Assembly: GCA_034359265.1 (NCBI GenBank)
Contig: CP136896.1
Location: 12,059,501 to 12,123,500, forward strand
DNA length: 64,000 nucleotides
Direction of reading: 5' to 3'
Source of the DNA: Canna indica
Taxonomy: Eukaryota; Streptophyta; Magnoliopsida; Zingiberales; Cannaceae
The notes under the pieces are model-generated. The model was not told where the DNA came from. It ran no database searches and saw nothing but the letters and a program-made list of their open reading frames with translations. Positions 1 through 64,000 of the stretch are shown here, piece after piece (the first letter of the stretch is position 1; each line of letters opens with the position of its first letter). A program made the translations under genes and the position numbers.

Positions 1-859
1 TGGTTGGAATGATGAATGTGAAGAAGTTGAAGCACAGAGCAAACTGGCCGAAGGGCCGAAGGGTGTGCAAGAGCCAGTGGTTGCTAACTGCCCAAGTGCA
101 ATAAGAGCACAGGAGCAACTAAATGTAAATGAAGTCGGACTCCCTTTCTATAGTCACTTTAGGCGGGATGTTTGGGCAGGACATTTCATTAGTGGCAAAT
201 ACAAGGCATTTACTCGTAAGGCGGCTTTGGGTTCCCAAACCAATAGTCAAGGGACTATTGATGTGGATCTTTTGGACATTACCTTCATCTTCGCCAATTA
301 ATAAAAGACATGTGGCATTGGACCTAGCCTAATCATCTATCATTAAGCGCATGGGCTTGACTCGATTGTTGTCGGTCTATGCTTGGCTAGACTTCATCGC
401 TAACAACAGAACAAGTGGGTCTGGTCCAACTTCAGTCAATTGATGCTCAAGCCTCCGTTGTCTGCCAACAAAATTACTCAAATTTGATATCTATGTTCCT
501 ATATCATTTGCAGAAAAGACATCACGCCCCTTATGTCAAGTATACATACAAAAAGCTACCACCCAGATAAGGGAGCTAGCATTATTATTATAGTAATTTT
601 CTTTAAAAATATATCAGTATTTACTTAGTTATCGGTGGGAATTCCAAAGGGGCCACCCCCAAGGTGTTCTCCTGCATGAACTGACTAGATTCATGTCAGG
701 CTTAACTCCTTTCGATCAATCATAAAGGCATCCTTTCACTCAAGAGCAACGATCAAAATCAACTCAATCAATTTAGTTAACGATAGATTTTAAAACTTTT
801 AATGGCAGACTAAATATAAAATGGTCAATTGAATAAGAGGTACTAAAACTTTCATATAT
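1..859. other. Unassigned sequence, one short open frame
   Basis: No gene is recognised here. A short plus-strand open frame from the window edge to about 301 (containing GLPFYSHFRRDVWAGHFI) matches no family I know and may be the end of a gene or element lying mostly outside the window. The remainder, about 300-860, has frequent stops in all frames and no clear repeat structure. Confidence 0.3.
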
Positions 860-2241
860 TCTTTGTATCATGCTTTCATATATTCTCCAAGGACATTTCT
901 CAACACACCTAGCATCTGAATTCTTCTCATCAAACGCCTCCACTTAATAGCCTTCCCATTCTTCAATGCATAATTTTGCACAACTTGCCTGAATTACTTT
1001 GCTAACTCAAATCTCATGTCAAGACACAATTCATCATCTTCCTTGCCCATATATATATACCTTACACTTATGTTTACTCTTTCTTCTTCCACCTTCATCT
1101 TCACTAGTGCCAGGTGTTAACATTGATTCACTGGATGAAGCATTAATAAGCCCTTACGGATCCTTAAGCAGTATCATGATCCTTAACTAATTCAGTTCCT
1201 CCACGGGTCCCTCACCTGTTCCCTTTCTCAAATTATAACTCCTCTTATTCCTCAAGGATGTAGTATATTCATCATCATCCTCATCTCTTGTTTATTCATC
1301 TCCATCTAACTCATCAAAATCAGTATGTTCTTGAGCAGAAGCATCCCTAGTCTCATCAACTTTATTAGCTTCTTCATCATTGACTCCCACACTCTCATCT
1401 TTATCAATTTTATTATCATGACACTACAACACAATTGACATATAGAGACACAAAATTAGAGATAAATTATATTTTTATTTCTAAATCTTCACATTTAGAG
1501 ACTAATAGACACAAAATTTGCTCCTAATTAGCTTCTAAAGATTTATAGAAATAATAACAACAGAGTCACTTAATTGATTTGACTCTAAGTTATAGAAACA
1601 CCAGCAACAGAGTCATTTAATTGATTTGACTCTAATGCTATTTTTAGAGGCTAATTAGGAATAAATTTTATATCTATTAGTCTCTAAATGTGAAGATTTA
1701 AAAACAAAAATATAATTTGTCTCTAATTATGTGTCTCTTTATAGGTCGATTGTGTTGTAGTGTGGATTTGCACATTCTTAACTTCATCATCTCCTTCGTC
1801 ATGAGCCTTTATATTCTCATAAACTTTCTCAATTTTAATCTCATGAACTTCCACATTCTTAACTTCATCATCTCCTTCATCACAAGCCTCTACATTCTCA
1901 TAAACCTTCGCAGTTTTAATCTCATGACCTTCCACATTATCAACTTTACCATTCTTATCTCCTTTCTGCATAAACATGAATACACCCATGTTCTACCCTA
2001 GTTCAGCCATCTCCATAACTTCAGAATATGTCTTTGTCTTAACCAACTCATAAAAGATAGGTCTCATAAGAACTTTGCACAACATTTTCTTAGGTTGCTA
2101 GCATGTGTTTGAGCTCAGACCATGAAATTTCATCATAATCATCCTCTGCTACCAAGATCAATTCATCCCCACATAACGGACATCGGGTTCAAATATCATA
2201 TTCCCGTCGTGATGTAGTAAAAGCTCAAACTTTTTATTCAT
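860..2241 (-). pseudogene. Decayed Mutator-like (MULE/MuDR) transposase gene, N-terminal part
   Basis: Read on the minus strand, the sequence begins with an ATG at 2241 and gives MNKKFELLLHHDG followed, after frame changes, by ELILVAEDDYDEISWSELK. This is the usual start of plant MULE transposases (a PB1-like N-terminal region). Next come an acidic, lysine-rich linker with repeated DEGDDEVKN and then, near 1010-860, a MuDR-type DNA-binding block with FRQVVQNYALKNGKAIKW and later KCPWRIYES. Several frameshifts and stops (for example at about 2160 and 1294) break it, and the catalytic DDE part is absent. A CACTA miniature element (1422-1762) lies inside the acidic linker, so the gene was already present when that element landed. 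Family assignment rests on motif recognition, not a database search. Confidence 0.7.
1422..1762. mobile_element. CACTA-type miniature element (341 bp)
   Basis: The element begins CACTACAACACAATTGAC and ends with the inverse complement, TCGATTGTGTTGTAGTG. The inverted repeats extend inward about 85 bp, including matching segments for TTAGAGACTAATAGA and TCTATTAGTCTCTAA, so almost half of each arm can pair. Two copies of a 30-bp unit (ACAGAGTCA...GATTTGACTCTAA) fill the middle. Flanking trinucleotides are TGA (1419-1421) and TGG (1763-1765), a near-match to the 3-bp duplication expected for CACTA elements. It has no coding capacity and needs a transposase in trans. It sits inside the acidic region of the MULE transposase pseudogene. 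Confidence 0.8.
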
Positions 2242-3283
2242 CCTACAATGTGCACATGCAAATGCAACATTTGGACATGCAAATGCAGTATTTGGGACCA
2301 CAACTTAATAAAATATTTTTGTACTAATAAAATAATCAGCAAATGCGAAAAAGAAATGAGTACCTTTATCTTCAACCTGTTGTTTTGGGACCACAATTGT
2401 GCAATCTTCCAATGATCGCCCCTTCGTGCCCTAATCAACAATCTCCCCCTTTGATGAATGCTTACTCGATGAAAGTGTGCCCAAATCACACTGTTTGGGA
2501 CCGACAGAGCAGCAGATATAAGATTAGAGCTTCTCCCTCTTCACATTCAACCTCAAATTGAAGACGACATGAAAATTACCTATTTGCCCATCCTCGATTA
2601 ATAATACATGAGCCGTTAGTGACGGGCAAAATGATAATTTAATTTGAAAATCCCATTCGACCGATGGGTGAGATGCCACGTAGGATAAATTCTTGCCACG
2701 TCATTTTTATTAATATGATAGATCCATCATTTCTATTAAAATTGACAGGGTATACCAAACGAGATGACAAATCCTAAGTTTATGTATTATCTTCCTAATG
2801 GAAAAAATTCGTACTAAAAATTAGAAAATGATCAAAGTTCTTTTTTTTTTTTTTTCTTCGTACTAAATCTAAACTTTTTTATTAATTTTTTCGATTAATT
2901 AACGGATTTTTCCCACCCGTCAACCGACTTACTCGTTCGTGCTGTGAACAGGCCCAGTAGCCGCTACCCGTAGGCCGTAGCGGGCGATGATATGAGCCCA
3001 CGATGAGATATTTCCCTCTATAATACCCAAAACTGAGTTGTCCCCATATTTCGTACTTCACAACATGTAAACATCTTTTAACCGTTAGATGATTTTGCAT
3101 CTCCTGATCTAACGTCCATAATCTGTCATCAGAACGCGTACTGCTTTCGCGTGTAAATTTTGCGTTTACTTTTTTGCTTGGACAGGCAGCGCGTCGGTCC
3201 TCTGGTGCGTTGCGTTCCCGACCTCTACAATCCCTCTCGCTCGCCGTCTCTTCCTTCGCGGATTTCTAGGGTTCAGATTGGGC
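2242..3283. other. Intergenic region and putative SKIP31 promoter
   Basis: No gene is seen. The right part, about 2880-3283, lies immediately upstream of the SKIP31-like start codon. It becomes GC-richer and pyrimidine-rich (CCTCTACAATCCCTCTCGC and TCTTCCTTCGCGG just before the ATG), as expected for a 5' leader. A run of 16-17 T lies near 2840-2857. I see no unambiguous TATA box; TATAATA near 3020 is a weak candidate. Confidence 0.35.
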
Positions 3284-6200
3284 ATGGAGGATCCTGTAGC
3301 CGCTGGCGGAGACGATGAATACGATATTCTCGCTTCATTCCTCGAATCTGAGATCCCTTCCAGCGCCCTCGACCAGGTACTCGCCTCTTTCCCCCCCGGT
3401 TCCTAGGGCTTTGTGGTTTGGGAGAATTAGGCCCCGATTAGGGATTCGCTCTCACGCTTTAATAGTTGATGGTGCGATATCAGGAGGAGGAGTTGACGAC
3501 GACGAGTGCGTCGAAGAGGGTTTGCAACGAGGCGGAGGAGTCGACGGCGAGGGCATCGAAAAGGACGCGCGTCGAGGAGGAGAGCTCGCAGCGGCAGAAC
3601 TGGAATAGGGCTCCTTTTGCGTTGAGGCAGATTGAGACGGGGATCTTTAGCAAAATACCACCTGAGCTCTTCCATCACATTTTCAAGTTCCTGTCATCCG
3701 AGGTCTGAAGGAAAATTTTCATTTTGTTGGGATATTTTCAACTCCTGTGATCTATTTGACTATTTTCATATTCTTAAGTATTTTATTTGCTTTGGCGATT
3801 GCAGGATCTTATCGCGTGCGCTCTGGTCTGTAAGTTCATGAATTTTGTAGCCTCAGACGAGAGCCTCTGGCGTCGCCTGTCAGTAAAATCTCTTCCTTTT
3901 ACTTGTTTCTTCTAGTCGGCTGTATTAATTGCAATAGAGAAATGGTTTACCTTTTTAATCTTAATATATTTGCAGGTATGCGTTGAGGTGGGGTATAGAT
4001 TCTTCAAAGGGGAAGTTACGAGCGTGTGCCTGGAAGAAGCTGTATATTCAGGTATTATATCCTTATCTCGCGATTGTTGAATGGGAAGGACATGTATTTA
4101 TTATTTTTCAAATACTGTTGTATGATGTAACAACACCAATAGATTTTAGTTTGAAATTTGTATTCTTTCTCAAGTGTGTAGCTTCAGCAAGCCAAGTCTT
4201 CCAGTTCCAGGTAGCATGAGAGTCAAATACAGGGAGATATTTTCTTTTCTGTAAAGATAGTAACACATGAAGATTTTGATTTGACAAATTCATTGTATTT
4301 TCATGTATTACAAAAATACTCTCTTTATGGCATAAGCTACTTCCATATACTTCTCTAAAAGTATTTTGCCTAAAATAGTAGTATAACTCTTGAATTTATG
4401 TATTCTTGTGGTTTATAAGGATGCATTAGAAGTCTATACATATGCTATAGCAATTGTATCTTAGCTAAGAATGGAAAGAAAAATATGCAATCATGTATTA
4501 CATTTTACTTTTATGGTCCCTGGATATAGTATGAGTTGATAATAGTGAAGTGCATAGTATTATTTTAATACTTAGATGTTCCATACCATAACTAAAACCA
4601 AATTACGTTTTCAGCGTGATGAAGAAGACATGATCGAATTTGTGAGGAACACCCCAACAGAATTTAAGGAGTATTACATACAAATGCAGGCAGCAAAAAG
4701 AAGCCAAGTACCTGTTCCATCACAAGTAAAAGACTTCTGCTATTTGTTTTTTAAAATTTCTATCAATGGTTATTTATGTAGAATTACAACTGTACATTAT
4801 GAGATGCCTTCTTTTTCTCATTTGGTAGATATCCCATGAATGTTGGTGATGAGCTTTTAATTTATGATTTTTGAAGAACTAATTATTCTTTATGCTGTAA
4901 AGGTTGATGATCGAGTTCTTCTTGATAAAACGGTGGCTGATCAAGTGTCCATGTGGAAAAGCAGCAGAGGCTTAACTGATGATGCAGCAACTGGCCATAG
5001 CTGTTCTGGAAACACATGCTCTTATTCCCAAATAGGAGATGTATTTATATGTGAAAAGACTGGTCGTGTGCATGGTAAGTTTGCCCCTCCTTCGAAATAC
5101 TCATTGCAATATAATTTTTCATCTAATTTAGGTCTGTCTGCAAATCCAGTATGTGATGATACTTGCCGGGAAGTTGTCTTAGATCATTCTAGTGGAATTC
5201 TGGTGTGCACTATATCTGGTCACTGCTTCGATAGATTGCTGACTCCTGAGGAAGAATCAGATACCCTCGAAAATGTAAGTATTACCCAAATATTTTTATC
5301 CCAAAAATTAGCAGACTTAGAATATCTTTTTCAATCCATCCCATTTAGGCCTCTATTGACTGAAATTATTAATTCTAAAGACATTACTTCCTTAAACTCG
5401 CTATTTTATTTCTCTCTAATATACATCTAGATCATTTAGCAAATCCACTCTTGCTGTCACAGACTCACAGTCCATTTGACTGTTATTACATTGTTTCTTT
5501 CACCATAAAGAGGTTTATGACTAGCTAGTCACTTTGTGCTTTCTCTGTGCAAAATTACTATTTGGGCAAAATTGCATTTAAAATAAAATTTAAACTTTCT
5601 TGGTTATTTGCTATCTGAAGTACCTTTTTTTTTCCATGACCATATACAACTCTTTGATACATATATGCATTTATTTTGTAAGGCAGTATAGTTACAAGAT
5701 AACTTGATGAACATGTTAGATCATTAGAATTTGCATCACCAGACACAATTGCAGTTTCCTTCTTAATTGATAATGAGACATGACACATTAATTCTGTAGG
5801 AAAGATGTTATCCATAATTCGCATTTCAACTGTCAAGTATAAAATTTTTGCTCTCTCCAATCAAAGACCTTAAGTAGTGTTTATCGTTTTAGTCTGTTTA
5901 AAGTTGTTATTAGGTATAATAATTGCCCTTACTTATAGGTTAAGAGAATCACAAACTTCTATTATATATATTAACCACTAAACCTAGCTGGTCTAGTTAT
6001 CCATTTTCTTTATTTTTCAATGTGTTTGTGTTTTGGTTTCATTTTTGCTGTTTTTGAACCGAAGTTGTATTTTTCACGCAATGGATTTATATCTTTTAGG
6101 TTTTACAACCAATTCATCTTAATTTATCATTACACTGGTAATATGTATATAGATGTGTACAATGTGAGTTGAGGCAAACATTAAATATATGTCATAACAA

Positions 6201-6669
6201 GCAATCTCCTTTCATAAATACTGTAGGTGTTAGCAAAACCATTGAAAATTTATTAATCTAATGCAATTATTAAATCATAGCCACACATTTTGTTATAGAA
6301 GTGGAATGGTAGATAGCCTACCTGATTGAAAGAGCCTTTATGTTCGTCTTCCTAAACTGGCATTTATGATATTTTCCTGGAATTTCAGGAACAACAGCAA
6401 TCTGGTGTGGTAGATGAAGCAGAGCCTTTTATGGGATCTGGACGATTTGGTATTGAATTAATTTCGTTAGTTCCTTGTATATTTTTTTCCTTACTAGCTT
6501 CTCTTCAATATAATTGCCTGTTGCCACACAGCAATTATAAGTTCGACTAGCTATATAGTTTTAGCTTTCTAAATTCATTATCGTTTTCTTTTGGCCAGCA
6601 CGAGCGTATCTGCTAGGTTACAACTGCGCTGATGAGAAGGAACTGGAAGCTGCCTTGAAGTTTTGCTGA
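3284..6669 (+). CDS. SKIP31: F-box protein SKIP31-like
   Basis: SKIP31-type proteins are F-box subunits thought to act as substrate receptors in SCF (SKP1-cullin-F-box) ubiquitin ligases. Nine exons give one 333-residue frame: 3284-3376, 3484-3702, 3805-3878, 3976-4051, 4615-4725, 4903-5074, 5150-5274, 6389-6449, 6599-6669. All introns are GT-AG and the phases agree. Residues 1-31 are acidic (FLESEIPSS). The F-box is about 85-135 ([17 protein letters not shown] ... LWRRL). [11 protein letters not shown] and [14 protein letters not shown] follow. A cysteine-rich block lies about 222-275 ([36 protein letters not shown]), and the C-terminus is [20 protein letters not shown]. The order and wording match SKIP31 orthologues over the full length. 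No disabling change is seen. Intron 7 is unusually long (1114 bp). Confidence 0.93.
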
Positions 6670-7988
6670 TTAGAATCTCGAGTATAGAAAGCTGCACTAG
6701 TGAATGTAGATCTATAAAAAATGTTAGAAAAACAAGGGTGCCTGAAAAGAATACTTGATTGTATTGTCTAGGCATATTGATTGTGTTTGTCATCCCAGTG
6801 GCCAGAAGGGAGGTCAAAACCAAGATAAGAAGGGATTCTTGCACAATATGTTGAATTCCTTAGTTTTTGAGAAGCTGAAGGCCATGTAATTAATATATTT
6901 TCTGCGATGCCCCAACTTAGATTTGACATAATATGAGTTTGCTGTACTCATTTCTTTGCTACTTATCTCATTCTCAAACCTTGAAAGATGGCCTGCGGAC
7001 ATGTGTCTTTTTCTTTAGTCAACCCTTATGAGCAAAATATTCAGCTTGGCTGCTTATGAGTAATTTCCTGCAGGATCGAATCTACAAAAAGGAGGTACAA
7101 AACACTTGATGAACGAGCTCTTAGCAAAATTGATCAAACTTTAGTGAATATAAGCATATTGTACATTGAGCTCCGTTCTTAGATTTGGAGTTAAACTTTG
7201 GTGCATTATCAAGTAATCTTGGAATGTAATTTAGATTATTTTATTAATGGGTTACTATTTATAAAATTGTTGGAACCTCTTCTGCATTGTAGCATTTGGT
7301 ACAATTGGTACAATGGGTTATTTTATTTTGTATGACAATAAGATTATTAGGAATTTAAAAGTAGTTTGCCTAAAAATATGTAAGATCATTATGAGGATCT
7401 AGATTATCACATATTCCTAAGTAAGATATATTACCACTGTATTATACAATCAAACATGACAAAGTATAAATTGTTTAAAAATTTAAATAAATGATCTAAT
7501 ACCAAATACCCTGTTATTGTCTAATTTTTGTTGGTCTTTGATATTTGGATAGGAAAACTTATAGAATTATCATGTTTTTTACTTTTAGATGTTGGAACCA
7601 TTGAATGCAATTGACCTCTCGAAAGTGACTCCGCCAAAAATGCAATCTAGACAAGTTTGCATTTGTTTTGTGAGTTTATTAAAAAAAATTATTTGTTGCT
7701 GAGTGAACCCATTACCCATCAACCCATTAACAAACCCATCAAATTAATAATTTATTTTCATGAGTAGACGGGCTTAATGGATTCATCTAAAATAAATAAT
7801 AATAATAAAACTAATGTGACAAACAATGTGGCACCAAGAAATAATTTTTAATCAAAAAAACATGTCATGTCCACATAAGTGGGGCCAAGAGGAAGTTGAG
7901 AGGATTATAAAGTTTTTTAAAACAAAAAGAGGTGGTAACTATTTTTTCGAAATAACAACGATCCTGCCTTAAAAAGAAACATAAAGAG
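6670..7988. other. SKIP31 3' flank and AT-rich intergenic DNA
   Basis: The first several hundred bases probably include the SKIP31 3' untranslated region, but I cannot fix the polyadenylation site. From about 7290 the sequence is AT-rich with no open frame of note. Near 7690-7790 there is a short pair of inverted segments (AACCCATTAAC and GGGCTTAATGG) that may be a degraded hAT-like miniature element. Confidence 0.3.
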
Positions 7989-8430
7989 GATAAAGCAATA
8001 TATATTAGTATTGGCTCACAACTTTAGGTAAGCTTTTAAATTGTATTAGGTTCAATTTACATATGACTACTTGGCATACATGTAGCTCAAATTTAGATTA
8101 ATTTTCACAAGTGATATCAAAGCTTGGTCGTTCCAAACTTGAGCCTAGTTCAATGATTCGTCTCAGAACTAAAATTTTATAAGTATAAGCTTCAATGAGT
8201 ATTGTTGTCCCTCCTCTAGATGAAAAGCTTCTTTAATCAAGAGGAGATGATAATATTAATCACACAAAATAATATTAATCGAGTTAAAAGGTTTATAATT
8301 TTATATGAGAATATAATATCATATTCTAGTATTAGCCTACAACTTAAACAATTGAGCTTTTAAGTTAGATTAAATCCAATTCATATAGAATACTTGGTTC
8401 AATATATGTAGCTCAATGATTACTCACTCA
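7989..8430. mobile_element. Degraded TRIM/LTR-type retroelement
   Basis: Two diverged direct repeats of about 110-120 bp (about 7989-8110 and 8310-8430) share TAGTATTGGCTCACAACTT / TAGTATTAGCCTACAACTT, AGCTTTTAA, a CAATT(T/C)A(C/T)AT segment and ATGTAGCTCAA. Immediately after the first is TGATATCAAAGCTTGG, close to the initiator-methionine tRNA primer-binding site TGGTATCAGAGC of plant LTR elements. The layout LTR - primer site - short non-coding interior - LTR is that of a terminal-repeat retrotransposon in miniature. Ends are too decayed to call a target duplication. Confidence 0.45.
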
Positions 8431-8851
8431 TTATATATATAAATCACGGGAAGGAAAGACAAATATATAATATAATAGACATTTCTAATAAATTGACTTT
8501 TCAAAAAAGAAATCCCTAATAACATTACATAGTAAAGGAAAGAAAGGGAAGCCGAATAACAAAACTAGTTGTTTCTTCATTCATTTACATATAATAATGT
8601 GGACAACAAAAAGCCCATTTCTTTTATTCTACTCCTGTCTAAATAAGAAAAACAAATATTTTCTCTTCTGCTTCCTTCTCTCCTTTCTATGCTTTGAACT
8701 CTACTTTGAATCTGTTTTTACGATTTAAAATTCTTGTAGCGAATGGCTGGAAATGCAACCAAATTCAAGGAAAATTATTCAACCAGTGAGCATACATCAC
8801 AAAATGACAAAAATGAGGTCACTATTTTTTTTTGACATTTCATAATTGCAA

Positions 8852-10129
8852 GGAGAAAGTACTGATTTGCACTTGATCATCGGATAAAAAGAACTTATTT
8901 ATCCTCAATATTTTGTTGGACTCAAAATTATTCAAAAGATTTTTAAAATTAAAATTATACTACCCCTCACTTGAAACAACATTAGTGCTGTGTTAGAGCT
9001 GATGTGGCAAAAAAAAATTTATCTCATCTTCACACATGGCTGCTACATTAGTACCACGTCAGCAGTTTATGTGGAAAATTGAGGAATTCACTTTCCACTA
9101 ATCTTAGTACTAATTTGCACCTGGCGTTTAGTAAGAGGAGCTTATTTGTCCTTCACGTTTTATTTAACTCAAAATTACTCAAAGGTTTTAAAAATCGAAA
9201 CTATAATGCCCCTCACTTGAAACAAATTTTTTTTTCTGATCCCATCTTCAAACATGGCTGCGACATCAGTACCATGTCAGCAGTATATTAACCAATCTTA
9301 TAAATTCTTAAAAATTACATTAATCACCTAATCTTATCTTTATAAAAAAATAAATTCTAAATACTTTCTAAACATTTAATATTAATCCCCTAATCTCAAC
9401 TATTTGTTTAAAATAAATTCCTCCGGCATGTTATAATAATCAACCATTTTAATATTTAATATTTAAAAAGTATTTAAAATTTATTTTTTAAAAAAAGATA
9501 AGATAAGGTGATTAATGTTTAAATATTAATCACCTAATCTTAACTATTTGTTTAAAATAAATTCCTCATGCGTATTATAATAATAAACCATTTTAATATT
9601 TAATATTTAAAACATATTTAGAATTTATTTTTTTATAAAGATAAAATTAGGTGATTAATGTAATTTATACAAATTTACAAGATTAGTTAATATACTACTG
9701 ACATGGTAATGATATCGCAACCATGTATGAAGATGGGATCAGAAAAAAAAAATTCATTTCAAGTGAGGGGCATTATAGTTCCGATTTTAAAAATTTTTTA
9801 AACAATTTTGAACTAAACAAAACGTGAAAGACAAATAAGCTCGTCTTACTGAACGTCAGGGCAAATTAGTATTAAGATCAATGGAATGTGAATCCCTCCA
9901 TTTTTCACATGTACTGCTGACATGATACTAATGTGGCAGCCATGTGTGAAGATGAGATAAAAAAAATTTACTACGTAAACTCTGTTAACACAGCACTAAC
10001 ACAATTTCAAGTGAGGGATAGTATAATTCCAATTTTAAAAACCTTTTGGATAATTTTGAACCAAACAAAACGTTGAGAGCAAATAAACTCCTCTTATCAA
10101 ATGTCAAGGGCAAATCAGTACCTTCTCCC
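8852..10129. mobile_element. Foldback Mutator-like element (1278 bp, long nested inverted repeats)
   Basis: The left end GGAGAAAGTACTGATTTGC is the inverse of the right end GCAAATCAGTACCTTCTCCC. The arms run inward more than 400 bp. Each arm holds two related sub-units (both containing CCCTCACTTGAAACAA and CATGGCTGC), and the centre is itself a palindrome (CCTAATCTTAACTATTTG repeats). Flanks are TAATTGCAA (8843-8851) and TAATGGCAA (10130-10138), a 9-bp duplication with one mismatch, which is diagnostic of the Mutator superfamily. No transposase is encoded, so the element is non-autonomous. The whole sequence could fold into a near-continuous hairpin. Confidence 0.85.
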
Positions 10130-10138
10130 TAATGGCAA

Positions 10139-12535
10139 AATAGCAAGAAAAATCCTAACATCAATTTTTCAATATTAAAAAATTATGAGTATCTAGAAAT
10201 ATAATAGAGAAAGCTATTATTATCATCATAGTTGAAAAAAATGAAAAAACGTAAGACCTTTGCCATCAATCAGGAAAGGCCTTTGCCTAGCTAAAGCAAA
10301 TACCTATTCAGGAAGAAAATATTACCCTGAAACAATTGGAATAATTTTTTTTACTGACGATAATTAATTGCAATATACACTTGAATAGCTTTTTACAATA
10401 TTCTTTTACAACAAAATTACAATACCAATACCAGTATGACTTTTTGATTCCCCAACGATAAAAAACAGGCACGGTTGAGTTTCTGCCAATATCATCCATA
10501 GCCGGATACCTGAATGCAAAAGATCAGCATTAATTTAGTAGAGAAACTAAAAAGATCTTATGATCAACTCCATCAGAAATATTAGATAGTTCTGTCAATG
10601 GAAAGACCGCTTGTCTCTTAGCAAACAAATCAAATAGAGTTCTCAACCACATAATTAAATCATAAACCAGGAACAAACATCAAAATTCAAAAGCATCACA
10701 GGACGATGATAATCTAATCCTATAAAGCTGGACACAATCATCATCTTCATTAGACATTGCAATCAGACTTGTAACCCTGACCTTCCATTTCTTCATCATT
10801 CTGTGCCACTAGGAAACTGGACATGTTTCCACTGGTACACTCACTCTGGATCCAATGCTATACCTTTTCTCTTCAACCTGATGATTTCTATTAATATCCT
10901 TTAAATTGGTGTTTTGTTGCACCTTGGGCACTGTAAAGAGGCACACACCTTTTGTGCCTTGACTGTATCACTTAGCTTCTAACAGACCTACTAACCCAAG
11001 ATGAAGATATTAAATACACTCTTCTAAACATTATAGCAGCAAAAGTATCTAGGCAGTAGGCACTTGAATGTAATATCAGCATCTCTCCTAGGCTTTAAAT
11101 ACTATCGCACAATTTTAGATGGTTTACATATGTTCCTAGCTTATATTCCATATCTCCATTTTTGTACAGTCAAGGCTGAAAACAAGCTGAGCTTTGACTT
11201 GTTCGGGCTTGGCTTGTTAGTTGAGCTCGAGCCAAGCTTACAAAAATCATGTTCAAGCTTGGTTTGTCTAAATTTTTTTGGGCTCAAGCTCATCTTGTTT
11301 CCATTACTAAATAAGCTCGAGTTAAAAATTTACCATCCAATCAATGAAAACATATTATAGATTTGAATAAAATTATAACTATAATATATTTAAATTAATT
11401 TGAGACTAATTTAATTGTGTATGTAAAATATATATATATCACTTTGAAGTAAATTTGTTATGGAGCATATTGAGGAGCTTGTTCATGAGCCTTGACGAGC
11501 CAAGCTTTGCATTGTTCAACCTTGGGTCATTTAAAGATAGAACAGAGCTGGAACGATCTTTTTTCAACCTTGGTTCATTTAAAGATAGAACAGAGCTGGA
11601 ACGATTTCTTATAGTGCATGGTAATATATGGAAATCAAAGACAGGAATAATTCATGTGAGTCTCATATTTATGGCTAAAATATGGAAAATAGATGACTTC
11701 ATACTCGTCTAAGCACAATATGAGCATATTATTGACATCACCACTTATGACAAGCAAGCATGTTAAAGATAGAAGTTGAAGAATAGTCTTAAATATCTTA
11801 ATTATAACCAAGAGGCATGATAAACCCAACTTGGATAATAATTTCTCTCTCTACCCTATCAATTTTTCTGATGTAAATTCACACCAAGAAATATTTGGCA
11901 ATGAAAAAAAAATTGTTCATGAGGTACTATATTCAAGTATTAAACTAGAAATAGGGTAACTAATATAATGAACAAGACCTACAAAAGCAGAAAGAAAACC
12001 TTAATCTTACCTTCATCTGTAGATGAAAAAACAGTTTTTTCTTCTTTTTCCTTAAGAATTCAGGTTTAACTTGCTAAAAGTTCTCTTAAGACATACTTTC
12101 TTCCTATCCCAAAACTTGGACCAGCAAGAATGACTACAAGACATTTTAAGTGTAGAATTTGCATGCCCATCACTTGACAAATCAAGTATCCACTTGGTAC
12201 ATATATTAGCATAAAGATTCATATCAACTGATAATTACAGTTTTTCACCATAAAAGTAAATCATCAAGATCTAAAGCTAGAACGAAATGTAACTGTCCTA
12301 CAAATGACACAGCCATAATTAACATCTCAACAACTGCAATAACCCATAGATGGTCAAGTTACATATAACATGTATATAACTCACACCAACAGAAAAAGAA
12401 ACAGAAAAGAAAAGAATGAATACAAGTTCACTATATACCTCAAAAGATAATTGATTTTTGTTGTTGGTGTATGATCCCACGTCCTAATCTATCATATATT
12501 TAATGAGAACAATAACCTCAAAAATGCATCTCTCT
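10139..12535. other. Intergenic DNA downstream of the FRS gene
   Basis: No recognisable gene. The part nearest the FRS gene (about 12000-12535) may contain its 3' untranslated region. Around 11174-11540 GC-richer segments (GCTTGGCTTGTTAGTTGAGCTCGAGCC and GAGCCTTGACGAGCCAAGC) resemble the ends of a decayed hAT-like element. At about 11515-11605 a unit of about 49 bp containing TCATTTAAAGATAGAACAGAGC is directly duplicated. Confidence 0.35.
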
Positions 12536-14794
12536 TCAGTGTGTTCCGCCATTTAGAGCAGTATTGCTTGCATCCCTGAAACAATTCAAATTAAAGAGGA
12601 ACATGGAATCAACTTCATATCTAGGCAGAGACAAGCTCATAAAAACACAGTACAGTATTAGTCCATACACAGAATCATCTTTTGCACTTCTTTTGTCTTT
12701 GTCAACATCATCTTGAGCTGATCTTACAGGAGTTTTCTTTGTCTGCAACTTTGGGAGAGGCATTTTGTATTGCATCTTTTGAAGCCGTGCAAATCTCTGC
12801 ATATTCTGTTGTCCTTTCCTTTGTGTATTTTTTGCAGCAACTACTTCAGCTAATGCCTTCTGAAGAGCAGCCTTAGCAACCTTATATATCTCAGAAGACA
12901 TAGCCCCTTCAATTCCATATTTGACAGCATCAAGACAAAGATCATTATACCAAGCAACTAGACAATCTTGAAAATTAGATCCATTTTCAATAGCCCGCTC
13001 ATCTAGGACAATACAACTTGTGGCATTCCTAGTCCATCGCTTCAAGATGTAGTACTGAGGTAGTACACGTATCCCAACAATAAAGAAAACCCTCAATATA
13101 TGCCTGCATAAAATGCCAGAACTCTCAAACTTGTAACAACTACAGCTTGCTTTCTTATCAGACTCAGCAAAATGTACAATGTAGGTCCTTCGGTTGTCCT
13201 CTTTGGCTACACCATATTTGCTATTGGGACCATCCTCAATCTTATCAGCATAGTAACCTAATGATTCAATAAATTCCTCTTGGAACTTGTCAAATATTTC
13301 CTTTGTATAAACATCAGCAGCTTGTTTTTCAATAGGTGATGGGGTTCTTAAAAGAGGTTTAGTATAAGCAGCAGCAAAATCTGCTTGAGCTTCCTTCTCA
13401 TACTGTGTTGCCATCTCTTGATCGAATCGTGCAATAAATACAAGTAGGGATGTTTTTGAATTGAAGTTTCTCTTAAAAAATTTGTTCAGGCTTTCTGATC
13501 GCTGTGCTGCAGATATTTCTGGGAAAAACATGCCCTTCTGATAAGCTGGAGCCCATTGATGGCGAACTTCATTCAGTGACTGTAACCATGCATTATCCCA
13601 AAGATTATACTTGTCAAGAATGAACTCCCAACGACTGTCAAATTCTTCCACAGTTTCAGTAAGGTTAATGCATTCTTTTAAATCCCTTTTTAAGGTGGCA
13701 TATTTTAAATAAACATCTGATAACTTCTGCTTGCACCTGCTCAAAATGTGCCAGTTGCAAAATCGGTGACATGTGCTTGGGAATACCCTTCTAATGGCTC
13801 CTTCCAAGGCCTTATCTCGATCAGTAACTAATGTATCTGGATGGTGCCCACCCATGGCTGAAAGCCACGTCTCAAACAGCCAAACATATGAACCCTTTGT
13901 TTCATCCATAAGAAGTGCACACCCAAAAGTGACACTCTGCAGATGATTGTTTACACCTCTGAATGTAGCAAATGGCATCATGTACTTTGTCTTCTTATAT
14001 GTTGTATCGAATGTCACAGCATCACCAAAGTACTGATAAGCCATCCTAGCTTTAGCATCAGCCCAGAAAACATTGGTCATGCAATTATTGTTGTCAACCT
14101 GAATTGCATAAAAGAAAGCAGGATTCTCAGCTTGCATTCTCTTTAAATATTCCAAGAGTCCCTGGGCTTCGCCGCCCTCCCCGAAAGGATTTACTCTGAT
14201 TCCTCTATTGAAATTTTTTAGATTACTAAATCCTCCACTGGATGTTGCAGGTAGTAATGCTGAATTATTTTCGATTATCGGATTATCAACAGGAGGCCGA
14301 ACTTTACCAGGGAATGCCACCATATGGGTGTGCTCAGTAATGAGCTTCGTAACAACCCATTTCCCATGATCCTTACGGATCACTTCAATCATTGCCATGC
14401 AGCCCTCCCTTGTGGTCCCACGTTTCCTCTTCTTCTTGCCATCATCATATATTACCCTTTTTGAATGGAACCCCTCCCTCGTGCACACGAAGCGCCGCAT
14501 GATAACAGTATCATCCTTCCTTGACCGGCGTGACTTGTTCATGCGGACCCCAAAACCCACGCGATTAGCATAGGCTATGTAGTACTCCTTTGCAGATTCG
14601 TCAGAGTCAAACTCCATTCCAATGCATGGTTCCCCTATGTCAGCTCCATCCAAATTTAGCTCAATCCCAAGAGCACCAAGAGCTAAAGCCATTTGAGGAT
14701 CACTAGTGTTATCATTGAGATCCATACTGTTATCTCTTATCAACCCATCATCTTCGCTTAATGTTCCCTCCATTGCTCCAGAATCAATGACCAA
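12536..14794 (-). CDS. FAR1-RELATED SEQUENCE (FRS) family protein
   Basis: FRS proteins are plant transcription regulators domesticated from Mutator-like transposases; the founders FHY3/FAR1 act in far-red light signalling. I read two exons: 12669-14794 and 12536-12575 (minus). The 93-bp GT-AG intron (12576-12668) is read through by the long open frame but gives 721 residues when removed, ending DDSVDASNTALNGGTH. The FAR1 DNA-binding domain is about 56-157 (GMEFDSDESAKEYYIAYANRVGF, TREGC, EHTH). A MULE transposase-like core is about 255-350, with TFDTTY, VTDRD and CHRFCNWHI. A SWIM zinc finger is about 551-566 (CSCYKFESSGILCRHIL). A basic tail follows. No internal stop is seen. The start MVIDSGAMEG is the first in-frame ATG; MEGTLSEDD at residue 8 is an alternative. 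The subfamily is not resolved. Confidence 0.92.
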   Translation of the reverse strand: MVIDSGAMEGTLSEDDGLIRDNSMDLNDNTSDPQMALALGALGIELNLDGADIGEPCIGMEFDSDESAKEYYIAYANRVGFGVRMNKSRRSRKDDTVIMRRFVCTREGFHSKRVIYDDGKKKRKRGTTREGCMAMIEVIRKDHGKWVVTKLITEHTHMVAFPGKVRPPVDNPIIENNSALLPATSSGGFSNLKNFNRGIRVNPFGEGGEAQGLLEYLKRMQAENPAFFYAIQVDNNNCMTNVFWADAKARMAYQYFGDAVTFDTTYKKTKYMMPFATFRGVNNHLQSVTFGCALLMDETKGSYVWLFETWLSAMGGHHPDTLVTDRDKALEGAIRRVFPSTCHRFCNWHILSRCKQKLSDVYLKYATLKRDLKECINLTETVEEFDSRWEFILDKYNLWDNAWLQSLNEVRHQWAPAYQKGMFFPEISAAQRSESLNKFFKRNFNSKTSLLVFIARFDQEMATQYEKEAQADFAAAYTKPLLRTPSPIEKQAADVYTKEIFDKFQEEFIESLGYYADKIEDGPNSKYGVAKEDNRRTYIVHFAESDKKASCSCYKFESSGILCRHILRVFFIVGIRVLPQYYILKRWTRNATSCIVLDERAIENGSNFQDCLVAWYNDLCLDAVKYGIEGAMSSEIYKVAKAALQKALAEVVAAKNTQRKGQQNMQRFARLQKMQYKMPLPKLQTKKTPVRSAQDDVDKDKRSAKDDSVYGLILYCVFMSLSLPRYEVDSMFLFNLNCFRDASNTALNGGTH

Positions 14795-15363
14795 AAATTA
14801 TCCCATCTCTAAGTGAACCAAACCTCTACATGTGAAATTATGTTTTTTAAAAAAAGATATGATAAGTTATTCATCAAAAACTGCTAATTCACAAATGTAA
14901 CCTCATAAACTTTTAAACACCTCGTAATTCCCACGTTTACCTCATTTGACTTGTAATATGTGGGTAGTTTTAGAAAACAAATAATTGTTTACATTCTAAA
15001 CACAGTAAACCTTATTAAATGACCATTTATCATCCAATGTATCCTCACTGTGCATACAAACCAGTAGGACTCATTGATTAATGTACAAAATGCCTACTGG
15101 AAATTCCTATCGCCAGCCGAACGTCTGGTTATTAGTTATCTGTAAACTGATGAAGTTTATGAAGGAATTCATGGCCAAACTAGACAAACGACCAATTTAA
15201 ATATGTAGAATAGCAGTTGTCCAATTAGTTGACTTAGGAAGAATGGGCAAGCCTCAAAAACGTTACTCATAATCCAAATACCAAAAAAAAAAAAATTAAA
15301 CAATCTTGTGCAATACTGATAAAACGAGCTTCATTTCTACCTAATCCTCCAAGCCCAACAAAA

Positions 15364-15780
15364 CTATATCATTTTACACCATAGTTCATGCCGTTTAGGG
15401 CCACAAGGAAGAGAAGAAAAAGGAAGCACCTCGATAGCTGGTAAGAGCAATTCCTCCTCTTTGTAGGAAATCAAAGGCCTAACGACGGCAAGCAAACCAC
15501 TGCTGATGGTGGGTGGCGACGAAGACGCTGCTCGTCCAGGGGAACTAGTCTCTGGCCACGCACCCTCTATCCGACGAACAGCGATGGTGGCGGCGCAAAT
15601 CCGTTCCACGGTGATGAAAGATAGCAGATGCCGGCGACGGAACGAGAGGGAGGCGGAGAGGCAGTAGCTGCCAACAGGGCTCGGCAAAGATGGTTGAGCG
15701 ATCGCGTATGGTAGTGGATCGGAAACAAATGCTAGGGATTAGGAGCATTGGCTCTCTCCATTTGGGGATTTCTACAACGC
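15364..15780 (-). promoter_or_regulatory. Probable 5' leader exon and promoter of the FRS gene
   Basis: This GC-rich patch lies about 600 bp upstream of the FRS start codon in otherwise AT-rich DNA. On the minus strand it reads as a pyrimidine-rich leader with short upstream ATGs and a plausible splice donor (ATCGAG/GTGCTTCC, about 15432). It would join an acceptor just upstream of the coding exon (CACATGTAG, about 14829). Long frames in this patch show no family resemblance, so I treat it as untranslated. Transcript data would decide. Confidence 0.4.
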
Positions 15781-16258
15781 CGTCGGATTAAGATCATACG
15801 GTTGTCAAGCCTTGCATGTATTAATTTAACACCGCGAGAGGATGGAAGGATTTGAACGCAAAGGGAGGGAGAGTATATTTTAGGTGAGGATAAATTACTC
15901 TCATCTTCCTAATTATACTTTTAGAAAGAGGGGAAAAGGGCCGGATTTAATTTTTGAAGTATTGAAAAAAATATAAATTTGTTCATTAATTATATTTTTG
16001 ATCAAAATTATTCTCGACGTTACATAATTGAATCAATTTTATCTTTTTTCTTAACCGGAAGTCTACGTCAACAAACGGAAGTCAATGTGGCAAGTGAAGC
16101 TCGGCCACATAAGATGTCACGATGAAAAATAACACGTGACAATTATGTACTGACAAGGATAATTTTGGCCCAAAATATATTTAAGGGGCATTGCACCTTT
16201 TTCAATATTTTATGGGCAAATTTGCATATTTTTTAATATTTTAGTGGCAAATTTAATC

Positions 16259-16319
<61 letters not shown>
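16259..16319. repeat. (AT)n microsatellite
   Basis: About 30 uninterrupted AT dinucleotides lie inside the left part of the Mutator-like element. This is likely a length-variable locus. Confidence 0.95.
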
Positions 16320-16320
<1 letters not shown>

Positions 16321-16493
16321 CATTAACGTGATTTTAATTTACACTATAAGAATAATGTTGATATCATCTTTACCAAAATCAAGAAAATATAAACTTGACA
16401 ATTATACTTTGTATTGTAACTGAATTATTTACTCAAAGATATGAATTATCAGCTTTAGTAACTTGTCGTTGTATAAGAAATCAACCAACATAG

Positions 16494-16708
16494 TAGAGGT
16501 GAGTTCGGGTCGAGCCGGGTCGAGATTTGGTATGTATTGGTCCCGTCCTGATTTTTAGTCGGGACGCAAATATGTGTCTTAGTCTCGATCCCAAATATGA
16601 AGTATCCCGATTTTGTCATGGTCCCGTTCCAATTTTGAATTGGACGAGATTCTCTTCGAACTTTTGGGTTGGGCCGGACCGGGATGTCCCGACCCGTGCT
16701 CACCCCTA
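16494..16708. mobile_element. hAT-like miniature element (215 bp)
   Basis: The termini TAGAGGTGAGTTCGGGTCG and CGACCCGTGCTCACCCCTA are inverse complements with few mismatches. Flanks CAACATAG (16486-16493) and CAACATTG (16709-16716) form an 8-bp duplication with one mismatch, typical of hAT insertions. GC content is much higher than its surroundings. The element is nested inside the Mutator-like element and is therefore younger than it. It has no coding capacity. Confidence 0.82.
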
Positions 16709-17501
16709 CAACATTGCCTGCAATAGTAACTATGAGAAACTACAAACTAAAAAAAAAAGTCTCATTAATCTGGTAATAAACACATAAAATTAATAAATAG
16801 ATAAAAAATATAAAATAAATAGCAAATGATATCAAGAGCCAATATGTTAGCTAAATAAGACAACACCATCACGATTTACGTACAGACGCAAGCATTACCA
16901 CTTTGTTACTAATAATTAAATTTAATCAAGTTTTTATTTTAGTAATCAAGATATATCTTTTTGAATATTATTTTTGTTTCATCTTTAAAATTTATATTTC
17001 TTAAGAAATTCACTAAAGTATTTGTTTAAATTCTAAGGTACAAGTCAAACTTGCAGAAATCATGCAATTGACATAAAACACGTTGGCTCGATACCATATA
17101 GATTTTATTAAAGAAAAAATGGGCAATTTTGCCCTTGAAGTATTGAAAAATGGTGTAAATTTGCCCTAAAGTTTTGAAAAATGTGCAAATTTGCTTCTTA
17201 AATATGTTTTGGGCCAAAATTATCATTGTCAGTACATAATTGTCATGTGTCATTTTTCATCATGGCATCTTATGTGGCCGAGCTACACTTGCCACATTGG
17301 CTTATATTTGTTGACGTGGACTTTCATTAAAAAAAAGGTAAAAATGATCAAATTATGTAATGTCGATGATAATTTTGGTCAAAAACATAGTTAAGAGACA
17401 AATTTACACCTTTTTCAATACTTCAGGAGCAATTTTAGCTCTTTTCCCTAGAAAGATGTTATATTTTAGTTGAGGACAAATTATACTCTCATCCTTCCTA
17501 C

Positions 17502-17979
17502 CTAGAGATGGCAATGGGTCATGCCCCGGCTAGTCCAGGTAGGCCCATTGCATGTGGGTTCATGCCTGGCACGACTCGAGTAAAATTCAGGTCATGCTAT
17601 GCACGACTCGAGTAAAATTTAGGTCATGCTAGGCACGACCCAGCTTTCCAAAGGGGTGGCCCAGCTTGGCACGAGGCTCGCCCCTTCGATCTCGGGGCTT
17701 GGCTTGGGCCAGCCCATCGCCAGCCTAGCTTGGCATACACCGGCCTATGCTTGGCATAGGCTAGACTATCGTTGGCATAGCGCCGCCCCTAGCCTAGGCA
17801 TGGCGGAGTGCCAGGGTTGGCCTCTCTGTGCCAGGCTCGGCACGTCTGCCGTGCTCAGCACGACACATACTCGGGTTGTTCTCGGCATGGCTCAAAAAAT
17901 TTCAAGACGAGTCAAGCATGTCCCTTTTCGAGCCGGGTTCGTGCCGCCCATGGGCGGACCCAACCCATTGAAACATCTA
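17502..17979. mobile_element. hAT-like non-autonomous element (478 bp)
   Basis: The ends CTAGAGATGGCAATGGGTC and GACCCAACCCATTGAAACATCTA are imperfect inverse repeats. Flanks CTTCCTAC (17494-17501) and CTTCTTAC (17980-17987) give an 8-bp duplication with one mismatch. The interior is built from GC-rich runs of the type GGCTTGGCATAGGC / TTGGCACGA that recur as direct and inverted repeats. A 137-codon open frame runs across the element and out of its right end (17626-18039); it follows the repeat composition and I do not regard it as a gene. Confidence 0.75.
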
Positions 17980-17987
17980 CTTCTTAC

Positions 17988-19313
17988 TATTTCTTACTAT
18001 CTTATGTCGCAACCTAAAATCAAAGTTAAAAGAGAATAAACTCAAAATGATAAATGTTGTGGCCGCGTAAAAGAGCGTCGAAGGCTGGAAGTCTAGGACA
18101 CAAAAGCAAAAGTCTGGAGTCGCGTTGGGGGAAGGGGGAATTGGAGGCGATTGTGATCGTACAAGAGGGTGTCGTAGGCTGGAAGCCTAAAACGTTGGTT
18201 GTCAATGATAGACTCATAAAAAAAAAATCATTCAGAGTTATACAAGAAGTTTTCTTATTACAAAGCCACAGATTGATGGAAATGATCACCCAAACGTATT
18301 ATCCATAGATTTTATAATCTTTCTAGATTAGGTCAAATAAATTCCAGATCAAATAAAAGGAATTGTCAAGCGTATATTGGGTGCGGAGATTGAAGTCATG
18401 TGGAGAGAAATGTCAGGGAGAGGGGAAAATTAGGGTAGTTGCCTCCGCTATGTTCCTCGTTTTACTATATCATATTTTTACTTTTTACTTTTTGAAAAAA
18501 AAAATTAATTTTGAAATAATAATTTTATTTTCTCAGGTAAGTTATCAAACTTCTTTAATTTTTCACTCCCTCCTCTCCCTCCCCTCCCTCTGATATGTCA
18601 ATTTCTAATTATTTTACAATAATAACCAACAATGATGATCACCTTAAAGATCTTGTCTCTACATGTCAAGAAGTTATTTGCACTGCCATTTTAACAATGA
18701 GCATCTGAACCAAAAGATTATATATGGGTAGTGTACACATATTGTATTGAACATATTTTGACATAGTACAAGTTAGAATGAGCCAAATGTCTACTTCTAG
18801 TTGCAAAAAAAGAGTCTACTTCTAGCTAGGAAAAAAAAAAAAGCGCTTCATGCAAATTAAACCGCAAAGCAAGTTGTTGGATATGCCGACTCAAATCCAA
18901 CGTCTATCAATCGTCTCATAATGGAGTGGCCATTTGGTTCGTCTTTGGTCACCAAGAGACTGGAGCGCTGTGGAGAGAGCTAGAGAAGCCTCTGATGCTT
19001 ACGGAACATCACCAAGCTAGAAACCCTTTGGTAGTTGTTCATCACCATCGTCGAAGCATTGGTGGTAGGCTGGCAGCAGCGTAACTATGATAGTGACGCC
19101 CACAAGCCTGTTGATGGCAAGGTAGTTGCTGATAGAGGTCAGAGATGTTGTAGTCTCAGGCGATGTTGGCTTAGATCTTTTAGTAGTCACGCTAGATGGT
19201 CTTCTCGACCATGTGGCAATTAACAAACAGAGTTGCGACGCTTGAGGTGGCTCAATGCGCAAATGGAGAGATTAAAGGCGAGTTGAAGCGAGAGCTCGTA
19301 AAATTGAGCCTTG
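17988..19313. other. Unassigned intergenic DNA
   Basis: No gene or element with recognisable ends is seen. Patches of moderate GC at about 18055-18200 and 18990-19250 contain short open frames without family resemblance. Confidence 0.3.
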
Positions 19314-20223
19314 TCCTATGGAGCATGAATAGACATTAATTTCAAAGCATGCTTTATTTCTATTTTTTTTTTAATATGTGACCTTTCGACTCTTCACGTC
19401 ACATCTACCAAGCCAACTTCTTCTTCGTGTGAACCCAGACTTCCTATAAATGAATATGAGGTGACTAGCTGTGAACCTAATATATGTAATATTGAACCAA
19501 TGAACAACAGCGGTGAATCAAAATCTTATATTTGTTTAAATAAAAATTAGACAGAAGATGAACACCCTAATATTCATCAATCTGAAATTTTTATTAGTGG
19601 ACCTGGGCTTCCTACAAATGACCCTGAAGGTTAACAACCCAATATGCATCTAACTTGAAAATTTTATTAGTGAACTTGGGCTAGCTAATATGTGTAACAC
19701 TAAACCAAGGAATTAATAATAGTGGTGAATCTAAATTTTATATTTGTTTCAATAAAAACTAGGTAAAATATTCCAATATACATCAATTGGAAATTTTATT
19801 AGTGAACCTGAGCTTTCTACAAATAAACCTGAGATGACTAACTGTGAATCTAATATGAGTAACACTGAACCAAGGAACAATAGTGGTGGATCTAAATTTT
19901 ACATTTGTTCAAATAGAAACTAAGCAGAACATCCCAATATGCATCAACTTGGAAATTTTGTTAGTGAACTTGGGCTTCGTACAAATGAACCTAAGATGAC
20001 TAACTGTAAACCTAATCTGGGTAAAATTGAACCAAAAAATAGAAGTAGTGAATCTAAATCTTATATTGGATATGGAGAGAAGAAGTTGGCTTCATGTGAT
20101 GGAGAAAAAGCTGGCTTGATAGATATATGTAACATGGGAAGCTGAAAGGTCACATGTTTAAAAAATAAAAGTAAAGCATGCTTTGAGATTAGTGTCTATT
20201 CATCCAAGCCATGCTCCATAGGA
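19314..20223. repeat. Inverted-repeat-bounded block of decayed tandem repeats
   Basis: The outer arms are inverted copies of about 85 bp: 19314-19398 (TCCTATGGAGCATGAATAGA, AAAGCATGCTTTA, ATGTGACCTTTC) and 20141-20223. Between them at least four diverged copies of a unit of about 160-190 bp occur, with anchors at about 19430, 19600, 19790 and 19960. Each contains the equivalent of GAACCTGGGCTTCCTACAAATGA and AACAATAGTGGTGAATC. One frame of the consensus reads PGLPTNEPEMTNCEPN...NNSGESKSYIC, which suggests the unit once coded, but every copy has stops. I cannot name the element class. Confidence 0.6.
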
Positions 20224-21609
20224 ATCACTATGGTGCACGACACCATAGTAGTTTTACCCATATTAAAGTGGGGTCGATGTGTATAAGGCTTTAAAGTGGA
20301 GAGAGAGATAGAAAAAAAATGTACGATATAATTATAACAAACAAATAATTGAATTGATTTGAAAAAAAAACCCAAAAATTTAGAAAATATTTAAGTAATT
20401 TTTCAAAAAATATTATTTGATACATGTATGATTAAAATATTTTATCTTAAAATATTGGACTTTAGAAGACACTTTTTAAAAGTACGTGAGGGGGTTCTTC
20501 CTAAACTATCTTTAAAAAATTTTAGAAATGTAAAACAATAAAAGGAAGAGCCTAAATTCAATGTTTATGCATGTTTTTCTTTGTGCTTTTGAATTGGATA
20601 GTTAATCTTAGTTGGGAGTGTGTGTTGTTTTTTCACACTATCTAAAGAATTTTGGAAGTTAATTTTGACACTAACGACGCAATTGAATATAATACTAGTC
20701 ATCCCTAAATCACCCAGTGCTTGTTTGCTTTATAGAATTAAGGAAGATATGATAAAATATGAATTTGAATTTATTATTTATTTAGTATATTGATTAAAAA
20801 AAATAGGATTAGAATAATATAAGATTAATATGATATCTGATGTATATCAAATTTAAAAAATTTATATTTAATTTTTTTTCATTTATTATTTAATTTTATT
20901 TTATCATGTTTAATGAAACAAATATACCATAAATTTACATAAAGTCAAGATATTCAACTCACATGTTTAAATAGTTTTAATTTGAATTTTAAAAGATCCA
21001 CTGCTTTTCCATATTTTCAAGAAAAAAAGTAAAATATAACTTGCAATGAACACATTTGGTTTTGCCAAAATAAATTCAACTTCTGAATATTTTATCCATA
21101 ATGTTCCACAACTGTTATATAAAAAAGTCTCAAAATATATTATAAAATTGTATGCTTCAAAACTATTTAATTAATACTATCACACTCCTCCTAGGGTCAC
21201 TTCACATTGAGGTTGCCATCACGTCAGAGAGCGCACGATAAGGATAAAAAGACAATTACAAGGACCGGAATTTGCCACCAAATAACAAGGGAAAGTTAAA
21301 TAACTCAAACATATCAAATAGGAAACGAAAAGTAGCTATCTAAACTTTAGAATAATAGGGTGTGCTGCATCCTCTGCTACAGACGGTGGTGGATCTGAAA
21401 AGATTTATTAGCGAAGATAAATTAATACATAAATTTTTAAGATTTTAAACTTAAGCTAATTTTAATAATCAGCCTCTATGTGTTTTCATATTTTAAAATC
21501 GTTCCATAATTTTTTTTTGTTGTCAATATTATCAAATATTCTCTTTTTAATGTAAGTACGTAACAAATAATAATTTAATCTTTCATCTTCCATGTGATTG
21601 CATTATTTT
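20224..21609. other. AT-rich intergenic DNA
   Basis: I see no gene, no clear repeat with ends and no conserved motif here. Confidence 0.3.
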
Positions 21610-22062
21610 TTTAGGAAAAAAAACTTGCATTCTATTAAAGAATAATAAAAAGATACGGGTATAGCAAAACAAGTAGGAGAAAAGACAGAGAACAAAAGAA
21701 GAAAAGAAAAACATAAATCCAAAAACAAAGTTCAACCATAACATAAGTTAAAAAAATGAGGCGACATCAATTGTTGTCGACTAAGGGGTGAAGTTTTTGT
21801 TATCAAATACTTGATTATTTCTTTCAACCCAAATGAATCAGCACCCGACTAAGATAAGTTTAGCTCTCAATTTGTCATAAACGGACAACCTTCTTTGATT
21901 ACCTTCCCGATATAATGTAAAGATGGAGAAGTGTTGTTTTTTAGTAAAGAGAGGAACAACTCCCATGAGATTGCATAATTTAACTTTTATAAAATTCATA
22001 GTGAAAAAAGTCAACATTTGTTGTTGTCTATTCTTTAAATAAATCAAACAATCATTCATATA
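21610..22062 (-). pseudogene. Possible 3' end of a LINE retrotransposon
   Basis: On the minus strand the open frame ending at 21838, continued through one stop, reads LILVGC(stop)FIWVERNNQVFDNKNF. This resembles the C-terminal zf-RVT/WxIWxERNxRxF motif found near the end of plant LINE reverse-transcriptase proteins. The preceding KAKLILVG-type context and a terminal run of A (on the minus strand near 21613) fit a truncated LINE. Stops and loss of the reverse transcriptase itself show it is dead. The similarity is short, so other origins remain possible. Confidence 0.4.
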
Positions 22063-23679
22063 TCTACTTGCTAAAAATTTATTTATTTGACAAATTTGCT
22101 AAAAAAAATATCCGGTGCCGATTGTCTTAATTAAAAGGTAGAGCTCGAACATAAGAGAACAAAGAAACAAATTTAAAACAACAAATAACAATTATGTTTT
22201 AATCCCATACTAGATGGGGGTGGCAAGAAACAAAATTTAAAAGAGGAAACAAGTTTGATTTCTCTCTCTAGTGAAAAAAAAATTGTACCCAAAATGATTA
22301 TTAATTGCACTTTTGGATTGCAATTTAAACTAACTCAAAGTACTTCAATATATCTTTCAAAAATTATGTTTATTTTATTTTTTAATTTTCAGTGGGGGCA
22401 ATTTAAATAACTCAAATGTTCCAATATATCTTGTTATTTATTTTTTTCTTAATTTTTAGTTTCAATTACCTTTTATAAAATTATATTTATTCAAGGGGGG
22501 GCATGGTCCCCACTGCCCCCATTGTAAATGGGTGACTGCTCTACTCTAACTAACTAGTCACCCTTAACTACTAACCAATACATGCGAAATTACGGTCAAC
22601 ACAAAACAAGTCAGTAGAAGGTTGAGTAAAATTATGGTAATATGTCAAACACTAAGGTAAACAATGGAATATGCATGATGCACTAGGGGTGGAAATGCTT
22701 TTGTTAACCACTTTATATATTTTATATATGAATAACGAAACCAGATTTGTTTACAAATTTTTCATCCAAAATTTCAATCAAAATCAATCGATTTTTAAAA
22801 TTACTATCCAAAACCAAAATCGATTAAATATGGTTATCAGACGGTTAACTGGTTACTAAAATAATGAAATAATTTTTTTTACAAAAATATAAGTAAAACT
22901 GATTTTGATTATTGGTTATCCACGATCCGATAACCAACACTGAACCAATTTTAAGTGGTTTTCTAAATTTACTAATTGTTCATGCTTGTGGATCGGAGTA
23001 GTCCGATCCGGCTTAGTGTCTCTCCTGGTCAGGTGCAACTCCAGCGAGGGGAGGAGGGGGGACTTGCAGAAGATACTCTGACGCTCAAGTTAATTAGTAA
23101 ATCTCCCAAGTGAAAGTAATGAAATTGAAACTTAGGTTACCTAAGGTATGCCGTGTCTGTATTTATTGCAGGTGGAGGTGATGACGCTGCTCGACAATTG
23201 CGGGAATATTGCTCAAAATGGGTCGAGGCTGATCTCGAAGATAGCGGGCATATAATGGTGTATCCCTCGTGATAAGGAAGGACGTGGATATCCTTGTATG
23301 GCTGGGTGGAGCCCCCGGGCGGAGCCATTTGGTTTGGCTCGAGTCAAGTTCAAGAGTACAGCCAGGTGGAGCCCTCGGGCGGAGCCGTTTGGTCTTGGCT
23401 CAATTTGGGTTGTAGGTGCTATTGGGTCTAATCTGAATGAGCCCAATAGTACTAGTCTAATCCACAGCCCTCGAGCTCGGTCGGAGTCTAGAGGATTGTG
23501 TGTCGAGCTCTAAGTGGTGCCGGCTTACGACCTCAGTTGGGTCATTGTCACGTGCAGGGCACGGGGCCTCTTACACGACTCTTAGTTATCTTGGCTGGAT
23601 GTGACATTTATGTGGAAGAGGAGGATGCTCTTCCGGATGCTTGCCACCTGTATGGTGGATATATCTTGACAGGAAAGTA
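22063..23679. other. Intergenic DNA, right half LTR-like
   Basis: From 22063 to about 22980 the sequence is AT-rich and unassigned; CACTAGGGGTGGAAATG at 22680 looks like one end of a hAT-like element whose other end I cannot find. From about 22990 to 23679 it becomes GC-richer, with a short duplicated segment (GGGTGGAGCCCCCGGGCGGAGCC and AGGTGGAGCCCTCGGGCGGAGCC). Phrases such as CTCTGACGCTCAAGTTA are typical of plant LTRs, so this may be an LTR fragment. Confidence 0.3.
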
Positions 23680-24261
23680 CACTACAAGAAAAGTGGGCTT
23701 TAGTGAGGGTCGCGACCCTCACTAAAACCCCATATGACCCTCACTAAAGGCTTTTAGTGAGGGTCACCCGGCCCTCACACGTCGTCAGGAAAAGTCTCAC
23801 CTATACTGGAAAAATCTCGTCACTAAAAGTATAGGTGAGACTTATGTCCCGACCCTCACTAAAAGGTGGCTTTCGTGAGGCAAAGTTGACCCTCACTAAT
23901 TCTTATATTTAGTGAGGGTTGCTGGTGACCCTCACTAAAAGTTAGTTTTCGTGAGGCAGAACCACTACTAGAAACTTCGTCTTCAGCAACGGCTATCAGC
24001 GACGGCCGCTCAAGCCGTTGCTATTTGCAACGGCATTCTTACGGCCGCTCGAGCCGTTGCAGAAAACTGTATCTGCAACGGCTTTCTAACGGAAAACCGA
24101 GCCGTTGCTGATTATTTTAATTATCAGCAACGGCTTCCGGACGGAAAGGTGAGCCGTTGCTGATATTTTAATTATCAGCAACGGCTTTCTAACGGATAAG
24201 TGAGCCGTTGCTGATGATAACTTATCAGCAACGACGTTCTAACGGGCGAGTGAGCCGTTGC

Positions 24262-24390
24262 TGATAAGTTTATATAGGGCACGCTCTCGCGCCCGACCCT
24301 TCTTCCTCCCGCTGCTGCCGCCGCCACTCGCCGCCGCTGCTGCCGCTGCTACCGACCGCTGCTTCCGACTTGTTCAGGTATGTCTCCTCC
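24262..24390 (+). promoter_or_regulatory. CACTA core promoter and leader (derivative copy)
   Basis: TTTATATAGGG (about 24270) follows the subterminal repeats and precedes a GC-rich leader (CCGACCCTTCTTCCTCCC) ending in a splice donor TTGTTCAG/GTATG at about 24377. The same TATA-leader-donor block occurs in the elements at 37524 and 38201, which supports function as the transposon promoter. Confidence 0.65.
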
Positions 24391-24664
24391 CTGCGGCCGG
24401 CAGGAATCACCCGACCGAAACCCTATTTCTAGGGTTTCGGCCGGCGGCGGTCGGCCGATGGCCGCCGCCGGACCTTCTGCAGTGGCCGGACAGTGTGTCC
24501 GGCCACTGTACGCCGGCGCCGGAGGGTGGACTCCGGCGCCAGAATTTATAATTTTTATATATAATTTATATTATGTTATAATTGTTAATTAATTATTTTA
24601 TAATTGTTAATTAATTGTTTAGATTAATTATTTAATTTGTTAGATTAATTATTACGGTTTAGAT

Positions 24665-24940
24665 TAATTTCGGACGCGCGCCGGAATCATCCACTTCGGA
24701 CGCGCGCCGGTATCGTCCAATTCGGACTCGCGCCGGAATCGTGCAATTCGGACGCGCGCCGAAATTGTCCACTTCGGACGCGCGTCGATATCGTCCAATT
24801 CGGACTCGCGCCGGAATCGTCCACTTCGGACGCGCGCCGGAATCGTGCAATTCGGACTCGCGCCGGAATCGTCCACTTTGGACTCGCGCCGAAATCGTCC
24901 ACTTCGGACGCGCCCCGAAATCGTCCAATATGGACTCGAA
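24665..24940. repeat. 26-bp minisatellite in CACTA leader (derivative copy)
   Basis: About ten tandem copies of a 26-bp unit with core TCGGACGCGCGCCGGAATCG are present, alternating between GTCCA(C/A) and GTGCA variants. The period is not a multiple of three, so the arginine-rich frames crossing it in all phases are artefacts. The same array occurs inverted at 44505-44735. Confidence 0.9.
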
Positions 24941-25124
24941 CTGTCTTGAAACATTTAGAAAATAATCATCCTCCGACGAGTTGATATGTTTCACGTACGC
25001 ATCGACGATCGGATATGATTTAGCAAAACCTTAGATCCGTTCGGGAATTGTATGTTCGTGTAAAAGAAGTAGATGATCTTTTATACGACGTACAATTCTT
25101 GAATTGTCCCTGATTGGACAATTT

Positions 25125-25330
25125 GGGAATATAGTTATTTGTACTGCACTTACGTTTTTATTTTAACTGTTAACTAATTATTCTAAATTTCGGCAACATC
25201 TCTCTTGTTCTCCGATACGCGCCCAGATGATATGCGTATTCGGAGAACTGTAGGGAGATGCTGTCGAAATTTAGAATAATTAGTTAACAGTTAAAATAAA
25301 AACGTAAGTGCAGTACGAATAACATAAATC
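25125..25330. repeat. Near-perfect hairpin upstream of TNP2 (derivative copy)
   Basis: The arms begin GTACTGCACTTACGTTTTTA (about 25140) and end with its complement (about 25315). They are joined through a tip containing CTCCGATACGCG...CGTATTCGGAG. Stem length is about 85 bp with few mismatches. It lies some 75 bp before the TNP2 start codon. Confidence 0.85.
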
Positions 25331-25397
25331 CCGAATGGAATAGGACAATCTCACCTAAAGACATTAACCAAAGAAATTGTCATTGATTGACAGAATC

Positions 25398-26624
25398 ATG
25401 TCGGCTGATCGAAGTTGGATGTACCGACGTCTTGATCGTGGAGCTTTAACGAATGAGTTTCGATTAGGCGTAACGTACTTCCTCAATTTCGCCTATTCGA
25501 ATCGAAATTTCGTTAGCATGGGTGATCAAATCCGATGTCCGTGCCGCATTTGTTCAAATGGACGATTTTTCGATCGGGAGACTGTCACTCTGCATCTATA
25601 TACCAGAGGCCCTTCATTTACGCTGCCTGGGAGGCCATTTCCCGGGCAAGGTACAACGGGCAGCTGGGGCAGGCTCGGTCCCAAGCGATGGCCCGAGCTG
25701 GGACCACTAACATCGCGGAGACTCGGGGATACGGCCCCAGTTGGATTACTCCGGATATATGGGACCAGCTCGTGGGGATATGGTCGACGGATCGATGGCA
25801 GGAGGTTTCTCGGAATGCGGCTAGAAATCGCATGTCGGGAGGAGCAGCGCGTCACACCGGCGGCTCTGTTGCATTTGCAGTGCACGCAAACCGTATGGTA
25901 AGTATATCTTTTAATTATATATTTTATTTGTTATTATGTGTACTAATTAATGTATTTGTTTTGTAAATGTAGACGACGGTGTCGGATGACGGGAGTGTCC
26001 AGCGACCCTCCCCGATGGCGGTGTTTGAGCGGACTCACCGTCGAGCACATGGGACGGGGGAGTACATCCACAACCGCGCTGCATACATTATGGCAATTAT
26101 ATATTTGTTTAAATTATTCATTATATATTTATAATTTAAGTTTTATGATAAATATTAAACAAAAAATCAAACTCGAGTAGGAGACCTACAGCCAGACGGT
26201 GGTGCAGCGCGGGGGTACCCCCGAGGACTTTGACGCAGCATCGTGGGTCGAGGCCGCAGGTGGCTGGGACCATGGCCGCGTATATGGCTTCGCAGATAGT
26301 GGTCATGCGCGAGCCGTACTAGGGCCACTTGGGGCACCGACCCCTCCGGTCGCTGGTGAGCGGCCGTCCACCTCTAGATCCAGTTATGATCATAGTAACA
26401 GAATAAGGACTCTAGAGGAGACGGTCGCGCGTCAGACTGAGATGATGGAGCGCCAGAGTCAGATGATGGCAGATATACAATCTATGCTACGCAACATGTC
26501 AGGTCATCCCGAAGCAGGCATCTCTTCGGCATCATCTAATCCGTCGTCCTCGAGTCAGTCTACGTCGGTGTACACTCAAGCGCTCCAGACCCCGCCATAT
26601 AATCCAGACCATCCTCCATCTTGA
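25398..26624 (+). pseudogene. Fused TNP2 start and TNPA remnant (internal deletion)
   Basis: From the ATG at 25398 the frame encodes the first 70 or so residues of TNP2 (MSADRSWMYRRLDRGALTNEF ... TVTLHLYTR). At about 25606 it passes directly into TNPA exon 3. In the full-length element the two break sites share ACCA(A/G)AGG, so the roughly 4 kb loss looks like a microhomology deletion. The TNP2 frame continues out of phase through TNPA, so no TNPA protein follows from it. TNPA exon 3 (to 25897), exon 4 (25973-26092) and exon 5 (26181-26624) remain readable, but the donor after exon 4 has changed from GT to GC. No functional transposase is expected. Confidence 0.88.
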
Positions 26625-29429
26625 TCGTGAGATTTTTTGTTTGGATATTGAACTTGTTTGGATATTGATACTTCAATTTTGCATTTGAATTGTTTTTATA
26701 CTATCGTGGATAATTATCAATATAAGTATAATTGTTTTGATATATATATGTTGGTGTGTTTGTGATGTGTGAATGAATGTGTATGAGGTATTTGTGATGT
26801 GTGAATGAATGTGTGTATGAGGGTATGGGTGTGTGAGTTATGTATCAGATAAATGTATCAATGTATCAATGGAAATTTGAAATTTTCAAATTTTCTGGTT
26901 GCAGGTATACGTCATCAGCAACGGCTTTCCCACGGGCGTCCGTGGGAAAGCCGTTGCTAAAAGTGTATCGAAAGCCGTTGCTGATGACCTACAGCAACGG
27001 CTTAGCGACAGAGTTTTACTAACGGCGTTGCTACGGACTCAGCGGCCGTTGCTATTAATGTTATCAGCAACGGCTCCGGGTCTGTTGCAAACCCGTTGCT
27101 GATAATAGTTTTAGCGACGGCCCGAGCGGCCGTTGCTGATAATGTTTTGAGCGACGGCCCGAGCGGCCGTTGCTGATCCGTTGCGAAGTCATCCACAACG
27201 CGACTTTCTGTCACGGCGCTATTGCAACGGCTCAGCCGTTGCTGATGCTCTTCAGCAACGGCTCAGCAACGGCATCAGCCGTTGCTGATGACCATTTTTC
27301 TAGTAGTGAACCGACCTTCACTAATTCTCTTATTTTGTGAGGGTCACATGCGACCCTCACTAAATATAAAAATTAGTGAGGGTCAATTTTACCTCACGAA
27401 AGCTACCTTTTAGTGAGGGTCGGAATATAACCCTCACCTATACTTTTAGTGACGAGACTCTTCCTGTCGACGTGTGAGGGCCGGGTGACCCTCACTAAAA
27501 GTCTTTAGTGAGGGTCACGACCCTCACTAATTCCTACATTTTGTGAGGGTCGATGACCCTCACTGATTCCTACATATTGTGAGGGTCGCTGACCCCCACT
27601 AAAACCATTTTTATAGATTTATTTTTTTTCGTGACCCCCACTAAATGTTATTATAATATGCATATAAAATCTAATATTTTTTGATAATTTGATTATATTT
27701 ACATAAATATTAAGAAGTATATAAAGACAAAAAATACATGTCATCATTATATATTTATTACAAAATTCATAAAGTATCATTACATGGTCCATTACAAAAA
27801 ATACATCTAATAAAGTATTAATCTCATTACATAAAAATTTCAACTTCAAAATAAAATTCGGACATATTCTACTAATTTATACATAAATCAAGATCTATCT
27901 TTGCAAATTTTTTCCTTTCATCTCGTCCATGAAAGCAACTATCATATCATCTTTCTTCTATCATGTTGAAATTGTTCTTTCATCTTCTTTCTCTCCTCTT
28001 CCATCTTCCTTTTTCTTCTTGTATTTTTTCTTTCATCTTCTTTTGAATATCCTCTTTCATTTTCTTTCTTTCCTCTTCCATTGCCTCCATCATTTGTTCC
28101 TTCATCTCCCTCTTATCTTCTTCCATTTTCTTCTCCAACTCTTCAATCTTGGAAATCAACTTCTCATTATGAATGTTAGCCGCTTGAAGTTGGGAGGTAA
28201 GCTCAATACGCCCAAGGGTAGCTCCAAATATAGATGATGGTGTAGGACCTCATCCATAACCATGGGTACGTCCATGTCTTTCAGGTCCGATGACTTGACG
28301 ATAGATCTCATCTTCGTCTATAGGTGTAGAAGACTCTAATGCTTGAGCTGATATAGCCTCGAATTTTTTCTGTTATAAGAGTATCATTTTTTTATTAAAA
28401 AAATACATTATAAATAGAAAAAAAAATGTATATTGATAATTATCATAATATCTTGTGCAACATTGGAACTCACACTTCCCTCACTTTTTGTGTGAGCAAT
28501 ACAAAACATCTTTCATGTAGAAGGTTCACGATGCTCTGGATCCTTTGCAGCCAGTAACATTAAATGAGAAAATCAATAACAATAATAGAATAAAAAATAC
28601 AAAAGAAGAGCAAGTACATAGCAAAAGTAGAATCAAACCTCCTCTGCTCGAATGACATCATAACTTTTTGAGCCGGTATAATGAGGAAGAATTTGCTTTG
28701 TTCAATTGGACTTATTTTGCTTACACATATCCTACAACATAAAATCATAAAAAGAAATACAATAGATTTATGTCATACAAGAAATTGAATTAATACTCAA
28801 ACAATCAATTGAACAGTATTAATACTCAAACAATTAACGTAACACCATAAGACATGAGCAATCGGCAATTAAAGAGAAGAAATCAATTAAAATATAAATG
28901 TAAGACCACTGCTACAGTAATCAGCTAAAAAAAAGTAAAGAGAGAAATCAACCTGCTACAGTAATTATATTTAAATTTAAATTGAATTAGACCACTGCAA
29001 TCAATTTTTGATTAGACAAAGCATATGCAGAAGACCATGTAATCAAATTTAGCTACAACAATCAAAATATAGATCACTACAATCAAATTTAAATGAAGAA
29101 GAAAAAAGATTAGACCACTGCAATAAAAAATGACCTATGCGCACAATTTAAAATGAGAAAAAAAAGAAGAAAAAAAGAAGAAGGAGATCTTCATCAGTTT
29201 CTCAACTGCTCATCTACTCCATCTTCTAAGATGAGATTAATGACAGCACCAGAAAAGACTTCTTTTCCCTCTTTCTGCAATTGTTTTCTTCACCAGGGAT
29301 TTTTCTAACACAAAAAGTTGCATTGCATTGATTGAAGTCAGCTCTGTGAAAAAGGCAATGCATGGCACTTGCTCTCTTTCTACTGCTCCACTTGAAGTTA
29401 TCTCATCTTCTCTCCTTTAATTTATTGAA

Positions 29430-29941
29430 GATCATGCCATGCCTCTCCTTCTCCATCTTTACTTTATGTTTTCTTCTTCCACCTTCCTCAACCCGTCACT
29501 CTGTGTTTTAATACACTGTTTCTCCACACTCCCACCACTCTCTCTCTTCTTTAATCTTTTCAAAATCAAATATTGTAGAAAGATTCTGCCTTTTGTCTTT
29601 CTTTGTTTCTTTGTCCTTCGCAAGCTCTGTTACTCTGGCGCAGTGGAAGAAGAAACGACAGGAGGCAGTACAAGTAGTAGCAGGAGAAAGACGACGAGGA
29701 AGTGTTCCTTATATAGTGCATGGGGTGCTCGGGGTCGAAGGTGGACGAGAAGAAGGCCGTGGTGCTTTGTCGCGGCCGAGTCGACCTCCTGACAGCCGCC
29801 ATTCGTCACCGACACGCGCTCGCCGCTGCCCATTCTGCCTACTCAGACTCTCTCATTTTCGTCTCCGCTGTGCTCGGGGTCGAAGGTGGACGAGAAGAAG
29901 GACCTGAAGTAATATTTTATATGACAAGAGTGCTGGTGTGA
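29430..29941 (+). pseudogene. N-terminal fragment of a DUF630/DUF632 (bZIP-like) gene
   Basis: From the ATG at 29720 the frame starts MGCSGSKVDEKKAVVLCRG and continues through AIRHRHALAAAHSAYSDSL. This matches the N-terminal DUF630 domain of plant DUF630/DUF632 proteins, with the usual MGC myristoylation/palmitoylation start. After about 50 residues the similarity stops. A 30-bp stretch from the start of the gene (GCTCGGGGTCGAAGGTGGAC...) is repeated at about 29870, so the copy is rearranged. The pyrimidine-rich 29430-29720 may be the parental 5' leader. It lies between TNPA exons of the old CACTA element, in opposite orientation, consistent with gene capture. Confidence 0.65.
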
Positions 29942-30685
29942 TGCATGCGGAGAAGCAAAAGGATAAGTGAAAGGAACAAGGAAAAAAGAGAGATTAATTC
30001 AAAAAGCAACGTACTAGTTTGCAGTTTAATTAGGGCATGAGAATCCAGCATGTTGTGGGTTTGGCCACACATTAAAGTCACAAAATGCAACAAGGAGGGC
30101 TCATAGTGTTTTGCTGATCAACAAAGTTTGAATGGGTGGAGAAGAACAGCACAAGACAAACCCTGTTTCCCAACCAGTGGAGATAATTAAGAAAAACATA
30201 GAATAATTTTGTTTTTAAATGCACACCTGTTCCCATCTTGATGAACAATTAATTGAAATTGATCTCATAGTGATTGCAGCAATTATTAACACATGCACAG
30301 ATTAATGGAGGCTTTCATGATTATTTTGATGATTAGTTGTTGTTGTTAAGTTAATTGCAGTTCCACTTGGTATTAATTAATTTAATTAATATATTGTGCA
30401 GGACAATGGACACTTTATTATTAACTTTTGCATGCTATTTAATACTATATGATTCCAGTTTTCTCCTGTCTTTTTTCTAATGTTTGACATGAGAACTTGA
30501 TCTTAATTAAAGGCCTTAAAGCCAAAGCAAAACCACTAAATACTGCTCTAATTTTATGCACAAATTAATTATGAATAAGTTCTGGAAATAATGCATGATG
30601 GGTCAATTCTGATGATAATGGAAATAGTGTGGTATTCCGAAAAACACAGCAACTAATTCGAGGAAGAGTGCCAATTCTGATGATA

Positions 30686-31030
30686 ATGGAGACAACAAAG
30701 AGGGGGAAGAAGGGAGATGGAATGACATTGCACCAGGCTGACGAGTAGCAAGGGGCTACTAACTTCTCTACGGCATTCCATCAAACACCTCTGGAGATGA
30801 ATCTACATGGACATGGTTGCAGAACATGATGCTGCCGCATGAGGTACATGCAGCCCCATATGATGCACTACAGCAAGCCACCTCAAATTACACCTACCCA
30901 CAATGGCTACTATTACTACCCCTGGCCTCATTATCAGACTCCTTATCTCAGCCACCATCAACCAGAGATTGGTGTTCATGGTGATCATCTTTGCAGTGAT
31001 GAGAGTCCCAGTAGCTGTGTGATAATGTAA
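30686..31030 (+). pseudogene. C-terminal fragment of a heavy-metal-associated isoprenylated plant protein (HIPP)
   Basis: The 63 codons from 30839 end ...HNGYYYYPWPHY and LCSDESPSSCVIM. A tyrosine/proline-rich tail followed by a C-terminal CaaX box (CVIM, a prenylation signal) is the signature of HIPP metallochaperones. Upstream, TTKRGKKGDGM and PLEMNLHGHG resemble the Lys/Gly linker, but a TAG near 30750 and a frameshift near 30830 (MMLPHEV continues in another frame) break the reading frame. The heavy-metal-binding HMA domain with its CxxC motif is absent. Similar phrases TCTGATGATAATGGA occur twice just upstream, so the region is rearranged. It is probably captured by the surrounding CACTA element. 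Confidence 0.68.
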
Positions 31031-31344
31031 AAAACTTAGGGCCTGTAAAAGTGTGATCCATGAATCTCCAGATTCTATTTTCACTTTCCCTGTTACAATT
31101 TATAAGTGGCCAAGTTGGTATGGATTGTCCAAATTTTTTCAGATTAGCATAATTGCATCAGTTGATAATTGAATCAATAATGATACATCAGTTCTATCGT
31201 TCAGAAAAAGAAGAGATCGAGGATAATGGAGACAATCACTAAAATTAAAGCCAAAGAAAAACCACTAAACCACTAAACCACTAAACCACTAAAATTATGG
31301 AATCATGATGGGTCATATCACACTGGTTCTTGGTAATAATGCAC

Positions 31345-31377
31345 TATTTATTTATTTATTTATTTATTTATTTATTC
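31345..31377. repeat. (TTTA)n microsatellite
   Basis: About eight tandem TTTA units. Confidence 0.9.
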
Positions 31378-31875
31378 AAAGCATTATATTATATATGAAT
31401 TTATATAAATGCACGATGGTCTTTTGGACCACACCTGTTACCAAGAAATATCATATTAGGATTTGTACTTGCTAACAGTACTCATACAACATCAACACAG
31501 AAAACATGTAGTTTTTTTTTAAATATACAACAGTAATAAAGCAATAACATCAACAGTATGCACGAAGATCATGGAACATCAACACATATGAAGGTCCTCG
31601 CTAATAGATATTACCTTGAATAGATATCAGAAAATATATAGTAATTAAACAAATTAAGGAGATTAGAAATCTTAACCGCTAACATCTTAATCTACAGTTA
31701 CACATGCATGTCTAATTTGATGAGCTAAAATTTTAATTAAAAATATACATTAATTTAAATACCTTTGTGCTCTCTTTGTCGTGTCATTTAACAAATATTT
31801 CCAATCATCTGCTTCAATGCCCTTTGGGACATGCTCCAATCTTTCTTTAGTTGTATCATACCTATCATAATACTT

Positions 31876-34334
31876 TTGCTTCAAGTAAAACATTTGGATT
31901 AAGAACATTGAATCTAACCCCACATGTTATCTTGCTACTTGACTTGATGAAACCATATTCAATGCGTTGACTTAAATTAAAACAGAAAGCATATGGTCCA
32001 CAAAAAAGACATGGGCAAAGATTAATAAGATATGAAGAAATGATCCTTAAAAATATCTCAGTGAGCAAAGTAGTTAACCATCACTGCAGTCAATATCTCT
32101 TTATACTAACTCTTCATAATCTTACTCATTGATATCTATATAAAACGGTAGAGAATAATAACAGTAATGTAATTAAACTAATAAAGGTAGAGAAGAATAA
32201 CAATATTGTAATTAAACTGTTCACTCTGCTAATAATCTTCCCATATGGCTTTTGTGATTCGAGTAATTAAGTTGGCTACCTTTTCTCTTAATCTATTCAC
32301 ACTTTCTCTAATGAATATTATTCATTAAATATTTTCCAGTTATCAGTCCACACTGAAGCAACTCTTTTAGGAATTTCTAACCGAAGATTAAACAAAATCT
32401 CAGCTTGCAGTTGTAACCATGCGAATAATGCAAGCTTTACAGAGTAACCTTGATATCAAATCTAAGCAGTACAAAGATCCTGCTCTAACCTACCTATTTC
32501 TTATGAACAACATACACTATATGGTGAGATCTTTAAGCAAATATGAACATTAACTTAGACATTTATGACATGGACTGGAGTAGAAAAACTAAGGTCTCTT
32601 TGATAATTTCAGATCAGAAGCAAAGGATGTATTAGGTGATGACTGGGTGCAAAGACACCGAAGGATTGTGCAAGCACACCATAATTCAATCATTCTGATT
32701 TTTTTAGAGAGAGAAGCAGAGGGGGGTTTACCCCACTGGTTTTATTAAATTTTGAATGAAAGAAAACTACAATGAGCAAGGTTTGAAGCTACTCCTTGAT
32801 TGCTTCTTCAAACCCAAGAAAATACATGGCTTTACAACATGGCCTGAGATATATCCATATAATACTAATTATAATCCCCAAGTGAGTCAAGTGACAATGT
32901 AGTCTAACAGACATGAGTGTTCATCTCAAAGAAATCATACCTTTCAAGTGACAATGTAGTTTCCATTCGATTTATTAAGTCTCGAAGATAAAGTTCAGGC
33001 CAAGCAATTCGGTTCATTTCAATTTAACTTAGAATGATATGGTCTAGTAGTCTAGTATCTTGGTGCACAAAATAACAATGTATAAATATATATGACCCAC
33101 CACTATTATACTAATAACAAAAAACTTAATTCATCGCAGGCCAAACAATTCAGTTCATTGATATAGTCCATAGGCTTGACCACAGTCCATAGGCTTTAAC
33201 AAAAAGCTTGATAATTTTCTAAGCATATTTCTTTGTCTTTAATATTCGAGAAAACATGATGCAACCTACTAAATCACAGAGAAAATATATATCATCAATT
33301 ATTAGATTAGCAAATATTAGAACTCAATCCTTAATAGGTCACTGTGATCAATCCTTAAGAAGAAAACACAATGGTGAAGCAGAATTGGGTGGGGTGGGTG
33401 ATGGAGGTTATCACATTGCAATCAAAGATCAACTTTGTAGAGCTGCATCCTTAGAGAATATGTATCTAAGGTTAATCCATAAAATCAAACATTGTATATA
33501 TATGGCGATGGAAACGGAGACGAGATCCCATAAAAATTGAAGCAAACTGAAGTGATGGAGATGGAGATGAGATCCCATAATTATTAAAGAAAACGGAAGA
33601 CGAGATTCAATACCGGCGAGGAGATGATGAAGCGAGCAGAGGCTAGCAGTGAGATGGAGAATGAAGATCCAATACCAGCCCGGCGACGGAAGCAGACAGT
33701 GGAGGTGGCGAATGAATATCCTGGCCCGGTGAACCAAATTCCGGTGAGGGGGAGAGGGCAGATCGTGAGTCGAAGAGGCGCAGGGGAGAGGGGAGATCAC
33801 TGAGGGGAGGGAGAGATCGGGGTGTAGGGTTTTAGTTTTAGGTTTTAAAATATAATTAAATGTATATATTTTATTAAGTAAATATATATTTTTTATTAAG
33901 AAAACGTAATTAACATTATTATATTTTAACCATCTAGATAAATATATATAATATCATATCTATATGTATCTATGTATGTCTATATATTTATATGTATCTA
34001 TATATTTATATTATATATAATATATATTTATTATTTACTAAACATGGTGAGAGGTGAGGGGTGATGGTTGAGGGTTGAGGGTTGAGAATTTTAATAATTT
34101 TATTATTTCAATTATTTCAATTATTTAATTATTTAATTATTTAATTTTGAAATAATTTTTATTTATTTTTAGATTTAGAAATGAGAGAGAGAGAGAGAGA
34201 GAGGAAGAGCTCAAAAAATCTTTAGGGCTCCGCCCCCACACCCCTGGCAAGGGGCGCTACCCCCTTAACCCTCACCCGCTAATCGGTTGGCGGGACCGCC
34301 AAAGACTCTGCGTAGTGCAACATAAAAGGGGTTA
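31876..34334. other. AT-rich DNA with leader-like GC patch
   Basis: No protein similarity is recognised between about 31880 and 33420. The segment 33429-33840 is GC-richer and on the minus strand reads as a pyrimidine-rich leader, possibly the 5' leader of the old CACTA TNPA gene. Around 34030-34080 are short GGGTTGAG repeats, and a short (GA)n run lies at about 34193-34204. Confidence 0.35.
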
Positions 34335-37130
34335 GGGCAAATCAGTCACCACACATCCCAACAATAATGTTCTCACAAAATATACTTTTGTAAAAGAATT
34401 GGTAGGCAGTTTTTGAGGTGTTTGAGATTGTCTCAGAGGTTTGAGTAATGCCGATAGGGCCGAGTGAGGGCTGAGCCGAGGAGCGTAAGGCAAGACCATG
34501 CATGAGGGGTTGTGTAAGGACTTTGAGGTCAGAAGTAGTAGCATGATGGCCAATGAGTCAGCTGGTGAAAATTGAGTCCTGGTCGCGTAAGGATTCTGAG
34601 GCCGAAAGTAGTGGCTCTGGGGGCCGAGGACCGCACTCGAGGGTTCAAGCCGAGCTCGCTGAGGAGCATAAGGCAGGACCGCACGCGAGGGGTCGTGTAA
34701 GGGCTTTGAGGTCGGGAGTAGCGGCTCTTGGGGTCGAGGACCACACTCGGGGGTTCATGCCGAGCTCGCTGAGGAGCGTAAGGCAGGACCGCGTGCGAGG
34801 GGTCAAGTAAGGGATCTGAGGCCAGAAGTAGTGGTACGATGGCCAACGATCCATGCTGGTGAAAATTGAGTCCTGGTCGTGTAAGGGCTCTGAGGCCGGA
34901 AGTAGCGGCTCTAGGGGCTGAGGACTGCACTTGGGGGTCCAAGCTGAGCTCACCGAGGAGCGTAAGAAAGACTGCGCGAGGGGTCGTGTAAGGGCTCTAA
35001 GGTCGGAAGTAGTGGCACGATGGCCAACTAGCCAGACTGGTGAAAATCTTGTCCTAATCATGTAAGGGCTCTGAGGCCGGAAGTAGTGGCATGATAAGCA
35101 ACGAGCTAGGCTGGTGAAAACCAAGTTTTGGTCGTGTGAGGGTTATGAGGCCAGAAATAGCGGCTCTGGGGGTCGAGGACCGCACTCGGGGGTTCAAGCC
35201 GAGCTCGCCGAGGAGCGTAAGGTAGGACCGCGTGCGAAGGGTCGTGTAAAGGCTCTGAGGCCGAAAGTAGTGGTGCGATGGCCAACGAGTCACTCTAGTC
35301 AAAACTGAGTCATGGTCGTGTAAGGGCTCTGAGGTCAGAAGTAGAGGCTCTGGGGGCCGAGGACTGCACTGAGAGATTCAAACCGAGCTCGCTGAGGAGC
35401 ATAAGGCAAGATCGGGAGCGAGGGATCATGTAAGGGCTCTAAGGGCAAAAGTAGTGGCACGATGGCGAGCGAGCTAGGCTGGTAAAAATCGAGTCCTGAT
35501 CGTTTGAGGCTCTGAGGCCGGAAGTAGTGGCGCGATAGCCAATGAGCCAGGCTGGTGAAAATTGAATCCTGGTCGTGGGGGTTCAAGCCAAGCTCGCCGA
35601 GGAGCGTAAGGCAAGACCGCGCGAGAGGGATCGTGTAAAGGCTCTAAGGCCGGAGGTAGTGGCGCGATGACCAACGAGCTAGGCTAGTGAAAATTGAGTC
35701 CTAATCGTGTAAGGATTTTGAGGTCAGAAGTAGTGGCTCTGGGGTCCGAGGACCGCACTAGGGGGTTCAAGCTGAGCTCGTCGGGGAGCGTAAAGCAGGA
35801 CCGCGCATGAGGGATCTATTAGTAGTGTGCCCTAGGCCAACGGAATAGTAATTAACATTGTTACTTTGCTTTCCATTAATGGAACACTTGCTTGATCTTG
35901 TTATTTATTATGAGCGTATTTAACTTGATAATTGACTCATTGAATAGTTGATTTCGCCTAATAGTCATCAAGTATGAGATTTGATAGTAAAACCCTAAGG
36001 CAATTGGAATCATATTCTAAACAGTCCCTAGTTGGTCTTTGTTTTGGAACGATAATGAATAAAGACTAGTATGCAGTCTCACTAACGGTGTTCTTATTTT
36101 ACTGATCATGGATATATGATATCAAAGTCAGATCATAGACACATGTTGGAGAACATGGTGTCGGACAGACCCACCGTGAGAATACTACATGGATTATATC
36201 ATTAGTATATTCCCAGCAGTAATGATACATCAATTCTCCTACATGATGTGACCATGGATTCTTATATGAGGAATTCTGTATTTTGATTTAGTCTAACATC
36301 ATCTTTAACCGAATGGTAATAAGGACTGCAGTTGGACATAGAATGAATCATGCAGAGGAATATGTGTAGTCGTGAAGGAATTTGTCCCTCTCATATATAT
36401 ATGAGAGAGATATCTTTGGGCCTCTTGATGAGTGTGACTGAAGAAATGCATGATCGTGCTAAAATAAATTGATAGAAGTATCAATGTCATTTGTTAAGTG
36501 AGTCTACTCAGGAATCAAGAAACTAGATTGAGCAATATAAGGATGATGTAATCCATGCCTTATGCTCGATCTAGATATCGCGTGACAAAAGGACATAGTA
36601 TCATACTATGAGTTAGGTTACCCGGATCACCGACCCAAGTCACTCACTTGACTTGGGTAGTCATAATGTCTTGCTAGAGGCCGCTTATGACTTGTGGGTT
36701 ATAAATGTTATTCGAACCCACTGCCAACGTTAAGTGAACCTACAAGGTCGCACACATAGAGCGAACCGAATTGGGCTTAGGGTTATGACTCATCGGATTG
36801 GATCCATATGACCATTAACTCACAATTCTTTATTGGTAATTTTAGAAATTAATTTCAAATTTAAAAAGAAGTTTTCAAATTGAAATTAATTATTCTCAAT
36901 TTTGAAATGTGATTTCATTATTGGAATTAAGTTGATCACAATTGGTAACGTATCCCTAATATTTGGTATTAAAGGATACAATATAATTGGCACATTGAAT
37001 TTAGGAAATTCATCCTTGATAATTGTTATTAAGGATATATTTTATTAGGACACTAAAATTATTTTAAGATTTCAGATATGACTTTGAATTGATCAACGAT
37101 TGAGATGACTCGATCAATATGATTGAGTAT

Positions 37131-37140
37131 TCTATAAATA
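37131..37140 (+). promoter_or_regulatory. TATA box of the solo LTR
   Basis: TCTATAAATA is well placed for an LTR promoter, with about 380 bp of downstream R/U5-like sequence before the CACTA insertion. Transcription from here would run into the CACTA element. Confidence 0.5.
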
Positions 37141-37874
37141 CCCGCCTATGGTTTAGATGTGTTAATGATTATGTCCTGGTTGCTGCCGACCTCTTCCAAA
37201 AGGAAGCCGACCTCCTTTTGAAGGAAGCTGAGCTCCCTTTGGGACAGTCGACTTCCACCAAAGAGAGACAAAGAGAGAAGAGTTCGGAAGGAGTTCCGTG
37301 CTCTTCTAGATCGGAAGGAGTTTTGATAGAGCCGAGCTAGCACTCTCGAGCCACCTAGTTCGTTGCGTTCGTCCGTGTGCTAACCGTAGAGGGTGTTCTT
37401 TGCTTGGCATCCCCTGGATCGTGATCTTGGATTCGTGAAATAGAAGACAGAGTTCGGTCTTCAAAGGCATAATCCTCAACAAAGTAATGATTTAATAGAG
37501 ATGCATGGATCCATTTGGGTATACACTACTAGAAATATGGTCTTCAGCAACGGCTATCAGCAACGGCCGCTCAAGCCGTTGCTATTTGCAACGGCATTCA
37601 TACGGCCGCTCGAGCCGTTGCAGATATGAGGTATCTGCAACGGCTTTCTAACGGGCGAGTGAGCCGTTGCTGATGATGTTAATTATCAGCAACGGCATTC
37701 ATACGGCCGCTCGAGCCGTTGCAGATATGAGGTATCTGCAACGGCTTTCTAACGGGCGACTGAGCCGTTGCAGATGATGTTAATTATCAGCAACGGCTTT
37801 CTAACGGACAAGTTAGCCGTTGCTGATGATAACGTATTAGCAACGGCTTTCTAACGGGCGAGTGAGCCGTTGCT

Positions 37875-38040
37875 GATAAGTTTATATAGGGCACGCAGTC
37901 GCGCCCGACCCTTCTTCCTCCCGCTGTTGCCGCCGCCGCTTCTGCTCTCGCCTCTCGCCGCCGCTGCCGCTGCTGCCGACGCCGACGCCGACGACGACGA
38001 CGCCTCTTCCTCCTCCCGCTGCTGCCGACTTGTTCAGGTA
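37875..38040 (+). promoter_or_regulatory. CACTA promoter and leader of the gene-capturing element
   Basis: TTTATATAGGGCACGC precedes a GC-rich, CCGCTGCTGCC-type leader ending at the donor TTGTTCAG/GTATG. It matches the promoter blocks of the two related elements. Before the inner insertion it would have driven transcription into the captured fragments. Confidence 0.6.
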
Positions 38041-38902
38041 TGCTTCGCCGGCCGGCCCCTTCCCGCCGACGACCCCAACGCGCTTCCCCTTCCCTACTTC
38101 TTTCCTTCTATATATTTCTTCTTCCTCTCGCCCTAATCCACCCAACGGTTTTTCTTGTTCTAGTTGTGTTCTTGCTTTCCGCCAGCACTTCCCGATCGTA
38201 CACTACTAGAAAAATGGTCATCAGCAACGGCTGATGCCGTTGCTGAGCCGTTGCTGAAGAGCATCAGCAACGGCTGAGCCGTTGCAATAGCGCCGTGACA
38301 GAAAGTCGCGTTGCTGATGACTTCGCAACGGATCAGCAACGGCCGCTCGGGCCGTCGCTCAAAACATTATCAGCAACGGCCGCTCGGGCCGTCGCTAAAA
38401 CTATTATCAGCAACGGGTTTGCAACAGACCCGGAGCCGTTGCTGATAACATTAATAGCAACGGCCTCGAGTCCGTAGCAAAGCCGTTAGTAAAAACCCGT
38501 CGCTAAGCCGTTGCTGTAGGTCATCAGCAACGGTTGTCGATACACTTTTAGCAACGGCTTTCCCACGGACGGCCGTGGGAAAGCCGTTGCTGATGACCCA
38601 TACCTGCAAACAGAAATATTTCAAATTTCTAATTTCCGTTGATACATTGATACATTTATCTGATACATAACTCACACACCCATACCCTCATACACACATC
38701 ACAAACATCTCATACACATTCATTCACACATCACAAACACACCAAGATATACATCAAAACAATTATATTTATATTCATAATTATCCACGATAGTATAAAC
38801 ACAATTCAAATGTAAAATTGAAGTATCAACATCTGAGTAACATAGTCAATATAAATTAAACAAGTTCAATATCTGAGTAACAAAGTCAATATAAACAAAA
38901 TC

Positions 38903-40468
38903 TCACGATGACGATGGAGGATGGCCTGGATCATATGGCGGGGTCTGGAGTGCTTGAGTGTACACCGGCGTGGACTGACTCGAGGACGACGGATTAGATG
39001 ATGCCGAAGAGATGCCTGCTTCGGGATGACCCGACAAGTTGCGTAGCATAGCTTCTATATTCGCCATCGTCTGACTCTGACGCGCCATCGTCTGACTCTG
39101 GTGCTCCATCATCTCAGTCTGACGCGCGACCGTCTCCTCTAGAGTCCTTATTCTGTTACTATGATCATAACTGGATCTAGAGGTGGACGGCCGCTCACCA
39201 GCGACCGGAGGGGTCGGTGCCCCAAGTGGCCCTAGTACGGCTCGCGCATGACCACTATCTGCGAAGCCATATACGCGGCCATGGTCCCAGCCACCTGCGG
39301 CCTCGACCCACGATGCTGCGTCAAAGTCCTCGGGGGTACCCCCGCGCTGCACCACCGTCTGGCTGTAGGTCTCCTACTCGAGTTTGATTTTTTGTTTAAT
39401 ATTTATCATAAAACTTAAATTATAAATATATAATGAATAATTTAAACAAATATATAATTACCATAATGTATGCAGCGCGGTTGTGGATGTACTCCCCAGT
39501 CCCATGTGCTCGACGGTGAGTCCGCTCAAACACTGCCATCGGGGAGGGTCGCTGGACAGTCCCGTCATCCGACACCGTCGTCTACATTTACAAAACAAAT
39601 ACATTAATTAGTACACATAATAACAAATAAAATATATAATTAAAAGATATACTTACCATACGGTTTGCGTGCACTGCAAATGCAACAGAGCCGCCGGTGT
39701 GACGCGCTGCTCCTCCCGACATGCGATTTCTAGCCGCATTCCGAGAAACCTCCTGCCATCGATCCGTCGACCATATCCCCACGAGCTGGTCCCATATATC
39801 CGGAGTAATCCAACCGGGGCCGTATCCCCGAGTCTCCGCGATGTTAGTGGTCCCAGCTCGGGCCATCGCCTGGGACCGAGCTTGCCCCAGCTGCCCGTTG
39901 TACCTTGCCCGAGAAATAGCCTCCCAGGCAGCGTAAATGAAGGGCCTCTGGTCCTCGGCCCATGTATAGCGAGCCTGCAAAATAATAATATCAGTACCAA
40001 TATTAATATATCATCATGCATGTAAAAAAAATAATAATACGTGCCTCAAACTCGCGCCATAACATGTCGACGTGCTCGCTAGGCACGTGAGACCACGTAG
40101 GCCATGCCCCGTGCATGTATCGTCGAATAGTAGAAGAAATGCTCCTCGGCACTTCTTCTTGCTGGAACCTGCACAACAAAAATAAATTTTAATATTATAT
40201 TATGATATAATGAATTTGTAATGATTCATAATTCATGATATATTACGTACCGCTCCCCAATCACGCTAATCAATCTACGTGACTCTGTGGCTGGTGGAGG
40301 CTGCCACCTGTTCGGCCCGCGTGGCCGCCTACGTCTGGATGTACTAGCCTCGGCAGTATCATCGGAATGAGGATCAGCAACAGGAGGATCAGCAGCATGA
40401 GTAAGTGCTGGAGTCTCACCGATCGGAGACTCCGAAACTCTCCTGCGTCGATAACCACGACCAGACAT
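38903..40468 (-). CDS. CACTA TNPA-like protein (Plant_transposase/En-Spm family)
   Basis: In En/Spm, TNPA binds the subterminal repeats and works with TNP2 in excision and in transposon regulation; that role is inferred here. Five exons (minus): 40468-40251, 40168-40045, 39974-39657, 39581-39462, 39373-38903, giving about 416 residues in one phase-consistent frame. Intron 2 would use a GC donor (GAG/GCACGT); the reading phase supports it. The N-terminus is Arg-rich (MSGRGYRRRRVSESP). The family core has RRYMHGAWPTWSHVP, FIYAAWEAISRARYN, WDQLVGIWSTDRWQEVSRNA, FAVHANRM, FERTHRRAHGTG and DFDAASWVEAAGGWDHGRVYGF. A coiled coil follows (LEETVARQTEMMEHQSQTM), then a Ser/Pro tail. It starts about 75 bp downstream of TNP2. 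No stops. Confidence 0.85.
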
Positions 40469-40543
40469 ATCTGTCGAACAGACATATAATCAGATTATTG
40501 TATAAATAGTAGAGATATATTTAATAAAATATATACTTTACAA

Positions 40544-43500
40544 TTATTCTTCATCATCTGAATAATAGTCTTCGAATTCTTCTTCTTCTTCCTCTTCTTC
40601 CTCTTCTTCCTCTTCTTCATCTTCTTCATCTTCAGCTTCCTCAATTTCATGATCGTCATCATCAGCATATTCAACTTCTAATTGAATTGACGTTGTGTCT
40701 GCATCCTCGAGTATTGGAATAATACGATCCACAGCAGGAATATCTTCTTCTTGATAGAAACCAGGAGGATCATTTTCTCCTACTATCGGATCAATTTTTC
40801 CTCTACCTTTTGTCTTACAGACTACACGCCAATCTGCTCTATCTTTATTTCGAGCCGGATACTTCGCGTAATATACTTGTTCGGCTTGTGATGCCAATAT
40901 AAAAGGCTCATTTGCTGCCAATTTCGATTTATAATTAACCTCAACAAGTTTGTATTTTGGATGAACTTTCATGCCCCTTTCTGTTGTATCGAACCAATGA
41001 CATCTAAATAGGATCACTGATTTCAAGCCGAAGTAGTGCAACTCTATCACTTCTTCAATCAGTCCATAAAAATCCATATCACATTCAACATAGGTTGTCC
41101 CTTTCACGCAGACCCCAGCATTCATCGTCTTCTTTGCAAATGAATATTCAACCGTGTGAAATTTATACCCGTTAACAAAATATCCGCTATAGCACGACAC
41201 AAGTCGCGACGGTCCACTAACAAACTCAAATATTTTTTCATCTATTTCAGCTCTGTGATCTTTGCTGTAAGTCTGAATCCAAGTAGGGAAATCACGATTC
41301 CGTAATCTCTCCAATTCTTGATCGTTGTGAATAGAGTATTTTTGCACCATCTCAATGTCAAATATTTCAATGAATTGTTCAATCTCTGGACAATTGAGTA
41401 ATACATACAAGTGTGCCAAATGATACTCTTCATCGCTTAAGTGTCGAGATGGACGAGAACCAAAAGCACGACCAGAGTGACAAAATATATTTAAACGTCC
41501 ATCTGAATGTCGAACACCCCCATCGTCGTTACGTGGAAGACGATCAAATCTTGTCTGTACTGTCGATTCAAAGTAAAATGAGCAGAATGTTGAAATTTCT
41601 TGGATGATATACGATTCAGATATTGATCCTTCAACAGCTGCGGTGTTCTTTACTTTTTTCTTCAGACGATTCATGTATCTTTCAAATAAGTACATCCAAC
41701 GATATTGAACGGGGCCACCAACTCGTGCCTCGTATGCCAAGTGTATCGGTAGATGCTCCATCGAGTCAAAAAATGCAGGAGGGAAAAACTGCTCCAGCTT
41801 GCATATGATTTCAACAATATTATTTTCAAGTGTTGACATATCTTCGACTCGAAGGACATTTGCACAGATGCTTCTAAAAAACATACTTAATTCAGTCAAC
41901 GGACCCCAAATATTATCAGGTAGAAGATCTCGAAATGCGATCGGAAGTAATCTCTGCATGAATACATGACAATCATGGCTCTTCATCCCTGATATTTTGC
42001 AATCATCGACGTTCACACATCGAGATAAGTTTGAAGCATATCCATCGGGTAATCTGAGTTCTTTTACCCATTGACAAACATCTTTGATCTGTTGTTTATT
42101 TAACACATATAGGGCCTTCGGTTTCAGATATCGTCCGTTGACCTCTTGTAACTCCAACTCTGGTCTTTTACAAAGTATTTTCAGATCATGTCGGGCTTTG
42201 ACATTATCTTTAGTTTTTCCAGAAATATCCATCACAGTGTTGAAAATATTATCAAACACATTTTTTTCAATGTGCATGACATCTAAATTATGTCGAATCA
42301 ATAATGAACTCCAATAGGGCAATTCCCAAAAGATACTTTTTTTCACCCAGTTGTGTGTTTGGCCAAAACCTGACACTCTTTCATTGCGACCGAATACTAT
42401 ATCTGGAAGTGCTGAAACACGTGCTAACATTTGTTCACCAGACAACATCGGTGGTGGCCCATCTCTTTCGACTCTGCCCTTAGTAAATTTATTACGATTC
42501 CTTCGATACTGGTGATGAACCGGTAGGAATCGACGATGACAATCAAAGAATGAGATTTTTCGTCCGTTCTGAAGACTGATTGATTTAGAGTGTTCCATAC
42601 AATACGGGCAAGAGAGTCGGCCGTGAGTGCTCCAACCCGACAACATGCCGTACGCGGGGAAATCATTGATTGTCCACAAGACCGCGGCCTTTAAATTGAA
42701 GTTTTGCTTCCGATGACAATCATAAGTGACAGCTCCCTCAGTCCACAATGTTTTCAATTCATCTATCAAGGGTCTGAGAAATATGTCAATTTCTTTTCGC
42801 GGGCCCTTAGGACCCGGAATAATCATCGAAAGATAAATAAATTCATCTTTCATGCACATTGACGGTGGCAAATTATAAACTGTCAACAGCACTGGCCAAA
42901 CTGAATAAGGAGTTGCAGAATGCCCAAACGGATTAAAACCATCTGTGCACAATCCCAATCTGATATTTCTAGTATCCATAGCAAATGAAGGATAACATGT
43001 ATCCAAATGTTTCCATGCTTCACTGTCAGATGGATGAGTCATTACTGTATCATCACGACTTCTTGCATGCCAACTCATGTAGGGGGCTGTCTTTTCCGAC
43101 ATGAATAATCTTTGAAGCCTCGGTGTTAGTGGAAAATACCGAAGCACCTTAAACGGGATATTTTTCTGTCGGACCGATTTCTTCTCCTTGTAACGAGGGT
43201 GTTGACATACAGGGCATTTATCCAACTGCACATTTTCTTTATAATATAAAATGCAGTTATTTTGGCACGCGTGTATTTTTTCGTACCCAAGCCCCAATTT
43301 TCTCATTAGCTTTTTAGTCTTATAAAAAGTAGGCTCAAACTTGTTATCAGTAGGCAGCATTCCATTAATCAATCCAGCAATCCGATCATACGCAACTCCG
43401 CTGATATTACAATCGGCCTTGATGTTTAAGAGCTGTGTCATTGCTGAAAACCTAGTGTATTTAGGACAATTCTCATACAAAGGTTCATCGGCAGCTTTCA

Positions 43501-44023
43501 ACATCTCGTAAAATTCTGCAGCTTCTTTATTCGGTAATTCAATCTCTACCGCAGCCCCTACTTCTGTGATATCAACCGCTGTAGTATCTGGTGGGACTGA
43601 TGTCTGAAGAACTGGCCGATCAACATTATCATTCAGGTGGAATTGACCCCCAAGACTATCAAGTATCATAGTTCTATAAGGATTACATTGACCGGATGAA
43701 GAAGCACCAGCAGAGGAAGATTCACCATATGTCTGAACGACAGGATTGCTCGACGTCCCGACTTCGCGTGACTCCCCGTGACAAGTCCATAGAAAATATC
43801 TTGGTGTAAATCCTTTGGTATATAGATGCAGAGTGACAGTCTCCCGATCCAAAAATCGGCCATTCGAACAAATGCGGCACGGACATCGGATTTGATCACC
43901 CATGCTAACGAAATTCCGATTCGAATAGGCGAAATTTAGGAAGTACGTTACGCCTAATCGAAACTCATTCGTTAAAGCTCCATGATCAAAACGTCGGTAC
44001 ATCCAACTTCGATCAGCCGACAT
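40544..44023 (-). CDS. CACTA transposase TNP2
   Basis: TNP2 is the catalytic transposase of plant CACTA elements. One uninterrupted frame of 1159 residues starts at MSADRSWMYRRFDHG; the open frame begins 7 codons earlier without an ATG. In order: a transposase-associated domain (about 5-85, with CPCRICSNG); a zinc-binding KCPVCQHPRY (about 270); the Tnp2 transposase domain (about 345-555), including LGLCTDGFNPFG with the first catalytic Asp and later LDVMHIEKNVFDNI; a DUF4218 region (about 690-810, LPIAFRDLLP, SMFFRSIC, FFDSMEHLPIHL); a DUF4216 region (about 968-1040, YVECDMDFYGLIEEVIEL, HWFDTTERGMK). The C-terminus is an extreme acidic tail (poly-Glu, ending FEDYYSDDEE). No stop or frameshift is visible in 3.5 kb, which is unusual for plant CACTA copies and suggests recent activity. 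Confidence 0.93.
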   Translation of the reverse strand: MSADRSWMYRRFDHGALTNEFRLGVTYFLNFAYSNRNFVSMGDQIRCPCRICSNGRFLDRETVTLHLYTKGFTPRYFLWTCHGESREVGTSSNPVVQTYGESSSAGASSSGQCNPYRTMILDSLGGQFHLNDNVDRPVLQTSVPPDTTAVDITEVGAAVEIELPNKEAAEFYEMLKAADEPLYENCPKYTRFSAMTQLLNIKADCNISGVAYDRIAGLINGMLPTDNKFEPTFYKTKKLMRKLGLGYEKIHACQNNCILYYKENVQLDKCPVCQHPRYKEKKSVRQKNIPFKVLRYFPLTPRLQRLFMSEKTAPYMSWHARSRDDTVMTHPSDSEAWKHLDTCYPSFAMDTRNIRLGLCTDGFNPFGHSATPYSVWPVLLTVYNLPPSMCMKDEFIYLSMIIPGPKGPRKEIDIFLRPLIDELKTLWTEGAVTYDCHRKQNFNLKAAVLWTINDFPAYGMLSGWSTHGRLSCPYCMEHSKSISLQNGRKISFFDCHRRFLPVHHQYRRNRNKFTKGRVERDGPPPMLSGEQMLARVSALPDIVFGRNERVSGFGQTHNWVKKSIFWELPYWSSLLIRHNLDVMHIEKNVFDNIFNTVMDISGKTKDNVKARHDLKILCKRPELELQEVNGRYLKPKALYVLNKQQIKDVCQWVKELRLPDGYASNLSRCVNVDDCKISGMKSHDCHVFMQRLLPIAFRDLLPDNIWGPLTELSMFFRSICANVLRVEDMSTLENNIVEIICKLEQFFPPAFFDSMEHLPIHLAYEARVGGPVQYRWMYLFERYMNRLKKKVKNTAAVEGSISESYIIQEISTFCSFYFESTVQTRFDRLPRNDDGGVRHSDGRLNIFCHSGRAFGSRPSRHLSDEEYHLAHLYVLLNCPEIEQFIEIFDIEMVQKYSIHNDQELERLRNRDFPTWIQTYSKDHRAEIDEKIFEFVSGPSRLVSCYSGYFVNGYKFHTVEYSFAKKTMNAGVCVKGTTYVECDMDFYGLIEEVIELHYFGLKSVILFRCHWFDTTERGMKVHPKYKLVEVNYKSKLAANEPFILASQAEQVYYAKYPARNKDRADWRVVCKTKGRGKIDPIVGENDPPGFYQEEDIPAVDRIIPILEDADTTSIQLEVEYADDDDHEIEEAEDEEDEEEEEEEEEEEEEEFEDYYSDDEE

Positions 44024-44079
44024 GATTCTGTCAATCAATGACAATTTCTTTGGTTAATGTCTTTAGGTGAGATGGTCCT

Positions 44080-44310
44080 ATTCCATTCGGGATTTATGTT
44101 ATTCGTACTGCACTTACGTTTTTATTTTAACTGTTAACTAATTATTCTAAATTTCGACAGCATCTCCCTACAGTTCTCCGAATACGCATATCATCTGGGC
44201 GCGTATCGGAGAACAAGAGAGATGTTGCCGAAATTTAGAATAATTAGTTAACAGTTAAAATAAAAACGTAAGTGCAGTACAAATAACTATATTCCCAAAT
44301 TGTCCAATCA
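44080..44310. repeat. Near-perfect hairpin just upstream of TNP2
   Basis: Inverted arms of about 85 bp run from GTACTGCACTTACGTTTTTA (about 44105) to its complement ending about 44281. Weaker pairing extends outward. The tip pairs CTCCGAATACGC with GCGTATCGGAG around a loop of about 11 bases. Being 60-80 bp before the ATG, it lies in the TNP2 5' leader or leader intron. Confidence 0.87.
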
Positions 44311-44504
44311 GGGACAATTCAAGAATTGTACGTCGTATAAAAGATCATCTACTTCTTTTACACGAACATACAATCCCCGAACGGATCTAAGGTTTTGCTA
44401 AATCATATCCGACTGATCGATGCGTACGTGAAACATATCAACTCGTCGGATGGATGATTATTTTCTAAATGTTTTGAGACAGTTCGAGTCCATATTGGAC
44501 GATT

Positions 44505-44735
44505 TCGGCGCGCGTCCGAAGTGGACGATTCCGGCGCGGGTCCGAATTGGACGATTCCGGCGCGCGTCCGAAGTGGACGATTCCGGCGCGAGTCCGAATT
44601 GGACGATTCCGGCGCGCGTCCGAAGTGGACGATTCCGGTGCGAGTCCGAATTGGACGATTCCGGCGCGAGTCCGAATTGGATGATTCCGGCGCGCGTCCG
44701 AAGTGGACGATTCCGGCGCGCGTCCGAAATTAATC
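44505..44735. repeat. 26-bp minisatellite in the CACTA leader
   Basis: About nine copies of a 26-bp unit with core GACGATTCCGGCGCGCGTCC are present. CpG density is very high relative to the surrounding DNA. It is the inverse of the array at 24665-24940, and copy number differs slightly between the two elements. Confidence 0.9.
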
Positions 44736-44822
44736 TAAACCCTAATAATTAATCTAACAAATTAAACAATTAATCTAAACAATTAATTAACATTTATAAA
44801 ATAATTAATTAACAATTTCAAA

Positions 44823-44825
<3 letters not shown>

Positions 44826-44860
<35 letters not shown>
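44826..44860. repeat. (AT)n microsatellite
   Basis: About 17 AT units, present in the full-length element and mostly absent from the derivative at 24550-24600. Confidence 0.9.
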
Positions 44861-45039
44861 CGGCGCCGGAGTCCACCCTCCGGCGCCGGCGTACAGTGGC
44901 CGGACACACTGTCCGGCCACTGTAGAAGGTCCGGCGGCGGCCATAGGCCGACCGCCGCCGGCCGAAACCCTAGAAATAGGGTTTCGGTCGGATTTTAATA
45001 TCTCCGGCCGAAACCGTATAGGCCGGCCGATCAACATAC

Positions 45040-45215
45040 CGGCAGCAGCGGCAGCGGCGCGGCGGCGAGAGGCGTCGGCGAGAGGCGTCGGCGAGAGGCG
45101 TCGGCGTCGGCAGCAACGGCAGCAGCGGCGAAGTTCTCGGCAGGAGGCGGCGGCGGCAGCAGCGGGAGGAAGAAGGGTCGGGCGCGAGAGCGTGCCCTAT
45201 ATAAACTTATCAGCA
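45040..45215 (-). promoter_or_regulatory. Promoter and leader exon of the full-length CACTA element
   Basis: On the minus strand TTTATATAGGG (about 45207-45197) is followed by the GC-rich leader (CGACCCTTCTTCCTCCCGC). The block is shared with the related elements at 24262 and 37875. Downstream, at 44962-44986, lies a palindrome of two telo-box motifs. Confidence 0.65.
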
Positions 45216-45780
45216 ACGGCTCACTCGCCCGTTAGAAAGCCGTTGCTGATAAGTTATCATCAGCAACGGCTCACTTATCCGTTAGCAAGCCGTTGCTGAA
45301 AATTAAAAAATCAGCAACGGCTAGCCTTTCCGTCCGAAAGCCGTTGCTGATAATTAAAATAATCAGCAACGGCTCGGTTTTCCGTTAGAACGCCGTTGCA
45401 GATACAGATATCTGCAACGGCTAGGGCGGCCGTAAGAATGCCGTTGCAAATAGCAACGGCTTGAGCGGCCGTTGCTGATAGCCGTTGCTGAAGACCAAGT
45501 TTCTAGTAGTGGTAGAGAACCCGGCCGCCGTCTGGGGCAGCGGTACCGGTACCGGCGCCGGCTCCCGCGCCTTCACCGGATACCTTTTGCAACGGCGTCT
45601 ACCTCTCCTACGTTCTTGAGCAACGGGAGAAGATCCATCCATTCACTTCCAACCCGGCGGACCAGCCGTACGCCTTCCGCGCCACCGCCACTGTCCTCAA
45701 CCACGGCACTGCTGATCTCCTCGCCTGGACGCTACTCGTCCCCTTCCGCCATCGCGAGCTGATCGTCTCTGTCGGCGCAA

Positions 45781-45899
45781 GATGGGAGCGGAAACTACAA
45801 GACCATATCGGAGGCGTTGCGAGTGGACGTTGGCGACGGGTTCATCGGGAAGGACTTCGAGGTGGAGAACTCGGCCGGGGCGGAGAAGCACCAGGCGGT
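45781..45899 (+). pseudogene. Captured pectin methylesterase fragment
   Basis: Directly after the COBRA-like fragment, in a different frame, the sequence reads DGSGNYKTISEAL. This is the start of the mature pectinesterase domain (consensus DGSGxFxTIxEA). Next come VGDGFIGKDFEVENSAG and AEKHQAV, corresponding to the GDGFIAxDIxxxNxAGxxKHQAVALR block. The roughly 50-60 residues normally between these blocks are missing, so two pieces were joined. The catalytic QDTL and later motifs are absent. Plant pectin methylesterases demethylate homogalacturonan in the wall; this remnant cannot. It ends at the 3' subterminal repeats, after a short stretch with a repeated GTATCGAAAGTCG. Confidence 0.75.
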
Positions 45900-46800
45900 A
45901 TCGAAAGTCGCTGGTGCATCGCTGGTGCCGGCGCAGGCCACGGTATCGAAAGTCGTTGTTATTAATGTTATCAGCAACGGCGTTGCGACGGCCGAGCGGC
46001 CGTTGCTGATAATATTTTTAGCGACGGCCCGAGCGGCCGTTGCTGAGCCGTCGCTAAGTCATCAGCAACGCGACTTTCTGTCACGGCTCTATTGCAACGG
46101 CTCGGCCGTTGCTGATGCTCTTCAGCAACGGCCCAGCAACGGCACCAGCCGTTGCTGATGCTCATTTTTCTAGTAGTGGTAGAGGATCAATTTCTTCTTT
46201 TGTTGCATGTAAAAATTTTTTTTGCTTGCCCGGTCCTCACCGTCTCAATAGGATCGTGTAAGGGATCTAAGGCCGAAAGTAGTTGCGCGATAGCCAATGA
46301 GTCAGGCTAGTGAAAATCGAGTCCTGATCGTGTAAGGGCTTTGAGGCCAGAAGTAGTGGCGCGATGGCCAACGAGCCAAGTTGGTGAAAACCTAGTTCTG
46401 GTCGTGTAAGAGCTCTAAGGCCAGAAGTAGTGGCTCTGGGGGGCCGAGGACCTCACTCGAGGGTTCAGGCCGAGCTCGCCGAGGAGCGTAAGGCGAGATC
46501 GCGCGCGAGGGATCGTGTAAGGTCTCTAAGGCCGAAAGTAGTGGAGAGATGGCCAACGAGCTAGGCTAGTGAAAACTGAGTCTTGGTCGTGTAAGGGCTC
46601 TATGGCCGGAAGTAGTGGCGCAATGGACAATGAGTCATGCTAGTGAAAACCGAGTCCTGGTTGTATAAGGGATTTGAGACCGAAAGTAGCGGCTTTGAGG
46701 GTCGAGGACCGTACTCGGGGGGAAGAGGGGTTCAAGCCGAGCTCGCCAAGGAGCGTAAGGCAAGACCACGTGCGAGGGGTCGTGTAAGTTTCGAGTGATG

Positions 46801-47189
46801 TGGTATTCGATGGAGCGGCAAGATGGCCGTAGAATTCTTGAGCACACACAGAAATGCGAAAAATGCAATTTTTATTAAATAGTAAAAGGAAATTATTCGT
46901 ATAAGAAAGTGCTATTTCCTAATATATATATAACATCAATTAACTAATATTAACAAAATTAACAAAATTATATTACATCAATTAACACAAATTAACTAAT
47001 CAATCAATTAACAAAATTAACAAAATTAACATCATCTACGTTAACATCAATTTATCCATTAATCAATTAACGTCTACATTAACATCAAAATTAACTAAAA
47101 TTCATCTACATTAACATCAATTAACTAAAATTCATCCATTCATATAAATTAACATCTAAATTATAAACTAATTTTTTTTAAAAAAAATG
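46801..47189. other. AT-rich DNA rich in ATTAAC motifs
   Basis: This is a low-complexity stretch built from variants of AAATTAACAAAATTAACATC. No gene. Confidence 0.6.
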
Positions 47190-48647
47190 AATGTTGGGGC
47201 TGAAACCCTAGAGTTTCGACAATAGCCAGCCGGAGAGGGGGAGGGAGGGGAATACCTGAAGGGGAGATCATTGGCGGTTAGGGAGATCTGGAAATCGTCG
47301 GTGAGGGCGAGGGAGACGTCGGCAATGGCGCGAGGCAGTAGTGAGACAGATTCGAGAGACCCGGGGGCGAAGGAGATGGTGGAGATGACTACAAATCCCG
47401 ACGACATCGGCGAGGGAGATCGGGAGTGGAGGAGAAGGCGGCGACGACGAGAAATCCCGACGGCGGTGGGGAGACAATGACAGAGAAGAGAGAGGGGAGA
47501 GCAGGCAAAAGAAGAGGGACGTGCGTGGACACAAATAAAAACACTTATCAATGACGGTTGCACCGACCGTCGCTAAGCCATCACTGCTAAGTGTTTCATT
47601 TTCGTGTCGAGTATGCGCCATCTACCTATTAGCGACAACCTTGAGCGACCGTCGCTGAACTGACGCACATGTTTGTATAATGAACGACAGTTGAAGATGT
47701 CGTTGCTCAACCGTCGCATATATTATATCAGTAGCGATGGCCCCTGCGACCCTAGGTAAGCCTTAGCCGTTAGTGACACTACACCAAAATATTAAAACAC
47801 CGACACTTTTTAATTGAGAAATCGACTCTTTTTTGGGGCCTAAACATAAATTCAGGCGCACAAAAAAGAGTCAGTTTGAGAGTCGAAAAATAAGGGTGAA
47901 TAAATTATAAGACTGTCGCCCAAAGATGTCAGTTTTCGAAAATCGGCGCCTGATATAAAGATGTCAGGTTTCACACACTATTTGCATACCGGCGCCTAGG
48001 TTTAGGCGCCGGTATACAAATATATTTTTTCTAATTATTTTAATAATATATATTAATTTTATTAAAATTATTAATTAATAAAATATATAACATATTTTAT
48101 TTAAATAAAATAAATGTTTGTATTTTAATATAATGTTTAAAATTATTAATGAAATTTTGATAGTTGATAAGATTTTTTAAACTCACCATTATATTTATAA
48201 TGTTCAAGAAGTAGTAAAAAAAAATTTAGATGATGTGGGACTAAAAAAATTTGTATTTATAACAATCAAAAGTTTTTTAGAGAACTATTTTTTAGATGTG
48301 GGACAAAATGTTTATTTCATTTTCTTTATACTATTTTTTAAAAATTAAATTTAAAAGATTTAAAAATATAGAACCCGGCTCCTACTTGGCGCCGGTTGGA
48401 AAAAACCGGCGCCAACCTGTAAAGCGCTGGTATTTACCGGCGCCAGATGTTCTAGCGCCGATTATTTCCGGCGCATGGGCGCCAGTAAATTAAAACCGGC
48501 GCTTGCTGTTTTCAGGCGCCGGTTTCATACCAGCGCCTACAACATGCGCCGATTTTTTTGTGCCAGTTTTTTAATATTTTCTTGTTGTGTGACGACCGAT
48601 GTAACCGTCGCTGATACCCGTAGCAATCAAAGTATTTTTTAGTAGTG
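47190..48647 (-). mobile_element. Truncated CACTA element, 5' end, split by a smaller CACTA element
   Basis: The right terminus is AAAGTATTTTTTAGTAGTG (ending 48647), the inverse of a CACTACTAAAAAATAC start. Subterminal units ACCGTCGCTAA / GCGACGGT flank the inner insertion 47777-48589. Leftward, at about 47520-47240, a GC- and pyrimidine-rich leader ends at a donor-like CCCTTCAG/GTATTCCCC (minus strand), paralleling the organisation of the other CACTA elements here. No left end and no transposase coding sequence are seen, so the copy is truncated. The long frames on the minus strand here are leader, not a recognised protein. Confidence 0.6.
47777..48589. mobile_element. Non-autonomous CACTA element (813 bp)
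   Basis: Starts CACTACACCAAAATATTAAAAC and ends TTTTAATATTTTCTTGTTGTG, flanked on both sides by TGA (47774-47776, 48590-48592). Subterminal motifs are GGCGCCGGT / ACCGGCGCC, distinct from the CAGCAACGGC family, so this is a different CACTA lineage. It has an AT-rich interior and no coding capacity. Removal restores a continuous subterminal repeat of the host CACTA element. Confidence 0.9.
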
Positions 48648-49014
48648 TTCTTTACCAGTAATAAGATGATTGTTTGGGAAATCTAAACAAGAATGGAGAG
48701 AAGCGGATAGACAAGAAGCACAAGCACAAACAGAATGAAATATATGAAGTAGCTAGTAAGATGCGACTATAGACAAAAAAATATATGGAAATCTGCATAA
48801 AGTCACACAGTAGGAATTAAACACGTTAAATGACTATGGCACTGCCTAGACTTCACTTAATCATCGTCTTCAATCACTTGGAAAGCACCTTCACAGGTAA
48901 ATTAAGGACAATCACACAACACATGCACACAAAAAACAGACCCAGTTGACACAAAAAAAGCAACATCAATTTTTCAACTAGAACTGCAGTATTTCCACTA
49001 AGAGAGTTGGCGCT
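48648..49014. other. Intergenic DNA and probable 3' flank of the CEP-like gene
   Basis: No gene. The part next to 49014 is likely the 3' untranslated region of the small peptide gene. Confidence 0.35.
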
Positions 49015-49287
49015 TCAGTTGTTGAGAGGCTTCGCGCCATGGCCGACACTGGGGCTATGTCCTGGAGTAGTGGGTGATTGATATTGCAGTAAATATCTTC
49101 GTCCGTGGCTGTCTTTGAGGAGCTTTCTAGCGTTTGCATCAATATTCAACATGGTTGAAGCAATGCTAAAGGCCACTGGTTTATGGTTTTCTGGCGTTCT
49201 GGCTTTAGTCAAGTGAGAGATCTGCATGAGGAGAATGACAATGATCACTTTTGAAACTTGAGATACATGCTTGGCTGAAAGAGCCAT
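49015..49287 (-). CDS. CEP-like (C-terminally encoded peptide) hormone precursor
   Basis: CEPs are secreted 15-residue plant peptides perceived by leucine-rich-repeat receptor kinases, acting in nitrogen signalling and root development. This 90-codon single exon starts at ATGGCT (49287), giving MALSAKHVSQ then a hydrophobic segment VSKVIIVILLMQISHLTKA, a typical signal peptide. An ATG 27 bases further upstream would add 9 residues; the chosen one has a better start context. A variable charged middle follows. The C-terminus QYQSPTTPGHSPSVGH matches the CEP core (xFRPTxPGxSPGxGH), with Tyr/Gln/Ser replacing the usual FR(P) lead and Ser replacing the second Gly. Seven residues (GAKPLNN) follow the core. 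The hydroxylatable prolines are kept. A TATA box lies upstream. Confidence 0.75.
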   Translation of the reverse strand: MALSAKHVSQVSKVIIVILLMQISHLTKARTPENHKPVAFSIASTMLNIDANARKLLKDSHGRRYLLQYQSPTTPGHSPSVGHGAKPLNN

Positions 49288-49408
49288 GGATATAGCTAGG
49301 GTTATGCTTAGCAATAAAACTAAGAGTCACAAGAGATTGGAGGATGAAAGGTGGAATGTTTTGAAGCTAGGTATGAACCTATAACTTGCCTACCCTTAAT
49401 TATATATA

Positions 49409-49420
49409 CATATATAAAGC
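49409..49420 (-). promoter_or_regulatory. TATA box of the CEP-like gene
   Basis: On the minus strand GCTTTATATATG lies about 125 bp upstream of the start codon, a normal plant spacing for a short leader. Confidence 0.5.
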
Positions 49421-50546
49421 TAAGTCACTATAGAAAGGCATGCTTTGACTCTATTTGCAAGGGTTGCAGGACCCACTGCCTCGATGGAGTGCAGAAGGGG
49501 CCTCTATGTCAGTGGACAGAGGAAAGAAAGATACTTTGGGGCTTAGAATTCCTTCTTTTGGTAATCTTAGTAACATAGCTGAGTATCTTTTCCATTCATA
49601 GTCAGGTATGAGGGACATCTGAAGTGGAATTACCAGAAGAAAGTTCTCTTTGTTTGTATCAACCATAATTTGAAATGATAAAGAGAATATTGTCATTGAT
49701 TAGACTACACTAAGATTTGAAAGCCGAAGGCTCCAGCTGTATCACTCCTATGGACCCTAAGTCGAAAAAACTTAAATGGACAGTGTGCCCATGGAAATTT
49801 CTATGAACAACTGTGGTTGGAGGATACCGAGTAGTTAATTCAATTTAATGATGGATCCTCTGAGTACTAGAGAAGCATCTACTTTTTCACTGATGGAGAA
49901 CCAGATTACCAGATGAAGAAGGTTCCTACAGGCTACAATACTGAAATTGTATGCTCCCAAATAAAAAAAGGAAAGGTTGAGAATTGTAGAGGAAAAATAA
50001 CATGCAAGCTAGAGGTAAGAGAAAAAAAGGCAGAAAATATTGAATAAAATTTCCATACGTACTAAACTTTCTTGTCAACTCTATAGTTCCTGTGACTGAC
50101 AAAAATAAAATCTTTCGATAACTTAACAAAAGTTTATACGATGAAGTATGAACTTGCCTAGGGAAAATTTTCAGGAACGCATAAGGTTAATTAACATTAC
50201 TAAAGTAATTTTTTCCATAGAAAAGTGCCATCAAGCATACTAAAACAAAGAAGTAGACTGTACTTTTCCTCTCGTCAACAGCCTCCATATTCATAAGATC
50301 CAAAACCTATTTTTTATCTTTAATTATCCAGAGTACATCTTGGTGTTCATTGAATTTACATGAGATCCTCATCCGTACTCTTGAGCACTAATTAAAAGTA
50401 CTAAAATTTGATTACCTAATATAATATTATCAATATCAGTCTCACTTGTACATCTTACTTTAGTAAAAGCAAAGGTTCAAGGAATATAGTTTCGTTATGA
50501 GGCACCGCATATAAAAAGGTGCAAGAAAAATACAGAGTATCTTAGA
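49421..50546. other. Intergenic DNA upstream of the CEP-like gene
   Basis: No recognisable gene or element ends. Confidence 0.3.
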
Positions 50547-53426
50547 CTACTACAGAAACCTTTACAAAAACTGGCGCCTATTACCTTTAAAACCGACAAT
50601 TTTTGGAGTCAGTATATATTTTTAGGTGTATTTGATTACACCGATATATTCTTCCGTAAATAGTAAGGTATGAATGAAAAAATGAAACTGACGCTGTAAA
50701 AAGTGCCAGGTAATTAATAAATTTTTAGTATTATTGAGCACACAAGCGCAGGTACACATTGAGCACACCCTATACATGTATTATAAATTTTTAGTGGATG
50801 TGACATTGGATCTATAAATTCTAGGTTTGAACATCAAAATTTTTTAATCTGGTAGAAAATTTATATTTATATTGTGAACACCGGACAAAGCAGTGGTTTA
50901 TCAAAAAAATTTAAATCAATAGATTTCTCATCGTCCGTTTTAATTTTCGTATGTTTTAATAATTTCTTATCTTAAATAGATAACTATTGTTTTATTATTA
51001 AATTATTTTAATAGTTATTTTTTGAAGATTCAATTATTTTTTATGAAAATAAAATAAATAATAGCTTTATTATTTTAAATTAATAAATTGTTTTACATTA
51101 ATCCATACTTTTATTATGTTGTCATTAATTAGAATAAATTAGAATATAATTTATTATATTTTTAGAATGACATTTTAGTTATTTTCCTCTCCATTTATTA
51201 TCTATTTTTTATGTTAAACAAACAAAGTAAATATATTCAATTTTATTAAGATGAATATTTTGGTGATTTAATTTTCTATTCCTTATCTATTCCTTATACT
51301 AACCAAACAAATTAAGTAATTGTATTCTTGGCCTATTTATAATGTCAACCAAATAAGGTAATATTATTCCTAGCTTGCCTATTCCATTCATTGTCTATTC
51401 ATATTTCTTGTCTATTCATATTCCTTATGAATTCACTCCATCCAACCAAACACACCCTAAGGCTTTGGTAAAGATATCGACAGTTTAATCTTTAGAATTT
51501 GTGAGGTGTAACAATTTTTTTTTGCAAACATCCATAACAAAAAAGAATTTAAAAACAAGCACGAAAAATCTGGCGCATGTGTTAGGTGTCGGTTTCAAAC
51601 CGGTGCCTGAAAATGACAAGCGCCGGTTTGTCTCATCCAGGCGCTTGTATGTTTCTCATTTTTTTTCTTCTAATTTTAAAAATTTAAAAATAATATAAAC
51701 GAAATAAAAAAATAATTCCACATTGAAAAAAACTTATTTTTTAAATATTTTTTAATTATTATAAATACATCATTTTAAAAAAAATTCTACTACTTTTAAA
51801 CATTATAAATATATTGGTAAACTTAAATTTTTTATCAATTAATAAAATACCAATAATAATCTTAAACATTATATTAATATAATAAAATATAAATATTTTT
51901 TTATAATTTATATAATAACATATAATATGTTATATATTTATAAATTAATACATATTATTAAAAAAATAAAATAATGTCAGAATATAATATAAATATGTTT
52001 TTTGGTTTTGTGGTCTTGTGTTAAAATGTCAATGTTTATTTTGTAGATTGAAATATTCAGTTTGTGAATTGAATGTAATCTAAAGTTTTTTGATGCATAC
52101 TTTGTAAAAAATTGGTAGATCGTAAAATTTTGTCAAACTATGTGATTTTTTTTTCAAAGTTTGATAAAACAGAGTGACATACAAGCTAGCTGAAGCTGAA
52201 GCTGTTCTTCATTACTAATAAAAACATGTTCTTCTATCTTACATCAAGGCATTATACTGACATTCTTTCTCCTAAAAATTAGTATACTGACAATAACATC
52301 AAATACAATCAAGAGGACCATGCATACATGACTCTTTATCATTGACTTGTTCACTTTCATCCTCAAGTCATTTAATTCTTCTTCTAGTGACTTGTCCTCC
52401 TTTCCATTGCTTGAACTTTCTCTTCCAAAAGCTCAATTTTCATCGGATGAACTTCATTCTTCCCTTTTAATAGTTTAATCCGCTCAATCAAACTCTTCTT
52501 CTCAAATGTTAAAGAGCGCACAATACATTTTTAGTGTGCCCTTGGTCCTCTGGATCATGCCATTCGAAAAAATGACAATCCTCAACTGACAGAAACTTCA
52601 ATCATTAACACTACAAAGATTAAGATGCATTTACATTAGGAAATATGACGCACCGACCAAAATCTGTAGCCCCAAAATCTTCGCCCCGGATTCTTCAAGC
52701 TCTACGAGGTCAAAAGTTTAGTTTTCATTTTGTGTCTGCAAAAAATTTCTCCTCTTGACAACGTAGAATCAACAGAAGCTTCGCCGATCTCCATACTTGA
52801 CATCTTAGCTTCATTCGACGATGCCCTAATTGGTCGATCTCCAATAGAGGAAAAATTAGGGTTCTTTATTGAGGGAAAACATGTGACTCTGATTAAGTGG
52901 GAGTGGACGGGAAAATGACTAGATTGACCTCGTAAAGTGGAAGAAAGTGGAGGGCAAAAATGAAATCTCGTAAAATAAGATAAAGTGGAGGATAAAAAGT
53001 TGTGGGTGGCAAGCCACATAGGAAGTCGTCAGGCCATGCGAGCGTCGTTTTCCTTCATGTTAGCTAAGTTAAGACGACGTTTGACAATTTGGTAGATGAC
53101 ATCAACGAATGTAAAAGTTGTACATTTACAAGTGAATTTTAAAAACATGGGTAGAACTTAAATTTTTTTCAAACATTGTGATTTTTTAGTCAAATAACCC
53201 TAAATATATATATGTATTTGAATATCGGCTGAATACCGACGCCTATTATAGGCACCGGTTTTTAAAAATCGACAACTTTTGGGTGTTGATTTCGTAGTTT
53301 TTTCATCATTCTATATCAATCCTCAAACCGATCCTTTTTGGTGCGTTTGAATTCATATTTAGGCCCCAAATAAGAGTCAGTTTCTCAATTAAAATGGATC
53401 GATATTTCATTACTTTGTTGTAGTGA
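50547..53426. mobile_element. CACTA element of the GGCGCCGGT lineage, decayed and rearranged
   Basis: The right end (to 53426), read inversely, is CACTACAACAAAGTAATG followed by AATTGAGAAACTGACTC and GGGGCCTAAATATGAATTC. This parallels the left end of the intact element at 47777. The left end near 50547 (CTACTACAGAAACC, then AAAACTGGCGCC) corresponds to the other terminus but is mutated. Internal GGCGCCGG-like motifs at 51570-51650 support the lineage. A segment ending ACCAAACACACCCTAAGG (about 51462) looks like the end of another miniature element inserted within. A GRF zinc-finger gene fragment lies in the right half. Boundaries are approximate. Confidence 0.55.
52270..52803 (-). pseudogene. 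GRF-type zinc finger protein gene fragment
   Basis: On the minus strand the ATG at 52803 opens MSSMEIGEASVDSTLSRG, then FCRHKMKTKLLTS, an in-frame TAG, LKNPGRRFWGYRFWS. After what looks like a retained GT-AG intron comes VEDCHFFEWHDPEDQGH, then a leucine-rich coiled-coil-like stretch. The order CxC - TSxTxxNPGRRFxxC - CxFFxWxD is the GRF zinc finger of plant proteins. Here one zinc ligand reads His (CRH for CxC) and another Tyr (WGY for the expected Cys), with a stop at the usual Trp/Thr site. It is therefore non-functional. It may have been carried by the surrounding CACTA element. Confidence 0.62.
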
Positions 53427-53584
53427 TTATATCTCAAACAAAATGATAATCTATCTCAATATGTTGGATCCTCTTATGAAAAATAAGATACGAGCAATAT
53501 CATCTAACTACGTATCATCTAACATGGAATGTGGGTCATAATTTGATACACATGTTCAATATTAGATCGGGCAACTACCATTAC

Positions 53585-54194
53585 CACTACGAAAAAATGT
53601 TTGTAATTGGACAGTTTGAAATCGACGCCAACAACAAGCACCAATTTCAATTAAATTTGTAATTAGAATAATAAATAAACTAGTGCCAAAGATAGGTGTT
53701 AATCTGGACGTTAGTAGAAATGTACGCCAAAACCGGCACCTAAAATTGGCTCTAGTCAATTTGAACGCCACATAGCCGGTTTTGACTTTGAAGCCAGCGC
53801 GGGTGCCAATTCCAATCTTGAAACCAGCGCTAGCGCTGATTTCTCAACAAATTTTTTTTTAGACATTTCTTTAATCCCATGTTGAAATACAAGGATAAGA
53901 AGAATGTGGTCTTTTTATAAATAGATTTGGAGAATCAAATGGGATTAGAAAAATATTAAGCAATGTAACTTTAGTTTGTCCCATATTTTTTTTAAAAAGA
54001 AACTTAATCGATGTTGGTACCCAATTTAATTTAGGTATTGACACTTAGCTAATTAATTAGGCCGCCTATTCCTAGCACCAGTTTCTAAGTTTATTGGTTT
54101 CGTTCTTCCAACATTAATATTATCTGATAAAAAATATCATTTTTATTTTATTTTAAACATTTGTTTGGCATCAATTTTTTAACTAGACGTGGTG
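53585..54194. mobile_element. Possible decayed CACTA element, GGCGCC lineage
   Basis: Begins CACTACGAAAAAATG and contains diverged ACCGGCACC / AGCCGGTTT / CCAGCGC motifs. It may end near TTTTTTAACTAGACGTGGTG. No target duplication is visible, so the limits are tentative. Confidence 0.35.
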
Positions 54195-54272
54195 TCAATT
54201 TTTCTTACATTTATTGTAATATATACACTTTCTTTCTTAATTTTTTAAGTAACTAATTGATTTCTCCCAATA

Positions 54273-54611
54273 CGTTAAAGTCTCACATTGCTTAAAGATA
54301 TGATCAAGATAATCTTTAAATAATTTGGACAATTCTCCTCCTTTGAGCTAGTTTTTGGGGGTGAAGTTAGGATCACTAATTTTTTAACATTATATCAGAG
54401 CCTATCATGTGGTTAATATTGTACCACCCGTGTATGTCTAGTCCTGCAAATTAACTTCATGCTCCAAATATCTAATCCTAATCATAAGGAGTGTGTGTTA
54501 AAGTCCCACGTTGCTTAAAGATGTGATCAAAATAGCCTTTAAATAATTTGAACAATCCTCCCCCTTTGGACTAGCTTTTGGGGTGGAGTTAAGTTCACTA
54601 ATTTTTTAACA
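54273..54611 (+). mobile_element. TRIM retrotransposon (339 bp)
   Basis: Two direct terminal repeats of about 117 bp (54273-54389 and 54496-54611) start (C/T)GTTAAAGTC(T/C)CAC and end CACTAATTTTTTAACA. Immediately after the first is TATCAGAGCC, matching the initiator-methionine tRNA primer site TGGTATCAGAGC in sense, and before the second is a purine-rich AAGGAGTG tract. Perfect 5-bp duplications CAATA (54268-54272 and 54612-54616) bracket the whole. There is no coding capacity. The size and layout are those of plant terminal-repeat retrotransposons in miniature. The LTRs differ at about 15% of positions, so the insertion is old. Confidence 0.92.
54392..54404 (+). promoter_or_regulatory. Primer-binding site of the TRIM element
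   Basis: TATCAGAGCCTAT lies 2 bp after the 5' LTR. The first ten bases correspond to the complement of the 3' end region of initiator tRNA-Met used by many plant LTR elements. Confidence 0.7.
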
Positions 54612-54616
54612 CAATA

Positions 54617-55559
54617 TAAATATCACTATTAGAAAATTAATCTTCTACGACAATTTTAGAAGTCGCAAAATCGTCGTCAAAGACCTTTTGTCGCAAAAGT
54701 ATGTCGTCACAAATACTCTATGATGGCAAACTCAACCGTCGCAGGAAACCCAAAAACTACGACCGACCCCGCGACGGCAACCGAGCATCGCATGCTCGAT
54801 CGCGAAACAACAACGACGACCAACGACCACCACAACTAATTTTATTTTGCGATGAGACGGAGACCACAAGTGGTTGTCATAAATCCATTACAGATTGGTT
54901 TGCGACGGTGGATAAGAGAGTACACGATTGTTGATACCGCAGTTCGATACACCTTTTGCAACAGTGTAGCTGTCAAATATATCAATTTTGTGTTTTTATA
55001 TTTTTTTTTAAAAAATAAAATTTTCTATTTATAGCTATATTTAATTGTATCAAGCAACAAATCATACACATTGAAGAGCACAAAAAGCATCAAATAACAG
55101 TTAAATATATTTACATCAAATGTGTCAAAATAATAGCCACAACAATAACGAAATATATGTATACATCAATGTATCAAAAAATATCTAACTATAAGAAAAA
55201 TACAAAAACAAACATGCAAAATCATGGTGATGACCCATATAATATGTCATTTGATCTCGAATAGCAGAGATGTCAATGAAGATAGATGCCTAACCAATCT
55301 CTAACTCAGCTAATCGATCTTCAATATGTCAATTCAAAAGTATTGAAGATCCCTTCAAAAGTATCAAAGGGGGCCCTCTATCGCTGCCCTCGCCTCCTGT
55401 AGGGCTAGGTCGAGGATATCCGTGAAAAGCTTCTTACATTAAGCTCCTCAAGTATCCTCGATCCACCTAGACCTGCATGGAGGGATTCCAAGTATATCAA
55501 GCCTACAAAATAAAAGTAAATTTATACAAGCATTTTAATTATTAATTCAATTTATTAAA
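54617..55559. other. Possible left end of another CACTA element, otherwise unassigned
   Basis: CACTATTAGAAAATTAATC at 54624 followed by repeated GTCGCAAAA / CGTCGTC / TGTCGCAAAAG motifs looks like a CACTA terminus with its subterminal repeats. At 55200-55500 the minus strand has a short charged open stretch (EARAAIEGPLDTFEG) compatible with a decayed TNPA tail. No right end was found. Confidence 0.35.
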
Positions 55560-55591
55560 AGATTAATGTAATACCCACACTGATTATAAAT

Positions 55592-58500
55592 TGATTTTGA
55601 TATTTTTAGCAGGAAACTCAGGATGCACGTCAGAGCCGATCAAGTGGATCACTAGAGGATGCGATCGAAGGTTTGGCCCTTTCACTTAAATCTTTTTTCT
55701 GATTTATGTAGGATTTCCAATTTGGGGCTCGAGTCGGTCAGTGTGATTTGGCCTAGTTTTGGACTCGTTCAGGTGCAAACTTAAGTGAAGGGTATTTTGA
55801 TCATTTGGTGACTAAACTGAAAATAATTAACTTAATTATATGGATTTCTTGCTAAAGGGGGCCGAACCTTGGAGCATTCTTGTGCATGCATCCCATGGGT
55901 GGAGGAGAGGTGGTCGGCGGTGATAGGGAGGAGATCCAGTGTGAGTTTTACGGAGATTGTCGGAACCTTGTATAGGATTTGCTTGGGACTTCGTTCAAGG
56001 TGAGCAGTCTTTAGTCTTTAGGGATTTGCCCCTCTCTAGGGTGATCCCTTGTTGTAGATGAATTGAAATCTAAGTTTTATGAGTTCTTGTGATGCTGTGA
56101 ACAATTTTTGAAGTTTTTCTTGCTTGATTTGATGATTTTGGGGTGCGAATGGAGTAGGGCAGCCATAGGGAAGGCTAAGGTCGAATGGAAGCCCTATTGT
56201 AAGGTTTTGGGACTATTTTGATGTGTGATTATTCTTCATAAAAGAAATTTGCAGATTTCCCTTCATATGATGCTTGAGATGTTGGTTTGATTGGAAATTT
56301 GGAGAAGATTAACCCCTTTGCTCTCTTTAGGGCATGCATCCCTAGTTAGGGAGGGAAAACCCTCACCTTTCTTGGTCCTTAAAGTTAGGGGTCATCTGTA
56401 ATGGTTGAAGATAGCCGAAAACCTTGATAGATGGTCGGGTTCTACCTTAGTGATGACCGCATGGATGAGAGCTTGGTGCAACATGGGCATGCCCACCAAG
56501 TGTTTGATATAATGTCTCATCCACTTGCTTGTGCTTAAATCTCATCTCTTTGATGGTAGAACTTCATGGTTGTATTGAACCTATGTATGAAGGCCAAGAG
56601 TGGTCGATTAGACGACCATAGGGGGCCGAAAGGACACTCAAAATTGTCTAGAAATTGGAGTAGGTAAGTTTAACCCAACGTTTGGAGGGCGAGACATCAT
56701 CCTACTCAAGTAAAACTGTAAGGAATATCTTGTAGGGTACATAGCCAAGCTCGACATCTATGCTTAGTAGAAAATTGGCTAAGGTTCAATGGGTGTCCAT
56801 GCTTGGTAAGATGACTGAGTGAATCTGTGCAAATTTGCACATACAGTCCCAGATCTGGGTAGGCAAGTTTGACATGATGTTCCAAGGACGAATCATTATT
56901 TTATTCACGTAGAACTTAAGAGATGACTTATGGGATAAGAGGTTAAGCTTTATATATAAATTTGGTGAATAATAAACTGGGATTTCAGGGATGTACATGC
57001 TAGACAAATTAAGTGGCTAAGTGAAATCTATGTTAAAAATTGCTGATTTTGACCAAGTGATGGGAAGTCATGTTTTTACCCATGTTAAGACTTATTTTCT
57101 TGAGACTTTCATGCATATTTTCACAATTATTGAATTGTTAGAATGTATGGTTAGATGATATATATATGCATGATTGGTTAATGGCCGATGTGGCCGGATT
57201 ATGTGTCGAGGTACGACAAGTGCTTTACTTATGCTGCTATATACATGCTACGTTGTTTTACATCTTCTATTCACTTATATAACATGTGATTGTGGTTTGG
57301 TTGGATGGATATTCTCAACCATTCATGATAAATAGCGGCTAGCGTCGACTAGAGGGTCATGTGATGGCGACTAGCAACAACTAGAGGTGCTATGAGTGTG
57401 ATATGATACCAGCTAGCTAGCGTCGACTAGAGGGGCTATATGACAGTGGCTAGTGACGACTAGAGGGGCTATGAGATTGATGTGATAACGGCTAGCGTCG
57501 GCTAGATGGGCTACATATTAGTGGCTAGTGGCGACTAGGATGTGACGATGGCTAATGTACAGACCTAGGCAGTTCGGGCCGTAACTAGAGGGGTTACAGA
57601 ATAGCGGCCAGTATGCGTGCCCGGTCAATGTGGGCAGCGACTAGAGTGGCTACACTACATGCTTCGTCTGTACGTATGGTTATAGTAACATATTACTATA
57701 TTATGTGGTTGACTGATGAGCTACTGGATATATTTATATCATGAGTATTAACCTGCTTTTCATACATAATTTATTTATTATCATTAAAACAGTTGCGGAG
57801 AATCTCGAAGTATACGAATGAAAACCTCAGCAAACATTTATATGATTCTTGACCTAAACCATGCAGGGGGGTGAATAGTGTATACCTAAGATTTTTAAGT
57901 TCAATTCTAAACTTTTTCTAGCTAAATAAGCAAGGTATCAATTTTTCACAAGAGAGCTTAAATGCTCCACAAGATGAGACAATTATGATATGAAGATAAT
58001 ACTAAGAAAGTAAGCAATTGAAGGCAATGCAAACACAATATTTAAAGTGGTTCGACAACCTTGCCTACATCCACTATCTTGGTTCACCATCAAGGATTTC
58101 AAACCCAAATCACTATAGTTAACTTGTTTCCTCCTAAGAAGTTGCACCAAGGACTTATTCCTTAACCCTTGAGGATGCCTCTCCCTCTTTCCCAAAGAAA
58201 ATAATAAATTACAATCAAACAATGCACCTACACCTTTCAAGTAACTAAGCAAGCATGAATAACAAATAATGTAAAATACAAACTAAGGAGCTCAAAATCA
58301 AAACAAACTCTTGTAGTGATCCACAACGCTGCCTCCTAACTCCCCAAGGCCTCAAAAGTTCACTTCTTGATGGTTTGCAAAGCTTGATGAAGAGTTGAAG
58401 ACTTGAGTATGAGAATTGGATATTGGAGCTTCAATTTGGTTTCTTTTAAGCTTAAGGACTCAAGGTTAGGCTCAAGGAACCGTAAAAAACCAAAAAAGGA

Positions 58501-58860
58501 TTGGTCAAGAGGTATTTATAGTGTGTATGAAAGGGCAAGGGAAAAAAGAGCCATTCAATTGTTAAAAAAGATATGTTGGGGCTGCCGATCGATTGTCGGT
58601 CAAAGTTCGATAGACTGAGGGTCGACCGAGCTTCATCTGAACACTTGCTAGAAATTCTAGTAAGCTCTCGGTCGATCTCGACCGGAGATCAACCGACATT
58701 CGGCTAAAACTTAGTTAGGTTGAATTACCGATTTTTCACTAGAAGTTCGGATTTCAGATAGCAGTTTTGGTTCAGCTCTTTGCGGAAACATGAGAAATGA
58801 GGTTTTGAGGCCTTAGAAGTTAATTGCATAAAAAATATAATCCTATACTTATCTCTAACA
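55592..58860. repeat. LTR-retrotransposon-like non-coding repeat, copy 1
   Basis: This segment resembles 59208-61900 in order and wording: a CAGAGCCGATCAAGTGGATC / GATGCGATCG-AAGGT opening, a leader-like AAGGTGAG(C/T)(A/G)G, a block about promoter-like text (TGTAGAACTT(C)GTGG), and a GGGGGGTGAATA...GTGGTTCG block at 57875-58060. No gag-pol coding sequence is visible. The class is inferred from style only. Confidence 0.45.
57325..57660. repeat. Degenerate tandem repeat (GGCTAGCG-ACTAGAGG units)
   Basis: At least six diverged units of about 55-65 bp are built around (G/A)GCGGCTAGCGTCGACTAGAGGGGCTA. They lie within copy 1 of the long repeat. Confidence 0.7.
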
Positions 58861-59207
58861 ACCTTGAGTACCTAAGTCCTCGTTTCTTGATTTTTTTTTT
58901 CAATTTGGATGATGAACTTCGCGCATGTATCGTTCTTCCATCTAAAATTAAAACTTGATAAACTTATTAGTTTCATATTTGTTATCACTAAAACTAATAT
59001 CGAGGCCAAGGTTGAACCCTTGGGCCAATAATAATTTCCTAGTAGAAGAATGTCATCAACTTAAATAATAAGAATCAAAACTCCCTATAAAGGATGCCTC
59101 ACAAATATAGAATGATCAACCTCACAAATCTAGCACAACTTTTCAAACCATGCGCATGAACTCTATTTGAGATAATAGATAGCCTTGTCGAATATATAAA
59201 ATCTAAT

Positions 59208-61900
59208 TTGGTTTCAGTCGGAGTCTTAGGTTGCGCATCGGAGCGAGTCAGAGAGATCGTTGGAGTACGCGATCGGAGGTACGACTCATGCGTGCAGAAA
59301 ATGATCATAATAAAGTTTGAACTTATGTTGGGTTTAAGTCAGGTTCAGAGATAATCATTGGATGAGGTTAGGTTGGGTCCTTGTATCAATTTGGGTAAAA
59401 ACTTAAGAGGGGGGGGGGGGATGAATGTCATTTCAGCCTTAAGCGAAAAAAATATATAAAATAGAGACTGGTCGTACAACTCCAAGGGGGAAGAGCCGCA
59501 CACAACCTAGGGGGGAAAGCGGCACATGTAATCCAAGGGGGAGAGCCGAGATGCCAAGGAATCGAGGGCTTGTCGCGCGTGATCATCAGAATCCTCTCCG
59601 AATGTATTGGCCGGACTCCGATCTAAGGTGAGTGGATTGGTTGGTGGGGGGGGGGGGATGTCATTTCAGCCTTAAGTGAAAAAAAATATAAAATAGAGAC
59701 TGGTCGTACGAGTCCAAGGGGGAAGAGCCGCGCACAACCTAGGGGGGAAAGCGACGCATGTAATCCAAAGGGGAGAGCCGAGATGCCGAGGAATCGAGGG
59801 CATGTCACGCGTGATCATCGGAATCCTCTCCGCATGTATTGGCCGGACTCTGATCTAAGGTGAGTGGCTTGGCTGGTGGCACCATGGTGGCTTGCCACCA
59901 TAGGGTTGGTCGGATTTATTTTGTGAGGATTAATTCTGCAATTTCCAATTTTTCTGCTTTTGATGAACTTTGGTTTCATGATTTGAAGATCGATTTGGAG
60001 AGTGTTGCCTCCTTTTAATGTTCGACCATGAACCCTAGGATTAGGATGATGTTGAGGCCGGTTACTATTTTTCCGTTGATGGTATGTGATCTGGATGTTA
60101 CTTGGTTGATTTCTCGCAAATTGTTTGAAGGTTTGGTCTTCAATTATTGGCCGTGTTCGATGAAACTTTTTCAGATTTTTTTGGGTTGTTGGGACCAGAT
60201 TACCACATGGTAGTTGGACTTTTTGATTTTTGATTTTATGTGCTTTATTCCGGCATTCGATAAAGATGTTTGTAAGCCAAATTTCTGACAAATCCATGCT
60301 GAAATTTTTGGATAGAATGGTGGACTGTTGTAGCCGAACTTGTGATAGTGTACACGGCTGAATTGATTCTCTCTTTGCCGATCATCTTGTGTTTACTTGA
60401 GGTTAGCATAGGTTAAATTCTCCATTAAGATCTTGCTGAAATTTATAGCCAATAGTAGGGGCTGTCATGACCGGATATGTGCAGTCATGCGGCTGCAAAT
60501 TTTCCTTGGTGGTGAGGTGATTTTATGCCCTTATTTTTTGTGTGTGTTGATTGGAGACCGCAAGTGACCGATTTCCCCAGAGGTTAATTGCTGAAATTTT
60601 AACCCTTTAGGGGCTGTCACCTAGCCTTCGTTGGGTGTGTTTGGATATCTGCCAACTGTTCGGCGATATGCCCCAACCTAGGGAATACATGTTGAAATTT
60701 TGTACCCTGTGGTCGTTTCTAGTGAATACTTTAGATCTGAAATTGTATATGCCTAGTGTGATATTATATGGCGTGTAGCCGGTTGGGTAGAGCCTGGGAG
60801 AGGGGCGAGATGGAAAGGGACTGCCGATAGTATTCGTAACTTGAGGAAGATAGCCATATTCCACAAGGTTATGACCACATGTGGACATGAGTATGGTGCG
60901 ACTAAGTGTGTGCCCACTAGGGGTTTGACAAAATGTTTCACCCCTTCTTCATACCTAAGAACTTAGTACCCTTGCATTGTAGAACTTCGTGGTTTGATCG
61001 GATCTTTGTACGAGGATAATAAGTGATCGAATTGGCTGACTTTTAGGACTAATTACGTGAAGTTGAACGATAGATTGAATGTCCAGCCTAAGGGGTGTAC
61101 GATTGTCCTAACCTTATTTTTATTTGGGTGACGTGCTGGGATGTGTAGAGGCTAAACTCTCACTAACTTTAAACAAGACTTCGGTAAGGAATGATGGGTT
61201 GTATAGTCGAACTTGTTGGATAAATGGTCACACTAGAGGGGGGTGGGGGGTGAATACTATGTTAACTAAATCTTATCGCCTAAATTCGGTTTATCGATTT
61301 TAATCATTTTCTTATAACTTAGGCAATTCACAATCATCAGATGATTAAATATGAAAGCGATAAATAAAACAGTTAAGCAAGCGCAAGCAGAACAATACTA
61401 ACACAAAAAAATTTATAGTGGTTTGGGCAACTGCCTACTCCACTACCTAAGATCCGTGCTTAGGATTACACACACAGATGCACTAAATTAAGAGTGGTTT
61501 ACAATCAAGGACTTTACACCAAAAAGACCCTAAACTCTCTTCGACGACACTTCCACATCTGGAAGCATCCACCTTCACACCGAGTGAACTTTCCCACATC
61601 AATTCCGAAGAACAACTCCTAATCTAGTCTTACACAAGTGGCTTTACATCTTACACGTCAAGGTTACCACAAATTCACTATGTCTATTACACAATCAATT
61701 TAATACAAAGAAAAAAAAACTAAAATCACTTTAATCACAAGAAGAGAGAAAAGATGACTTATCACAATAGGATCACCTCTTCGTGTTGATCCTAGCAAAC
61801 TTGAAGGACCCTCAAATTTTTACACCCCGCCTAGGTTCATCCCTAAATAAGGAACACCACCTAGGAGAAGCGTAACTAACTATCAACTAACACACCAAAA
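59208..61900. repeat. LTR-retrotransposon-like non-coding repeat, copy 2
   Basis: Counterpart of 55592-58860: GTCGGAGTCTTAGG...GATCGGAGGTACGA, AAGGTGAGTGG, CTTAGTACCCTTGCATTGTAGAACTTCGTGG, and a GGGGGGTGAATACTATG...GTGGTTTGGG block at 61230-61440. It is in direct orientation with respect to copy 1 and strongly diverged from it. No coding sequence is recognised. Confidence 0.45.
59409..59882. repeat. 237-bp tandem duplication starting with G12 runs
   Basis: Two adjacent copies (59409-59645 and 59646-59882) each start with twelve Gs and contain CATTTCAGCCTTAAG, GACTGGTCGTAC, GGGGGAAGAGCCGC, and end CTAAGGTGAGTGG. They differ at roughly 5% of positions, so this duplication is younger than the surrounding 3-kb repeat. 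Confidence 0.9.
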
Positions 61901-64000
61901 TCTTCATAACAACTTGCAACATAAACCTCAACCACTTGCGTTAGAATAATATCTCTTACAATAATAAAATGCTATTCAAGAAACTTTATACATCTCTACG
62001 GAAATCAATGTCAAAGTCTGCCTCCTCTATGCTATCTAACTAGACCTTCTCAGCTACCACTCGAACCTGCAGATCTGAAGCAAAAACAACAAACATCGGC
62101 AGAAAGCTGAGTAGGAGAAACAATATGCCAACAATAAGGACAACAATCATGATGCGATGATACTGCCGAATGCAACAATAAATGACTCTGTAATAAAATG
62201 CAACATGTCAACAACAAGACACTTCCACCTATCAACTACTGCAACTCACACTAATCAAGAGCGTAGTGGACAAGTGGGTTTCCCCCGCACTCTCGCACCT
62301 CGAGAGTGGCACCTCAAGCCCGCTCTAGCTGGAGGTGCGATCATCCAAGGATAGTCCGCCGACGTCTAACAGTGCGACGCCGCACACGAGCTCGTCGACG
62401 TCTAATAGCGCGACGCCGTACGTGCAACTTGAGTGAAAGTTTCATGATCACCGGTGTCACCGCCCATACACCTCAGGCAATAAATCAACAATGTTCGGGC
62501 TTGCGCCCACAACGATTATAATGCGGTATGTCAACAACAACTAGCCTACAATACTAGCAACAATCACTGATACAACAATAAGCAACATGATGACTAGATC
62601 TCACCACATGACACATCATAACTGATCTACAATGCTAACAATAATAAATGCTACAGCAACTATCAACTGAAGATGCAACCAAAATAATTCATATTAGCAA
62701 TTACAACTTATAACAACACTAACAGTGTGCACAATGCCTAGCATAATATTATGCTCAATAATCATCAATGAATAACGGCTAATCAGACTCATGCAATTAT
62801 CAACATGGCATGTTCAACAACATAATGCAACAGGAGATCAACGGATTTTAGAAGCAAATCAAGCAAGTAGAGGCAAGGGATAAAATTGTCAATTTACCAA
62901 TTCAACATTCATCGGCTACAACAGGAGTCAACTCGCACCAAATACAACTATCTATACTCTAAATCACCACCTAACATAGAATACCACTATTCTATATTAT
63001 TTAATTATTTATCAACTGAATTAATAACTCGCATCTACCAAATAACACCGAAACATTGAAAATAACTACTAGACAACCTCTGATTAGAAATCTGATACTA
63101 CCATCGCATTCAGAACACGAAGACCTACAACTTTGGTATTCACCTCAACTCGATCCGACGACTCTACGATCAACTACAAAAATAATCCTAATAATTTATA
63201 TATTAAACCCTATTTCATTTGATACAGCTCTCTTCTTAATTAACCAAATTATTAAATCAAAATAAACACTCCCACTCGTCTCCTCCACTCGTCTCCTGCC
63301 CCCGACCTCTCGACCTGCCGACCTCCCTGCCTCGATGCCGCCCTCCCCGCTCCGCTTGAACCCACACCGGCCGACCCTCTCGGCCGCCGGCGACCACCAC
63401 CAACCCTCCTCCGACCTCCCCTGCGGACTCCGATACCGGAGAGACACCACTTCTTCGCCGAAAAAGGGGTCGAACAGCAGGCGTGGCTGCTGCCCCACCG
63501 TCGGCAGCAGCTCTACAGCTTGGCCGTCGCACCGAGATCGCATGGTCCGGCGCCATCGGCAGTGGCACGATCGCCGCCACCTTTCGGTGCTCCGACTACT
63601 CTATCTCCTCCATCTACTCCTCTGCCGCCAATGAACGCTAAATCGAGATGACGGAAAACAACGACAACGGAAAACAACAAATAATAGGAAGACTCCTACC
63701 ATAACGATCCACCAAACTCCGGTTCTCCACCGGAGTCTTAACCGCCCCTTTGATCCCTTGACTCCAACTCAGCCGCCGCAAACACAAAACGAGGATAAGG
63801 GAAGATTTGGACTAAATAAATAGGATTATGCACTTTTGCAAAAAGGCCCCTCCAAGACAAATATTTACAACAAGGTCCCCAATTTTTCAAGTCATAACAC
63901 AAATGATGAACACTTGAGATTGAGGGATCAAGGCTAGATTTTGAGGATTTGATCAAGAGAGAGCTTAGAAGATGCTTAGTATCACTCTTTGAGGCTTAGA
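61901..64000. other. Retrotransposon-like non-coding DNA to the window edge
   Basis: No protein family is recognised. A GC-rich block at 62280-62440 (CACCTCGAGAGTGGCACCTC; two similar GACGTCTAA(C/T)AG(T/C)GCGACGCCG units) and another at 63280-63600 look like LTR or leader sequence. The long frames at 63196-63634 overlap on both strands and follow CpG-rich composition, so I do not call them genes. Confidence 0.35.

Follow-up and report, generated by a model that had tools for sequence, protein, structure and literature searches.

As a rule, the capture of genes by DNA transposons comes to light long after the event. The Pack-CACTA elements of Arabidopsis, rice, and maize were reportedly the subject of work by Catoni in 2019. 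In the available excerpts of PMC8903248, elements of this kind enclose pieces of host genes between non-autonomous CACTA ends and form clusters of related elements with differing cargo; the Pack-TYPE elements of maize often hold several loci, Pack-CACTA most of all. Soybean Tgm-Express1 is likewise a CACTA element; it carries pieces of several host genes, and these serve as exons of chimeric transcripts; as far as the excerpts of PMC1947982 extend, it is a single 5.7-kb element with fragments of five unrelated genes, in which introns are kept and for which transcripts were shown. A parallel outside the CACTA group is maize Bs1, one mobile element that captured several host genes, two of which act on wall polysaccharides (xylan endohydrolase and beta-1,3-glucanase); according to the accessible part of PMC13317346, Bs1 is a retrotransposon and captured these genes by transduction. 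Finally, common bean pvCACTA1, described in part of PMC4938662, resembles the elements treated below in being a very abundant CACTA family.

The locus discussed here lies in a stretch of 64,000 nucleotides from Canna indica, hereafter the window; protein matches point to this species as the host. We assign a probability of roughly 0.93 to the reading that its outer element, a Pack-CACTA, has moved recently: its cargo was captured from two genes, the element was copied in trans, and an inner relative later split it. The Canna elements share with the Pack-CACTA of Arabidopsis, rice, and maize the non-autonomous ends around host-gene fragments, the presence of several loci per element, and the clustering of related elements with differing cargo (PMC8903248, in the excerpts available). 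Unlike those, they coexist with parent genes that are still nearly identical to the cargo, they are present in at least 61 complete copies that fall into three subfamilies (A, B, and C) with related cargo, and their likely helper is present in that genome many times in identical form. They differ from Tgm-Express1 in forming a family of many copies, each about 1.3 kb long, and in lacking the intron of the captured pectin methylesterase (PME) gene in six mapped elements. While the capture process is the known one of Pack-CACTA, this Canna family is a new and recently active example of it. A literature search returned no paper on this element, or on CACTA capture of COBRA-like (COBL) or PME genes, among the matches listed; the term cacta evidently also retrieves Cactaceae.

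Structure of the Nested Elements

The outer element (37524–46178, plus strand) has the extent and, apart from the corrections given below, the content of the preliminary description, a Pack-CACTA whose COBL and PME cargo was split by an inner insertion. CACTACTAGAAA termini start or stop at 37524, 38201, 45511, and 46178, both host genes are recognizable by their matches, and parent genes and uninterrupted copies were found. Without the inner element, the outer one measures 1341 bp; it is non-autonomous, as no transposase gene is present between its ends. The 5'-type end (37524–38043, plus strand) comprises the terminal inverted repeat, subterminal repeats, a TATA-like string at 37883–37888, a leader, and a splice-donor-like GTATGC at 38038. 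It is identical to the inner 5' end at 413 of 483 ungapped columns (85.5%) and to that of the element starting at 23963 at 359 of 444, both rough values that include repeats and gaps. The 3'-type end (45945–46178, plus strand) was delimited by its likeness to the inner 3' end, with 209 of 229 ungapped columns identical (91.3%). The subterminal repeat CAGCAACGGC has 76 matches with at most one mismatch, versus 1.3 expected in shuffles, and these are concentrated at element ends. Consensus and conservation among copies are the grounds on which we speak of a putative promoter and splice donor: TATATAGGGC is found in all 61 complete elements, and the donor string TTCAGGTATG in 9/9 A, 16/29 B, and 0/23 C elements.

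The inner CACTA element (38201–45511, minus strand; 7311 bp) lies in the opposite orientation and is flanked by a perfect GTA target site duplication (TSD; 38198–38200 on the left, 45512–45514 on the right). Its insertion point falls in the COBL7 signal-peptide region and divides the cargo into 38073–38200 and 45515–45944. It holds an uninterrupted TNPD transposase frame of 1159 aa from ATG (40544–44023, minus strand) with the Pfam domains Transposase_21 (E 1.8e-85), DUF4218, DUF4216, and Transpos_assoc, as well as a putative spliced TNPA region (38903–40468, minus strand) with a Transposase_24 match in one frame (E 4.9e-8). The element is thus probably autonomous and, judged by its ends, is of the same CACTA family as the outer one. 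It has also spread recently. Of 1872 TNPD candidates, the best 40 were scored over segments of 2001 bp, and every one of them, with that of the window among them, is listed at 100% identity. A further member of the family, an internal deletion derivative with the TSD AAC/AAC, is located at 23963–27308 (plus strand).

Captured Fragments and Their Parent Genes

Both parental genes, whose search the preliminary description had proposed, were located on contig C8, away from the captured copies. The COBL7 parent (genome G000, C8:4537427–4535418) is one frame of 669 aa, and the PME parent (C8:10615499–10617323) has two open exons and is 100% identical to protein P0008. The COBL7 locus (L029) had been considered as a subfamily B copy without ends; this was rejected, and the locus was removed from B. 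Over captured stretches of 30–555 nt, the mapped elements are mostly 98–100% identical to the parents. The six mapped elements (W, L009, L022, L016, L010, and L048) contain neither the PME intron nor, in any piece, PME residues from about 379 to 445, and COBL7 past codon 135, hence the COBRA domain, is absent from all six. The missing PME residues include the motifs GYQDTL (391) and DFVFG (415), which we take to be catalytic.

In the window copy, the cargo begins with a piece of the COBL7 5'UTR (38073–38146, plus strand; 93.2% identical to the parent over 74 aligned columns with 4 gaps), followed by the coding sequence for the signal-peptide core (38147–38200, plus strand), as assigned by comparison with the parent. 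Of the signal peptide named in the preliminary description, this core is present; the first seven COBL7 codons, including the start, are deleted, and the codon corresponding to parent Q26 is a TAG stop (45513–45515, plus strand; CAG in L009). The COBL7 coding sequence resumes at 45515–45777 (plus strand) and extends to parent codon 113, as comparison with relatives and the parent indicates. The PME part, expected as two joined pieces, was confirmed as PME and consists of four: piece 1 from exon 1 (QDGSGNYKTISEA; 45774–45815, 42/42 nt to the parent, 4 nt common to the COBL7 piece), followed by three from exon 2, namely piece 2 (ALRV; 45813–45825, 13/13 nt in L009 and the same letters in the window), piece 3 (GDGFIGKDFEVENSAGAEKHQAV; 45832–45899, 68 nt at 98.5% identity in the window copy and 100% in L009), and piece 4 (ASLVPAQATV; 45915–45944, 30/30 nt), all on the plus strand. 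The order is swapped at piece 2, which precedes the stretch behind which the parent has it; with its 13 nt this piece is weak by itself (E 0.098), whereas the other cargo matches are far beyond chance. Protein searches, which filter by length so that a short query misses full-length relatives, were run with a longer window translation in which stops were read as residues and only the cargo part was scored. They matched the COBL7 cargo to relatives from Zingiber (E 2.1e-40) and Musa (E 1.8e-39) and the PME cargo to the Canna PME (E 1.3e-11). In Pfam, the PME cargo matches Pectinesterase (E 4.6e-7); at the nucleotide level, the COBL7 cargo is 97.8% identical to the Canna parent across 317 nt. 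A long chimeric frame from ATG was not found in the window copy, whose longest ATG frame (75 aa) reads the cargo out of frame and on into the 3' end.

Copies and Subfamilies in the Genome

Subfamily A (at least 9 elements on five contigs) and subfamily B (at least 29) carry COBL7 and PME, while subfamily C (at least 23) carries PME only. These counts are lower bounds, given that the best 40 of 99 cargo, 76 of 348 PME, and 66 of 72 COBL7 candidates were scored, that four fetched loci (L043, L046, L047, L075) were left out of the analysis, and that weaker, unfetched cargo matches of the PME and COBL7 searches were not counted. The 61 complete elements were selected for having both ends; L019, L057, L062, and L065, of which one or both ends were absent from the fetched stretch, stand outside this set. 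The 12-bp CACTACTAGAAA is exact at both ends of all 61, and, with the window copy set aside, 59 of 60 have perfect TSDs (A 8/8, B 28/29, C 23/23). The nine A-type elements align end to end with few differences and have thus spread to several positions as intact units. Five of them (L002–L005 and L007) are the copies without inner insertion that the preliminary description had suggested looking for; each is exactly 1341 bp long, and when the two halves of the window element are joined, L002–L005 are each 2 substitutions and L007 is 3 substitutions away from it.

Could the locus instead be an ordinary gene that received CACTA ends by separate insertions, or an assembly artefact? The sole point for this is the imperfect outer TSD in the window, where ATA (37521–37523) and GTA (46179–46181) agree at 2 of 3 bases upon flank comparison; the same mismatch occurs at L035. 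Termini and cargo recur together in the nine A-type elements on five contigs, eight of them with perfect TSDs, and the parents are located elsewhere, which leaves this reading a negligible probability.

The capture of two cell-wall genes in one element had been called striking; that their pairing is meaningful was not supported. Since subfamily C carries PME only, COBL7 and PME need not have been captured together. Several loci per element are frequent among maize Pack-TYPE elements (PMC8903248), and Bs1 likewise acquired two wall-polysaccharide genes (PMC13317346).

Some Pack copies have been deposited as Canna proteins in the annotation. In addition, a glutathione S-transferase gene interrupted by a Pack copy is annotated as 'COBRA-like protein 7'.

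Coding Potential and Substitution Pattern

The open COBL7::PME frames of subfamily B raise the question of whether these elements form a young functional gene family, i.e., a secreted chimera that serves the plant and is maintained by selection. Such a frame (225–234 aa) is open in 25 of 29 B copies, 20 of which retain the start codon and the signal peptide of COBL7, and the deposited Canna annotation holds such proteins (clusters P0125, P0126, and P0127, with 7, 5, and 1 member sequences, respectively). Tests against a simple and a context-aware neutral expectation both gave no support for a functional chimeric gene. In the context-aware test, the B frames showed 48 replacement changes, 28 silent changes, and 1 stop, versus 48.1, 25.2, and 3.6 expected, and the C frames 34, 21, and 1 versus 31.1, 22.6, and 2.3. 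Purifying selection was thus not found on B and C frames, whose replacement and silent counts fit the neutral expectation. Stops are rarer than expected over B and C together (2 versus 5.9), which speaks for such a family, albeit weakly (about 0.07 by Poisson, calculated by hand).

The changes themselves are dominated by C>T or G>A, which account for 61 of 77 distinct B variants. In the B cargo frame they affect 27/128 CG, 32/81 CHG, and 2/141 CHH sites; across the whole B element, where the CHH contrast is weaker, 67/280, 66/198, and 26/339; and in the PME part of C, 22/109, 19/60, and 6/143. This bias towards CG and CHG suggests that the copies are methylated. Together with the neutral-like replacement and silent changes, it makes the frames look young rather than selected. 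Furthermore, 8 of 9 A copies have the TAG at the Q26 position in common and are only few substitutions apart, and have therefore multiplied with the stop, and the mapped elements lack the COBRA domain and both PME motifs. A plant-used, selected gene family is accordingly very improbable.

A silencing locus, in which cargo transcripts would give rise to small RNAs acting in trans on COBL7 and PME, would fit the TATA-like string ahead of the cargo in 61/61 elements, the near identity of the mapped elements to the parents, and the context bias that points to methylated copies. Against this, an inverted cargo copy was not found in the window beyond a 14-nt match, so the window has no built-in hairpin, and both parents have kept their open frames. 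We consider this reading unlikely. A broader proposal would make the B elements a mobile gene for a secreted protein. Its frame, in which the N-terminal portion of COBL7 with start and signal peptide is joined to the PME pieces, is open in 20 of the 29 complete copies; it would be read from a transposon promoter and change the cell wall either through competition with COBL7 or via small RNAs against both parents. This, too, is a long shot. Most likely, the cargo of the Pack-CACTA is a passenger without protein function.

Proposed Origin

In the Pack-CACTA reading, a CACTA element captured COBL7 and PME DNA into the interval between its two ends, and later rearrangements broke the cargo into its present pieces, with joints that could stem from faulty gap repair or end joining. 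The resulting element was then probably copied in trans by the transposase of full-length relatives; the matching ends and the identical helper segments are what point to mobilisation by the same family. A full-length relative (38201–45511) finally inserted into the window copy.

Outlook

The Canna elements present near-unchanged parents, sister copies of which some have changed further and others have not, and PME-only and COBL7-plus-PME elements that can be compared joint by joint. With the many identical copies of the likely helper, this makes models of capture, such as the fusion of neighbouring insertions and faulty gap repair, testable from sequence. For annotation, the family is a warning that Pack copies can pass for Canna proteins. 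It also offers a place to ask whether the chimeric frames of Pack elements are ever translated.

Nested elements and the origin of the cargo

Of the four CACTA termini, the outer pair stands at 37524 (left) and 46178 (right) and encloses the inner pair at 38201 and 45511. GTA flanks the inner element on both sides, and ATA and GTA flank the outer one. The 5'-type ends of the two elements are identical at 413 of 483 ungapped columns and the 3'-type ends at 209 of 229. By the sequence of their ends, both are assigned to one CACTA family, in opposite orientation.

The preliminary description had read the outer element's cargo as a COBRA-like N-terminus with two pectin methylesterase (PME) pieces. 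Both origins (COBL7 and PME) were confirmed, while the number of pieces was not, as four PME pieces are read: 42 nt from exon 1, and 13, 68 and 30 nt from exon 2, the 68-nt piece lying in the parent directly upstream of the 13-nt one. The COBL7 part comprises a 5'UTR piece (74 columns, 93.2% to the parent) and 317 nt of coding sequence (97.8%), between which the first seven codons are deleted. The search for parental genes, which the same description had proposed, located both on contig C8 of the 753-Mb, nine-contig assembly (window at C7:12059501-12123500), 6.1 Mb apart. The COBL7 parent (4537427-4535418) is one open frame of 669 aa; the PME parent has two exons (10615499-10616542 and 10616631-10617323) and is 100% identical to protein cluster P0008 (Cni_G25230). 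The PME intron is missing from the six mapped elements (the window copy, L009, L010, L016, L022 and L048). Outside the counted Pack copies, C1:89005399-89006117 holds residues 34-275 of the same PME in a diverged form (84-86%) with an open frame.

Nine internal cargo joints were read from the coordinates of four elements (the window copy and L009 of subfamily A, L022 of B and L048 of C). At five of them, 2-6 nt are common to the two sides in raw counts (A: COBL7-PME 4, first PME joint 3; B: 2, 6 and 4). Three contain additional letters foreign to either parent (6 and 15 in A, 19 in C), and the COBL7 deletion joint in A has neither. Two A joints (45897 and 45942) carry a 14-nt string, which probably derives from the transposon, since a string one base off over 13 nt occurs in the 3' end of the element at 23963 (position 26965).

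Subfamilies and copies without the inner insertion

The best 40 of 99 candidate places of the cargo search were scored; besides the COBL7 parent, they comprise nine elements of subfamily A (window counted) and 30 of B. Subfamily A measures 1328-1345 bp. Subfamily B has 29 complete elements of 1172-1452 bp with a mean pairwise difference of 2.3%, plus a further locus (L019) for which no right end was found in the fetched stretch. In the B copy L022, the captured COBL7 sequence reaches from the 5'UTR as far as codon 135 and covers 555 columns (98.9% to the parent). In the tree, a fully supported branch separates A from B, in an analysis whose bootstrap had not settled. Subfamily C carries PME only, and 23 of the 26 elements fetched are complete (1288-1756 bp). 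Its member L048 lacks COBL7 and fuses two stretches of the PME parent (residues of about 121-294 and about 466-483) to an ATG from outside PME. Because such PME-only elements exist, COBL7 and PME need not have been captured together, and the pairing of two wall genes may be coincidental. Either capture may have come first, since the 3' PME ends differ, C ending at parent base 4042 of L074 and A/B at 4022-4023.

Copies free of the inner insertion, also sought at the suggestion of the preliminary description, were found in the eight A sisters (L002-L009), all with an intact insertion site. Joining the flanks of the inner element gives an outer element of 1341 bp, exactly the length of L002, L003, L004, L005 and L007, which differ from it by 2, 2, 2, 2 and 3 substitutions. 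L008 has one substitution and a 4-bp insertion, L006 three and a 13-bp deletion, and L009 eleven and a 12-bp deletion. Target-site duplications (TSDs) are perfect in 8/8 A sisters (3 bp), 28/29 B and 23/23 C elements. The window's outer element and L035 both have the imperfect TSD ATA/GTA, yet their 25-base flanks look unrelated.

Reading frames, selection and age

A 234-aa frame running from the COBL7 start through COBL7 and the PME pieces into the transposon end is present in 20/29 B elements; five have a 225-aa frame without signal peptide, and in four the frame is broken. In C, 19/23 hold a frame of at least 222 aa and four a shorter one. In eight of the nine A elements, Q26 is replaced by a shared TAG and ATG frames do not exceed 75 aa; L009, with CAG, has a 203-aa frame. 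Under a neutral test with context-aware rates, B showed 48 replacement, 28 silent and 1 stop change (expected 48.1, 25.2 and 3.6), and C, against the parent, 34, 21 and 1 (expected 31.1, 22.6 and 2.3); replacement changes are thus not depleted in B or C. Stops in B and C together are fewer than expected (2 versus 5.9; about 0.07 by Poisson, worked by hand), which is weak evidence against neutrality. The young age of the copies probably explains the open frames.

Among the eight closest A copies (window counted), nine private substitutions were counted over about 10,700 bases. At 1.3e-8 to 6.5e-9 substitutions per site and year, this corresponds to roughly 65,000-130,000 years, an estimate that methylation would shorten. 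C>T/G>A variants fall at CG 27/128, CHG 32/81 and CHH 2/141 in the B cargo frame, at 67/280, 66/198 and 26/339 in the whole B element, and at 22/109, 19/60 and 6/143 in the PME part of C. Such a concentration in CG and CHG would be expected of long-methylated plant DNA.

Consequences for gene annotation

Four annotated Canna indica proteins (Cni_G14268, Cni_G08538, Cni_G19972 and Cni_G19468) match the cargo at 98-100% and point to this species as the host. The entry filed as COBRA-like protein 7 (protein cluster P0130) is in fact a gene for a glutathione S-transferase, with the tau class represented in its best matches; at L042 6063-7868 on C8, a B-type Pack-CACTA (6324-7740) lies between its two coding parts. 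Cluster P0124 joins a GDP-L-fucose synthase-like stretch with an A element 2.1 kb downstream, the annotation treating the locus (L041 3101-6812, C4) as a single hypothetical protein, Cni_G14268. The two entries are most plausibly chimeras created by gene prediction.

The inner element and other features of the window

The inner element encodes on the minus strand an uninterrupted TNPD of 1159 aa (Transposase_21, Transpos_assoc, DUF4218 and DUF4216 domains), and its TNPA region contains a Transposase_24 domain. In the stretch 37883-38200, the promoter-like string of the outer element faces the 3' end of these genes, so that read-through would be antisense to TNPA/TNPD. A 2001-bp TNPD stretch yielded 1872 candidates in the assembly; the 40 best-scored, the window's own counted, all stand at 100%. 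These segments show a recent spread of the transposase sequence, but do not give a mean family age, because the percentages are rounded and the comparison covers the best 40 matches. Two repeat structures lie between leader and TNPD start (44085-44300 and 44433-44754): an inverted repeat of 85 nt, with 89% complementarity and a loop of 46 nt, and a minisatellite of 26-bp period.

Sequence resembling this interval is visible in the second copy of the family (23963-27308), which is derived by internal deletion, has the TSD AAC/AAC and adjoins repeats of a different type. At 23680 there is a TIR-like start, CACTACAAGAAAA, that belongs to another family; no exact partner end was found within the window. 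The 753-aa open frame at 12536-14797 (minus strand), with FAR1, MULE and SWIM domains, could be either a FAR1-like gene or a MULE-derived transposase.

Relation to known elements

DNA transposons are given as 10.59% in C. indica in the genome paper, and its main text does not contain the words CACTA, pectin or COBRA (PMC9371203). Among the literature matches listed, no paper dealt with this Pack-CACTA family. Several loci per element are common in maize Pack-TYPE elements, most of all in Pack-CACTA (PMC8903248), Tgm-Express1 carries five gene fragments (PMC1947982) and Bs1 captured two wall-polysaccharide genes (PMC13317346). The Canna Pack-CACTA family is therefore new but of a kind already known, and it is unusually young and well resolved.
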